Source: Strigamia acuminata (taxonomy: Eukaryota > Arthropoda > Chilopoda > Geophilomorpha > Linotaeniidae). Taken from it: DNA of 64,000 bases. The translations under genes were made by a program, and so were the position numbers. Below the pieces are notes generated by a model. That model had not been told where the DNA came from. It searched no databases and was given only the letters and a program-made list of their open reading frames with translations. The stretch is from NCBI GenBank assembly GCA_949358305.1, contig OX442323.1:9486001-9550000 (forward strand), given 5' to 3'. Positions within the stretch are counted from its first letter, which is position 1. Each line of letters opens with the position of its first letter. Of this stretch, positions 1 to 64,000 are shown one piece after another.

Positions 1-1895
1 GACTCCAGCGCGGGAACGGGATCGTGTCGCGGATGTTGACGATCCCGGTGACGAACTGAAGGTATCGTTCGATCCCCATCCCGAACCCGCCGTGAGGAAC
101 GCTGGCGAACTGCCTCAGCTCCAAGTACCAGTCCAAGTTTTCTGTCGTTTTGCACGCGTCGCGCAACACTCGGAGGTTGTCCTCGCGCAGACTGCCGCCG
201 CACAGTTCGCCCACGACGGGCACCAGCAAGTCGACGGCCGCCACAGTCTTGGCTTCGTCTCCGTTCGATTTCATGTAAAATGGCGCGTCCAGCGAGGGGA
301 AATCCGTGACGAACACAGGTCCGTTTCCGAACCATCGAACTATGAAATTCTCGTGTTCTTTTTGGAGACGCATTCCCCATTCCATCGGAGTCTTAAATTT
401 GCCCACGTTCGCTCGTAGCAATTCCACCGCGTCCGAATACGAACACCTAATTATTAATTAATTATTAATTGTTAATTATTAACATTTTAATTCGTTATCC
501 AACCTCGTGAAAGGAGCGTGATCGTTTAAAATTGTTTTCAACTTGTCCTGAAACGAAACAAAAAAGGAAAAAAGGAATTATTTGCCTCGAAAGACACAAG
601 TTTCCCTCTGTCTTGTCTTTCCTACCAAATGTTCATTCACTCCTTGATATTTTATCAAATATTTAATTTCTGGTTCGCACTTGAACAAGATTTTCTCGGT
701 CGTCGTCCTGATCATATCTTCGATCAACTCCAGAATATCGTTTAAAGTGTAGGCGAAAGCCATCTCCGCTTCCAGCATGTAAAATTCGGAAAGATGGCGT
801 TGAGTGTGATTGTTTTCTGCACGGAATGCGGGCGTGATATTGTACACTTTTGGCATCCCTCCGCTACAAATAACAAACAATTTAGTTTTCTACATTTCTT
901 TTTTCAACTTTCCTCGTTACCAAGCAACTGTTTCCAACTGCAATTGCCCCGACACGGTGAGAAACACTTTGGTACCAAAAAATCCTTCTTTCGCAATCGT
1001 TTCATTCTCTTCCTCAGCGTCGGTCGTTTCGTCCGACGTTGACGAACTCCGATCCGTTCCTTTCGGCGCCTACAAACAACCGGTTAAATCGACTAATAGA
1101 CCAACGCGTTTCTCGAGCTCTTACTTGCACTTCGAATATTTCTCCCCCACCTTCGCAATTGTTCGACGTGAGAATCGGAGTTTGTATTAAGCAGAAATCT
1201 TTTTCCTACGGGAAAGAATTCGTTGCTATAATTAACAAGAACCAACACAATTCGGGTGTTCAGTACTAACCTGAAAATACGAATGCAAACGCATAATTGC
1301 TTCGTTTCGTACTTTCAGGACTGATTGAAACGGTTTCGTACGAGACCGGAGGTGAAGATGATCGCGAAGATACTTGAAATTGTAGCCCACTTTATTGCGA
1401 AATGGGAATTTCTGATTGAATACAAATGATAAATTAGTCTCGGGCTTGATCGATGAGTTTGAAATTTACTTCTTGGTCACACGCTCCCAAAACTTTGATT
1501 TTTTCGGCGACAAGTTCAATTTTTTGCTTCGGGTGAGTGCTGGCCACGAGCCGTCCTTCGACGGTCACGACGCAGCCGTTCGTGAGATCCCTGCAACGAT
1601 TGTTTGTACATGATTCTCTCGGTTTTATTTAATGACCTACGGTGTTTTTAGCGATGGCTCCGCCACAATTTGAAGCCTTTCGCTCACGGAACCATCGACT
1701 AGGTCAATGAAAATTAATTCTTTTTGTTTTATTAATCTTTTAATCCATCCCTGAAGAGAAAAAAAATCGTTTATTTTCGTCGAGCGTTTTGTTAATCGAT
1801 GGGGATACCTGGACTTTGACTGTCGTGTCAATTGGTTGGACATTATGTAAATAACTAAGAGTTTTAAAAGCGGAGTACCAACGGCGACCCGCCAT
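1..1895 (-). CDS. NARS2: Mitochondrial asparaginyl-tRNA synthetase (3' end outside window)
   Basis: Class II aminoacyl-tRNA synthetase that charges mitochondrial tRNA-Asn. Nine exons on the minus strand: 1809-1895, 1641-1750, 1470-1590, 1271-1411, 1125-1205, 921-1069, 626-863, 504-547 and 1-446, with matching phases throughout. The N-terminus (MAGRRWYSAFKTLSYLHNVQ) is basic and lacks acidic residues, as expected for a mitochondrial presequence. An OB-fold anticodon-binding segment follows (GWIKRLIKQKELIF, then VTVEGRLVAS). The catalytic domain shows the linker YLRDHLHLRSRT, the loop TPILTSNNCEGGGE, motif 2 around PAFRAENNHTQRHLSEFYMLE, and motif 3 GGFGMGIERYLQFVTGIVNI. The order and residues fit NARS2 rather than cytosolic NARS1. 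The frame is still open at base 1, a few residues after PFPR, so only the very C-terminus is missing. The start codon at 1895 was chosen because it restores phase with exon 2 and gives a targeting peptide. Confidence 0.93.
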
Positions 1896-2153
1896 GTTTG
1901 ATATTAGTTCGGCACTTTTTGTAAGGTGTTGATTAAAAATGTACGTAGATAATTTTAATATTTGCTGAATTTTATTCTAATACGAATTTAATGTTTTTGG
2001 TCTATTTTAAATTAAGTGACAGCACTAATTTTTATAAAGATAAAAGTTTTAAGCGCGGAGCTGATCTTGCTTCACGCTTGTCACATGATGAGTACAACCA
2101 GATTTTGGTTACTGCCAAATACTTGATTGAAATCGACTAGAGCGATCACGAAA
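1896..2153. promoter_or_regulatory. Bidirectional promoter interval NARS2/LAMTOR1
   Basis: 258 bp separate the divergent start codons of NARS2 (minus) and LAMTOR1 (plus). The interval is AT-rich. I see no TATA or CCAAT box that I would defend. The shared-promoter role is inferred from the head-to-head geometry only. Confidence 0.4.
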
Positions 2154-3084
2154 ATGGGAAATTGCTGCCTTAATTGCGACAAGGACAAACTGACACCGGT
2201 ATTTTTAATAATTTCAATAATTTAGAAATGCTAATTGTTAAATAGATTGGAAAAAGTGCGATGACATTCACACATTAGCAAGTGATTCAAAATGATAATC
2301 ACTTTCCGATTTTATTTATTTTTTTTTTATTTTTCTTATTCCAGACTGGAAATCCAGACGAAAGAACCCGGTTACTAAACAACGTGCAGGACTTCCCGAG
2401 TGGAAATCATTTGTAAGATCAAAGTTTAAAAAAAAAAAAATTATAAATTAAAAATTAAAATAATTAAAAAAAAATAATTAAAAAATTATTCATTTTCAGC
2501 GACGATCATTCTGATTCAGGACGATCAACTTTGCCTATTCAGAAAGGCGACGAACAGTCGGCATTAAACAGGATACTGCAGGAGACGGCAACGTGAGTTT
2601 AATCGTTGAGGAGATTTGATAAAAAAAAATTGAATTGTATTAAATTGCAGAAATATCATAGATGTGACGGCAATTGATTCTCACAATTTAGAACAACACG
2701 AATACATGGATCGAGCTCAACATTATAAGTAACAATTTTAATCGAAAAAGAAATATTATTAGAAAAAATGTTCTACGAATTTATTTTTAATTGAGAATAG
2801 CCGAAGACTGACGACAGCGAACGTGAATTCAATCTACAATCAAAAAGCGCCGTGTTTGCTCACCGATGTACCTGGACCGGAGCGAATTTTAACGGCCGAC
2901 TTGACGACAATGGCCGACCTTCAGATGGTAATTTGCTTAAATGACAATCTGATAACATTGATTAAACGAAATTGATTGGCGTGTCTCGTAGATAATGCAC
3001 GCGGCGGACAAAGCGGCCAAAGCGATGGGCGACGTCAAAGTGGATCAGAAAGACGATCTGGTCGTCCATTACGGGATTCCATGA
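2154..3084 (+). CDS. LAMTOR1: Ragulator subunit LAMTOR1 (p18)
   Basis: Lipid-anchored scaffold of the Ragulator complex, which recruits Rag GTPases and mTORC1 to late endosomes and lysosomes. Six exons: 2154-2198, 2345-2412, 2500-2592, 2651-2728, 2801-2927 and 2992-3084; 167 aa against about 161 in human. The N-terminus MGNCC has Gly2 for myristoylation and Cys4/Cys5 for palmitoylation, as required for membrane anchoring. The family core is plain: ALNRILQETATNIIDVTAID, then EQHEYMDRAQHY. The protein ends in DDLVVHYGIP, close to the vertebrate C-terminus. It runs tail to tail into the first LRRC51 copy (stop codons about 210 bp apart). Confidence 0.95.
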
Positions 3085-3293
3085 ACACCTTGCTCGATTG
3101 TTATTTTTTTTTCTATTCTTTATATGACGGTAGAGTTTCTTTTTTTGTTTATCATATTTGTCTTTATTCCGAGAGGGGACTTTTTAACAAAGAGTGAGCT
3201 AGTTTCGGTAACTAACTTGTAAATGTACATAATCATCGTGTAAAAGGAGAAAGAATATAAAGCGAGATGAGGAGTTTTTACGAATTGAGCGTT

Positions 3294-4025
3294 TCAGTCG
3301 TACTGGTTGGCTCTGTTTCTCCGTTTCTGAATTCTCAGTTGCGCCTCAGTCGCCACTCGAGCCACAAACGCGTCGGCAGGTGTCACGTCGCTGAAGTCGA
3401 GCGAGCGCAAGTCGGGAAGTATCATCAAAATTTGCGTTCTGTAATTCTGCTCCTTCTCGATCGGATTGCCGTGCAGCGTCAAACTGCGTAAACTGCGAAC
3501 TAGCTGCAATTTGGCGAGTGGAGTGAAATTGGGCAATTGGTTCGAATGGAAATAGAATATCTGCAGTTGGTGAAGCTCCACGATCTCCTAAAAGAATCGA
3601 AGCGTTATTTTTCACATTGTTTGTACGCATTTTCCAGACATTTTACGTCGGGAATTGTCTGCAACTCGTTGAAAGATAAATTTAACCAGAGAAGGTTTTT
3701 TGGGTTGACGAAATAATTATTTAGGAGTTTGAGCATTCCCGTGCAATCGGAGAGAGTGTTGTTGTTCAGGTGTAACGTATTCGACTTGAATTTTCTCAAT
3801 TCGCCTTTTTTCAAACTCACGTTTCGTATCCGCGGCACTTCATCCATCGCATCTGCCAACAAAAATCACAATTAAAATTTAACATTTAATTTCAAAGTCC
3901 TTTTTTTTTTAAAAGTTTTTACCGTACGGCGAATTTAATCCGAGAAAGGAAAAATCAATCGGTGGGTCAATGAAATTGACGTGATCCACTATTGAATTAG
4001 CGCGACGTTTAGTGTATACATTCAT
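3294..4025 (-). CDS. LRRC51: LRRC51-like leucine-rich repeat protein, copy A
   Basis: Three exons on the minus strand: 3923-4025, 3647-3852 and 3294-3587; 200 aa (human LRRC51 is about 192). The N-terminus has the family signature DPPIDFSFLGL. Leucine-rich repeats follow (LHLNNNTLSDCTG, WLNLSFNELQTIPD, LQIFYFHSNQLPN, LRSLTLHGNPIEKEQNYR), and then the cap LRSLDFSDVT. LRRC51 is the LRR half of the vertebrate LRTOMT locus; its molecular role is poorly known. It shares exon phases and lengths exactly with copy B at 4453-5183, so the pair is a tandem duplication. It sits tail to tail with LAMTOR1. Confidence 0.9.
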
Positions 4026-4452
4026 TCTTATCGATATCTTAAATCTATTTCCAATCTTGTAAAATTTGAAACAGAAAACATTAGGCCATTAAGACATTAA
4101 CTTGATAATTTTTTTTCCCTGAGCTAATGCGTGAGAATGTGTCACACATAGCGAAACTTTTATCCCAAACTCGCGCAGAAACATCTCTCGGTAACCATAG
4201 CTACGCTTTTCCAGCCAATCAGAGGGCGAAGTTTGCGTCACGAGGTATTGATGTTTTCCATCATGAATTAATGAATGAAAGTAGAGAATTTTGAAATATT
4301 TCAATTGTTTTTAAATCGACAGATATTTCAAGCGTTGTTTTGTGTCGAGAAGAGAAAAGTGAGACAGTTATTGCAGCATCTTATTCATGTCTTTATTTTG
4401 AGAGGGAATTTTAACATGTTATATAATTTGTGTTGTATAAAGGAATTCAGTT
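4026..4452. promoter_or_regulatory. Promoter of LRRC51 copy A and 3' flank of copy B
   Basis: 427 bp between the tandem copies. At 4191-4204 lies GTAACCATAGCTAC, close to an RFX X-box palindrome. Ten bases further on, at 4214-4219, is CCAATC. The same pair of motifs occurs upstream of copy B. The remaining sequence is AT-rich 3' flank of copy B, with nothing else recognisable. Confidence 0.45.
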
Positions 4453-5183
4453 TCAGTCGTAGGCCGCGGCTCTGATTCTCCGTTGCATAATCCTCATATT
4501 CATCGTGTTGGTCGCTTCCGCCACAAAAATGTCAGCAGACGTCACGTCGCTGAAGTCGAGCGAGCGTAAGTTTGGAAGCAGGACCAAAACCTGCGTTCGG
4601 TAATTGTCTTCTTTCTCCACCGGATTTCCGTGCAATGTCAAACTGCGCAAGGTCGGCACTAATTGCAGTTTGCTCACATGGTTGAAACTCGTCAATAGGT
4701 TCGAATGGAAATACAAGATCTGCAGGTGCGGCAGCTCCAGGATCTCCTAAATTCGTAAAAGCCTTATTTTATTACACATTCTTGTTTTACGTTGCGAATT
4801 TTACGTCGGGAATTATCAGCAGTTGGTTGAAGGATAAGTTTATCCAACGAAGGTATGTCAGGCTCACGAAATAATGGCTGAGGGCTTTGACAATTCCCGT
4901 GCAATCGGAGAGAGCGTTGTTGTTCAGATGTAATGTATTCGATTTAAATTTTCTCGTTTCTCCTTTTTTTAAAGTCACGTTGCGTATCCGCGGTATTTCG
5001 TCTATCGCATCTGAATTTGAATAAAATAAAACATTTAATAAAAAAAATAAGATTTTTTTTTTCAATTTAATTCAATTTACCGCAGGGAGAAGTTAAGTTC
5101 AGAAAGGAAAAATCAATCGGAGGGTCTAGGAAATTTGCATTATCTACAACTGCACTAACACGTCGTCGTTTATGCAAATTCAT
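4453..5183 (-). CDS. LRRC51: LRRC51-like leucine-rich repeat protein, copy B
   Basis: Tandem paralogue of the preceding gene. Exons on the minus strand are 5081-5183, 4805-5010 and 4453-4746. Exon lengths (103, 206 and 294 bp) and phases equal those of copy A. The protein is again 200 aa, with DPPIDFSFLNL at the N-terminus, the repeats LHLNNNALSDCTG and WINLSFNQLLIIPD, and the block LRSLTLHGNPVEKEDNYR. Both copies are open and well conserved, so both look functional. The divergence between them suggests the duplication is not recent. The gene is head to head with the NuMA-like gene; their start codons are 253 bp apart. Confidence 0.9.
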
Positions 5184-5435
5184 TTTTATCGACGTCTAAA
5201 ATTCACTCTCAACCTTGTAAAACTTGATATAGAACATTGAATTCGTTTCCTAGCTACTACCATAGCTACAAGTTAGTCGGCCAATCAGAGAGTGAGGCTA
5301 GTCTCACGTGGTATCGACGTCATAAATTGAGTACTCCCTCTCTCGTTTAAAAATGATCTCAATGGGGGTTGTTTTTTAAAACGAAGAGTGTGTTGGTTTT
5401 TAAACCGAATTTTTCATTTGATTTCAAACGCAAAG
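5184..5435. promoter_or_regulatory. Divergent promoter LRRC51-B / NuMA-like with X-box-like and CCAAT motifs
   Basis: The 252-bp interval holds ACTACCATAGCTAC at 5256-5269, one mismatch from the RFX X-box consensus RYYNYY-N(1-3)-RRNRAC. CCAATC follows at 5281-5286. The same order and spacing occur upstream of LRRC51 copy A, which supports a real regulatory role over chance. Confidence 0.45.
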
Positions 5436-8400
5436 ATGAACGGCGAGGTTTACACTACATCACCCGGCGGGATTAATGTTCCGCCTTCACCGTTCCAGGT
5501 AAATCATCTTGAATTGGAATATTGGTAGCCGTTAAAGCTGGTCGTTTTTCAAATTTCAATTCTATAGTTCGCCGTCAACAGAAAAGACGAGGAAATCCGC
5601 AAATTGAAAATGGAATTACAAGCGATGGCCTTGAATGTGGTCGACCTCGAGAGCGAAGTTAAGCAAAAGGATGATATGTTGTCGCAGAAAGGTACTTGCT
5701 AAATAAGAAATATTTCAACTTGTTGAGAAATTGACGTCTCAACTCAACGTATGTACGCAGAAAAATTTATATCGCGATTAAAGCTGGCCAGGACTTACTT
5801 AAAAAGCACATACGAGCAAGAGATCGAAAATTTGAAGCCTTTCCAGGACCAATGTCGTTCTCAGGATGCACAAATCAAACGGTTTAAATCAATAGAATTT
5901 TTAATTAATTTGTAATTAGGGTAATATTTAATTAATTAATTTATCTTATTTTATTTTAAAGTCTTCAACAGGACGGGGAAGAGTTGATTTACCAAAAGAA
6001 TGTGATCGATGGTCTTGAAAATGAGAAGGAGGAATTGGTCAAAGAAAAGGAAACTCTGCTGGAAAGAGTAGGGAGGATTGATTTTTTTATGTGCTATTTT
6101 TATTGATTTTTTAAAAATAATTTTTTATTTTTAGATGATTGGCCTGAAAGATAATTTAATCGAAAATAACTATCTCAAGAGTTTGTTGGATGATCAGAGG
6201 ATGAAAATTGAAGAGCTGCACACGATAATTGGCCAGAAAAATGCCGATATAGAAGAATATCGCAATTCGAAGGAACTCTACCAGCATCAAATTCAGCAGC
6301 TTCACACGCAACATGCAGAGAATATGGAATTACTCGAACAACGGATGAACCAATCTGGTATACAATTAATTGGTTTTTAGATCGGTGAATATTTACATTG
6401 TTTTTTAAATTAACAGATATCTGTGGCGAAATTTTAAGCGTTGTGTGCGTTGAAAAGCAAATCGACGAATTGAAGGTACGTGTTAATAACAAAAGGAGAT
6501 TAATTTAAAATTAATGTTTTTGATTTTTAGATCGAATTGGATGAAGTCCGAGCGTCGAACGTTACCGAGATGTCGAATTTGCGGCGAGAAAGAGACGAGA
6601 AAGTCAAGGAATTGAAGAGTGAGCTCGAGAAAAAGGATCGAGAGCGGGAAAAGGATTTAGTTTTGCTGGATCGACTGGTTGAGGAGTCCGCGAACACCAC
6701 GCAGAATCTTATTGTACAAATGAACCGATGCGATCGTGCATTTTCGTCTGTAATGCCAAAGTTTGCGAGCTTAGAAACTACTTGCATCCAAAGAACTGCG
6801 CATTTGGAGCTGGAAAACAACGTGAAAAGCAAACAAATTGAACGGCAGCTAAAGGAAATTTGTAAATGGAAGCTCGAAGCGCAGACACTCTCGCGAGCTA
6901 ATGTACAATTAGAGGTGGAAATGTCGGCAAAGAACGATCAATTGGGAGAGAAAAACAGTTTTGTGCGAGAAATGAGCGCTCGATTCGAATCGGCGCATCA
7001 ACGACACGAAGAACAACGTAGAGACGTCGAAGACGACGTGGAAGTTATTCGCAATCGTGTGCATTTGATTGAAACTCAAGTAAACGAGGAGAGAAACGAA
7101 TTGAAAGATGTAATTGAACGGTTAAATCAGGAGTTGCGTAAAGAAAGGGACGCCGGGTCGATATTAGCGCTCGAGTTAGACGAGATTAAAAAAAGTTTCG
7201 TCGATTTTGAGAACGAAAAGACGTTCGAAATCGGTGGTCTCGAAGAGGAAGTGAAATTGTTGACGGACGAGAAAATGGAGGTGGAGAAGAGTTTGGAGAA
7301 TTTGGTGGAGTTTGTGAAGGATTTGTCACGGAGTGCGGACGACGATCGCGTGGAAACCGAAAGTCTTCTTGAAGTTATTACACTCGAAATGAAACTTGCG
7401 GAAAACAAATTGAGTTTCCTAGAAGCGAACGTGCAACAGTTTCAAGAAAGAGAATTTTGCTGCGTCGAAACGATCGGCAAATTGGGCGAGCAAATTCGCA
7501 ATTACAAGAATTTGCAAAAGGAATTGGATGAACGTATCGAACTGCTCGAACGGGACAAAGGAAATTTGCAAATGGAGACGAACCAGCTGACCAGTCGATT
7601 GGGGGAACTCGAGCAATTAAGAAGCGAAGAAAGTCGAGAATTTCTTGTGGAAAAGGAAAATTTGCAGACTCTGATCGACGATGGAATTTGCGAAAACAAG
7701 AGATTGCTAACGCGATTCAACGAGTACGAGAAAACGAAAAATGGGGAAATTGAAGAATTAATGCGAGTCGAAGAGGATTTGCAGTTTGAAAAGGACAATG
7801 TCGTGTCGGAAATGCATCGATTGGAAAATTGTTTGCGGGAGTTTGCGAAACGTTTGGAGACGATGGGAAACGAAAGGACGAGTTTGTTGGATGAATTAGG
7901 CGTCGTCGAAACGCTCAAAAGTCAAATGCTGACGTTGGAGCAGTGCGTCGAGAGCGCTGACGAGCGGCAGGCCGAATTGATGGCGGAAAGCGAAAGACTG
8001 CAGGACGTGATCTTTGAAAAAGATGGCCACATAGCGAAAGCGGAAAAAGAATTGAGCGCGCTTGGGGACGCGAGCGCGGTGCAGTTGGCGGCGCTCGTTA
8101 AAGAAAAGGAGTTTCTCGAGAACAATTGGGCGTCGAAGATGGATGAAATTCAATCGAAGAAATTTGAACTGGAGGAGGAAAACGGCGCGTTAAAAATGTG
8201 CATCGAAGACACCGAAGAGAAAATTGCGAATCTCGTATTGGAACTGAATAAACTGCGGAGCGAAAAATCGGCGTTAGGACTCGAGCACGAACTGGAAATG
8301 GCGGAAAAAATGCAGTTTTTTAGAGTCATGTGGGAGACGGAAAAAAGCGCGCTGAAATTAGAACTGGTAAATAATTAATTAGCATAATTAGCACGATTAA

Positions 8401-10064
8401 TATTTTTTTAATTTTAATTTTTTTCTTACAGGAATCGAGGCAGCAGGAAAGCGAAAACCTTAAAGAAAGTTTCGTGGAGCGTCTGAAGCAAGAAGAAATG
8501 AAATGCAAATTGCTGAGACAAAACATGATGACGTTGCAGGAAGAGAGCGAGCTGATGAGCGTGGAGGCGAGGCGCAAATCCACGACCGTCATCACGGAGC
8601 TTCAGCACAAAATGGAGGTTTATAAACATCACTACGAAGACCAAAAGGAGAAAATATCCAAACTAACTCGCGTCATCTTCAAAGAAAACGCTTCGGATGT
8701 CGACGGTCCAAACTCTCAATTTAACTCGACTGGTAAAAATCTGAGAAATAAATGGCAAACAGTTTTGTTTTTGTTTTATTTCTTTTCTTTCTTTCTTTGT
8801 TCATTCCTTTTTTTAGATTCACTTGAAAGCTGCGTCAACACGAGGCCCGAATTGTTTCGGCCGAACATGTCCGCGTTTCAAAGCGGAGACCACAAAGTGG
8901 AAGCGAATAATAAAAAAGCGCCGCAGCAATTCAAATTTTGTACGTCATTGACAACTAACGTAACTGATAACTAATAAAATAATTAATGGACGTAATTAAT
9001 TGGTAGACATGGGCGCGGACGACGAAGAGGAGGATTGGGACCTCAAGTACGTGAAGGCGTTGAAAGTGGGCAGTTGCGAAGTACCCTCTGCTAATGATCG
9101 TCGACTCACTGAACTGCAGAGACGAAACACGCTTTGTTTACCCCACCTCAAGACCACGTATCCCGTGGAAACTCAAATGTGTACGGCGATCCCGTTCGAG
9201 GACGACGATTTTAAAGTATGCAAATAGAAAACATTACTAATTTTATAATAATAATGATAATAATAATAATAAACAGAGAGGGAAAGCCATTTTAGACGAA
9301 TTTAAGGTGTCCGACGGCAAATACTTGTCGCCCATGCGAAAGGTATTGTTTATTGATCGGAATTTACAGTTAAAAAGGTTTTAAAATAATTTGTTTGTCC
9401 ATAAGAGGGGCACCACTTCGCGTAAAGCCGTTGCAGATGGTTTCTTGTGCAACGAAACACCGAAGCAGAAGGTAGAGTTAAAGAGTTTTCTTGCCTTTTT
9501 GTGTCGCTAACAATTTGTATATCGTGACGTTCTCTGTCTAACTTGTTTTGTAATAATGCAGGTTAGGCCTGTGTTTAGAAAACCAGGGTCGCCGGCTCAG
9601 GCGAAAAATAATATGTCGTTGTCGAAAAATGTGGTGAAAACACCGTCCAGTCTGAAAAGACTGTTCGGTTCTCGACGGGTTTTCAAACCCAACCCGCGCC
9701 AGGTATAACGTAGATTAACTTGTTCGTTTTCTACTAATTTTCTACATTTCCGACATTAATTTTTCTGAAATACTAATTTTTCATTTTTTATTTTGATTTC
9801 TTTCAATTTCAGCCGGTTGCATTCAATGTGGGTTTTTCGCCGCTTCGGCAGAAATCAAGGCGTTGTTTGGACAGCACTCCGAAGGACGAAGTAAGATGAT
9901 TTTTGTTTGGATTAAGTAATTAATTAATTTGAATTGATTTGTAATCTTTAATCTTTACGTAGCAATTGGATACGTCAAAGTCTTCCGGATTCAGGAACAA
10001 ATTAAAGATTTTTAGCAAGATTCAAAAAAAGATTAAAGATGAAAATGTTTTAAACAATTTTTAA
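5436..10064 (+). CDS. NUMA1: NuMA-like spindle-pole coiled-coil protein
   Basis: Fifteen exons, ending at 5498, 5691, 5881, 6067, 6357, 6475, 8366, 8732, 8939, 9215, 9342, 9471, 9702, 9890 and 10064; 1205 aa. Residues from about 22 to 960 are almost continuous heptad-rich coiled coil; the largest exon (6531-8366) alone encodes 612 residues. The C-terminal tail holds FYMG followed by an acidic run, and then LTELQRRNTLCLPHLKTTYP. This matches the conserved NuMA segment that binds the TPR protein LGN/GPSM2 and lies next to the microtubule-binding region. A basic tail follows. NuMA links LGN and G-alpha at the cortex to dynein and orients spindles. Compared with vertebrate NuMA (about 2100 aa), the coiled coil is half as long and I see no N-terminal Hook-like globular domain. 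The neighbours LRRC51 and LAMTOR1 support the assignment. Minus-strand open frames inside the large exon are shadows. Confidence 0.85.
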
Positions 10065-10631
10065 TTTAACTTAATTTTATATAATCGAGTGATTTTTTAT
10101 ATATTATATTTTCTATTTCCTTCTTTTGCAGAGGATAAAGTGAGTTTTTCTTCAATGTGCATTACACCTGCTTATATTTTTATAACTATTTAATTGTATT
10201 GATAAAAGTGATTAAACTACAACTACTTTGTGTGCTTGAGAATCGAGATTGATGGGATGACTATAAATAAATTGGTTGCTAATTCGACCTTGTAACTCGA
10301 GTGTTTCTAATGGATCATGAACTTGTCAAAAGTCATCTTTATTTCTATCATTTAATTTAAATTTTGCAATATTGTTGGATGTTACGCTATTTGGAGCAGC
10401 TCAGATGTTACGGTCACGGGTAACGGGTATCAGTTTGCGGAGCATTTTTTAATATTGGGTTTGTCTAATAAATCACACAGAGATGGACTCATTACCCCAA
10501 AAGGGTTAGTGCTTGTTTCACCTCCATGCGGAGAAGAAAAAACAATGAAATGAAAGAAAAGAGAGAGAGGCTAATGAATTTTTTTCTCTATTCAAATTGT
10601 TTGACTTTCTTTTGTGACGAGAATTTTAATA
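10065..10631. other. Intergenic, no recognisable gene
   Basis: AT-rich 3' flank of the NuMA-like gene. A possible extra 3' splice acceptor with an AGGATAAAGTGA tail lies near 10131, but I find no coding exon after it. Nothing else is supportable. Confidence 0.5.
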
Positions 10632-11386
10632 TACAAGGTGTCCCAAATGAACGAAGCCGGTCAAATATCAAAAAGACCATTTGAGTGAGATGAATGAAAC
10701 GAATGTAGTACTAGTAAACTAAGTGAGAGCATTTCAAAAATATGAAAAATTTTTACCTTTGACCTTTTCTTCAAGGTCATTCCAACTCTAACTTTTAAAC
10801 TAAGACTGGTAGAGCAAAATTCTCAATTGAAAAAAGAAAGAGCACCTTCTGTTTAGTATAAAACTGCTCATCAAATTTACTCCGACACAATAACAGATGA
10901 AATTACGAAAAAATATAAATCATGAAAAGTCTTGATCTTGGTTTTCATTTTTGTATTTTTTGACTTTTTTGTATTCAATTACTATGCAGTCATGAATTGT
11001 TATTAATTTAACTGGTATTTTAAATGATATTTAACAAATAAAATTATGAAAAAATCAAAAAATACAAAAAAGAAAACCAAGATCAAGACTTTTTCATGAT
11101 TTATTTTTTTCGTAATTATATCTGTTATTGTGTTAGAGTAAATTTGATGAGCAGTTTTCTACTAAACAGAAGGTGCTCTTTCTCTTTTCAATTGAGAATT
11201 TTGCTCTACCAGTCTTAGTTTAAAAGTTAGAGTCGGAATGACCTTGAAGAACAGGTCAGAGGTCAAATTTTTTCACATTTTTGAAATGCCCTCACTTAGT
11301 TTACTAGTACTACATTTGTTTCATTCATCTCACTCAAATGGTCTTTTTGTTATTTGACCGGCTTCGTTCATTTGGGACACCTTGTA
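10632..11386. mobile_element. Foldback / MITE-like element with about 340-bp inverted repeats
   Basis: The 755-bp segment starts TACAAGGTGTCCCAAATGAA and ends with its reverse complement. The left arm (about 10632-10976) and right arm (about 11048-11386) are long inverted repeats with few differences, around a short AT-rich centre. The element is flanked by TA on both sides (10630-10631 and 11387-11388). TA target duplications are typical of the Tc1/mariner superfamily. No transposase frame is present, so it is non-autonomous. Confidence 0.85.
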
Positions 11387-12299
11387 TACAGTATCAACTT
11401 TTCTTTAATAAAATTTAATAAAATAGAATAAATAATAAAATTCAATAAAATAAATAGAAATTTCGCAATTCATTTACTTTTTAAGAAAATTTAAAAATAT
11501 GAGTTGCGTTTATTTGTAACTTTATTTGCATACTAAATGACAAGCTCGTGTCCGACTCACCAAGGCTAGGTTCATAGTCAATTGCCCAACTTCCCAGGGC
11601 TAGGTTCACAGTTGATTGCCCAAATCATTCTCTTGGAGTATGAAATTGATACTGCGTTGGTCGGACAAAGAGGGTGGGATCGCCAATATCAAATGAGAAG
11701 CAAAAAAGTTGGAATTCCCATTCCCACAACTAGATCATCACCCGAAAGGGTAAAATGTCATTTACCCTATCCTTCTGCGACCTGGAGTAAAAGAATTTTA
11801 TATGAAATTTTTGATGACCTTCATAGGGTACTTCATATTACACCATTTCTTTTATCTTTTTTTTCACATCAAAATTACAGATTTTTCAATTAATTTTTTT
11901 CCGCGATTTTTCAATCAATTTTGCAAGCGATGTTTCCAGCAATTTTTAATCGATTTTTTCAGCGTTTTTTTCAGCGATTTTTAAATAAATTCTTACTATA
12001 CTTTTTAGACATCACACAATATGGGAAATATGGACAAAGCAGTAAATTCGAGCTGTTTGTTTATTTATTTTCCTTTTATATTTGTAAACAGACTAGCAGG
12101 GTTGGTTGGACCTCCTATATTGTCCAGACACTCTAAGCTGCTGGGATCTGGTTCTCTGTCCCTACCACTTGAAGTATGATAATTGAGACTCTAACTTCAT
12201 TGCACAAAGTTTAAAAATTGCACAATTCAATTTGCTAGTTACTTCTAAATGGCCACTACGATGACCATTCATATTGAAGTTCCCCCACAGATAACCGGG
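11387..12299. other. Intergenic, AT-rich, minor direct repeat
   Basis: About 900 bp with no convincing gene; the open frames seen are low-complexity (Phe/Asn-rich). Two imperfect copies of a roughly 30-bp unit containing GGCTAGGTTCA lie at about 11560-11621. Confidence 0.45.
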
Positions 12300-12307
12300 T
12301 ATAAAAG
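12300..12307 (+). promoter_or_regulatory. TATA box of the JHAMT-like gene
   Basis: TATAAAAG in a GC-containing context (CCGGGTATAAAAGG), 142 bp upstream of the methyltransferase start codon at 12449 on the same strand. Canonical sequence and plausible spacing. Confidence 0.6.
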
Positions 12308-12448
12308 GATGACAAGCTACAATGAGAGAGCGGAAATAAATTCGACTTTTATTGGCAAGGCATTGGCGACAACTCGACGCTTTGCCGAGAAACTTTGCGT
12401 TTTTGCAGAGCAGCTTTTTTATGCTTTACATTTTACTTGCGGACAATA

Positions 12449-15400
12449 ATGGAAAATGCTCAATTATACGCGATTTCGAGCGCGTCTCAGAAACACCATG
12501 TGTCCATCGTGTTGAGCGAGTTCGTGCCATTGATGAAGTGGTCGAAAAACGACGTGATCTTGGACGTGGGCTCCGGCAGTGGAGACACCACTCGCAACTT
12601 GCTGCTGCCCATTTGTCCGGAGTTTGGGCAGATGGTCGGCATCGATTGCTCCGAGAAAATGGTCAATTACGCTCAGGATCATTTCCAAAACAAACAACTT
12701 TCATTCAAAAAAATGGACATTGTTGACGAGGTCATTGTTGACATGTTTCCGCAAGGCTTCACCAAGATTTTCTCCTTCTTCTGTTTCCATTGGATTCAAA
12801 ACCAGAGGTAGGGTTTTAAAATTGTGTTTTCGTTTTTAATCTTTAATGTTGATGCATTTTTAGAAAAGCTGTGTGTAATTTGTACAAGTTGCTTCAGCCA
12901 GGTGGGACATGTTTGCTCGTTTTCATCGCTCGATGTCCAATTTACACTATGTACGAGCGAATTGTTAAGAATCAAAGATGGGCGCCTTACATGAATGTAA
13001 GAGAGTCTGGCGCGTTGCACAGTTGCACGTTTGTTTATTCGTCAGTTTTTTAAAGAACTGGGAAAAATTTATACCGGTCCACCAGAACATCACCGACCCC
13101 ACAACCGATTTCAGATCAACGCTCGAAAATTTCGGTTTTTGTGTTTTGAAATGCGTGGCACCAGAATTAAGTTACGGTTACGGCTCCCCAGCGGGCTCCC
13201 CAGCGGGCTCCCCAGCGGGCTCCCCAGCGGGCTCCCCAGCGGGCTCCCCAGCGGGCTCCCCAGCGGGCTCCCCAGCGGGCTCCCCAGCGGGCTCCCCAGC
13301 GGGCTCCCCAGCGGGCTCCCCAGCGGGCTCCCCAGCGGGCTCCCCAGCGGGCTCCCCAGCGGGCTCCCCAGCGGGCTCCCCAGCGGGCTCCCCAGCGGGC
13401 TCCCCAGCGGGCTCCCCAGCGGGCTCCCCAGCGGGCTCCCCAGCGGGCTCCCCAGCGGGCTCCCCAGCGGGCTCCCCAGCGGGCTCCCCAGCGGGCTCCC
13501 CAGCGGGCTCCCCAGCGGGCTCCCCAGCGGGCTCCCCAGCGGGCTCCCCAGCGGGCTCCCCAGCGGGCTCCCCAGCGGGCTCCCCAGCGGGCTCCCCAGC
13601 GGGCTCCCCAGCGGGCTCCCCAGCGGGCTCCCCAGCGGGCTCCCCAGCGGGCTCCCCAGCGGGCTCCCCAGCGGGCTCCCCAGCGGGCTCCCCAGCGGGC
13701 TCCCCAGCGGGCTCCCCAGCGGGCTCCCCAGCGGGCTCCCCAGCGGGCTCCCCAGCGGGCTCCCCAGCGGGCTCCCCAGCGGGCTCCCCAGCGGGCTCCC
13801 CAGCGGGCTCCCCAGCGGGCTCCCCAGCGGGCTCCCCAGCGGGCTCCCCAGCGGGCTCCCCAGCGGGCTCCCCAGCGGGCTCCCCAGCGGGCTCCCCAGC
13901 GGGCTCCCCAGCGGGCTCCCCAGCGGGCTCCCCAGCGGGCTCCCCAGCGGGCTCCCCAGCGGGCTCCCCAGCGGGCTCCCCAGCGGGCTCCCCAGCGGGC
14001 TCCCCAGCGGGCTCCCCAGCGGGCTCCCCAGCGGGCTCCCCAGCGGGCTCCCCAGCGGGCTCTGTTGGTCTGCTGACCATTTTTAGTATGTCGATGCAAA
14101 TAGATCCGATATATTTCATTATCTTTTCAATTTTTATTAGCCAATTGCTGTATTTACTTATCTTCGAGTCATTTATTGCATTTTCGGTTATTTAATGCTA
14201 TTGTCATATTTTATAGCATGTGGCACCATGCTTCTTGTATCCCATTTACTTTATTTCGATTTATTCTCCAAATTGTATTATTCAATTCCGACACTAGGTG
14301 TCGCTACTCACTTGAGTGACATCCAAGATGGCTGCTGCCATGATTGAGCAGTGCCAAGCTGTTTTCTACTTTGTTTTGGACTCATTTCGTAATGTATTTT
14401 CGATTAAATCTTTTTATGTTTTTATTTAAACATTTGTCTTATGTTTCACACGGCATATAAGTGTAATTACACGGCCGTTATTTACTGCATAGCGAATTCG
14501 CGAGTATTCTGCGAGTCGCGAAATTCGCGAGTATTCTGCGAGTCGTGTTTCGACTCTGTTTTTCGTTTTTCACTCGATATTTCGAGTTATTTCCAGTGCT
14601 CCTCTGCTACAATTGGTAGCAGAGGATGGTTCTGCTCCTCTGCAGCACGCATTCCACTAATTTATCGCTTAATTTCGCGAATTTTCGCGTTTTTTTCGGC
14701 GATAATTTGATCTATTTTCAGATTTTGACGCCGATTTTGCAGTTTTTCGTCTCGAAAACGTCTTCCAGACGTTCCACCGACGTTCTACAATTAATTTTGC
14801 CGAGAATTCCGCGGGTCACGCGAATTTTCTGGCAAATTTTTGTTATTTTCAGATTCGACGTGGATTTTCTTCGAGATTCAACTCGACACCGCCGACGAGG
14901 CGTGTTCTCATCAAGAAACGGGCAAAACCCGCTGTATTCACCCCGGAGTGTCTACAGTAGCGGCGATCTGATTATTTTCGACGGATTTATTGATTTTTCC
15001 CTCGTTAATTCGAGAAGAGTTCGGGTTTTGGAAATCCGAGCTGCGTTTTTCACTTGCTTTTTCGAGAAAAGCATTTATTCACCCGTGTTTTTTACACGAC
15101 GGTGTGGTGACGATCCCACACAGATTCTCCATTTCGCCTTATTTATTTTTCAGAGTCGTAATTATTTTGTTAGAATTAAGGGGGATTTTGGTGTGGGACA
15201 TTTAGTATCCTCGGCGCCCTTCACTCGAATCCGAGTAAGCGTCGTTGTATTCCCCGATAGTGCTTGTCGTGGTACAAGTGAGGTTTCCCGCGGCTCCAGG
15301 CAGTCGAACGGACCCTCTCAGACTGGCTATCGGGGGTTATTTGATAACTTCAGAAGTTATCGCCCCTTTTCGGTATTCCGCTTCGATCACCGCGGGATCA

Positions 15401-18400
15401 GTGCTGTGTTTGTGTTGTGCATCGAACGTTTAAGTGTTTCAAATCTAGTGCGCCAATACCACTCTCGTCGCTTCTGTGATTTTTCGTGTTTGGTCTCGTC
15501 TTCGCTGCTATCATGCAGAAAGTGGGCGATCCGACCAGCGGCAAAGTTCCCGTGCTCGCCGTGGGGAACTATGATTCGTGGCAGAGGAGCATGAAAATGC
15601 TCCTCAAAGCTGAAGGCCTGTGGCACCACGTCACGGAGGACGGCGAAATCGATTATCTCAAAACCGCATCGGAAAAAGAAAAAGTGAAATTTCAACGCAA
15701 AAAGGACAAGGCTCTCGGATTAATATACTGTTTTGTCTCAGAGGCGAAGAAATCCGCCCTTGATAACTGTGATACACCGAAAGAATCTTGGGACAAGTTG
15801 GCCCAGATCTACGCGCCCAGTTCTCGCGCGCGCCAAGCCGCGATGCGCTGGGAGTTCCTCGAACTCAGCCTCAAACCGAACGAGGAAATGGCCGATTTTA
15901 TTGGCCGTGTAGATTACCACGTCAGCCAACTTAAAGCGGTCAAAGAAGAAGTGTCAGATATACATCATGCATACCAATACCTTCGACGCTTACCTCCAGA
16001 GTATTCTCAAGTTTCGTTTGCCATATATCATTGGCCGGATGACAAGTTCAAACCGAAGGAAGTGGCCGAACAGCTCCTTTCGGAATACATGCGCCTGAAA
16101 TCGATGCGTACGGACAATTTCCAACAATCCTCGGCGCATGCTTCCAACACTGATCAGTCTCGACAACGAAACCCGTCTCGACCGCCTCGTGACATTTTCA
16201 CTGTCCGATGTTTTAATTGCCAGGAATTAGGGCATTATGCAAACAAATGCCCTCATCAGAAACGCGATGGTCAGAGTCGCCCGGCTGCGCAAGTTCAACG
16301 CTCATCACGCAGCAAGAGCCGTCGTCGAAATAAAAATTCGGCGAAGCAGGACGATTCCAAACCGCGAGGCAGTTCCAGGCCACGTCGAGATGCGAACTTC
16401 TTTGTCAATTGTCCCCAAGTAATCGAGCGCCCCATCGCACATTTTATGCAGTCAAATGAGTGGATCGTCGACTGCGGGGCCACCGACCACGTCTCTCACA
16501 TCCAATCGTGGTTTACGAACTTTGAACACATTACGCCATTCGACATCGAGCTTGGACAGGGCAAGTCCAAAGTGACCGGACGGGGCAATGTACGACTTCA
16601 GACCTCGATTGACAATTTTGACTGTTTCGTAACTTTACATAATGTCTTGTTTGCACCGAACTTTGAGGCGAATCTAGTCTCCGTGAGCAAAATCGACAGA
16701 AATAAGTTTCACATTCATATTTTCAACGGGGAGATCAATGTTTACCAAACAGACATTCGCTCTTCAGTTCTCCGAGCGAAAGAGAAAGGCGGATTGTATT
16801 ACGTGGACGGACTTTGCGCTACTCCGACTATTTCGACAACGGTTTCAACGTCTCATCAACCGGCTCCGACAGTTCCTGTCAAGACTTTAGTCACTTCAGA
16901 GGTTGATTTCGAGCCCATTCCGAAACCGAAGCAGAAATCGAAAAATAAAACGGAGTTTATGACGGATTTTCGTATCGAGTTGTCACCTTCTAACGTCGTG
17001 AACCAAATTCCGACCCCAACTCCTACCAATCCGTTACCAAATCCTAATCCTCCGCAAGTCCAGCTACCATCTCCCGTCCCATCCTATGCTGACGTCTCAC
17101 AGTCAATCCCGACATCTCCCGCTGCCAAAAATCCTTCTCCACCCAAAAAGGAGACTGTTGCTAATCCGACGGCAAAGAAAGATGCAACCGGCTTATGGCA
17201 CAGCCGACTTGGCCACCTTCATACCAACGCCATGCGTCTTCTGGCAGCCAATGATCAGGTTTATGGCATGGAGCCTGCGGAAGTACGCCAGGATTTGGCG
17301 TGCAACGACTGTCGTATTGCAAAATCCATCCGCGCTTCGCATAAGCCCGATCCAAATCCGATTACCACCAAGGCACTGGACCTCTTGCACATGGACGTCT
17401 GGGGGCCAGCGGAAACGACTTCAATTGGTGGAGCTCGATTTGTCTTCACGATCATCGACGACGCGACCAGATATTGCTGGATTACACCGATTGCCCAAAA
17501 ATCCCAAGTTTTTGGTGTCTTTAAGGATTTTGTCGCTCGGATTGAACGCGTCGCCAATACTCGAGTCAAAGCCATTCGTTCTGACCGCGGCGGGGAGTTC
17601 ATGTCTAACGAATTCCTCAATTATCTCCGAGAGAAGGGCATCGAAGGTCAACGCACCAACCCAAACTCGCCCGCTATGAACGGCACTGCGGAGCGGATCA
17701 ACAGAACAATGGCCGACAACGTGAGATCGATTTTAAGCGAAACGAAACTTCCGAACGACTTGTGGGCGGAAATCGCAGTCACATTCGCTTATATAAAGAA
17801 CCGATCTCCACATTCTCGTTTGAACAATCAGATCCCTTACATCTTGTGGCGACAGCGTGCCCTTTCACTACGACATCTGCGCAAGATAGGATCGAAATGT
17901 TGGGTACATTTTACTACCCCAGGTCGCAAGAAACTTCAGATGCGTGCCTGGGAAGGTTACATTGTTGGATACGCTGTCGGCACACGGGGATATCGAATCT
18001 GGAACCCACTTGACGATAAAATCACAGAATCAACTCATGTCCGAATTGATGAAAAGCAATCCTATCGTCGAACTCTTCGAAATGGAAACGGAAACGGAAA
18101 TCTACGGCAGTACATACCGTACTCGAATGTTGACCACAGTCCGAACGTTCAAGATATCCCGCAGTCGACTGTCACATTCGACGAGAACATTCAGTATCTC
18201 GATTGGCCAAAAGGATCGGACTCGGACCATGAATACTCATCATCAGACGAAGAGTCTGAGATGCCGCCATTAGAAGAGAGTTCGAGCTCGGCAGCATCTG
18301 CACAATTCCAGACACCGGAACGTCAGTTTCAAGAAGCATGTGCTTTGAGATTGCCGAGTTCCGACAGCAATCTAGGTGATGACACGGATCGTGACATTGA

Positions 18401-21400
18401 TGATATCGATGAAGTTTCTCTCGTGCCAATATCTAACTACACTTCCCCTCACATGTCACCGCAAACTTCACCTCAAACATCACCCCCGTTATCTCCACCT
18501 AGTTCCCCAAGCAGATTTGTGACGACACGGAGAAGAGCGGGTACTTCCGTTCTCCAACATACAATACCCGTTTTCGATGCTGCACCTATGTCTCCGGCTC
18601 CGCTTCAAGGAACTGAAGGAACTGAAGTGGCACCTACATCTGCACACCGAACCGCATTCATGTGGAGATATGTCGGAGGAGATTCGCATTGCGCACGTTG
18701 GAGACGTGAAGAACATCTCCGCAAGGTTCAGAGACCCGGAAAGATTGACACCGATGTATATTATTTCCCGGAACCGGATGTGCGACTACGTTCACGCGGG
18801 GACATCGAGAAATATTGTCAATTTAATCATCTCGAATATAACCCGGAACTCTTTTTCTTTGGCAGTATTGAATATACTACGCCTTCGATCCCTGCCAGAC
18901 ATGCGGCTCACCTGTGTCGGACGGAACCCGCTTCATTCGCCGAAATTCCAAAATTTCATGATGCGCCAAAATGGCGCGAAGCGATCGATGAAGAACTCGG
19001 AACTTTCAAGGAGCGTGAGGTGTACGTTGAAGTACCGAAACCGCCTGATACAACGATCCTCGGATGTAAATGGATTTTCAAGTTGAAGTCCGACGCCACC
19101 GGCAAAGTTACTCGTTACCGTGCCCGCCTTGTCGCTCAAGGTTTCCGACAAACTCTCGGCGTCGACTACGATGAGGTTTTCAGCCCCGTCGTGAACTTTG
19201 TTCTCATCCGGATGTTCTTTTGCTTGCTTGTCATTCTCCGCGGATGGAAGGACGCACACCTCGACGTAAAGTGTGCCTACCTTTATGGCGAGCTCGAGCA
19301 CAAGGTATATATGCGGATTCCGGCAGGTGCGACTTGCACACACCCGAACAACGTTTGGCTTCTGATAAAATCCCTCTACGGCCTCCATCAATCCGGAAGG
19401 CAATGGTTCGAGAAGCTAGACGAAACTCTTCGAGCGCTCGGATTTCGAAGACTGCCCGGATGCAATTGTGTTTATTCTTTTGGGACTTCAGCGTTGATGC
19501 TGGTCTACGTGGACGACATCGTTCTTTTCTACGCTAACGACACCGTCCTCGATCGACTCATCGTTTTGATCAGCACCAAGTTTCAAATCGTCAACTTGGG
19601 TCCCATCACGAAATTGCTCGGCGTTGAATTTATCCGAGAGGCTGGCAAGACTTTCATTAGCCAGCGGATGTACATCTCGAAGATCGTTAAAAAGTTCGGA
19701 ACCGTCGCAAATAACCTCGTCAAGGTCCCTGTTACTCCGGGAACAACGCTCACTCGGGGACCGACCGAGAACTTGATCGATTTCCCGTATAGATCGCTCA
19801 TTGGATCGCTATTGTTTTTAGCGTCGCGAACACGTCCCGATATCTTATTTTCCGTGATTTACCTGTCGCAGTTCAACACGTGTTATACTCAGGCACACAT
19901 CAAAGCCCTACTCCAGGTACTTCAGTATGTCTCGAACACCATTGATTATTGTATCGAATTATCGGGATGTGGATCAGGACAACTGTGGGGATACACAGAC
20001 GCATCGTGGGCATCGGATACCGCTACATCGCTTAGTTTCGGAGGCTTCATTTGCTACATCGGACAAACGCCAATTGGATGGACCTGCCGAAAACAGACCA
20101 CCGTGGCTTGCTCAACAATGGAAGCCGAGTTCCTCGCTCTTGTTGATGCAGTTAAAGAATTTTATTGGCTCCGACATGTTTACTCCGAATGTCCGATGTT
20201 AGATCCGATTTCTCGTCCCGTTATCTACTCCGACGCGCTTGCTGCTATCCAATTCACCGCGAACGATATCGAGAACAGCAAGACGAAACACATCCGCGTC
20301 AAGTTCCATTGGCTTCGGGAGTGGTACACGGCGGGACAGTTTGAACTTCGGAAAGTGCCCGGCGATCTGAACGTCGCCGATATATTTACAAAGTGGCTCG
20401 GCTCGGAAAAACTTCGTTCACTCATCTCGAGAATCTTCCGGCCTTGAGTACTTTTGACATTCCTAGTTTAGTTTACCCGACATCGAGGATCATCGAGTTC
20501 CAGTGGGAATATTCGGGCTTCCGTAGAGTTCTTCAATGACAGTACCCGGCTCGGTGATTCGAACTTTATCTTTTGTCTTTTCTGATAACACACTGTAATT
20601 CCAGTACCCGTTCTTTATTTCCCCCGAATTTATTTACATCGAAGGGGGGATTTGTTGGTCTGCTGACCATTTTTAGTATGTCGATGCAAATAGATCCGAT
20701 ATATTTCATTATCTTTTCAATTTTTATTAGCCAATTGCTGTATTTACTTATCTTCGAGTCATTTATTGCATTTTCGGTTATTTAATGCTATTGTCATATT
20801 TTATAGCATGTGGCACCATGCTTCTTGTATCCCATTTACTTTATTTCGATTTATTCTCCAAATTGTATTATTCAATTCCGACACTAGGTGTCGCTACTCA
20901 CTTGAGTGACATCCAAGATGGCTGCTGCCATGATTGAGCAGTGCCAAGCTGTTTTCTACTTTGTTTTGGACTCATTTCGTAATGTATTTTCGATTAAATC
21001 TTTTTATGTTTTTATTTAAACATTTGTCTTATGTTTCACACGGCATATAAGTGTAATTACACGGCCGTTATTTACTGCATAGCGAATTCGCGAGTATTCT
21101 GCGAGTCGTGTTTCGACTCTGTTTTTCGTTTTTCACTCGATATTTCGAGTTATTTCCAGTGCTCCTCTGCTACAGGCTCCCCAGCGGGCTCCCCAGCGGG
21201 CTCCCCAGCGGGCTCCCCAGCGGGCTCCCCAGCGGGCTCCCCAGCGGGCTCCCCAGCGGGCTCCCCAGCGGGCTCCCCAGCGGGCTCCCCAGCGGGCTCC
21301 CCAGCGGGCTCCCCAGCGGGCTCCCCAGCGGGCTCCCCAGCGGGCTCCCCAGCGGGCTCCCCAGCGGGCTCCCCAGCGGGCTCCCCAGCGGGCTCCCCAG

Positions 21401-23173
21401 CGGGCTCCCCAGCGGGCTCCCCAGCGGGCTCCCCAGCGGGCTCCCCAGCGGGCTCCCCAGCGGGCTCCCCAGCGGGCTCCCCAGCGGGCTCCCCAGCGGG
21501 CTCCCCAGCGGGCTCCCCAGCGGGCTCCCCAGCGGGCTCCCCAGCGGGCTCCCCAGCGGGCTCCCCAGCGGGCTCCCCAGCGGGCTCCCCAGCGGGCTCC
21601 CCAGCGGGCTCCCCAGCGGGCTCCCCAGCGGGCTCCCCAGCGGGCTCCCCAGCGGGCTCCCCAGCGGGCTCCCCAGCGGGCTCCCCAGCGGGCTCCCCAG
21701 CGGGCTCCCCAGCGGGCTCCCCAGCGGGCTCCCCAGCGGGCTCCCCAGCGGGCTCCCCAGCGGGCTCCCCAGCGGGCTCCCCAGCGGGCTCCCCAGCGGG
21801 CTCCCCAGCGGGCTCCCCAGCGGGCTCCCCAGCGGGCTCCCCAGCGGGCTCCCCAGCGGGCTCCCCAGCGGGCTCCCCAGCGGGCTCCCCAGCGGGCTCC
21901 CCAGCGGGCTCCCCAGCGGGCTCCCCAGCGGGCTCCCCAGCGGGCTCCCCAGCGGGCTCCCCAGCGGGCTCCCCAGCGGGCTCCCCAGCGGGCTCCCCAG
22001 CGGGCTCCCCAGCGGGCTCCCCAGCGGGCTCCCCAGCGGGCTCCCCAGCGGGCTCCCCAGCGGGCTCCCCAGCGGGCTCCCCAGCGGGCTCCCCAGCGGG
22101 CTCCCCAGCGGGCTCCCCAGCGGGCTCCCCAGCGGGCTCCCCAGCGGGCTCCCCAGCGGGCTCCCCAGCGGGCTCCCCAGCGGGCTCCCCAGCGGGCTCC
22201 CCAGCGGGCTCCCCAGCGGGCTCCCCAGCGGGCTCCCCAGCGGGCTCCCCAGCGGGCTCCCCAGCGGGCTCCCCAGCGGGCTCCCCAATGTTTAAGTGTC
22301 TGCTGCTCAAAAACTAAGAGGGTTAGAGTGTTGTGCCTTTTAGGGTTTGTAGAGGAGAAGGTCCTTTACATCATTTAGTTTTTTTAATAAAAAAACTGAT
22401 CAATTTGTTGAGATGTTGGGGTTTGAAGTTGTGGCACCAGATTTGGAAATTTAGTACAAGTCTTTTTTGTGCCATATTCAAATGCTTGCTGCTCGAAAAC
22501 TAAGAGGAGTAGAGACTTGTGCTGTTCATGGTTTGTTTAGGAGAAAGTCCTCTATCTTTTCGTGTAAACACCATTGAAATCCTTGGTAAAAAAAAATTGG
22601 GATTTGTTCTATCTGTAGTTTGGGCAAATGTGAAGGTGTTGCAAACTTCAGCCTGGTGAATAAATTGTAGTACTACAGTATTATCTAATTATACATGACA
22701 AATAAATATTTTTGTTGAAAAATAGATTGACTATCCAGAACCGGTACCAATACCGGTGCCAGTACCGCTTTCGGTAGTAGTACCGACCCCAATACCGGTG
22801 CCCATTTTTCATTCGGGACCGGAACCGAATATAGTACCGGAAAAAAATTTTAGTACCGAATACCGGTACCATGAAAACCGTCCGGTACTGCAATCCCTAA
22901 ACTTGACGTTAGGTTACATCTAAAAAAAAAAACTTTTTCAAGACTTTGTCAAGATAAAAAGACGAACATTAGGAAATAGGAAAAAATATATATATTCTTT
23001 AACATTTTGTTCTTTAAAATAGGAAAATTTTATTTTTGAAGACAACTATTGAGCAACAAAACGGAATTCGATCCCATTTCGTTTTTGCACACCTCAAGCG
23101 CATAATTGTCGGCTTCAACTCGAGCATTCTCATGACCGATCAGGTGAAATTCCTCAATCCAGATGGTGATTAA
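12449..23173 (+). CDS. JHAMT-like SAM-dependent methyltransferase, disrupted by two Copia insertions
   Basis: Exons 12449-12807, 12864-12996 and 13056-13154, then a fourth exon at 23042-23173 after a 9.9-kb intron. Motif I is VILDVGSGSGDTTRNLLLP, followed by VGIDCSEKMVNYA and, later, LLQPGGTCLLVFIA. The layout matches the juvenile hormone acid O-methyltransferase family, which methylates JH or farnesoic acid in arthropods. I cannot judge substrate specificity. Exon 3 ends FCVLKC and exon 4 continues with HFVFAHLKRIIVGFNSS, as the family does. The giant intron contains a 12-bp minisatellite and Copia element 1. Copia element 2 sits at the end of exon 4. In frame, exon 4 reaches a TAA (23171-23173) at the insertion point. 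A different frame continues after the element at 30566 with RYQLLLYFYSN and a stop, which resembles the usual family C-terminus. The last residues are therefore probably displaced and the gene may be inactive. The GTGGCA donor of exon 3 is weak. Confidence 0.68.
13182..14062. repeat. 12-bp minisatellite (GGCTCCCCAGCG)n, left part
   Basis: About 73 apparently perfect tandem copies of a 12-bp unit. All six reading frames are open (for example Gly-Ser-Pro-Ala on plus and Gly-Glu-Pro-Ala on minus), so the long predicted frames are artefacts of the repeat. The array ends exactly at the 5' LTR of Copia element 1. Its last five bases, GGCTC, are that element's target duplication. The array lies in the third intron of the methyltransferase gene. 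Confidence 0.95.
14063..14611 (+). repeat. 5' LTR of Copia element 1
   Basis: 549 bp, starting TGTTGGTC and ending CTCTGCTACA (TG...CA ends). It contains a TATA-like box (CATATAA, about 14454-14460), an LTR start that can fold (GGTC-TGCT-GACC) and the motif CAAGATGGCTGC. Relative to the 3' LTR it has one extra 27-bp tandem copy of a segment containing GCGAGTATTCTGCGAGTCG. Confidence 0.95.
14614..14631 (+). promoter_or_regulatory. Primer binding site, initiator tRNA-Met (element 1)
   Basis: TGGTAGCAGAGGATGGTT, two bases after the LTR. It is the exact complement of the 3' end of initiator tRNA-Met (AACCATCCTCTGCTA-CCA) as I know it from animals. Copia elements usually use this tRNA, though often an internal fragment of it. 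Confidence 0.85.
14632..15512 (+). other. Long 5' leader of Copia element 1 with degenerate repeats
   Basis: About 880 bp between the PBS and the gag start, with diverged repeated stretches (TTTTCAGATTYGACG..., CGCGAATTTTC...). A 322-residue open frame crosses it out of frame with gag, but it is low-complexity and I do not call it a gene. Element 2 has a leader of the same character, so this is likely an RNA element (packaging or translation control). That role is inference. Confidence 0.5.
15513..20447 (+). CDS. Copia gag-pol polyprotein with internal MBD-like domain (element 1)
   Basis: Single intact frame of 1644 aa; ATG chosen at 15513. In order: gag (UBN2-like, residues about 25-190); CCHC zinc knuckle C233-C246 (CFNCQELGHYANKC); aspartic protease with DCGA at 320-323; GAG-pre-integrase zinc finger near 563 (HSRLGHLH...CNDC); integrase core with D628, D691 and E727 (35 residues between the last two); a Ser/Pro-rich linker; a segment at about 1060-1118 that resembles a methyl-CpG-binding domain (W1063, DVYYF at 1081, RSR at 1093); reverse transcriptase with YVDD at 1332; RNase H with TDASWAS near 1496. 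All domains run as one polyprotein without a gag/pol frameshift, as in Copia. The Cys in the protease triad (usually Ser or Thr) and the MBD-like insert are unusual; both are shared with element 2. Confidence 0.95.
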   Translation: MQKVGDPTSGKVPVLAVGNYDSWQRSMKMLLKAEGLWHHVTEDGEIDYLKTASEKEKVKFQRKKDKALGLIYCFVSEAKKSALDNCDTPKESWDKLAQIYAPSSRARQAAMRWEFLELSLKPNEEMADFIGRVDYHVSQLKAVKEEVSDIHHAYQYLRRLPPEYSQVSFAIYHWPDDKFKPKEVAEQLLSEYMRLKSMRTDNFQQSSAHASNTDQSRQRNPSRPPRDIFTVRCFNCQELGHYANKCPHQKRDGQSRPAAQVQRSSRSKSRRRNKNSAKQDDSKPRGSSRPRRDANFFVNCPQVIERPIAHFMQSNEWIVDCGATDHVSHIQSWFTNFEHITPFDIELGQGKSKVTGRGNVRLQTSIDNFDCFVTLHNVLFAPNFEANLVSVSKIDRNKFHIHIFNGEINVYQTDIRSSVLRAKEKGGLYYVDGLCATPTISTTVSTSHQPAPTVPVKTLVTSEVDFEPIPKPKQKSKNKTEFMTDFRIELSPSNVVNQIPTPTPTNPLPNPNPPQVQLPSPVPSYADVSQSIPTSPAAKNPSPPKKETVANPTAKKDATGLWHSRLGHLHTNAMRLLAANDQVYGMEPAEVRQDLACNDCRIAKSIRASHKPDPNPITTKALDLLHMDVWGPAETTSIGGARFVFTIIDDATRYCWITPIAQKSQVFGVFKDFVARIERVANTRVKAIRSDRGGEFMSNEFLNYLREKGIEGQRTNPNSPAMNGTAERINRTMADNVRSILSETKLPNDLWAEIAVTFAYIKNRSPHSRLNNQIPYILWRQRALSLRHLRKIGSKCWVHFTTPGRKKLQMRAWEGYIVGYAVGTRGYRIWNPLDDKITESTHVRIDEKQSYRRTLRNGNGNGNLRQYIPYSNVDHSPNVQDIPQSTVTFDENIQYLDWPKGSDSDHEYSSSDEESEMPPLEESSSSAASAQFQTPERQFQEACALRLPSSDSNLGDDTDRDIDDIDEVSLVPISNYTSPHMSPQTSPQTSPPLSPPSSPSRFVTTRRRAGTSVLQHTIPVFDAAPMSPAPLQGTEGTEVAPTSAHRTAFMWRYVGGDSHCARWRREEHLRKVQRPGKIDTDVYYFPEPDVRLRSRGDIEKYCQFNHLEYNPELFFFGSIEYTTPSIPARHAAHLCRTEPASFAEIPKFHDAPKWREAIDEELGTFKEREVYVEVPKPPDTTILGCKWIFKLKSDATGKVTRYRARLVAQGFRQTLGVDYDEVFSPVVNFVLIRMFFCLLVILRGWKDAHLDVKCAYLYGELEHKVYMRIPAGATCTHPNNVWLLIKSLYGLHQSGRQWFEKLDETLRALGFRRLPGCNCVYSFGTSALMLVYVDDIVLFYANDTVLDRLIVLISTKFQIVNLGPITKLLGVEFIREAGKTFISQRMYISKIVKKFGTVANNLVKVPVTPGTTLTRGPTENLIDFPYRSLIGSLLFLASRTRPDILFSVIYLSQFNTCYTQAHIKALLQVLQYVSNTIDYCIELSGCGSGQLWGYTDASWASDTATSLSFGGFICYIGQTPIGWTCRKQTTVACSTMEAEFLALVDAVKEFYWLRHVYSECPMLDPISRPVIYSDALAAIQFTANDIENSKTKHIRVKFHWLREWYTAGQFELRKVPGDLNVADIFTKWLGSEKLRSLISRIFRP
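20641..20652 (+). promoter_or_regulatory. Polypurine tract of element 1
   Basis: GAAGGGGGGA immediately before the 3' LTR TG; the expected site of plus-strand DNA priming. Confidence 0.75.
20653..21174 (+). repeat. 3' LTR of Copia element 1
   Basis: 522 bp, starting TGTTGGTC and ending CTCTGCTACA. It matches the 5' LTR base for base as far as I can read, apart from lacking the 27-bp duplication. Confidence 0.95.
21175..22287. repeat. 12-bp minisatellite (GGCTCCCCAGCG)n, right part
   Basis: About 93 apparently perfect copies of the same unit as 13182-14062, starting with the target-duplication copy GGCTC. Removing element 1 and one GGCTC joins the two parts in register into a single array of about 1,989 bp (about 166 units). 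Confidence 0.95.
22288..23041 (+). other. Remainder of the large methyltransferase intron, with old repeats
   Basis: No coding exon. Two related segments of about 110 bp (22288-22400 and 22475-22590) share TGCTGCTC-AAAACTAAGAGG and GGAGAA-GTCCT blocks. At about 22736-22895 there is a run of degenerate GGTACCGGTATTGG-type repeats. The 3' splice acceptor of exon 4 is at 23040-23041. Confidence 0.6.
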
Positions 23174-23711
23174 TGTTGGTCTATAAGACCGTGACATGTC
23201 TCGATGTGATATAGAATCACATAATGATCTTTCATTTCGGTGTATATTTATACATTTATAATTATCCAGTCTGTTTTGTTAATATTCGATATTTATTATC
23301 ATTGATTGTATTTATGCATGCAGCACCATGCATTCGTTAGACTTTCTATTCAATTCCCAATGTATTATGTTTTTTTAATGCCATGCATCGCCACCAGAGT
23401 GTGTCCCACTCTCTCTTGTTTTCTTCCAACATGGCCGCACACAGTGCTTTGTGCTGTGTGATTTTCTCAACTCCAGAATGGAGCCTATTTGTAAGTTATT
23501 TCATTTCCATTAAATGTTTTATTATTTTAGTTGTTAGTGTTCATTATTAGAACACCTTTTAGTCCATCTCCAGCGCATATAAGCGGCCTTAAGCCGCGCG
23601 CCCGTCTCGTACGCATTGCCGTTATCGTCGTCGCCTCGTACGTGTGTGAAACACGCCTATCGCTTCCTTTTTCGGTGTGAAAACCGAACTGCGCCGCTTT
23701 CCTCTGCTACA
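23174..23711 (+). repeat. 5' LTR of Copia element 2
   Basis: Starts TGTTGGTC with a short inverted repeat (GGTCT-ATA-AGACC) and ends CTCTGCTACA. It holds a TATA-like CATATAA near 23576-23582 and the motif CAACATGGCCGC, comparable in position to CAAGATGGCTGC in the element 1 LTR. Confidence 0.95.
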
Positions 23712-23713
23712 AG

Positions 23714-23731
23714 TGGTAGCAGAGGATGGTT
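23714..23731 (+). promoter_or_regulatory. Primer binding site, initiator tRNA-Met (element 2)
   Basis: TGGTAGCAGAGGATGGTT, two bases after the LTR; identical to the element 1 PBS and complementary to the initiator tRNA-Met 3' end. Confidence 0.85.
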
Positions 23732-24797
23732 CCTTGCTAATCCACATTTGTTTTGCTAATTTTTCGACGTAATATTCGCAAAATTTGCGAATTTTGCGCC
23801 GGAATTGTTCATTTGTAGGTTTACGACGATTTTCGCCCCGTGTTTCGTATTGGAGACGTTAGATACGCGTCGCCGTCGTTCCACGGCTGCCTACAACGTT
23901 TTCTACACGATTCGACGCCTAATTTTGTCGAAAATCACGCGGGATTCGCGGATTTCCAGACAAATTCATTTATTTTTGCAGACGTTTCGTCAATTTTCGC
24001 CCAGATTCGTGTCGAGGACGTTTCGAGACGTACTGCCGACATTTATAGACGACCAGTGTTGTCTATTTCATCGTTTTTCCTGCCTAATATCGTCCGAAAT
24101 TCCGCGGTCTCGCGAATTTCGAGGCGAATTCTTTTATTTTTTTCAGATTTCGCGTCGATTTGTTTCGACAACGTCCCGACGACGATTTATTCCTCGAAAC
24201 GAGACGATTCTCGCTGTGTTACACCCCGGCGTGTACACAGTATCGCCGAACTCATTAACACGGCGATTTTTCGACGATTTTTGCGTATTTTCGTGAAGAG
24301 CCTCGATTTATTCGAGAAGAATTTGGATTTTCGAATCCAAATTGCGTTTTTCAAACGGGTTTTTCGAGAAAACCCGCTCGTGCCTTTATCACGAGCTCGC
24401 GTGACGTTACGCGAGAGATTCACCGACCTTTTCGCCTTCCCTGTCGTGAAACTCTGTTAATTATTAAGATAGTTTTAAGATTTTTGGAGAGGGTCCTTAT
24501 TAGATTCGCAACAGCTCTTCGGACATTCCGTCCACCGCTGTTGTTGTATTCCAAGGCAAGGCTGAGCCCTGCGCCACCTAGCATTCCCGCGGCCCCAGGT
24601 GGTCACAAAGGACGCTAGGGGGACACTTGCTTTGGGTTATCAACTGATTATAGCATCAGTTCCCCTTTGTCGGATATCCGCTTTGACAGTGCTTCGTTTC
24701 GTGTCACCGAGAGCTTCATTGTGTGCAGTGCTACGACATCGCCGTCGCCATTCTCTGAGCCTTTGCGTTTTGTGCGGTGAGCTGAGTTTACTCCAGC
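23732..24797 (+). other. Long 5' leader of Copia element 2 with degenerate tandem repeats
   Basis: About 1.07 kb. At least two diverged copies of a unit of roughly 150 bp are visible (about 23930-24060 and 24090-24200), each running through TCGAAATYnCGCGG, GCGAATTTC, TTTATTTTTnCAGA and TCGACAACGT-like blocks. A 206-residue open frame crosses it and looks like a by-product of the repeats. Confidence 0.5.
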
Positions 24798-27700
24798 ATG
24801 CGGAAGTCAGGAGAATCCTCGATGGGAAAAATCCCTATTTTGGGCATTTCGAACTACGAAACGTGGCAGCGCTCGATGCGCATGCTCCTCAAAGCGGAGG
24901 GCCTCTGGAGGCACGTAACAGAAGAGAAAGAGGCTGAACATTTATTAACTTTGACCGACAAAGAAAAAGAACGATTCGCGACGAAAAAGGATAAAGCACT
25001 CGGCATTATCTACGTCCACGTGAGCGAGGCGAAACGTTCTGTGTTGGATGTCTGTAACACCCCCAAAGAGGCTTGGGAAGCGTTATCCAAAATCTACGCC
25101 CCTAGTTCTCTGGCGAGACAGGCAGCCATGCGGTGGCAATTCTTGAGTCTTCACCTCGAGGCGAACGAGGAAATGGTCGATTTCATCGCACGTGTCGACC
25201 ACCACGTCCGCCAACTTAAGGACATTCAAGAAGACGTATCCGATAAGCATCATGCATACCAGTATTTAAACCGCATACCGCAGGAATACGCCCAAGTGAC
25301 ATTCGCCATCTATCACATGCCTTTGGCGGACTTTACGCCAAGCAAGGTTTCAGAACAGTTGATATCCGAATATTTACGTCTCAAATCGATGGGTTTGGCC
25401 CATAATTCTTCTTCAACATCGGTGCACGCGTCCGCCAAAGACCAATCGCGACCTCGGAATGATTCTCGTCGTCGACGACCGCTGTCATCCGTGAAGTGCT
25501 TCAACTGCGACCAAATGGGGCACTACGCTAACAAATGTCCCCTTCCTCGGCGCACTGACCCAAATCAGTCTTCGGCTTCGTTCCAACGCTCTAGAAGTAA
25601 GAGCAAGAAGCCTAATAAGAATTCTGCGCCGAAAGTTGATGACACGCGTCCCCGAGGCAACTCGCGTCCTGTGCGGAAGACGATTTTCTTCGTGAACGCA
25701 CCGCAAGTGGTTGAGCGCCCGGTTGCTCACTTTATGCAATCCAACGAGTGGATTGTAGATTGTGGCGCTACAGACCACGTCTCGCATGTACGATCATGGT
25801 TCTCCGACTTTACGAACATTGTACCTTTCGACATTGAATTAGGCCAGGGAAAATCCCAAGTTACTGGCAAAGGAACCGTACAATTATTGACACGCGTAGA
25901 CGATTACGACAGTATTGTGGTCTTGACGAACGTTTTATACGCGCCGAGCTTCGAAGCCAATTTGATCTCGGTGTCCAAGATCGACAAGACCCGTCACCAT
26001 ATCCACATTTATAATGGTGAAGTTAACATCTATGAATCGTCGATTGAGAGTCCCATCCTACGCGCACGGGAGAAGAGTGGCCTTTATTATGTGGACGGGT
26101 TGTGCTCTAATCCGGCTGTCTCGACATTGATTTCTCCAATCACTCAACCTGAGCCTGTACAGACTTTCGTAACGACAGAGGTTGAATTCGAGAACATCCC
26201 GAAGCCTAAAAAGCAACAGTCAAAGCAACGTGACATTTCGGACTTTAGAATTCAAATGCCACCAATGCCAAACCAGAAGTCAATTCCGGTAGTGACCAAT
26301 CCATTGCCTATTCCGCAATCCTTACCTCCTATCCACAATGAGCCACCTACCCCATCCTATGCTGATGTAATACAGCAAATCCCTTCCACACCTTTGCCAG
26401 TGATCTCCAATCCTTGCAATGTCTCTCCGTCACAAAAAGAGATAATCCCGAAACCTTTTCAATCCCCGAAGAAGGTTATCGCCAATCCTGCTTCAATCAA
26501 AGATGCAACTGGTTTGTGGCATAGTCGTCTTGGCCACTTACACACTAATGCGATGCGATTGTTGGCGAACAACGATCATGTGCACGGTCTCGAGCCAGCT
26601 GAAGTACGCCAAGAACTGGCTTGCAACCACTGTCGGATTGCAAAATCAACTAGGGCTTCGCACAAACCGGATCCACATCCTTGCACGACACAACCACTAG
26701 ACCTTCTACACATGGACGTGTGGGGGCCGGCTCCTGTGACCTCTTTTGGTGGTGCTCGTTTTGTCTTTACCGTCATCGACGATGCGACGAGATACACCTG
26801 GATAACGCCCCTTGCACAGAAATCACAAGTTTTTGAATGCTTCAAAGACCTCGTTGCCAGACTCGAACGGGTTGCAAATACCCGCATCAAAGCGATTCGG
26901 TCTGACAGAGGAGGTGAATTTATGTCCAATGAATTTCTTCAATACCTTAAAGAAAAGGGGATCCAGGGTCAGCGAACAAATCCGTCATCACCACAGATGA
27001 ACGGAACTGCCGAGAGAATCAACAGGACGATGGCCGACAACTTTCGATCTATACTCGAAGAAACACAACTTCCAGAGGGCCTGTGGGCTGAACTAGCGGT
27101 TACATTCGCCTACATCAAAAATCGCAGCCCACATTCACGATTAAAGAATGAAGTGCCATACATCCTCTGGCGTCAACGTGCCCTATCACTTCGACATTTG
27201 AGAAAGATCGGATCCAAATGTTGGGTACACTTTACTGCACCAGGCCGAAAGAAACTCGATGCTCGGGCCTGGGAAGGATTTTTGGTTGGATATGCAACGG
27301 GAACACGAGGATATCGTGTGTGGAACCCCATAGATAACTCGATAACGGAATCCATTCACGTTAAAATAGACGAGTATCAATCCTACCGAAAATTGCTTAG
27401 AAATCGTAATGGTCGCCAAAATCAAACTTTCGACGATCCAGATGCTGACCGACAACAAAGAGTATCATTCGACGACGACGTACATTACGTCGATTGGCCC
27501 AAACGGACAGATTCGGATGACGGATCGTCAAATGGTGAATCTGATGATGATGATGACGACGATGGAAATGGATCGGTTTCGAGATCGATATCCATTCCTT
27601 GTGTTCACATTCCTCCACTTAATACTCCGGAACGTCAACTTATAGATGCATGTGCATTAGCATTGCCCAGTTCAGCAAGCGTGGGCCGCTCAGCATCATA

Positions 27701-29801
27701 CCCGATTCTTTATCAAGAGGAAGGACAGGACACGGATGAAGATGTTGGACAGATCGTCGAGGAGGCAATTCAACCGGACGCAGCACAATTGCATCAAGTT
27801 CGATCCCCTCACATCTCACCAGAAACGTCTCAAGCAAGTTCTCCCGGACTCTCGCCGCCGGGATCACCACTACGTTTTGTCACAACACGTAGAAGAGATG
27901 GCCGAAACGTTTTGCAGCAAATGATGCCAATTTTCGATCAAGGTGCTTTATCTCCGTTACCTCCTGGTCCAACTCATGTTGCAGCCCCGTCAGCGGGAAA
28001 AACGTCTTTCTTTTGGCGCTATATCGGCGGAGATACAGTCTTTAGACGATGGGTTCGGGAGGAGCATCTTCGGAAAGATCAACGACCCGGCTGCATCGAT
28101 ATCGACGTTTATTATTTCCCGGAACCGAATCTTCGACTGCGTTCGAGACGAGACGTTGAAGAATTCTGTGTTATGAACGATCTCCCCTACGACCCGGAAC
28201 TGTTCTTTTTCGGCAATATGGAACACACGCTGCCCACGATTCCTGGTCCTCGTCACGTCGCACATCTATGTCGCACGGAACCGTCATCGTATGCCGAAAT
28301 CCCAAAATTTCATGACGCCCCAAAATGGCGCGAAGCCATCGATGAGGAGTTAGGGACATTCAAAGAAAGAGAAATTTACGTTGAAGTCCCGAGACCGCCC
28401 AAAACCACAGTGTTGGGCTGTAAATGGATTTTCAAGTTAAAATCGGACGCGGCCGGCACCATAACTCGTTATCGCGCAAGACTCGTGGCCCAGGGCTTTC
28501 GACAAACCCTGGGAGTGGACTACGACGAGGTCTTCAGTCCGGTCGTAAACTTTGTGCTCATCCGACTTTTCTTCTGTCTTCTGGTTGTTTTGAAAGGGTG
28601 GAAAGATGCGCACCTCGACGTCAGGTGTGCATACCTGTACGGGGACCTGAAGCACAAGGTGTACATGCGCATCCCGGCAGGTGCAACCTGTACGAATCCC
28701 GACAACGTATGGCTGCTTGTTAAATCCCTCTACGGACTTCACCAATCAGGGAGGCAGTGGTACGAAAAGTTGGACGAGTCACTTCGAGCCCTCGGTTTCC
28801 GGAAAATGCCCGCCTGCAATTGCGTGTATATCTACGGCAATTGTGCAGTCATGCTGGTGTACGTCGATGACATTGTTCTGTTTTACGCTTCCGACACCGT
28901 GTTAAACCGAATTATCCAACTTATCACCTCGAAGTTCGATATCGTCAACCTCGGACCCATCACGAAACTATTAGGAGTCGAGTTCATCCGAGATATGGGG
29001 CGCACCTTTATTTCACAACGCGCCTATATTGCCAAACTGGTCAAGAAGTTTGAAGTATTGACGAATCGACTCGTGAAAGTCCCAGTTACACCCGGGACGA
29101 CACTCGTGAGGGGACCCACCGACAACTTGATTGACTTTCCATATCGATCGCTGATCGGATCGCTTCTGTTTCTGGCTTCGAGGACGCGCCCCGACATCTT
29201 ATTTTCCGTCATTTCGCTGAGTCAATTCAATACGTGCTACGACAAAACCCACATTCGTGCCCTTTTGCAAGTACTCCAATACGTGGCAAACACCATGGAT
29301 TATTGCATCGAACTTTCAGGCTGCACGTCCAGTCAGCTCTGGGCGTATACGGATGCGTCGTGGGCAAGCGACTTGGCTACGTCTTTAAGTTTCGGCGGTT
29401 TCATAACTTATATCGGAAATGTGCCTATTGGCTGGTCGTGCCGAAAACAATCAACGGTCGCATGTTCAACTATGGAAGCGGAGTTTATCGCCCTAGTTGA
29501 ATGTGTGAAAGAAACTTACTGGCTCGATCACATTTTCACCGAATTTCCGATCCTCGACCGTATCTCGCGACCGATTATTTACTCCGACGCCCTGGCCAGT
29601 ATTCAATTTACATCGAATGACGTGGAGAATGCTAAAACAAAGCATATCCGCGTCAAATACCATTGGCTCAGGGAGTGGTTCACGGCAGGATGTTTTGATC
29701 TTCGTAAAGTGTCCGGTGAACGGAACGTCGCAGACATATTCACCAAATGGCTCAGCTCTGAACGTCTGCGATCACTAATTTCAAACATCTTCCGACTGTG
29801 A
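24798..29801 (+). CDS. Copia gag-pol polyprotein with internal MBD-like domain (element 2)
   Basis: Single intact frame of 1667 aa, closely parallel to element 1. Gag is followed by a CCHC knuckle from C234 (CFNCDQMGHYANKC), protease DCGA from D321, the HSRLGHLH...CNHC finger, integrase core (MDVWGP, RSDRGGEF, NGTAERINR), an acidic and Ser/Pro-rich linker, the MBD-like segment (W1085, DVYYF at 1103, RSRRDVEEF), RT (YVDD at 1355) and RNase H (TDASWAS). The MBD-like segment keeps the same residues as element 1 despite divergence in the flanking linker, which implies purifying selection on it. No stops or frameshifts were seen. Confidence 0.95.
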   Translation: MRKSGESSMGKIPILGISNYETWQRSMRMLLKAEGLWRHVTEEKEAEHLLTLTDKEKERFATKKDKALGIIYVHVSEAKRSVLDVCNTPKEAWEALSKIYAPSSLARQAAMRWQFLSLHLEANEEMVDFIARVDHHVRQLKDIQEDVSDKHHAYQYLNRIPQEYAQVTFAIYHMPLADFTPSKVSEQLISEYLRLKSMGLAHNSSSTSVHASAKDQSRPRNDSRRRRPLSSVKCFNCDQMGHYANKCPLPRRTDPNQSSASFQRSRSKSKKPNKNSAPKVDDTRPRGNSRPVRKTIFFVNAPQVVERPVAHFMQSNEWIVDCGATDHVSHVRSWFSDFTNIVPFDIELGQGKSQVTGKGTVQLLTRVDDYDSIVVLTNVLYAPSFEANLISVSKIDKTRHHIHIYNGEVNIYESSIESPILRAREKSGLYYVDGLCSNPAVSTLISPITQPEPVQTFVTTEVEFENIPKPKKQQSKQRDISDFRIQMPPMPNQKSIPVVTNPLPIPQSLPPIHNEPPTPSYADVIQQIPSTPLPVISNPCNVSPSQKEIIPKPFQSPKKVIANPASIKDATGLWHSRLGHLHTNAMRLLANNDHVHGLEPAEVRQELACNHCRIAKSTRASHKPDPHPCTTQPLDLLHMDVWGPAPVTSFGGARFVFTVIDDATRYTWITPLAQKSQVFECFKDLVARLERVANTRIKAIRSDRGGEFMSNEFLQYLKEKGIQGQRTNPSSPQMNGTAERINRTMADNFRSILEETQLPEGLWAELAVTFAYIKNRSPHSRLKNEVPYILWRQRALSLRHLRKIGSKCWVHFTAPGRKKLDARAWEGFLVGYATGTRGYRVWNPIDNSITESIHVKIDEYQSYRKLLRNRNGRQNQTFDDPDADRQQRVSFDDDVHYVDWPKRTDSDDGSSNGESDDDDDDDGNGSVSRSISIPCVHIPPLNTPERQLIDACALALPSSASVGRSASYPILYQEEGQDTDEDVGQIVEEAIQPDAAQLHQVRSPHISPETSQASSPGLSPPGSPLRFVTTRRRDGRNVLQQMMPIFDQGALSPLPPGPTHVAAPSAGKTSFFWRYIGGDTVFRRWVREEHLRKDQRPGCIDIDVYYFPEPNLRLRSRRDVEEFCVMNDLPYDPELFFFGNMEHTLPTIPGPRHVAHLCRTEPSSYAEIPKFHDAPKWREAIDEELGTFKEREIYVEVPRPPKTTVLGCKWIFKLKSDAAGTITRYRARLVAQGFRQTLGVDYDEVFSPVVNFVLIRLFFCLLVVLKGWKDAHLDVRCAYLYGDLKHKVYMRIPAGATCTNPDNVWLLVKSLYGLHQSGRQWYEKLDESLRALGFRKMPACNCVYIYGNCAVMLVYVDDIVLFYASDTVLNRIIQLITSKFDIVNLGPITKLLGVEFIRDMGRTFISQRAYIAKLVKKFEVLTNRLVKVPVTPGTTLVRGPTDNLIDFPYRSLIGSLLFLASRTRPDILFSVISLSQFNTCYDKTHIRALLQVLQYVANTMDYCIELSGCTSSQLWAYTDASWASDLATSLSFGGFITYIGNVPIGWSCRKQSTVACSTMEAEFIALVECVKETYWLDHIFTEFPILDRISRPIIYSDALASIQFTSNDVENAKTKHIRVKYHWLREWFTAGCFDLRKVSGERNVADIFTKWLSSERLRSLISNIFRL

Positions 29802-30010
29802 ACTCTTACCGAGACCTTATCGTGACATTCTTTATTTCTTATACCGGATTATGAGGATCATCGAGTTTCTGAGGGAATATTCGGGCTTACGTAGTGTTTT
29901 TCAATGATAGTACCCGGCTCGATGATTCGACCTTATTATTTATCTTTTCCCGTAAATTATACTGTAATTCCAGTTTTTGCATAGGCTTTTCCCCTGATTC
30001 TATTTCCATC

Positions 30011-30022
30011 GATAGGGGGAAT
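30011..30022 (+). promoter_or_regulatory. Polypurine tract of element 2
   Basis: GATAGGGGGA just upstream of the 3' LTR; same position as in element 1. Confidence 0.7.
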
Positions 30023-30560
30023 TGTTGGTCTATAAGACCGTGACATGTCTCGATGTGATATAGAATCACATAATGATCTTTCATTTCGGTGTATATTTAT
30101 ACATTTATAATTATCCAGTCTGTTTTGTTAATATTCGATATTTATTATCATTGATTGTATTTATGCATGCAGCACCATGCATTCGTTAGACTTTCTATTC
30201 AATTCCCAATGTATTATGTTTTTTTAATGCCATGCATCGCCACCAGAGTGTGTCCCACTCTCTCTTGTTTTCTTCCAACATGGCCGCACACAGTGCTTTG
30301 TGCTGTGTGATTTTCTCAACTCCAGAATGGAGCCTATTTGTAAGTTATTTCATTTCCATTAAATGTTTTATTATTTTAGTTGTTAGTGTTCATTATTAGA
30401 ACACCTTTTAGTCCATCTCCAGCGCATATAAGCGGCCTTAAGCCGCGCGCCCGTCTCGTACGCATTGCCGTTATCGTCGTCGCCTCGTACGTGTGTGAAA
30501 CACGCCTATCGCTTCCTTTTTCGGTGTGAAAACCGAACTGCGCCGCTTTCCTCTGCTACA
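30023..30560 (+). repeat. 3' LTR of Copia element 2
   Basis: 538 bp, apparently identical to 23174-23711; followed by the target duplication ATTAA. Confidence 0.95.
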
Positions 30561-30565
30561 ATTAA

Positions 30566-30747
30566 TCGTTACCAACTGTTGCTTTACTTCTATTCCAATT
30601 GAACTTTGAAGACGAAAAGCACGCGATATTTCAGGTAAAACAGGTTGCAATATTGTTATTTAGATTTATTTAGATTTATTTAAATTATTAATTAACAAAC
30701 GAGACAAATAAACGGCATAAAATGTTGTTGTACAATAAGTGTTGTTT
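30566..30747 (+). pseudogene. Displaced 3' end of the JHAMT-like gene and 3' flank
   Basis: Right after the ATTAA duplication, one frame reads RYQLLLYFYSN and then stops at about 30600. This is the type of ending seen in JHAMT-like proteins. The frame differs from that of exon 4, so even without the transposon the last codons would need a frame change or another splice. The rest is AT-rich 3' flank shared with the convergent EMI-FAS1 gene. Confidence 0.4.
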
Positions 30748-33436
30748 TTATTGGATGAATCCATTTATAACGTGAACAACTCCGTTGGAGCAGCGAACGT
30801 TGGCTAAAATGATGAGCGCTCCTTGGACGGTCACGATGCCGTCTTCATCTCGCAGGTGTAAAACGCGTCCAGCTGCCGTGTGTAACGGATAAACCAAGTT
30901 GGGTATCAAAGCAGAAGTGATTACATAATCGGGAACGATGTGGTCGGACAACAACTGAAATAAATCGATTCGATTTGGTTTGATTTGATTTAGATTCGAT
31001 GGCAATTGAATGATTACTTTGTTGAGAAGATTTGGTTGTTGGATGACACGTGCAAAGAAACCGGGAGGTAAGAGGGAAATAGCGTAATTGTCTGGTGCAA
31101 AAACGGTGTATGGACCCCCTTTATTGCTGCCCAGAATCTCGAGGAGGGATGGAGAGGTCAAGTTGAGTGCCCCAGTAAATCCTCTGAAACGAGGTGAAAA
31201 AGGGTGAAGGTTGTTGTAATGGTGCGTGGAGGGAAATGCTCACGAAAGGGAGATTTCGCTTTCAAGGTACGCGGCGATGTCGAGATCTGGAGGAACGAGA
31301 ACTTGGTCAACAAGATGAATCACGCCGTTACGGCCGCGGTGGTTTGCGCTTTTAATCAGGATCCCGTCCACGGAAAAAAGCTAAATTTTATTATTCTTTT
31401 TATTATTTTTTACTTTTAATTCAATAAATTTTGTTTTATACTTGGCGGTGAAGTCTAATACGGAGTCGCCGTTTGCGTTTGAGAGTGTTGAGCCTCTGTT
31501 TGTGAACGACGTTGGCCGTGGTGTATTCGCCCGGCACCAAGTGCGACATGATGAAGTCTTGCAACAGCACCGGGTTCGTGAGTAATTCTTGTATGGTTTC
31601 GTTGTTTAAAGCTAAGAGAATTTGAATAATTTATTTGTTTAATTGTTGGTTTGGGCGAGTGGATGCAAACCGTCAAAAGCTTCGTCGGTCGGTGCAAAAA
31701 TGGTGAATTTTCCGGTGCTTTCCTGCAGCACGGAATCCATTGCCGACATTTGCAGAAATTGCAAGAAACTCAACACGGGAAGTTGTTCAGCAATCACACG
31801 AAGAGATGTGACTATGTCAACCGATTGAAAATCATTTAATTATCACAAATTGAAGTGCATTTACCTTTGGCCGGAATAAGAACTTGATCGATCGTGTGAA
31901 CGAATCCATTTCCAGCCAAAACGTCGCTTTGCAAAATGGCCGCTTGGTCAACCATTTTGTGAGTCGCGTTGCAAGACAGTTGCAGCTTTTCGTTGTCCAG
32001 CGCGAACACCGACGATTTCTCCGAAAGGAAACTCGAGCACCAAACTTCAGGAACCACGTGATGCAATAAAAGATCTGAACAAATAGAAGAAAGAATAAAA
32101 AATAAAAAAGGAAATGCAAAACTTTTGATTTGTCGAGTTTAACTTTTCATGACTGCGGTGTCGTTTGCAATCGCATCGAGTTCTTCCGGCGGTAGTTTGG
32201 CGAACGCTTGGTCGGTCGGCGCAAACAAAGTGACGGATCCCATTTCGTGCAGCAATTCGGACATTTTCGAACGAACCAAGAATGTGGCGATGCGACCGAG
32301 CGATGGCTGACGCACCAAGTAATCGGCGATCGATTTCTGGCAAGAAAAACACTTTTTTATTGAAGTTTTTGTAACTTTTGTAACTTTTCTTCTAGTTTTC
32401 GCACGTGTGTTGGAGGTCGGAGGATGTTTTCTATTTTATGAACCACTCCGTTAGTTGCTTCCAAGTCGACCGCTACCAACGGAACGCAGTTGATGGTCAC
32501 CAGCTGGCAAAATAATAGAGGCTATACACAAAGAAAGCGATTAAAGTGTTCTGTTGTTACCCCGCTTGGAGATTTGTGCACTCTCAATGGGGACGAGTGG
32601 TACAATGTCTCCAAAAGCATTTCGTCGTGTAATTGGTCGACGAAAATTCGGTTTGAAACCAAATGATAGAGGAGAATGGATGGCGGCGCACCCTGAAGAG
32701 TGAAGTTTTATTTATTGTTTTATTTATTTATATATTTAGTTTTCTGGGAATTTGAAATCTACACGAATGGCTGTTTTTGTGTTGAGCATTGCAATGAGTT
32801 CTTCAGACGCGTTGAGGAAGGCGTGATTGGCGGGTGCGAACAAGGTGAAGGGGCCTTCAGACGACAACGAGTGCTCCAATCCTGATTCGGCGATTCCGTG
32901 AGCAAAGGCCGACGCTCCGTTTCCGCGAACGCATTGCACCAGATCCTCCATCGGTTTGACTGCAAACAAATTGCATCGGGCTTCGCTGCATCACGCGCTT
33001 CAAGGTAAGCATTGCATTTTATTTTTTTAAATTTACCTAACGAACAACCCGGTTCATCGGGCGTCATTTCAAATCCTTGACAACATTCGAACCGAATTTC
33101 CCTTTTATTTAAAAAAAAAAATCAAAATAAAATCAAAATAAACAAATAAATGTAAGAAATCGTGACGTAATCACGTTGGAAGTCCGCAATAAGCGCCGGC
33201 TGTCCACGGTTTGAAAAAACGACGATTTGTTTCAGCAATTTTCTCCGTTGCGCATACGTGAGGGCTGAAAATGACGATTTAACTGATTTTTCGTTATAAG
33301 AGAATGTTGATTCTTACCCTTGGGCCTCGCTTTGTTTTTTGATCCATTCTTCGCGACTGAGTGCGTAGGTTCTTGCGCGCTGCGTTTGGACGCTCGCGAC
33401 GAGCAAGAGAAAAATGAAGGGCAAAAACGTGAACAT
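30748..33436 (-). CDS. EMI-FAS1 secreted matrix protein (TGFBI/periostin-like), copy A
   Basis: Thirteen exons on the minus strand from 33318-33436 to 30748-30954; 641 aa (human TGFBI 683). It starts with a signal peptide (MFTFLPFIFLLLVASVQT). An EMI module with paired cysteines follows (GPHVCATEK, FECCQGFEMTPDEPGC). Four fasciclin-1 domains then follow, each with the H1 and H2 boxes, for example PFTLFAPANHAF with NGVVHKIENIL, SVTLFAPTDQAF with NGFVHTIDQVL, FTIFAPTDEAF with NGVIHLVDQVL, and YTVFAPDNYAI with NGVVHVINGF. FAS1 proteins mediate cell-matrix and cell-cell adhesion. A homologous gene lies at 40708-43494 in the opposite orientation. Intron phases close to an exact multiple of three. 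The donor at the 32405-32503 exon (GTGCGA) is the weakest join. Confidence 0.9.
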
Positions 33437-33937
33437 CACGAGATGATCACTCACGTTCACGTCGCATTGACTGCAATGAGTGCAATGAGTGCAATGACGG
33501 GTTGCGGCTAATTAATGTCGACGACGTTCGCCTCATTATCCCATTAATCACAATAAGAAGAGACGCTTGATTTGCATATTTTTATTGAAGCATAATACAA
33601 AGGGGTTTGAAAATAGTACAAAATAATTTTCCCCGACGACAAAAACGGGACGCGTCACGTGTTTGTAGAAATATAGAGATTTGCAACGACGCACGTAAAA
33701 AAAAATAGAATAAGAAAATAAGACGCAAAGCGAAATAAATTTAAATCGTTGAAAGGAAAGAAAAAAAGGCACACGTAAGATTTGGCTCGGAACGGTCGCA
33801 CGAACGAAATACAAATTAAAGAATTGTACTCGCTGGAAGGAAATGAGATTTTGGACCCTGGTAAGAAAAATGTGAGAGAGAGAGCGAGAGAGAGATCTGA
33901 GATTTGATTGAACTTAACCCCTCGTGAGTGCTGGGGG
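33437..33937. other. Intergenic / 3' UTR of the Kelch gene
   Basis: 500 bp between the EMI-FAS1 start codon and the KLHL stop codon. It is AT-rich with an AATAAA-like context near 33735 on the minus strand and holds no gene. The promoter of the minus-strand EMI-FAS1 gene must lie here, but I recognise no motif. Confidence 0.4.
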
Positions 33938-36443
33938 TCAGGAGTTCTTGATGACGACGATGGCTGCGCCCGCACGACTCACGTTCATCGATTTCGCCTT
34001 GAAAGTTGGAAATAAAAATACAAATGAAAATGAAACAAATTAATTAATTTTATTTATGTAGACTCACTTTGGACCATTCATTGTTCTGGGGGTCGTAGGC
34101 CTCGACCAAATTGAGGCACTGACATCCGTCGTAGCCCCCCACCGCGAACAGACGGTCGCCGAGCAGACTGACGCCCACTGCATCGCGACCCACGAACATG
34201 GGCGCTACCACGGTCCAAGCGTCCGTTTTCGGATCGTACCTGCAAATCAAGAGTGAAAACTCACCTTAATTGAGATTGACAGGTGATTATTATTAACGCA
34301 CCTCTCGACGCAGTCGAAACGGGACGCGTTTGGGTTGGACGCGGGGGCGTCGTGCCCTCCGAGCGCGTACAAGTAGCCGTTGACCACGCCCACGCCCACG
34401 CCGCCCCTGCGTTTGGACATGGGTGCGCAGATGGACCACTTGTTGGTGTGGGGGTCGAAGCACTCGACGGTTCGGAGGCAGCAACTTCCGTCGCGGCCTC
34501 CGACGGCGTACAGTTTGTTATTGAGGACGCACACGCCCGCCGTGCTTCTCTGCGTGGTCATCGGGGCCACGTAACTCCATTGGCGGGCTTGCGGGTCCCA
34601 TCGTTCGACGGTGTTGAGGTAACTCCAACCGTCGTGACCCCCGACCGCGTAAAGGGGACCTTCCAACACCCCCACGCCTTTAAAAAAATTGAAAATTAAA
34701 AATAGAAGAAAGAAAAAGAAAAGAAAAGAAAGTATGGCTCACCCAAACCGTGTCTGTGAGTGGACATGGGGGGCATGATCGTCCAGGCTTTTGTTTTGGG
34801 GTCGTAGCACTCGACGGTGTTGAGCGTTTTGAGTCCGTCTCGGCCTCCCACCACGTACAGTTTGTTGTCGAGGACCGCCACGCCGAACTGGAGGCGTCGG
34901 CCGTTCATGTTGCCCACCTGGTTCCACACGTTTGTGCGCAGGTCGTAGCGTTCGATGCTCGTTGCACCTGAACAAAGTGAAAATAATATTTGAAAAACAA
35001 AATAATAATGTAATAATAATAATAATATATTGTATAACCTTTGTTAGCGTCCATTCCTCCGACCGCGTACATGACCCCGACGGTGGACTTTCTGGGCCTG
35101 GTGCGAGGACTTTGCAAAGTGGAACGCCTTTCGGACAAGAGGTGGTATTTGAACGCTTCCATGATGAGGTCTTGACAAACGCGATCCTCTTTGAACATGC
35201 AGTTGGTCGTGATGTTGTCGGTAATAAACTTCAGAAGAAGAATGAAATGGAATTTCATAGAAATGTGATTTGATTTCAAGTTACTTGCGGCGTGAGGAGC
35301 GGCAGTTTGACGAGACTCAGAAGTCGTGGAAGATCTTTTTTCCTATTGATTGCGTCGTGTTTGACCCACGTGACGAGCGCGTGGAAAATGATTTCTTCGT
35401 TGGGCACGTTGAGATCGTCGCTGGCTAAGAGTTTGCACACCTCGTCCGAAGGCAACAGCAGGAATTCTTGGTTGTGGATCACCTCCATGAAATACTCCTG
35501 TACGAAACGGAAGAATGAATTAATTAATTTACATTTAATTGACAACTTACGGTTGTGTAGTTCTGAGCCACTCGGAGCAGCTCCAGGCAGCCCTGAGTGT
35601 CGGCAAACAGGCGGATTCCGAGGCAATTGGAAGGATGGAGTTGTTTCATGAGAAAAGCGCAACTCGCTTCCACGACCTTATTCAGTTGGAGCAGACATGC
35701 GGTCGAAAGAAGTGTCTCGACCGACTCTTCCCGCAACTCAATTTTACCTTTAAAAACAAAAAGACTAAATTGCATTTACAAGTTAGTTGGTCCGAGGGGC
35801 TTACCTGTGTAGCAGTAGTGGACTAGTGCCCAAAGGGCTTCGGAATCGACGTCTTTCATGACCACTTCCTCCTGCGTGGCCTCGCGCACGTCGTTGGTGA
35901 ACATGGCAGCGAAGTAGTCGCACGCGGCCGACAAAACGAGTCGGTGCGCGGGAATGCGGCGCGAACCGGCCACTAGGGTCACGTCGCACAGTTGCCGCTT
36001 GTCCAGGTACGCTTCCATTTTTAGCAGCGAACACTCGGCGTGGTTGATGGAGCGGAAACATTCGTCGGGGATCGTGGGTGACGAATCACCAACACCTCCA
36101 CCAACACCTCCACCTCCACCACCCAGCGGCGTCTCCTTCATTTTGTTGTATCCGCCGTTTAAGTAATACCTGCAAACAAATAAACAAACTCATTCACACA
36201 TTCATTCATTAATTCAAATCGTCGAAGTAATCTGAAGATAAAAGAAATAAATGTGATCGAGTGATTGAAATTGAAGCTAACGAGTAAGTTGGAAGGTCAA
36301 AACGTCACGCGTGTCCTCGTTTGCACGTCGAAATACCTATTTGCATTGTTGTAGTTACTGTTGCGAGCGTAGTTGTTTTGGTTCTTGTTATTGTGTTGAT
36401 GAACGGATCGTGCGTACGGGGGCGGACTCGGAGCTCGTCTCAT
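33938..36443 (-). CDS. KLHL5: Kelch-like BTB protein of the KLHL1/4/5 family
   Basis: Nine exons on the minus strand: 36337-36443, 35805-36169, 35551-35747, 35285-35497, 35039-35228, 34743-34967, 34302-34677, 34068-34239 and 33938-33997; 634 aa. A Gly-rich stretch precedes a BTB domain ([20 protein letters not shown], then [12 protein letters not shown]). A BACK domain contains [15 protein letters not shown]. Six Kelch repeats follow, with [39 protein letters not shown] and similar blades. The linker [12 protein letters not shown] is characteristic of KLHL1/4/5. Such proteins are substrate adaptors of cullin-3 ubiquitin ligases and some bind actin. The first exon adds an Asn-rich N-terminus (start 36443). 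An alternative start exists at 36141 in exon 2. Orthology to one vertebrate paralogue cannot be resolved. Confidence 0.93.
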
Positions 36444-38992
36444 GTTTGTTTACGGGACACCTGAGCTTAACGCCGCTTGACTGAATGATGAGATGGGACG
36501 AGATGAGTGCGAGCGAGCGAGCGACCCGTGCACTGGTGGGAGGGAGTTTGGAGGGTCTGGACTGGATCTGCAGGGTCTGTGGCTCCACCCCGTGCACGAG
36601 CAGGTGATTGTGGCGAAACCACTGAACCATCTGCTCGGATCAATAACACCGAGAGGAAGCAACGATTACACACTCGCTGCAATTCCCTCCTTTCCTTCCT
36701 TCCTTTCCTTCCTTCCTTTGTGCTCGCTTGGAGAGAATTCCCGTGATTGGCAATTAGTAATTTAATGTGAAAATAACGGCAATTGTGTCATTTTGCACTT
36801 TTAACCATTTTGCACTCTTGCATTCATAAGTTTGACCAGTCACAAAAAACACAAAAGAGGAATGTTGCAAAATGAAGCAGAATATAAGTTGGTCGTTGCG
36901 ATTTTGAGACTTGTCAAGCACGAATGTGATGACGATGACGAAATCTCTGATTGTTTCAGTGTTTGCTTAATACGGTTTGGTGGAGCGCTGCACTTGACCG
37001 GCCATTGGCAGATGTGCGAGCGCTTGAATTGATTCGGTCGTGCGAAACAAAGATTTATAGACTTGAATCTATTAACCAATTTTCTTTAATTCTTGATTTA
37101 TTGCAGCGATTATTCACTCGAATAAATCGAATAACCTTGACAGTTCGACTATAACGTGCATTGAAAAGTGAATAAAAACGTTACTGGCGATGCTCCTGCG
37201 AGTGGCACTCGCCCTGGATGCACCTCGACTGCAGATCGTGAAGAGAAGGAAAGAGAAGAGAAGACCCCCGGGATATTGATGGAGAAAGGAGAAAGGAAAA
37301 AGGAAACGGGCCAATGATCCCGATAGACGAAGCGAATGAACTCGATGCCCGCCCACAATTCCCTGACTTCCCCGAAACGAAGCTCCGACTTCCACCGGAT
37401 CAAACTTTAATCGACGGTCACTTTTTCGCAACCTAGATAAACGGACTCCGTCTCCCAGCCCCTTTTAGGCCTCCTGTTTCACATCCGACACTGCAACGGA
37501 CTCTTCTCCTGCGAGAAGTGTTCATTTGCCCTTGCAGACAAACATGAACAACAACAACAACAACAACGCTCCTTGGCGCGCTCAATTTCGAGCGTGTGTG
37601 CAAATGGCCAGGATAAATTAGGGGCTGCCCTTACCTGCACCTAGACTGTCCGTTGCATTCCATGCTCGTTTCGTTTGTGTTACCTTTGTACGAATTGAGG
37701 GACGGGCTGCAGCAACAAACTCGAATGTCCAACCTTGAAGCGCACAGATGTATGCAAGGCTGACTTCATCAATCGTTCCCATAGTAACGCAGCATGTTGA
37801 CCTTAGTAACGGTTCATTTCACCACGAATCGTTTTTCGAGGGAAGGAAAACCAGTCGTGACACATCAGGGGCAGGCTATTTCTTTTTTTTTTTCTCTCTT
37901 TCTCTTTTTTTCCAATTAATTTATTCCTTTCACTCGAGTTTGTTGCCGCTGCTCGCCAGGCGGCGCCACCTCAAAGCGAATGAAATGTTTTGGTCGAGAA
38001 ATGTTGGAAATGTAGTAAACACACAATCTCAATTGCGTGAAATATAAAACCGTCGTGATGGAAAATCGAAGTTTGGAATGAAATATTTTATCTGTTTGCG
38101 TGGAAATTGAAGGAAATGGAACTCACCGAAGAGTGGATGACAATTTGACAGCTCCTGTGTGAATAAAGAAGCTGAGGTGAAGCGATTTATTAGAAAAGCG
38201 CGCAAGTTATGCGATGGCAGTGGCAGCCATGAGAAACGTGATTCAACAAGTTTTATGTTGCGCTTTGTATTCCGGATCAATGACACGACCGAGCGAGCCG
38301 AAGCCTTTGTTTTCTTTCTTTTGTTTACGTGCTTGGCTCGCGTCCAAACATGAGCGTCAGTTCAGTCCCATCGCTCGGCTTTGTTTAAGTGTTTTGCCCA
38401 CAGTTTTTCCACGTACGTTAAGGCTGTTTGCGTTGCTCTCGTGCCAACGGAATGACGCACGCCACGGGTCTGTCTCGCTCGATGTTGTTTTCGAGACATT
38501 TAAACTGGCCATTGCGCGCTCGCGCTTACGGTTAACGAGCAAAGTGAAACCGAAACTTCATCTTTCTTTATTATTTGCGTTAAAACGTACCGATTGTTAA
38601 TTGGAATGCTCTGGAAGTTTGGTTTTTGATCGATTTTCACCGGGAAAGTCGCGGCAGCAGTCGACAACCTTCTTCCATGGTCGTAAACATGTCAGATGAA
38701 ATGAAAGGGATCAGCTTCCGCTGTAATATTTATTTATTGACGTGGATTTTATTTTCAATTGTGGGTTTGGAAGCGAAATGTTACGCTTTATATTAAAATG
38801 CGTTCGGGGGTAGAGCATTTTTGTTTAAAATTTTATTTTCCCGTTATTTTAATCTTCTCGGAATGAAGATTTGGCCGTCTTAGATTTTAAAGTCATGCCA
38901 TGTGCTCGTGAGTTATCTAGCTTGATGATTTGTGACGTAATGTTGTCATACGTTTATTCTGCGGAGCTGGGACGAGATTCCATGTTTTAAAA
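36444..38992. other. Long intergenic region, no supported gene
   Basis: 2.5 kb upstream of the Kelch gene and EMC6. It contains a CCTT/TTCC pyrimidine tract (about 36690-36720), an AAC triplet run (about 37546-37570), and otherwise mixed sequence. No open frame here resembles a protein or has conserved splice structure. It may hold regulatory elements or 5' UTR exons of the two divergent neighbours; I cannot point to any. Confidence 0.5.
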
Positions 38993-40316
38993 ATGGCGTC
39001 GTCGTCCGTGAAAACGAGAAAAGACAAACAGACTGGGGGTAATTTTCCATCGTTGTTATCCTTAAGAACGAATTAATTTTTGTCTCGGAAGTGCGCCACC
39101 GTTACGAGTCATAAACGGTTTAATTTCGTAGATGTTTAAAAAAGTGCAAACGAGCTCAGTGGTGGTTAATTAAGCTCAGGAAGTTGCACATTATCTCTAA
39201 CTGTTGCAGCCTGCTCGTTCATTTATTTATTTAGTCATCTATTTATTTATTGTTTCCTTTTTAGAGCACATAGCATTCAGTGAAACAGCGGGTCGAAATA
39301 ATGCTGCCATCGTGGAATATTGCCGAACTTCGATGTCGGCTCTTTCGGGCTCGACGGCGGGTTTGCTCGGTCTCACGGGTTTCAGTGGCTTCATCTTTTA
39401 TTTCATAACCGCATTTGTGTTATGGGTAAGGAGAAATGGAGAAAAATGAAATTCGTGCAAAAAGCACAAAGTTGTACGCTTTTTCACTAGATGGCGCCAC
39501 CGTGCAATAACCCGGCTTTTGTCTCTTGTCTTCCGTAGTTGATGTTGCTCGTTAAAGCTGGAACACAGTGGAAAAAATACATGATTAGTCGACAGTCGCT
39601 ACTCACGAATGGGCTCTTTGGAGGCATTTTTGTATCCTTTCAGAAAGAAAAAAAAATCTAATTTTCATTAAAATTATAAAAATAATAAAAGTGATTTTCT
39701 TAATTCCTTCCTCTCAGACATATATTCTTTTTTGGACGTATCCTTTTGAGAAAAATTTTTGTTTAAAAAAAAAATATTTTTTTTTGGGGAGTTGTTGATG
39801 AAACAGGGCACTTAAAAAACTATTTTTACAAATGCGTTTATTTAAATGTTATGTGACATTGGCAAACGCTCAATTCGGGCGCTTTTTTCCTCCTTTTTCT
39901 TGGTTTGTCAAAGAAGGTGAATCACAACAGGATTTCACGCAAACGAGGGTGTTCGTGATGGCTTTTGCACATTTGGAAAAACAAATGCATCGGCCATCTG
40001 CTCGCGGCTCGCGGCTCGCGAACGAGTGAAAATGCGAACAAAAATAATTGAAATGTTGTTTTAATAATTTTAATTAGTTTTTTTTGGGGGGCGGGGTCGC
40101 TCAAAGTGCACTTACCTTTTCGGGATAAAAATAAAAGCGCTTTAATTAGTTGCGTAAGAAGTTCGTGTCAATCGAATTTATCAAACAGTTGACCTTAACC
40201 TTTTTAATTATACAATTTCCTAATTTTTTTTTCTCTTTATCATTTTCTAATGTTAACAAAAAAAAAGTTCTTAACTTGTTTCTAGATTCATTTATGGAAT
40301 GGTGCACGTTTATTAA
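38993..40316 (+). CDS. EMC6: ER membrane protein complex subunit 6
   Basis: Five exons: 38993-39038, 39265-39425, 39539-39631, 39718-39737 and 40286-40316; 116 aa (human 110). EMC6 is a core membrane subunit of the EMC insertase that places tail-anchored and multipass proteins into the ER membrane. The signature [20 protein letters not shown] is nearly identical to vertebrates, followed by [15 protein letters not shown] (TM), [16 protein letters not shown] (TM) and the terminal FIYGMVHVY. The last two exons are tiny (20 and 31 bp) and separated by a 548-bp intron. I accept them because both restore phase and the exact family C-terminus. The start codon context AAAAATGGCG resembles other starts in this window. 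Confidence 0.93.
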
Positions 40317-40707
40317 GACGAGAAAGAAGAAAACCAGTTGTAAATTATTTGTCTGACTATGTAAATCGGAGGAAATAAATAAATAGGAAAAAAAGGAAGT
40401 GGCAATTAATGCGATATGGCGCGAAATGGCGAAATGGCGAAATGGTGAAGCGAAACCTTGAGAGTTTTTCGATTTGGTGACAAAACAAAAGGATTAGCGT
40501 GGTCAGGTAAATAAGTGGTTAATGGTCGGTCCAAAAAAGGACGGTGGGCGTGAGCTGAGTGTTAATTCGTGCTGCCCATGGGCTAAAAGTAGGATACAAC
40601 ATGTCCTAAGATGGGGAACCAAACCAACGACAGCGCGTTACGTCATCGTGCGCGCGCAAGTGGCAAGAGTAAGTTTCGGCGAGGGAGCGCTTAGTTTGTT
40701 GTCGACG
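40317..40707. promoter_or_regulatory. Upstream region of EMI-FAS1 copy B
   Basis: 391 bp containing a short run of ATGGCGAA repeats (about 40413-40450). No clear TATA box and no gene. Confidence 0.35.
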
Positions 40708-43494
40708 ATGCGCTGGGCACTACTCGCGTTTGTGCTGCTCTGTGCGGGCCTCTTGACGAGTGCACGGACACGAAGGAGGAAGAAAATCCCGGCATGGCAC
40801 ATCCGGATGGCGCAGCAACAAGGGTAATTTGTTGTTTCATTACTTAAAAGAAAAATTTGGGAAAGTTTGTAAAGTTTTCGAGTTTGAGGAGTCGTGCAGT
40901 GAAGCGTTATGATTTATTTTGATTTAGCGTGGGGCGTCGTCCTTGCTCTATACGTGGGCGAGAAACGGGCAAAAGGTGATAAACAGCACCTGTTGATTTA
41001 TCGTTTTGTTTATTCAGTCCGAACGCGTGTGTTGTGGAAGAAATTCCTCATTTGAATAAAAAGTTATGGACCGATTGTAAATATGGGATGCACAGGAAGA
41101 TTTGCGGCCAAAAAACGTGAGAAAACAAAGTGCAATCAAGAATGTAAATGTTTGTAATTTTGATAAATTGATAAAAATTTCAAATTTGAAAGGATTATTC
41201 GATACGAGTGCTGCCAAGGTTACGCTCGGGTGCGAGGAGAGCGCGGTTGTACCGGAGGTAACTATGACTATCGAGAGGAATGTGCGCTAATGGCGTTTGG
41301 CATTTGGGTCGCTTCCAAATTGAACGAATCGGAACGAATTTGAATTTGAAATTGAATTTGAATTTGAATTTGAATTTGCAGTTAAGCCGCTGCGAAATGT
41401 TTTGGACACTGCTGAGGATTTGGGCGCTAGTATCTTCGTTCAGTATTTGTACGAATCGGGATTAGCGGAGCAAATTCTCAGAGCCGGAGCCATCACGTTG
41501 TTCGCGCCCATCAACACCGCTTTCGAGGTTTCGCTTTCGACATACACCATAGTTATATTGACAATTGGAGATTGACGATTTGCATTTCTTTTGACAGTCG
41601 ATTACGCAAGAACAGAAAAATCTGTTGGCGAAAAGTTTTAATAATCCCAGATCGCCGTTGCTGCTTCATCATTTGGCTTCCGGACGCGTTTATACCAAAG
41701 ATTTGGACGCGGAGACTGCGGTGGATTCCATGTACCCGGACCACCCGTTGAAAATAAATAGATACGCGCATAAAGTGCGTTCAGAAAAAAAATATTCTTT
41801 TTCATTTTTTTAGATTTTTGATTTGATCTTTTGACAGATGGTGACTGTGAACTGCGCGCCAATCGTTCGGAAGGACCAAGAGGCGACGAACGGAGTCGTG
41901 CATGCGATCGACACGTTGTTGGTTCCGCAACAGAAACAGAACGTTTTCGACGCTATTCGGTCGGACGGGCGCTACGAGGAACTCGCGCGACACATGTTGG
42001 AGGCCGGGATCGCGAATCAACTGCAAACTTCGGATTCTTTCACGATATTCGCCCCGTCCGATGAGGAATTCACCAAAATCCCTCGCTCCAGGCTGGAGCA
42101 AATCAGAAAAAACCCGACTGCCATGAAAGGTCCGCGAGGAAGATTTGATTTTTCCATTTTTTTTAATTAAAATTTTTTTTTTTCTTAGAGTTGATTACGA
42201 ATCACATAATTCCACACACGATTTGTTTGCCGGCGATCTTGGACGAGCATAAACTGCTGGCTTTAAGTGGCAATAAAGTGACATTAATGTGCAATGAAAC
42301 TGGAATTTACGTGGAGGGAAGCCGACTTTTAGGGGAGAGTTTGACGGGCTCGAATGGAGTCGTGCACATGGTGGGCAGCATGATCGTGCCGGAAAAAGGT
42401 ATAGAATAGAATATATGAATGAATCGAGTATAAGTGAGTTTAACGCGAGATTTAGTTCGCAGCATATGGGATTTGTTGGGCGAAAACAAGTTGGACATTT
42501 TCGCGCAAATGACGAAAAAGACCGGACTCGACGTGCAGTTGGCAAACTACGGCGACGTGACGATCTTCGCGTTTACCGACGAAGCGTTTAAAGGTGTTTT
42601 AATGACAAATGAATGAATTAATATAATTTATTTAAATTTAAATTTAATTTAATTAGACTTGCCAGTTAAGCAACAAATGTTTTATCAAGAGAACCTTGCA
42701 TCTGCTCGCGACTTGCTCCGATTCCATATCGTTCAGGGGCGGCAAATTAAAAAGAAATTGGTCAACGATCAAAAACTGCTGACGCTCGATGGCCAGAATG
42801 CTCTCCGCTTCAAAGTTTATCGAAAAGTGAGTATCGCAATTGTAAATTATTTAATTTATTTAATTTATTTATTTTTGCTCGCTAGGGATGCGGAGTGGAG
42901 TCTGCGATGATGACGAAAACGGACATCGAAGGCATCAACGGCGTCGTTCACATCGTGGATCGCGTTTTGGTGCCGCCAACGTCCGGCATGGTGGAAATGC
43001 TGCAGGACGACGGCAATTTCAGCATCATGCTGGAAGCGATCGCCAAAGTGCAGCACGTGGACCCGACCATTTTGAACTCGACGTGGGCTAAAAGCGGCTC
43101 CCTCACGCTTTTCGCGCCCAGCAACCAAGCGTTTATCCAACTCGGGGAAGACCGACTCCAAAAAGTGCTCCACAACACGACTTATTTGCGACAAGTATTG
43201 CGAGACAATATTTCATCAATTTCATCAATTTAATTGTGGCTTATTTTCTAGGTGGTCAAGAATCACATCGTGGACAACATGATTTCGAGCGGGTCGTTCC
43301 AATCGAAGCTGCATTACAACATCCAGACGGAACAGAACGTGGTGGAAATAAGCAAACGCGCGCACGGCATTCACATCAATTCCGTGGCGGCGGTCACTCG
43401 CTCCGACATCGTCACGCGAGACGGCATCGTCCACGTTTTGGATCGCGTTCTGCTCCCGGACGAGGACAACCATTTGCACGCATTTAATTATTAA
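40708..43494 (+). CDS. EMI-FAS1 secreted matrix protein (TGFBI/periostin-like), copy B
   Basis: Eleven exons: 40708-40823, 41018-41116, 41193-41257, 41382-41527, 41598-41774, 41838-42129, 42189-42398, 42450-42593, 42657-42826, 42886-43194 and 43252-43494; 656 aa. A signal peptide (MRWALLAFVLLCAGLLTSA) is followed by a basic stretch, an EMI module (GPNACVVEE, RYECCQGYARVRGERGC) and four FAS1 domains with pairs such as ITLFAPINTAF / NGVVHAIDTLL, FTIFAPSDEEF / NGVVHMVGSM, VTIFAFTDEAF / NGVVHIVDRVL and LTLFAPSNQAF / DGIVHVLDRVL. Domain order equals copy A and human TGFBI. It carries a full four-domain set and looks intact. Predicted to be an extracellular adhesion protein; no GPI signal or integrin RGD seen. 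Confidence 0.92.
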
Positions 43495-43778
43495 TTATAT
43501 CTCATGGACGAAGCGTCATTACATTACTCACTGCCTCCTTGTCATACATTCCTTGGATGGAGCTACAATTACAATAGAAGTTAGAGCGCGCTCATTAGTT
43601 TCCACTTGAATTTAAACGAATAAAATTTGGGCAATACAATTAATTCTTTTTATTTACCACTTGCACCAAATTTGTTTCAATTTTACAATTAAATCAAACG
43701 AAAATATTCACAAAATATACAAAAAAATAGTTTAGTTTGTTTTGGGTTTGTTTTCTTTTCTTTTCTTGTGTGATTTCA

Positions 43779-44497
43779 TTAATATAAGCTCGTTTTCTTC
43801 ATAATGCGAAGAAACTCCTCTTGGTTTATTTCTCCATCGCCATCTCGATCAGCTTCGTCGATCATTTCCTGCAGCAAAAATACGCTAATTTAGGTAAATG
43901 TAGGCAAATTAGGTTTAGGTTAGGGTATTTTTACAATCTACTCACCTGTAATTCTTCATCGGTCAGATTTTCACCGAGTTCTTGCGCGACTCTCTTTAGA
44001 TTCTTGAAGGAAATTCTTCCGGTTTCGTCGTCGTCGAACAAACGAAATGCTTTGAGGATTTCTTCGTTCGTGTCTTTATCCGTCATCTTCGCGGCCATCA
44101 GTTTGATGAAATCATCGAAGCTGATTTTTCCTATTTTCAATTTCAACGACAAAAATTTTTTGTTTAAAAAAAAAAAATTAGATATTCGAACACCTGTTGG
44201 ATTTGATTTAATTCTACCTTTTCCTTCTTTGTCCACTTCCTGGACCATTTTTTTTATTTCTTCTTTCTTCGGTTCAAAACCCAGCGCTCTCATGGCAACC
44301 TCACATTAAAATTAAATGAAAAATTATTTAAAAAAAAAATTGATTCCCATTTTTTCTTCTTTTCTCACCTTCAACTCTTTGACGTCGATCGCTCCCGTGC
44401 CGTCTGAATCAAACAAATCAAACGCTTCTCTGATGTCCTGTTTCTGTTCGTCGGACAATTCCAGAGTAATCGTTAATTTCTTCTTTTGACTCATCAT
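43779..44497 (-). CDS. Centrin (EF-hand centriole protein)
   Basis: Four exons on the minus strand: 44369-44497, 44218-44299, 43946-44130 and 43779-43868; 161 aa. Four EF-hands are visible, with loops at [36 protein letters not shown] and [12 protein letters not shown]. The linkers ([34 protein letters not shown]) are typical of centrin rather than calmodulin. It ends KKTSLY, the centrin C-terminus that carries the phospho-site and the Sfi1-binding context. Centrin acts in centrioles and basal bodies, and also in nucleotide-excision repair and mRNA export complexes. It is head to head with TTC29, an axonemal gene. Confidence 0.95.
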
Positions 44498-44822
44498 TCC
44501 TTCCCCGTCTGGATTTAAACAAACCCAAAGCAAATCTCAAATCAGCTTGGAAACTTAGAGAAATCGCCACCAGTCGTTCGCAAATTTGTTTAATTTACGG
44601 CTTTACTGCATTATGTGACGTTCGAACGATATGATAATGCTGGTAAATAAATATTTACGAATTCGAACCGATTTGATACGCTGCTGGATCGAATCCTCCG
44701 AATGTCACCCGTAGTGCGCGCAACTCGCACCAGATGACTCGTGGCGCCACCATCGCCATCGACCGCGGAAAACAAACGGAACGAAACGGATCGGATCGGA
44801 AGCACGAGAAATTTCGCGGAAA
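44498..44822. promoter_or_regulatory. Divergent promoter centrin / TTC29
   Basis: 325 bp between the divergent start codons, including GC-rich sequence (about 44700-44800). A 5' non-coding exon of centrin may end near 44658. I found no good X-box here. Coregulation of the two cilium-related genes is an inference from geometry. Confidence 0.4.
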
Positions 44823-46743
44823 ATGGCTAAATTTAGTAAAAGTGAAGCAGTGTTACATTTGCCGCCGCTAACAGCCAGTTCTGTGTCGTCGGAAAGCGGT
44901 CGGGACATTGAATGGAACGAGAGCGACATTGCTATTCTGTCGGACGATTACGAATTGGTGAGAAATTGTTGAAAAATTGTTGTTCGTCCAACCATGTTTA
45001 TAGCATCTAATTTTTTTTTCTCTAATTGTATTGCAGATTAAAATCAAACGACAAGCTGCGCCCCGTGTCCCCGTAGTGCGAAAAAAGGCGAGGGTGGACT
45101 CGTGGAGGACGACCGAGCCGTTGAAATTGCCCAACTTGAATAAAAGAGAACTCGACAAGTCTCAATAGACGACGAAATAAAGGCGAAATAAATAACACCT
45201 ACGTTTTGATTCGTTTAATTTCAGGCGAACGTACGCCCCTAAGCACAATTTCTGTTTAGAACTCATTAAAGATGGATATCCCAATTCATTCATTGAATTT
45301 TTTAATATTTACAACGAAATGAAGGCGTTGGAGCTGAAGACGAGAGAATCGGGGGATGAAAAAATACCGAGAGAAATGAATTTTATGGAAAAACTATCGA
45401 ATCTATCGAAATATCTAAGCAAAGCCGAAGACGCGGAGAGAAAACGTGATTTGTGATTAGTGTGATTTGATTGAGCGTATAAATTTAATTTGTCTCACTT
45501 GTCAGGTCTTTGGATCGAGGTATATCAGTCGAGAAAATTTCTAGCCACCTATTTTGAAGAGAAAAATGAAATGTGGCTGACCTACCATTTTTACACGGAC
45601 TGTTTGAAAGTTGCGAAGAAGATCACGAACGACGGAGGGAGACGATTGGCCGAAGCCAATGGATTCATGGGCCTTTATTACGAAAACATGGGTGAGATGA
45701 GAAAACAAAAGTTGCTTTAATTGAAACGAACTCGTTTCGACTTTATTTGGACGCAGGATTGATCGACAGAGCGGCCGAACATTTTCGAATCATGCACAAA
45801 ATAAGCGACAAACAAACGTGGCAAAATGTGCACTACAAACCGATGCACGCCGAAGCGTCTTTCAACATCGCCAAAATGTATCTAGCAATGGCGGACGAGA
45901 GGGAAGAACTCGGCGACATGGCCGAAGCGTTCAAACTGTATTTGAAAGCCCTCACTATGACCAAAACGGGTTGAATAATTGTTTTGATTTGTTCCGATTC
46001 GTTTTGTTTTTTTCTTTATTTTGATTGATTTCAGCAAATGACCGTGGAATGATGGTGCATGTGTATTTGAAACTTGGCCGCATGTACATGAACAGGAACG
46101 AAGTCCCCGAAGCCCTATCTGTATATAATATACACATGTAAACACACCGGGAGATAAATTGATTAACTTTGATCGTATCTGTACTTGTAGTGTTATCGTC
46201 ACGTGGAAAAAATGTGCAAAGAAATCGGCGAATTCAAGGGATTGTGCAAAACGTATCAAGCGATGGCCGAAGTTTGCACCAAGTAATGCTAATGCTAATG
46301 CTAATACGTTTTTAATTTAATTTAATTTAAAATTCAGTTCGGGCCGAGACGAAGAAGCGCGCGACTACTTGAAAAAATTCGCCTACACGGCCGAGCGCCA
46401 CAACATGAGCGAAGAACTCATCAAAGCGTCGTATCTGCTCGGCAAAGTTTATTCGTCCAAACACGTAAGAAATGGAATGGAATGGAATTTGGAACCGATA
46501 TTGATTGAATTTTCGCAGCAAAACTACTCGCTGGCCTGGCAGAGTTTCAGCAAGTCGTTCACCGTGGCGCAGAGGTTGGAGAACGTGCACCTGGGCGATA
46601 ACGTTCGCGTGCACTGCGGCATCGCGCTGGCCAACAGCGTTCTCGGCAAATACTCCTCCATTCTCACTCTGAACGAACCAGATGATTGCGTGCAAATACT
46701 TCTCGGTTGGATATTAAATTCCGATCCCAAATTCATGATGTAA
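44823..46743 (+). CDS. TTC29: TTC29-like axonemal TPR protein
   Basis: Nine exons: 44823-44957, 45037-45158, 45225-45445, 45506-45691, 45757-45969, 46035-46120, 46191-46282, 46338-46464 and 46519-46743; 468 aa (human about 475). After a divergent N-terminus the protein reads HNFCLELIKDGYPNSFIEFF and YLSKAEDAERKR, matching TTC29. TPR repeats follow (EANGFMGLYYENMGLIDRAAEHF, FNIAKMYLAMADEREELGDMAEAFKLY in separate stretches, and VYLKLGRMYMNRNEVPEALS). TTC29 is needed for sperm flagellar beating and intraflagellar trafficking in mammals. Its presence suggests flagellated sperm or motile cilia in this animal. Confidence 0.9.
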
Positions 46744-46910
46744 AATGTAACGATGGAAAATGAAGGAATTGTTTAAAGATTTATTGCGTTTAATAAGACA
46801 AGAAAAGCCGATACAAATTGAAAGGTAAACAAAACGTACAATTAACCGAGAGTAAATGTGAAATCAAAATCAACCGTGTACGACAAACAAAAGGACATGT
46901 AAATGATTAA

Positions 46911-48690
46911 TCACTTATGCATGGATCGCATAATGGCGATCACTTTGCCGGCATCGCCCTCGTGTTTCTCCAGCAGGGCGACGAACGATTCGACAAAAGC
47001 GCGCGACGGCCCGTTGGATTCGCCGAGCTCGCCCAGTAGATCGATCACTCTGGCCACTTGGCCGTGGCACAGCGAAACCATGGCCGCCAGCCAGCCGTTG
47101 GTGTTGTCGAAACCCATCGACATCATTTGCTCAACGGACGCCGCGATGAATGGGTCCGGGTGCAGCGGTTCGTCGTTTCGCACGTGGAATTCAGCCAGAA
47201 GTTCGGGCAAGTTTCGCATCGACTCTTCGATTTCCTTCTCCAAGCAAGTCCACCCGTCCTCACTAGGAATTTCCTGCGAGCAAAACAATGGATTAACTTA
47301 ATTTCTTTGTTTTGTTTTGTTTATTTACTCTAGCGGCTCCTTCTTGGGCTTCTTTTTCTTTTTCACTTTGTGATTCGGACGAGGATGTTGCGCTGGAATC
47401 TTCGGTCACTCCCGTCTCGCCATCCGCAGTCGGTTTGCAGTCTGGCGAAGTCGTTTCTTTCGACTCTTCGGCAGATGTCGACTTTTTATTTCGCGCAACC
47501 ACCGTTCGTCTTCCGCCGTTCTCGATGTCCACGAGCACATCGATCCCGAACGGATCCAAAACAGCGGCCACAGTTTCTCCGATGTTTCGCAAATATTCGT
47601 CGTGAGCGGTCGGGCCCTGTTCGTTCGGCGGGGCATTTGCGTCAGAATTATTTTCCTCTTGCGAGCTCTGCTGCTGTTGTTGTTGTTGCTGCTGCTGCTG
47701 TTGTTGAGCTAAAAATTGATTTGGTTTAGTTGTAATCGCGTCTGTTTGCTGAAAATGGCGACTAATTACGAGGCATTTGCGCTCCGAGTGCGGACCACAT
47801 ACGATTTATGAGATTGTAGGGGTGAAACGGCTCGCCGAAACGCGCTCGCCGTCCGTCGCAGGGTCTCTTGTGAGCCCCTTCGCCACCGCACCCGTTTTCG
47901 GGTCTGTGCCACTTTGGCTGACGGGCGTGCGGATGCGGACCTCGGTTGCGGAACCAGTGGTGCGGGAAACGCGCGCCCTGCGAAATATGACAAAATGCGT
48001 GAATATCTCTTTATTAGGAATTTAGTGGATCAGGATTCAGGAGAGGGAACAAGGAATCGTTCTCACGGGCGTGACCATGCGCATCATGCTGTGCTCGTTG
48101 TGGTTGCCGTCGTTCTCGCAGCCGCTGCACAAATCGAAGTTGGGACATTCCATGCACTTGTAGCGATAGCCGTAGATTTCCTTGTTGCAACAATCGCAGA
48201 TGACACCAGGGTGACGGCACTTGCCCGGCGATCTGGCTTTTATCTCTGGCAAGAGGGAATGATTGATCGATATGAGTGATCGATATCAGTAATTGATATC
48301 AGTGATTGATAGGCGACTGGAGGAAAATATTTACTTACTGCGCACATGGATTTTGAAGACGTCGTCACTCTTGGCTTTTAAAGCGAAACCTAACTCGTCA
48401 TCGCTCGAAATCGAAACTTGATCGCCTTCTTCGTCTAATTGCGCCAAAGGAAATGTCAATTAGCATTAGTTGACGTGTCCCAACACGTTTCGGATGGAAT
48501 TACCTTTCCAGAAAAGTGCCAATTCATCCTTGACGAAGGTTTCTTTGGTCGAAGCGCCGTTGTAGATGCTCATCAATTTCTCGCGCAGCAGATTGAAGTT
48601 TTTCGCTTCGTCTTTAGGCATGGAAAAACGACGAATTTCGCTCGTCGCATCCGCTCGCACGAAGAACGATTTGATGGAAACTTCGGACAT
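46911..48690 (-). CDS. SQSTM1: Sequestosome-1 / p62 autophagy receptor
   Basis: Six exons on the minus strand: 48504-48690, 48339-48434, 48067-48245, 47770-47977, 47329-47708 and 46911-47273; 470 aa. An N-terminal PB1 domain (KSFFVRADATSEIRRF, with the acidic DEEGDQVSISSDDEL) is followed by a ZZ zinc finger (HPGVICDCCNKEIYGYRYKC, ECPNFDLCSGCE). A poly-Gln run encoded by mixed CAG/CAA comes next, then Ser/Glu-rich disorder, an LC3-interacting motif EDGWTCL, and a C-terminal UBA domain (FIAASVEQMMSMGFDNTNGW). p62 polymerises via PB1, binds ubiquitin via UBA and tethers cargo to LC3/Atg8 on autophagosomes. It is head to head with DDX49. The poly-Gln block lies in exon 5 and is likely length-variable. 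Confidence 0.94.
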
Positions 48691-49073
48691 GTTTTCTGGA
48701 AATTAAAACAAAATTAAACTGCCGATTGATTGAATAAATCGGACGATGTTTTGACTTACACTTCCTTTGTTTATCTCGTCTCGTTCGCTCGTCGGTCGCT
48801 CGAGTTGTGAGTGCGATCGCTCCTGTTGCTTTTATATGGGAAGGATCGAACCTCTCGATCGAACCAGAATGTTCCAGGTTTGACTCACGACGAGCAATGA
48901 GACGGGGGAATTGAAGTTTCAATTCTGCTCGGTAATTTATCAGGTGATTTTCCCTTGTAAAAACTAAACCGGATGTCATATGATAGCGACGTAATGCCTA
49001 TAAATAAACAAATGATTAATTGTGTGGCGCCCTCTCTCGCTGCAAGTCAAAAGTTTGGCAATAACAAACAAAA
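48691..49073. promoter_or_regulatory. Divergent promoter SQSTM1 / DDX49
   Basis: 383 bp. A GAACCAGAATGTTCC stretch near 48863-48877 could be a heat-shock-type element, and TTTTATATGG near 48829 could be a weak TATA for SQSTM1. Both are suggestions from pattern only. Confidence 0.35.
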
Positions 49074-50758
<1,685 letters not shown>

Positions 50759-50882
50759 TCCATTTTGTCTCGAATAAAGTTTGTTGTTTTTGAAACGAGA
50801 TGTCGCTGGTGTGGTTGATTACGTCGTCGCCGTATTGATGCGCTGCAGATGTAAGAAGCAATAAGGAATAACAACAATCAAA

Positions 50883-53800
50883 ATGGCGGAAGAACACGGA
50901 AATGTTTACGGAACGTGGAAGGTAAAAGTCGCGTAAAATACTCGCGCTTTGTTCTCCATCAACAATTGAGTGTGCGAGAATCGAGTCGAGAGTTTGCGGC
51001 CGATTATGGAAACGAGACGGCGAGCGATTATGCAAATTAATGCGTGAATGTTGTAATTACAGATCATAGAATGTGTGTCGCAAGCGGGGGTCGTAGAAAC
51101 CACTGGCATTGAAGGGTAAGAAACAAATCGCACACAAGCTCGTGTGAATGGCTCGCGTTAATTAATGCCCAATTATTCAGGACGGAGTTTTGCCTGGACA
51201 AGGGCGGCGATGTTACGTGGAAACTGAGCGAGGACACCGAATTGATGACATTTTTCCAATGCGAAACATTTGAAGTATGCAAATTTCGTGCCAAAACAAT
51301 TTCCAGTTTTAAAACGTTCATTTCAGATATTCGACGGCAAACCGCCAATTTTAAAGTTTTTTGGAAGTTATACGGGACACACGATAGAATTCCGAGTAAA
51401 AATACGTTTTTTTTGTTTGTTTTGTTACATTTTTGTTGCTAATTTGTTAAAATTGGAATTTAGGTCGAAGTGTCGGACGATTTAATGCTGTTGACGTACG
51501 AACAGTGGTGCATGTTACAGTGTCAGCGTGTAAGTTTGATTTGTTTGTTATTTTTTGCAGATTAAAAATGAGTTTATTTTAGATCGCAATCAATGAACCC
51601 ACCAATGATTTCCCCTTCACCTTTTTTGGTGCTCTCGAAGAAGGATATTTTTCCGATCTATCTATTGTATCAGAGAGTGGAAAAGAGGTATTTGTTGAGA
51701 AAATATATAAATATATATATAAATATATTAATTTATTAATTTCTGCAGTTTAAAGTTCACAAAACTATTTTAATGCTGAATGGAGTTGGAATGGATTGGA
51801 ATCAGCGTCCGCTGCCGTTGTCCGGTCTACCGGACGACGTGCTTTGCACTATATTGTATTACATTTATTCCGAGTGCCTCCCAGACGACTTGACGGAAGA
51901 AACGGCTCGAAACACGCAGCGTGCTTTGACGAAGGTGCCCGGTTTTTCGCGACTGAGCGAACTGTGCGAAGTGTTTCTGAAGAACACGGCGCTCAAACAG
52001 CGTAAGATTGACCGATTCGTCGAGATTTTAAAACGATTTGATTGATTGGTTGATTTTGTTTGCGCTATTAAGAGATCGACTCTCTGGTTTTGGACATGCA
52101 CGCATGCGCGAGTCGAATCATCGATTACTTTAACGGCAAGGGCATAAACGAGCCGAACGGTAGTCCGCCAGGAGGTATTGACAATCTACGAAATAATCCG
52201 GCCAAATTGTGTTTGATCGTAAAACAAGCGATTAGGGAGAGCGCCGTAGCCGGTGCGAAGCTTCTGCTGGTTTGCGATCTCTACTCGAAGCGCAAACACG
52301 AGTTGTCGCGCCAAGAACGACACGACATCATTAAAAATGCCAAATCTAGGTACAAATTTCTTTTCTTTTCCTTTCCATTCGTTATCATTTGTTGACATTT
52401 TTGCCACTTTAGTTTACCGGAGTTTATGGATCAACTGCGTAAGTTCCTCGAGGTGATTCGTCAGACGGTCGGCGATCTGTGCCCGAGTCAGAGGCAGGAA
52501 ATCGCCACTTATTTGGTGCCCGAGGTGAGTTTTAAAGGTTTAAATTGGAAATAATGTTTAATGTTGAATGTTTTTGCCAAAGATCGAATCGACGCTGGAC
52601 TTGGTGTCGGAGTTGGCGGTGGACACGAAGTCGGCTCTGGAGCACATGATCAACGTGAGCGGATCCGGGGACAAGAGCGGCTGTCCGGAACGAAACAAGA
52701 GGATCGTGGGAGAAGTTCTGAGCCGCTCACTGAAAAATGTGAGCGAAACACGAGAAATATGTTGGAAAAAAGTAGCGAGACAAAGTGGTAATAGAGTTGG
52801 TAAATAGTTGGCAATTAGTCGGACTTTGGTCGCGAAATGAGCTCGTCGGCAACAACGAAACGAATGAAATTTTTCTTTTCTTTTCTTTTTCTCTCTCTTT
52901 GCTCGACCGCAGGCGCTTCACATGAGGGAACTGATGAAACTCAAGAGTTTTCACGAGAAGATCACGATCAGTTTCACTAATTTGCTGCAGAAGAGGTGCG
53001 AATATTTGATTAATTTGATTTGAATTGATTTATTTAAAATTTCTTTTAATTTTAGGGAAAATTTTAACGACATGACATCGGCCAACAAGGTTCGCTCAAT
53101 AGCCAACAATTTAGCGTGTTTGGACGAGATTCCGGTCTTCCTTCTGCGATTAGAAGAAATCATGTCGGCGCTGAAGCACAAGTTGACTTGGAAAGAATGG
53201 AAATACTATTTCAAACTCGGCACGTCCAAAGTGGCGTGGATGCTGCAGAAACTGGTGAGCCATCGCTCCATGTTGTTCAAAGTGGTGCTGCAAGCGTGCG
53301 ACTTGGTGCAGCGGGACCAATTCACGCAGAGCATGGTCGCTTTGGGGCTCCTGGAGGCGACCCAGCCCCCGGACACGTCGGCGTCCAGTCGACCGGTCAC
53401 CCAGGCCAACACAAAACCCACGACCAACCAAGTAATCGATTAAAAATGTCATGAAAAAACCATTTGAAATTTGAAATGACACTTTGATTTGTAGCTCAAT
53501 TTGGTGGATTCGCTGACCAGTCCACCCCTGTCGAGGAACAGCGGTCTCGCCCGACACGCGGGTCAACTGCTTCGACTGGGTCAAGCGACGGACATGGTTT
53601 TTGAGATCGTGTCCGTACAGGACGAAACGGACACCGTAATCGACCACACGGGCGGCGAACCGGTCAATCGGTCGACCCGCCAACGGGACGTGCAAGTGCA
53701 CGAGATCCAGGCGCATCGCGTGATCGTGGCGGCGCGTTGCGATTGGTTTCGACGCGCGTTGCTGAGTGGCATGAAGGAATCCATTGACAAGTTGGTTTTT

Positions 53801-54712
53801 ACCTTTTTTTTCTTTTCTTTTCTCAATTGATGATGAATTGTTTAAATTTGAAGGAAAATCATCGTTCACGACACAAATCCCACGTTATTTCGGCTCTTCC
53901 TCGAGTACCTGTACGAAGGACAGGTGGAAACGTCCAAATTGAACACTGAGCAGTTGGCCGACATGATGTTGCTGTGCGACCAGTACGAAGTGGACACGTT
54001 GAAGCAGATCTGCGAGCAGGCGCTTCTGTCGCACATCAACGAAGGCTCGGCGCTCTTTCTGCTCGGAATCGCCGACCAGTTGAACGTCAAGTCACTTAGA
54101 GTAATTTAAATTAAATTAAAATTAAGTTAAATTAAATTAAATTAAATTAAATCTCTTCATTTATTTATTTCAGGGAGCTGCGCTCTATTTTGTGGCCATG
54201 AATCCGGAAATAACCGACAGCGAAGTGTTTTTTGAACTCCCGGAAGAAGTTCAGTCGGAAGTGGAAGTGGAATTAGCCAAAATGGAGCCGTGGTGCGTTT
54301 GAAAAATTAAAAAATTGTTTTAATTTAATTTAATTTTATTTAATTTTCAGGAAAGTGCTACAGAAGTCGGGTACGTTCGTGCCGGCCGTGAGTCCCAGTT
54401 CAGTTTCATCTAGTCTGGAGGAAGTGGAGGAAATGACCGCAAACTTGCGTCTGACGAGGCGCGAGGTAAGTGCGATGGGATTTGTTGAAAGAATGTGTTC
54501 CCAGATGGCGTTGTTTGTTTATGCAGCCAATGTCCGATTCGAGTTCTCTGGAAGAACTCCCGTTGACTCACGATTCGACGCGACTCGAGGCTTGCATAGC
54601 GCAACTCAGGGACATCGTGGGTGCGGAGGTCAAGCACGAAGAGTTAGTTCGTATCTCCTTGGCCGCCGACTGCGACGCGAACCGAGCGGTCAATTATTTT
54701 TACGAATTGTGA
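50883..54712 (+). CDS. Double-BTB protein with N-terminal beta-rich domain, function unknown
   Basis: Seventeen exons from 50883-50921 to 54527-54712, all in phase; 881 aa. Residues 1-105 (GTWKIIECVSQAGVVETTG... GHTIEFRVEVSDDLMLLTYE) look like a lipocalin-like beta barrel. A first BTB domain covers about 130-230 (GYFSDLSIVSESGKEFKVHK, then VLCTILYYIYSECLP). A long helical middle region spans about 250-560. A second BTB domain covers about 620-740 (VHEIQAHRVIVAARCDWFRR, LFLEYLYEGQVET, ADMMLLCDQYEVDTLKQICE). The last 50 residues end in a UBA/CUE-like helix set (LRDIVGAEVKHEELVRISLA, AVNYFYEL). BTB domains often bind cullin-3, so an E3-adaptor role is plausible but unproven. I do not recognise the family name. 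The start ATG sits in CAAAATGGCGG, 125 bp after the DDX49 stop. Confidence 0.8.
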
Positions 54713-55404
54713 TTTGATTTTTCCACCGAGGTCGCCATTTTGAAGCAGCGAAGGAAGGAAGGGTTTTGTGCACGTCGTCACGTCGGCGTGCACTGGGGGC
54801 GTGGGTGTCATTTTGAATTCGTGGTTGTTATTTATTTGCATGTTTGAGTGGTTTAATACAAATAATGACAGATGCAATTTAGTGTTTAATCCTTTATCTT
54901 GATCTTTGTCTTAATTTTTATTTTTTTTAGTACGTAATGTAAATTTCTAGAAAAATAAAATTCAAATACCGGTATTCGAACTTGTAGTTTCACAATTCGA
55001 CGGTAGGGTGTTTTTTAATTTTGCGCCATCTACTAACAAAAAGTGTAAGTTTATTTATCTCTTCCGACCCGCTTCAGATTCTTCGTATCAACAAAGTAAA
55101 CATTGAACGGGCAAATTACTCTTTAATTTCGAAAATTTATAATAAACTGCAACATATTTTCATTGATTAAATTGTATTTAAGAAAAAGAAGAATTTTAAT
55201 TTTAATTAGTTGGAGAGAAATCTTTTTTTTTTCTTTTTTTTTTTTCTTTTTTTCTTTTTAGTTTCGGCTGGAAGACTTTGGCCGTTGCCGAGGTGGGTGG
55301 AGACGGCTTATCGGTCACGTGAGCAACCTTCAGCCTCGAGGCATAGTCGGCGAAAGAAAAAAGGAGAAAACACCTGTCCCAGCGCTAGCGTTCGTGCTCG
55401 TGGA
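54713..55404. other. Intergenic, AT-rich
   Basis: 3' flank of the double-BTB gene followed by the promoter of USH1G. It includes a T/C-rich tract (55220-55260) just before GC-rich sequence. No gene. Confidence 0.4.
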
Positions 55405-56908
55405 ATGTCGTCGTATCGTTTTCACCAAGCGGTCGGTAGCTCGTTAAAAACCTTTTGTTAGAATGGAATTGAATTGAATTGAATTTGCGAAGGCGAGAGA
55501 CGGGCTCCTCGACGTGCTGCGAGAGGCGACGAGGCGCAACTGCAACGCGGAGGACGACGACGGCCTCACACCGACACTTTGGGCAGCGTTTCACGGCAAC
55601 TTGGACGCGCTGAGGCTCCTGGTCGGTCGCGGGTAAGTTGTGTAGCGTGTCCCGTCCCGTCCCGTGCGTGCCGGATGCACGCGGGCAGCGAAGCGTTGGC
55701 GCTGGCGTTTCTTTGTCTCGAGTGTGTGTTTGTTTGTTTGTTGTTGTTGCAGGGGAGATCCGGACAAGTGCGACTTTTACGGGAACACGGCGCTGCACCT
55801 GGCGTCGGCCGAGGGCCAGTTGAACGTCGTGTGTTTCCTGGTGAATTTCGGGGCCAACTTGTGGGCTCTGGACAATGATCTTCACACGGCCAAGGAGCGA
55901 GCGGCCATCGCGGAGCGCGAGGACATCCTCCGCTTCCTGGACAACGCGATGGCGGAGCAGGGCATGAAGAACAAGAAGCTAGTGGCCAGTCTGAAGGAGA
56001 AGGCGCTGGTCAAGGCCGAGAAGCGCGTGAAGACGAGCGAGAAGCAGCACAAAGAGGCGGAGAAACGCGCCAGGGACGACGAGAAGAAGATGGCGAAGCA
56101 GAGACAGCGCATGTACCAGCACGAGCCGCGCAAGGACTCGGCCATCGTCCACCAGGCGCCCTCCAAGTTCTCGGACATCGTCAACACGGGCACGGCGAGC
56201 AAGAAGAGCAGCTTGGGTCTGCTCGGCGTGCAAAGGAAACTCGGGCGCGCCAGGGACGATAAACTGGCGGCGCACAATTTGAGCGAGTTCCAGGTGGCCG
56301 AGAAAGTGAACGACGGCCAGCGCTCGATGCGCTCTCTGTCGGGCTTGAGGCGCGACTCGGAGGTGCTCTACGTTCCCAAGTACAGCGCCGCCAAGCCGCA
56401 GTTGCAGGACATTTTCGAGAACAAACAGCAGCCGTTGTCGTTGTCGCGCGCCCGCAGCGAGCCCGAGTTTGTGCCGTCGGCGCCACCAAGTTTGTTCGAG
56501 CGACCGGGCTTCGGGAGCATGGCGTTCCGTCAGTCCATCAGCGGAACGCTCATGTCGCTGCGACAGGATTTCGACCGCATGGCGCCGGATGCGAATGGGA
56601 ATTCGAGCGCGAACAAGTCGTCGTCGTCCGACAGGGGCAGCATCGGCAGTGCGGACAGCTTGGACGACGACAATTCGAGCGGGGAGAACGAACCCATCAT
56701 CACGTTTTTAGCCTCGCTCGGACTGTCCGAGTTCATTCCGAGATTTCTGGAGGAACAGATCGATCTGGACGCGCTCTTGCTGCTCACGGACGACGATTTG
56801 CGCAACATCGTGCAGCCGTTGGGGCCGCGCAGGAAACTCATGCAGGCGATCCAGGAGAGGAAAGAGGCGATGGACAACCCCGGTCAAGTGTTCGATTCGC
56901 GCTTGTAG
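55405..56908 (+). CDS. USH1G: USH1G / SANS ankyrin-SAM scaffold
   Basis: Three exons: 55405-55431, 55493-55632 and 55753-56908; 440 aa (human 461). The N-terminus ([20 protein letters not shown]) leads into ankyrin repeats ([52 protein letters not shown]). A basic coiled coil and a disordered middle follow, including SMRSLSGL and [10 protein letters not shown], and then a SAM domain ([40 protein letters not shown]). It ends in DSRL, a class I PDZ ligand (human ends DTEL). SANS scaffolds harmonin and myosin VII at actin-based protrusions and periciliary membranes. Note the shift to higher GC than its neighbours. Part of its 3' end and flank is duplicated downstream at 58076. Confidence 0.93.
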
Positions 56909-57357
56909 GATGAACCACGTACAACACTTATCTAGTCAAGTTGCAAGAATAATAAAATGATAAAGAAAAATGTCAAATTTCCATCGGTTTCAATTTATTG
57001 TCATAATTTTTATGAATAGAAATACACAAGTTTGTACTCGCAAATTAGAATCATTTACAGCAGAAAGGAAAGTCTCTTCGCTCGTACAAAAATACTAACC
57101 ATTCCTTCCAGCTCATTTCGGTTGCAGAAAACAACCAAAATTAATAATAATAATTAAGGAGAATAATGACAAAAAGAACAGTAGCAGCAGCAACTGGTAA
57201 CAGATCAACAGAACACTAGATCAAAAGGTGCGAATTTATATATGCATATTGCAAATTTTTTACACTATTTCAGGTTTGTATAAAGAAAAGAAAGAAATGG
57301 AGAAAATGTTTTCGAGGTTGGCTCATCGTCAAGAAAAACGAGTTGGAAAAGAGGTAA
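56896..57357 (+). repeat. Segmental duplication, source copy (USH1G 3' end and flank)
   Basis: Starts within the last codons of USH1G (CGCGCTTGTAG) and continues through its 3' flank. It matches 58076-58573 with scattered substitutions and small indels, including long identical stretches such as ACACAAGTTTGTACTCGCAAATTAGAA. Confidence 0.85.
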
Positions 57358-57367
57358 ATTCAAAAAT

Positions 57368-57656
57368 TCAGCGATAATTACGGGGATCTGCAAATCTCGG
57401 TGTTTGTTTGAACTAACTTACTACGAGTGCTGGTTGGAGTGGGGGATAAGGCATCATCCAATAGGCTTATAGCTGGATAAAAATATCATTTATTATTAAT
57501 AAATGATATTTTTAATATTAATAAATTATTAATAATTAATCCACCCAGAATTAAATCATTTAAACACTTACAAGTGGTAAGGTTTTTCCCTGTCGATCGC
57601 GAGTAGCGACTTAAACTTTCCTTACGACCTGTTGGAGTGCGAGCGTTTAAATCCAT
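57368..57656 (-). CDS. Small spliced gene encoding a 51-aa protein, unknown
   Basis: Three exons on the minus strand: 57572-57656, 57422-57472 and 57368-57387, joined by consensus GTAAGT-type donors and CAG acceptors. Phases fit and the frame closes with a stop (156 bp). The product starts MDLNARTPTGRKESLSRYSR and ends STRNPRNYR. It is basic, Ser/Thr-rich and has several SP/TP sites. I do not recognise it. Consensus splice sites in all three exons argue for a real gene despite its size. It could equally be the conserved part of a longer transcript, or chance. It lies between the two halves of the segmental duplication, convergent with USH1G. Confidence 0.45.
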
Positions 57657-57942
57657 TACAGTAAATTATATTGTTTCAAACAAATAATGTCGGTTGAACT
57701 CAAACTACGAAGAGATCAAACTCACAAGCTATGAACTTTTAAAATGCCCACCTGACGCCATTAGTGGAAAAACACTAGCGCCACAGCCGTCCAGTGTTGA
57801 TGTAATCAACCAAACGAACGAGAAGCGCATGTGATGATAAATAAAATCGAAATAAAGTAAAATGATTGTTTGAATAAATTAAACGCACGTCGAGACAATT
57901 AACTTTTCTTTATTAAAATTACCATTCAGGTTTCGCAGTATG
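57657..57942. other. Upstream region of the small gene
   Basis: 286 bp of mixed sequence holding the presumed promoter of the 51-aa gene. GGCGCTAGTG-type sequence near 57770; no other element. Confidence 0.35.
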
Positions 57943-58073
57943 TCATGCATCAATTAAAGCTTTCATTTTTTCAATCACTTTTTCTTGATCTCCAACTCCA
58001 AGCGTAGTGCTCGTGCATACTTTTTTTAATTCCCGGTGCATGGATAAGAAACGCAACGGTGCAAGTTGTGCAC
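57943..58073 (-). pseudogene. Orphan terminal coding exon, unidentified
   Basis: On the minus strand, from a possible acceptor at 58074-58075, a frame of 43 codons reads AQLAPLRFLSMHRELKKVCT, then GVGDQEKVIEKMKALIDA, then a stop at 57943-57945. Composition and heptad-like helix look like real protein. No upstream exon exists because the segmental duplication starts three bases away. It may be the tail of a gene cut off by that duplication. I cannot name the family. Confidence 0.3.
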
Positions 58074-58075
58074 CT

Positions 58076-58573
58076 TCGCGCTTGTAGGGTGAACCACAAT
58101 CAAAGCTAATCTAGCCAAGTTGCAAGAATAAGAAAAAGAAGAATGTCAAATTTCCATCGGTTTCAATTTATTGCCATAATTTTTATGAATAGAAATACAC
58201 AAGTTTGTACTCGCAAATTAGAATAATTTACAGCGATTTAAATAACTTAACCGGTAAGGAAAGTCTCTTCGCTCGTACAAAAATACTAACCGTTCCTTCC
58301 AGCTCATTTCGGTTGCAGAAAACAACCGAAATCAATAATAATAATAATAATAATTAATAATAATGATAAAAAGAATTAAAATTACAGTAGCAGCAGCAGC
58401 AACTGGTAACAGATCAACAGAACACTAGATCAATCAAAAGGTGGGAATTTATATATGATTGCAAATTTTTTACACTATTTCAGGTTTGTACAAAGAAAAG
58501 GACGAAAGAAATGGAGAAAATGTTTTCGAGGTTTGCTCATCGTCGCGAAAAACGAGTAGTCGGAAAAGAGGTA
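58076..58573 (+). repeat. Segmental duplication, derived copy
   Basis: Begins with GCGCTTGTAGGGTGAACCAC, the last codons of USH1G, without the rest of that gene, so this is the derived copy. It corresponds to 56896-57357 with a longer AAT microsatellite (about 58337-58352) and an extra CAG triplet run. Confidence 0.85.
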
Positions 58574-58759
58574 GGGTTGAGGCGGGTTAAAAACAAATGA
58601 AACGGACGTCTTTAAATTCGAAAAAATCGTCGCTAACCATTGAAACTCGACCAAAATGAGACCGTAGAATTCATATATATAGATTTTTTCGTTCGGTAAA
58701 GTTGAGTTTAAATATTCCTGCGTATTGGTGCGAGCGAGCGTGATTCGTCCGGCACGTGT

Positions 58760-59740
58760 TCATGTTAACCGACTGCGTTTGTGGTTAGGCGAGTCCATAA
58801 TGGCATCCGTCGACGATGCCGATCGCTTCCGCGGGTCGCAATGACGAGCGAATTCGTCGCAAATGAAAGCATTCAACTCGGCTAAACCGTTGCGTCGCCG
58901 GCCGCCCAGGGTCGGCGAGCCCGGGGTGTGAGGTCTGTTGTACCCGACGCTTATGTTCGACATGGCTCCGCTTAAACCTGTTATATAAGGTACAATAAGT
59001 TTACATTGTTTTTTTAAAAAAAAAATTATATTTTTTGTACTCGATAATGCGATTGCTTCTCGAAACGTGTTGAGATCGCCCTCTGGATTGTGCGCGAGAG
59101 CGGCGTCGGACACTGGAAGACGGGTGTTGGCCCTCTCCAAAACGATTCGTGGCCGCGGAGACGCACGTGACCGCGGCGGCGTGGTTTTGCCGGCCAAAAA
59201 TGCCATCAGTTCCTCCCGCCGGATGGTTCGTCTTCGTTTCTTCGCCCACGCCAACACGTCCCTCGTTCGGTGCTGATACCCGCATTGGATTCCTAATTCG
59301 GCGCTCCGTCGTTGGGTGTCCAACGATTCTTTTTTAAAAAAAAAAAAAATGTTTGTTAACAAATTGATTTGTTTACTGAATTTCAATTTCACCTTTATAC
59401 ATGTTGGTGACTGTTCCAGCTGCTAATTGAAAAGGCACCCACAGAGACACGCCTTGTTGACGATCTAATGAATAATTAGCAAGAGCGTTAGTTAAGGCCT
59501 ATTTGCAAATGTGTTCTTGGTTGCTTTTCGCGTGTTTCCGTCACCTTTGTACATTTGCGCGAGTGCGGTGGCAGTGTTCTGAAAGAGCAACCAGAGTTTC
59601 TGGGTGGCCAGGTCCTTCTCGGTTTGAATTTCTTGCTGCAAGTCCGGTTCACTTTCTAATTCAGCGATACATTCCTGCTCCCAATTGGTGATCCAGTGAC
59701 CCATCAAAGGATCTTCCTCGCGCTTGTGTTCTTCGCTCAT
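58760..59740 (-). CDS. HAPSTR1: HUWE1-associated stress-response protein HAPSTR1 (C16orf72 family)
   Basis: Four exons on the minus strand: 59545-59740, 59393-59464, 59041-59328 and 58760-58977; 257 aa (human 275). The family core is clear: W-x(4)-WEQEC at the N-terminus, QKLWLLFQNTATALAQMYK, then GVSLWVPFQLAAGTVTNMYK, GIQCGYQHRTRDVLAWAKKR, RRTIRREELMAFLAGK, TFREAIALSSLSGAMSNISV, TPGSP, and DSPNHKRSRL near the C-terminus. HAPSTR1 is a nuclear protein that binds the ubiquitin ligase HUWE1 and tunes stress signalling. It is head to head with USP7. Confidence 0.94.
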
Positions 59741-60600
59741 CCTGCTGGCACGATGCGCTCACAGAGTCGGGAATACGGATAAATCGACAACGAAACCTCG
59801 CTATCACGTCGTAGCAAAGAATATTGAACTAATCGCAGCCATTCGCTTTGAAGCTGCGTTCTTCTCCACTCGACTTCGCCCCTGTTCATGCAGGGGGATT
59901 GTGGGAACGAAACGAGGGGAAACGGAAGTGACGCGGGGAAGGCGAATGGAATAGATGGCAATGCAGCACTGAAGATTTGCAAAACCTACATTTATATACG
60001 TATCGATGAATACAATTTATGAAAAAAATAATAATAAAATTAAAATGTCAATTTTTCCAAGAGTGTAGCGTGTGAAATGTGCGTGTTTGGCGTTTTCGGC
60101 AAAGGCGTCGGTGTAAATAGTTGTTGTTGTTAAGTGCCCCCTGTCAGCGAGGATTCACATCGACAAAGCGGGGAATCAGTCACGTAATATTATGATCCGA
60201 TGCATCGACGTTAATGATCAGCTTCGTTCGAATCAGTTCTAGTTAGAATAATTTTGGAGCCGATTGAACGCAGTTAGAAAACGATGCATTGTAATGGAAC
60301 ATTTTGTATTTTTAGAAGACTCCCGTGATCCTTGCTGTTTGAAATCGCCATCTTGTTTATTTTGCTTGGGGTAGACGACAGATCGTGTGAAAAATTGCGA
60401 CTTCCACAATTCCAATTGTAAGATTTCACAATCAAAAAGTATATTTGGATGGTTTCCCCTGTTCACAGGGGGTATAAAAACCAGCAGACATTGGGCGCAT
60501 CGTGAGCAAACACCAAAAAGTGACCGTGCCAGGAAAAAACCCTTCCAGTCGAGAGCGAGCGGTCACTCCCAAGAAAACGCGGCATACCAACAGCGACACA
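59741..60600. promoter_or_regulatory. Divergent promoter region HAPSTR1 / USP7
   Basis: 860 bp. A canonical TATAAAAA lies at 60473-60480 on the plus strand, about 120 bp upstream of the USP7 start. No comparable box is seen for HAPSTR1. Short open frames here are not credible genes. Confidence 0.5.
60473..60480 (+). promoter_or_regulatory. TATA box upstream of USP7
   Basis: TATAAAAA in GGGGGTATAAAAACC, 121 bp before the ATG at 60601. Confidence 0.55.

Positions 60601-64000
<3,400 letters not shown>

Follow-up and report, generated by a model that had tools for sequence, protein, structure and literature searches.

A recently mobile Copia retrotransposon with a predicted methyl-CpG-binding domain in the centipede Strigamia acuminata

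The window, by which we mean the whole 64,000-nt stretch of DNA analysed here and to which all coordinates refer, comes from the genome of Strigamia acuminata and holds a complete, recently mobile Copia element (element 1). Its polyprotein carries what sequence and a structure model identify as a methyl-CpG-binding domain (MBD), located after the SH3 domain of the integrase and before the reverse transcriptase (RVT_2). The explanation that we prefer, and consider probable, treats element 1 as an intact and recently mobile member of an arthropod Copia lineage. That lineage would have captured a host MBD, most simply on one occasion; protease cleavage of the polyprotein would then leave the MBD as the C-terminus of the integrase, where it would keep the pre-integration complex on DNA that is methylated and dense in CpG, and new copies would land preferentially in DNA of this kind. 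Confidence in this explanation is limited by the CpG level of the window itself and by constraint on the MBD that is weaker than that on integrase (INT) and reverse transcriptase (RT).

Two Copia elements in the window

Element 1 has a single gag-pol frame with the Ty1/Copia domain order, as in the arthropod MBD-Copia family; a full-length Pfam scan gave, in order, Copia gag, CCHC, Pol_BBD, gag_pre-integrase, rve, SH3_retrovirus and RVT_2 (Table 1). The LTR pair aligns with 0 mismatches and 27 gap columns, and a purine tract is present in addition to the primer binding site, which we take to match the 3' end of the initiator tRNA-Met. Element 2 (23174-30560) is a diverged sister MBD-Copia of element 1. 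Pieces of host genes (methyltransferase, fasciclin, Kelch, ankyrin-SAM and TAPR1-like) lie near both elements at 12326-12811, 30748-31239, 34247-34738, 55646-56908 and 58760-59422, and both window insertions are therefore in a gene-bearing stretch.

The insertion of element 1 splits a 12-bp tandem array into 73 and 93 units. The array unit is GGCTCCCCAGCG, for which a 42-base exact pattern has 2288 and 1816 overlapping matches genome-wide. The array of this unit at C4:2963406-2965519 is an inverted pair of arrays, and the unit could be part of a different repeat, one whose arms are inverted.

Table 1. Positions in the window of the features of elements 1 and 2 and of the array around element 1
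Feature	Position	Strand	Details
12-bp tandem array, left half	13182..14062	+	One CpG per unit; host of element 1 insertion
Element 1 left target-site duplication	14058..14062	+	GGCTC
Element 1 left LTR	14063..14611	+	549 bp, contains 27-bp tandem duplication
Element 1 primer binding site	14614..14629	+	TGGTAGCAGAGGATGG
Element 1 gag-pol open frame	15480..20447	+	1655 aa, no stop, first ATG 15513
Element 1 Copia gag (Retrotran_gag_2)	15591..16103	+	Pfam, 94.4 bits
Element 1 integrase core (rve)	17370..17672	+	Pfam, E=7e-10
Element 1 integrase SH3-like domain	17856..18065	+	Pfam, E=9.7e-22
Element 1 fast-evolving SH3-to-MBD linker	18066..18698	+	dN 0.10-0.51 in six window-lineage pairs, residues 880-1057
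Element 1 predicted MBD	18699..18860	+	ORF residues 1074-1127; PF01429 19.5 bits, profile and fold matches; translation checked
Arg1081	18720..18722	+	Equivalent of first arginine finger, chicken MBD2 R24 (alignments)
Asp1092-Val-Tyr1094	18753..18761	+	Equivalent of MBD2 D34/Y36 (alignments)
Arg1104	18789..18791	+	Equivalent of second arginine finger, MBD2 R46 (alignments)
Element 1 reverse transcriptase (RVT_2)	19017..19736	+	Pfam, E=6.5e-57
Element 1 right LTR	20653..21174	+	522 bp
Element 1 right target-site duplication	21175..21179	+	GGCTC
12-bp tandem array, right half	21175..22287	+	
Element 2 left target-site duplication	23169..23173	+	ATTAA
Element 2 left LTR	23174..23711	+	538 bp; same sequence as right LTR
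Element 2 gag-pol open frame	24786..29801	+	1671 aa
Element 2 predicted MBD	28050..28211	+	66% identity to element 1 across 79-aa piece; alone E=0.11
Element 2 right LTR	30023..30560	+	538 bp
Element 2 right target-site duplication	30561..30565	+	ATTAA

Identity and fold of the domain

The initial annotation proposed an MBD-like domain at 18655-18870 of the Copia polyprotein, and relatives, profiles and fold bear this out. All of the motifs that it named are present (W1074-R-R-E-E-H-L-R-K, D1092-V-Y-Y-F, R1104-S-R, Y-C and FFF, at 18699-18860), and the MBD delimited here fits its range. The comparison with the Pfam MBD profile, which it had put forward as a check, gave a divided answer for element 1, falling short of the threshold when the domain was taken alone and reaching significance through its relatives. 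With the cut-out piece of element 1, PF01429 scored E=0.00074 and 19.5 bits, for a Pfam cut-off of 21, and the MBD was absent from the full-length Pfam scan of element 1 at E<=1; the piece of element 2 alone gave E=0.11. The best 150 of 1092 candidates in the S. acuminata genome, a list of scored matches in which neither window element falls, all lie above the Pfam MBD cut-off, at 35-50 bits, and by our own count 124 of these 150 are in open frames of at least 1300 aa. Where the translation of such relatives was followed, the MBD occupies the same position as in element 1.

Comparison of profiles links the window lineage to these relatives, since hhalign aligned its profile with that of the other Strigamia MBD-Copia with a probability of 98.4 (E=8.2e-15). 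The best profile match was to MBD2 (2ky8, E=5.6e-15), while the profile of the window lineage by itself, searched against the PDB, reached MBD2 at only E=0.021. PF01429 was found at E<=0.01 in 22 of the 23 aligned domains. A single-sequence PDB search with the element 2 piece returned NADH-dehydrogenase matches only (E 0.2-0.41) and no MBD, a negative that was overcome by the profile search alone. The structure model of the MBD has a pLDDT of 81.6 and matches the alpha/beta fold of MBD/TAM entries; these fill ranks 1-31 of a Foldseek search with the element 1 model, though with weak E-values (best 0.04), and VIA rows 1-36, the top 36 PDB entries by alignment to the model, are likewise all MBD/TAM. 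On this combined evidence from sequence and model, the domain of element 1 is taken to be an MBD.

Compared with the MBDs of MBD2, MBD4 and MeCP2, which it resembles in fold and contact residues, the domain of element 1 has one extra loop residue before DVYYF, carries PEP instead of the SPSG turn and FFF instead of FDF, and sits within a polyprotein. As for a host gene of origin, the locus L001 taken alone is nearest to MBD4 and the profile is nearest to MBD2. Among the 292 candidates from a protein search with the MBD region of L042 there was one fungal Copia.

The likelihood that we are dealing with a chance resemblance in an ordinary integrase C-terminal region is vanishingly small. Such a reading could appeal to the sub-threshold Pfam score of element 1 alone and to the PDB search with the element 2 piece alone, but it is excluded by the 35-50-bit relatives, with the domain at the same place in those that were followed in translation, by the profile link and by the fold. 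The integrase C-terminus of other Copia points the same way, as the polyproteins P0002 (fungus) and P0119 (Trichuris) gave no match to our own MBD profile, and the domain is present in spider Copia.

Descent, selection and exchange

The initial annotation, which knew of no described Copia with an MBD, is wrong on this point, the capture of an MBD by an arthropod retrotransposon family having been published in 2019 in a paper whose title has the words 'functionally active' (de Mendoza, Pflueger and Lister 2019, Genome Res 29:1277-1286). In those portions of the literature that were available to us, an MBD in a retrotransposon was reported only in that paper and in papers citing it, and our search found none on the transposable elements of Strigamia acuminata. 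The elements described are reportedly Copia (CopiaMBD) of the congener S. maritima and of a spider, and the young copies of S. maritima are said to lie at sites denser in CpG than those of other LTR elements. Element 1 is a further, recently active member of this already described arthropod kind, which it resembles, by description, in being a Copia with a captured MBD, in the hosts concerned (a congener, and spiders) and in insertion sites that are CpG-dense, here relative to random kb; the host here is S. acuminata.

Other retroelements offer partial parallels. The integrase of Gypsy chromoviruses carries a chromodomain. There too a chromatin reader ends the integrase and has reportedly been proposed to act in targeting (compare Gao 2008), but unlike element 1 the chromoviruses belong to the Ty3/Gypsy superfamily, and they read histone marks, not DNA methylation. 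Cytosine methyltransferases are reported to have been acquired by Copia and other retrotransposons (de Mendoza 2018, PMC5890265; PMC12344493), and here the captured host component of DNA methylation is a writer enzyme, not a reader.

A search of public proteins with residues 1060-1420 gave 3185 matches, with precomputed PF01429 in 12 of the 120 listed; among the listed matches, two with this annotation are from Araneus ventricosus. Our own MBD profile was tested on 43 chosen rows (42 of the 120 listed proteins plus P0002) and scored above 25 bits in 35 of them, with six further rows at 18.5 to -1.0 bits that are faint or doubtful. A reverse transcriptase tree was built from 57 rows (45 of the 120 listed proteins, P0002 and 11 from Strigamia, L001 being outside it with a short match); the other 75 listed proteins, largely Tanacetum by name, lie outside it, and its three plant rows are taken as MBD-less from their listed domains alone. 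In this tree one clade (support 99/98) unites the 46 rows whose MBD is clear (35 database, 11 Strigamia) with the six faint or doubtful ones, against the five without it. The clade of 52 rows includes proteins of Araneus, Stegodyphus and Trichonephila, and the spider polyproteins P0018 and P0068, both with precomputed PF01429, fall inside it. Since the sample was found with an MBD-spanning query, MBD-less animal Copia are under-sampled in it, and the tree is consistent with a single capture of the MBD within those bounds. Common descent of element 1 with the MBD-Copia of other arthropods is indicated by the sequences compared.

Between Strigamia families, the MBD has a dN/dS of 0.03-0.08 in the five of eight pairs with estimable dS (one of them with four differences only), and on these ratios the MBD is under purifying selection. 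The linker before it has a dN of 0.10-0.80 between Strigamia families, and in several Strigamia pairs the dN of the MBD is above that of INT and RT.

The linker and MBD have moved between families as a segment. Family B (L058) is identical to element 1 at 85 of 116 fourfold sites within residues 920-1159 and at 90 of 273 outside them (Fisher p=3e-13). L068, which is nearer to family C over most of the stretches compared, has 30 of 33 fourfold sites in common with element 1 over residues 1080-1159 and 224 of 406 outside (p=3e-5). In the reverse transcriptase tree element 1 groups with C and L068 (100/91), and a pairing of B with element 2 is less firmly supported (92/89); it is the local excess of identical fourfold sites set against this grouping that points to transfer of the linker-MBD segment. 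Further A-like stretches in L068 indicate that exchange extends beyond the MBD. No such local fourfold-site excess was seen between element 1 and C, L069 or element 2.

Contact residues, insertion sites and possible function

In MBD2, two arginine fingers, an aspartate and a tyrosine are the residues that contact methylated CpG (5mCpG). Aligned with MBD2, both window elements retain Arg, Asp, Tyr and Arg at these columns, and in element 1 they are R1081, D1092, Y1094 and R1104. Both Arg and the Asp are kept in 13 of 13 Strigamia rows, and the Tyr column holds Tyr in 10, Val in two and Ile in one. Among 30 loci fetched from the best-scoring genome matches, 25 have Val or Ile at this column. L042, L043 and L044 have Val or Ile for the MBD2 Tyr, yet score higher against the Pfam MBD than the window family. 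Most contact residues are lost in a database clade of six proteins (P0010, P0011, P0013, P0016, P0027 and P0030; support 100/99). At most a faint MBD-like domain is seen at the same place in this clade, where decay or a new function is possible.

The host has candidate genes for DNA methylation. From 11 matches, one DNMT2-like locus (L036) and four DNMT1-like loci (L031-L034) were recognised, and in the latter we read the frames as BAH-like and catalytic pieces. Of 719 annotated transposable elements in the congener S. maritima, a fraction of 0.758 falls in the highly methylated group (PMC7343188).

Recent mobility is evident from the copies in the genome. A 128-aa piece around the element 1 MBD is present at at least seven identical places, each with a 1655-aa frame (among the best 150 of 1572 candidates scored), and perfect 5-bp target duplications were found at 18 of 18 sites, eight of the element-1 family and ten of the element-2 family with the window copies included. 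Flanks of 500 bp on each side were taken at seven of nine other family-A places (99-100% identity) and at nine of 12 further element-2-like places with the same score, leaving out C13:52692, C151:79282, C6:15626340 (likely duplicated segment), C12:9134265 (shorter frame) and C99:61271; the control was 20 random kb from ten large contigs. The flanks have a median of 8.05 CpG per 100 bp (n=18) vs 4.15 in the random kb (n=20; Mann-Whitney p=0.0018), and their GC is 0.487 vs 0.378 (p=0.004). CpG o/e, at 1.33 in the flanks and 1.20 in the random kb, did not differ (p=0.23). These CpG-dense flanks support MBD-guided targeting, with random kb rather than MBD-less LTR families as the control, and a role of the MBD in choosing methylated chromatin, which agrees with them, is plausible. 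Outside the elements the window itself has a mean of 6.36 CpG per 100 bp (92 bins of 500 bp), and hence the region matters too.

One element-1 copy lies inside a 5S rRNA gene, in a tandem array with a 202-bp unit (C8:2.27 Mb; L079, L080), and two other insertions are in arrays, one of 9 bp and one of 12 bp. Five of the 18 sites are inside recognisable retroelements, one of these being another MBD-Copia. Repeat content was counted at 8 of the 18 sites, as against one of the 20 random kb (Fisher p=0.0067). This comparison was withdrawn as unfair, because arrays in the random regions L116 and L125 and low complexity in L112 had gone uncounted, and because Pfam was applied to no more than 10 flank frames, from 10 of the 18 sites, and 9 random frames, from 9 of the 20 regions.

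The CpG density of the flanks may have a cause other than the MBD, and there is a real possibility, albeit one that we doubt on the whole, that it reflects GC-rich older retroelements and insertion-tolerant regions together with selective loss of insertions in genes. The five sites in retroelement coding sequence and the three in tandem arrays fit this account, as do the accompanying difference in GC and the over-representation of the Y and the X among the best-scoring copies (22 and 14 of 150, respectively); the copies are, however, near-identical and young, which would have left little time for selection. A separate and rather unlikely alternative is that the MBD fold has been retained for reading DNA with no methyl selectivity, as a general grip or a structural part of the integrase. 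It would account for the Val or Ile at the Tyr column in three of 13 Strigamia rows, for the six-row database clade that lacks most contact residues and for a flank CpG o/e that does not differ from random, but it sits poorly with the retention of Arg, Asp, Tyr and Arg in both window families, with the low dN/dS of the MBD in the five estimable pairs and with the 'functionally active' of the 2019 title.

Instead of acting in targeting, the MBD might counter silencing by the host; it could, for instance, cover methylated LTRs or compete against the MBD repressors of the host. We judge this improbable: methyltransferase genes are present in the host and the domain profile is near MBD2/MBD4, but the MBD lies within the polyprotein between integrase and reverse transcriptase, and not as a separate product. 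Under the targeting explanation that we favour, it would be binding of element 1 to 5mCpG that causes the bias in insertion.

A more speculative extension, which we think unlikely, is that the linker-MBD block serves as a cassette for targeting that families can exchange. The Copia families of this centipede would swap it by template switching and alter its contact residues afterwards, and co-resident families would in this way come to read different DNA states. It draws on the full 5mCpG set of the window families, the lack of the Tyr in L042, L043 and L044, and the related clade elsewhere that is without most contacts. If true, it would amount to a partitioning of epigenome niches among retrotransposons.

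The chromosome-scale genome holds many identical intact copies and several MBD families side by side, with or without the contact Tyr, and offers a natural comparison of different reader domains in one host and one methylome. Steering of integration by the MBD is directly testable from insertion sites and the methylome. The chromosomal distribution of the copies is itself uneven, as in a tally drawn by hand from close copies among the best 150 of 1572 element-1-like places the Y (C13) has 22 vs 6.5 expected (p=7e-7) and the X (C12) has 14 vs 6.1 expected (p=0.005).
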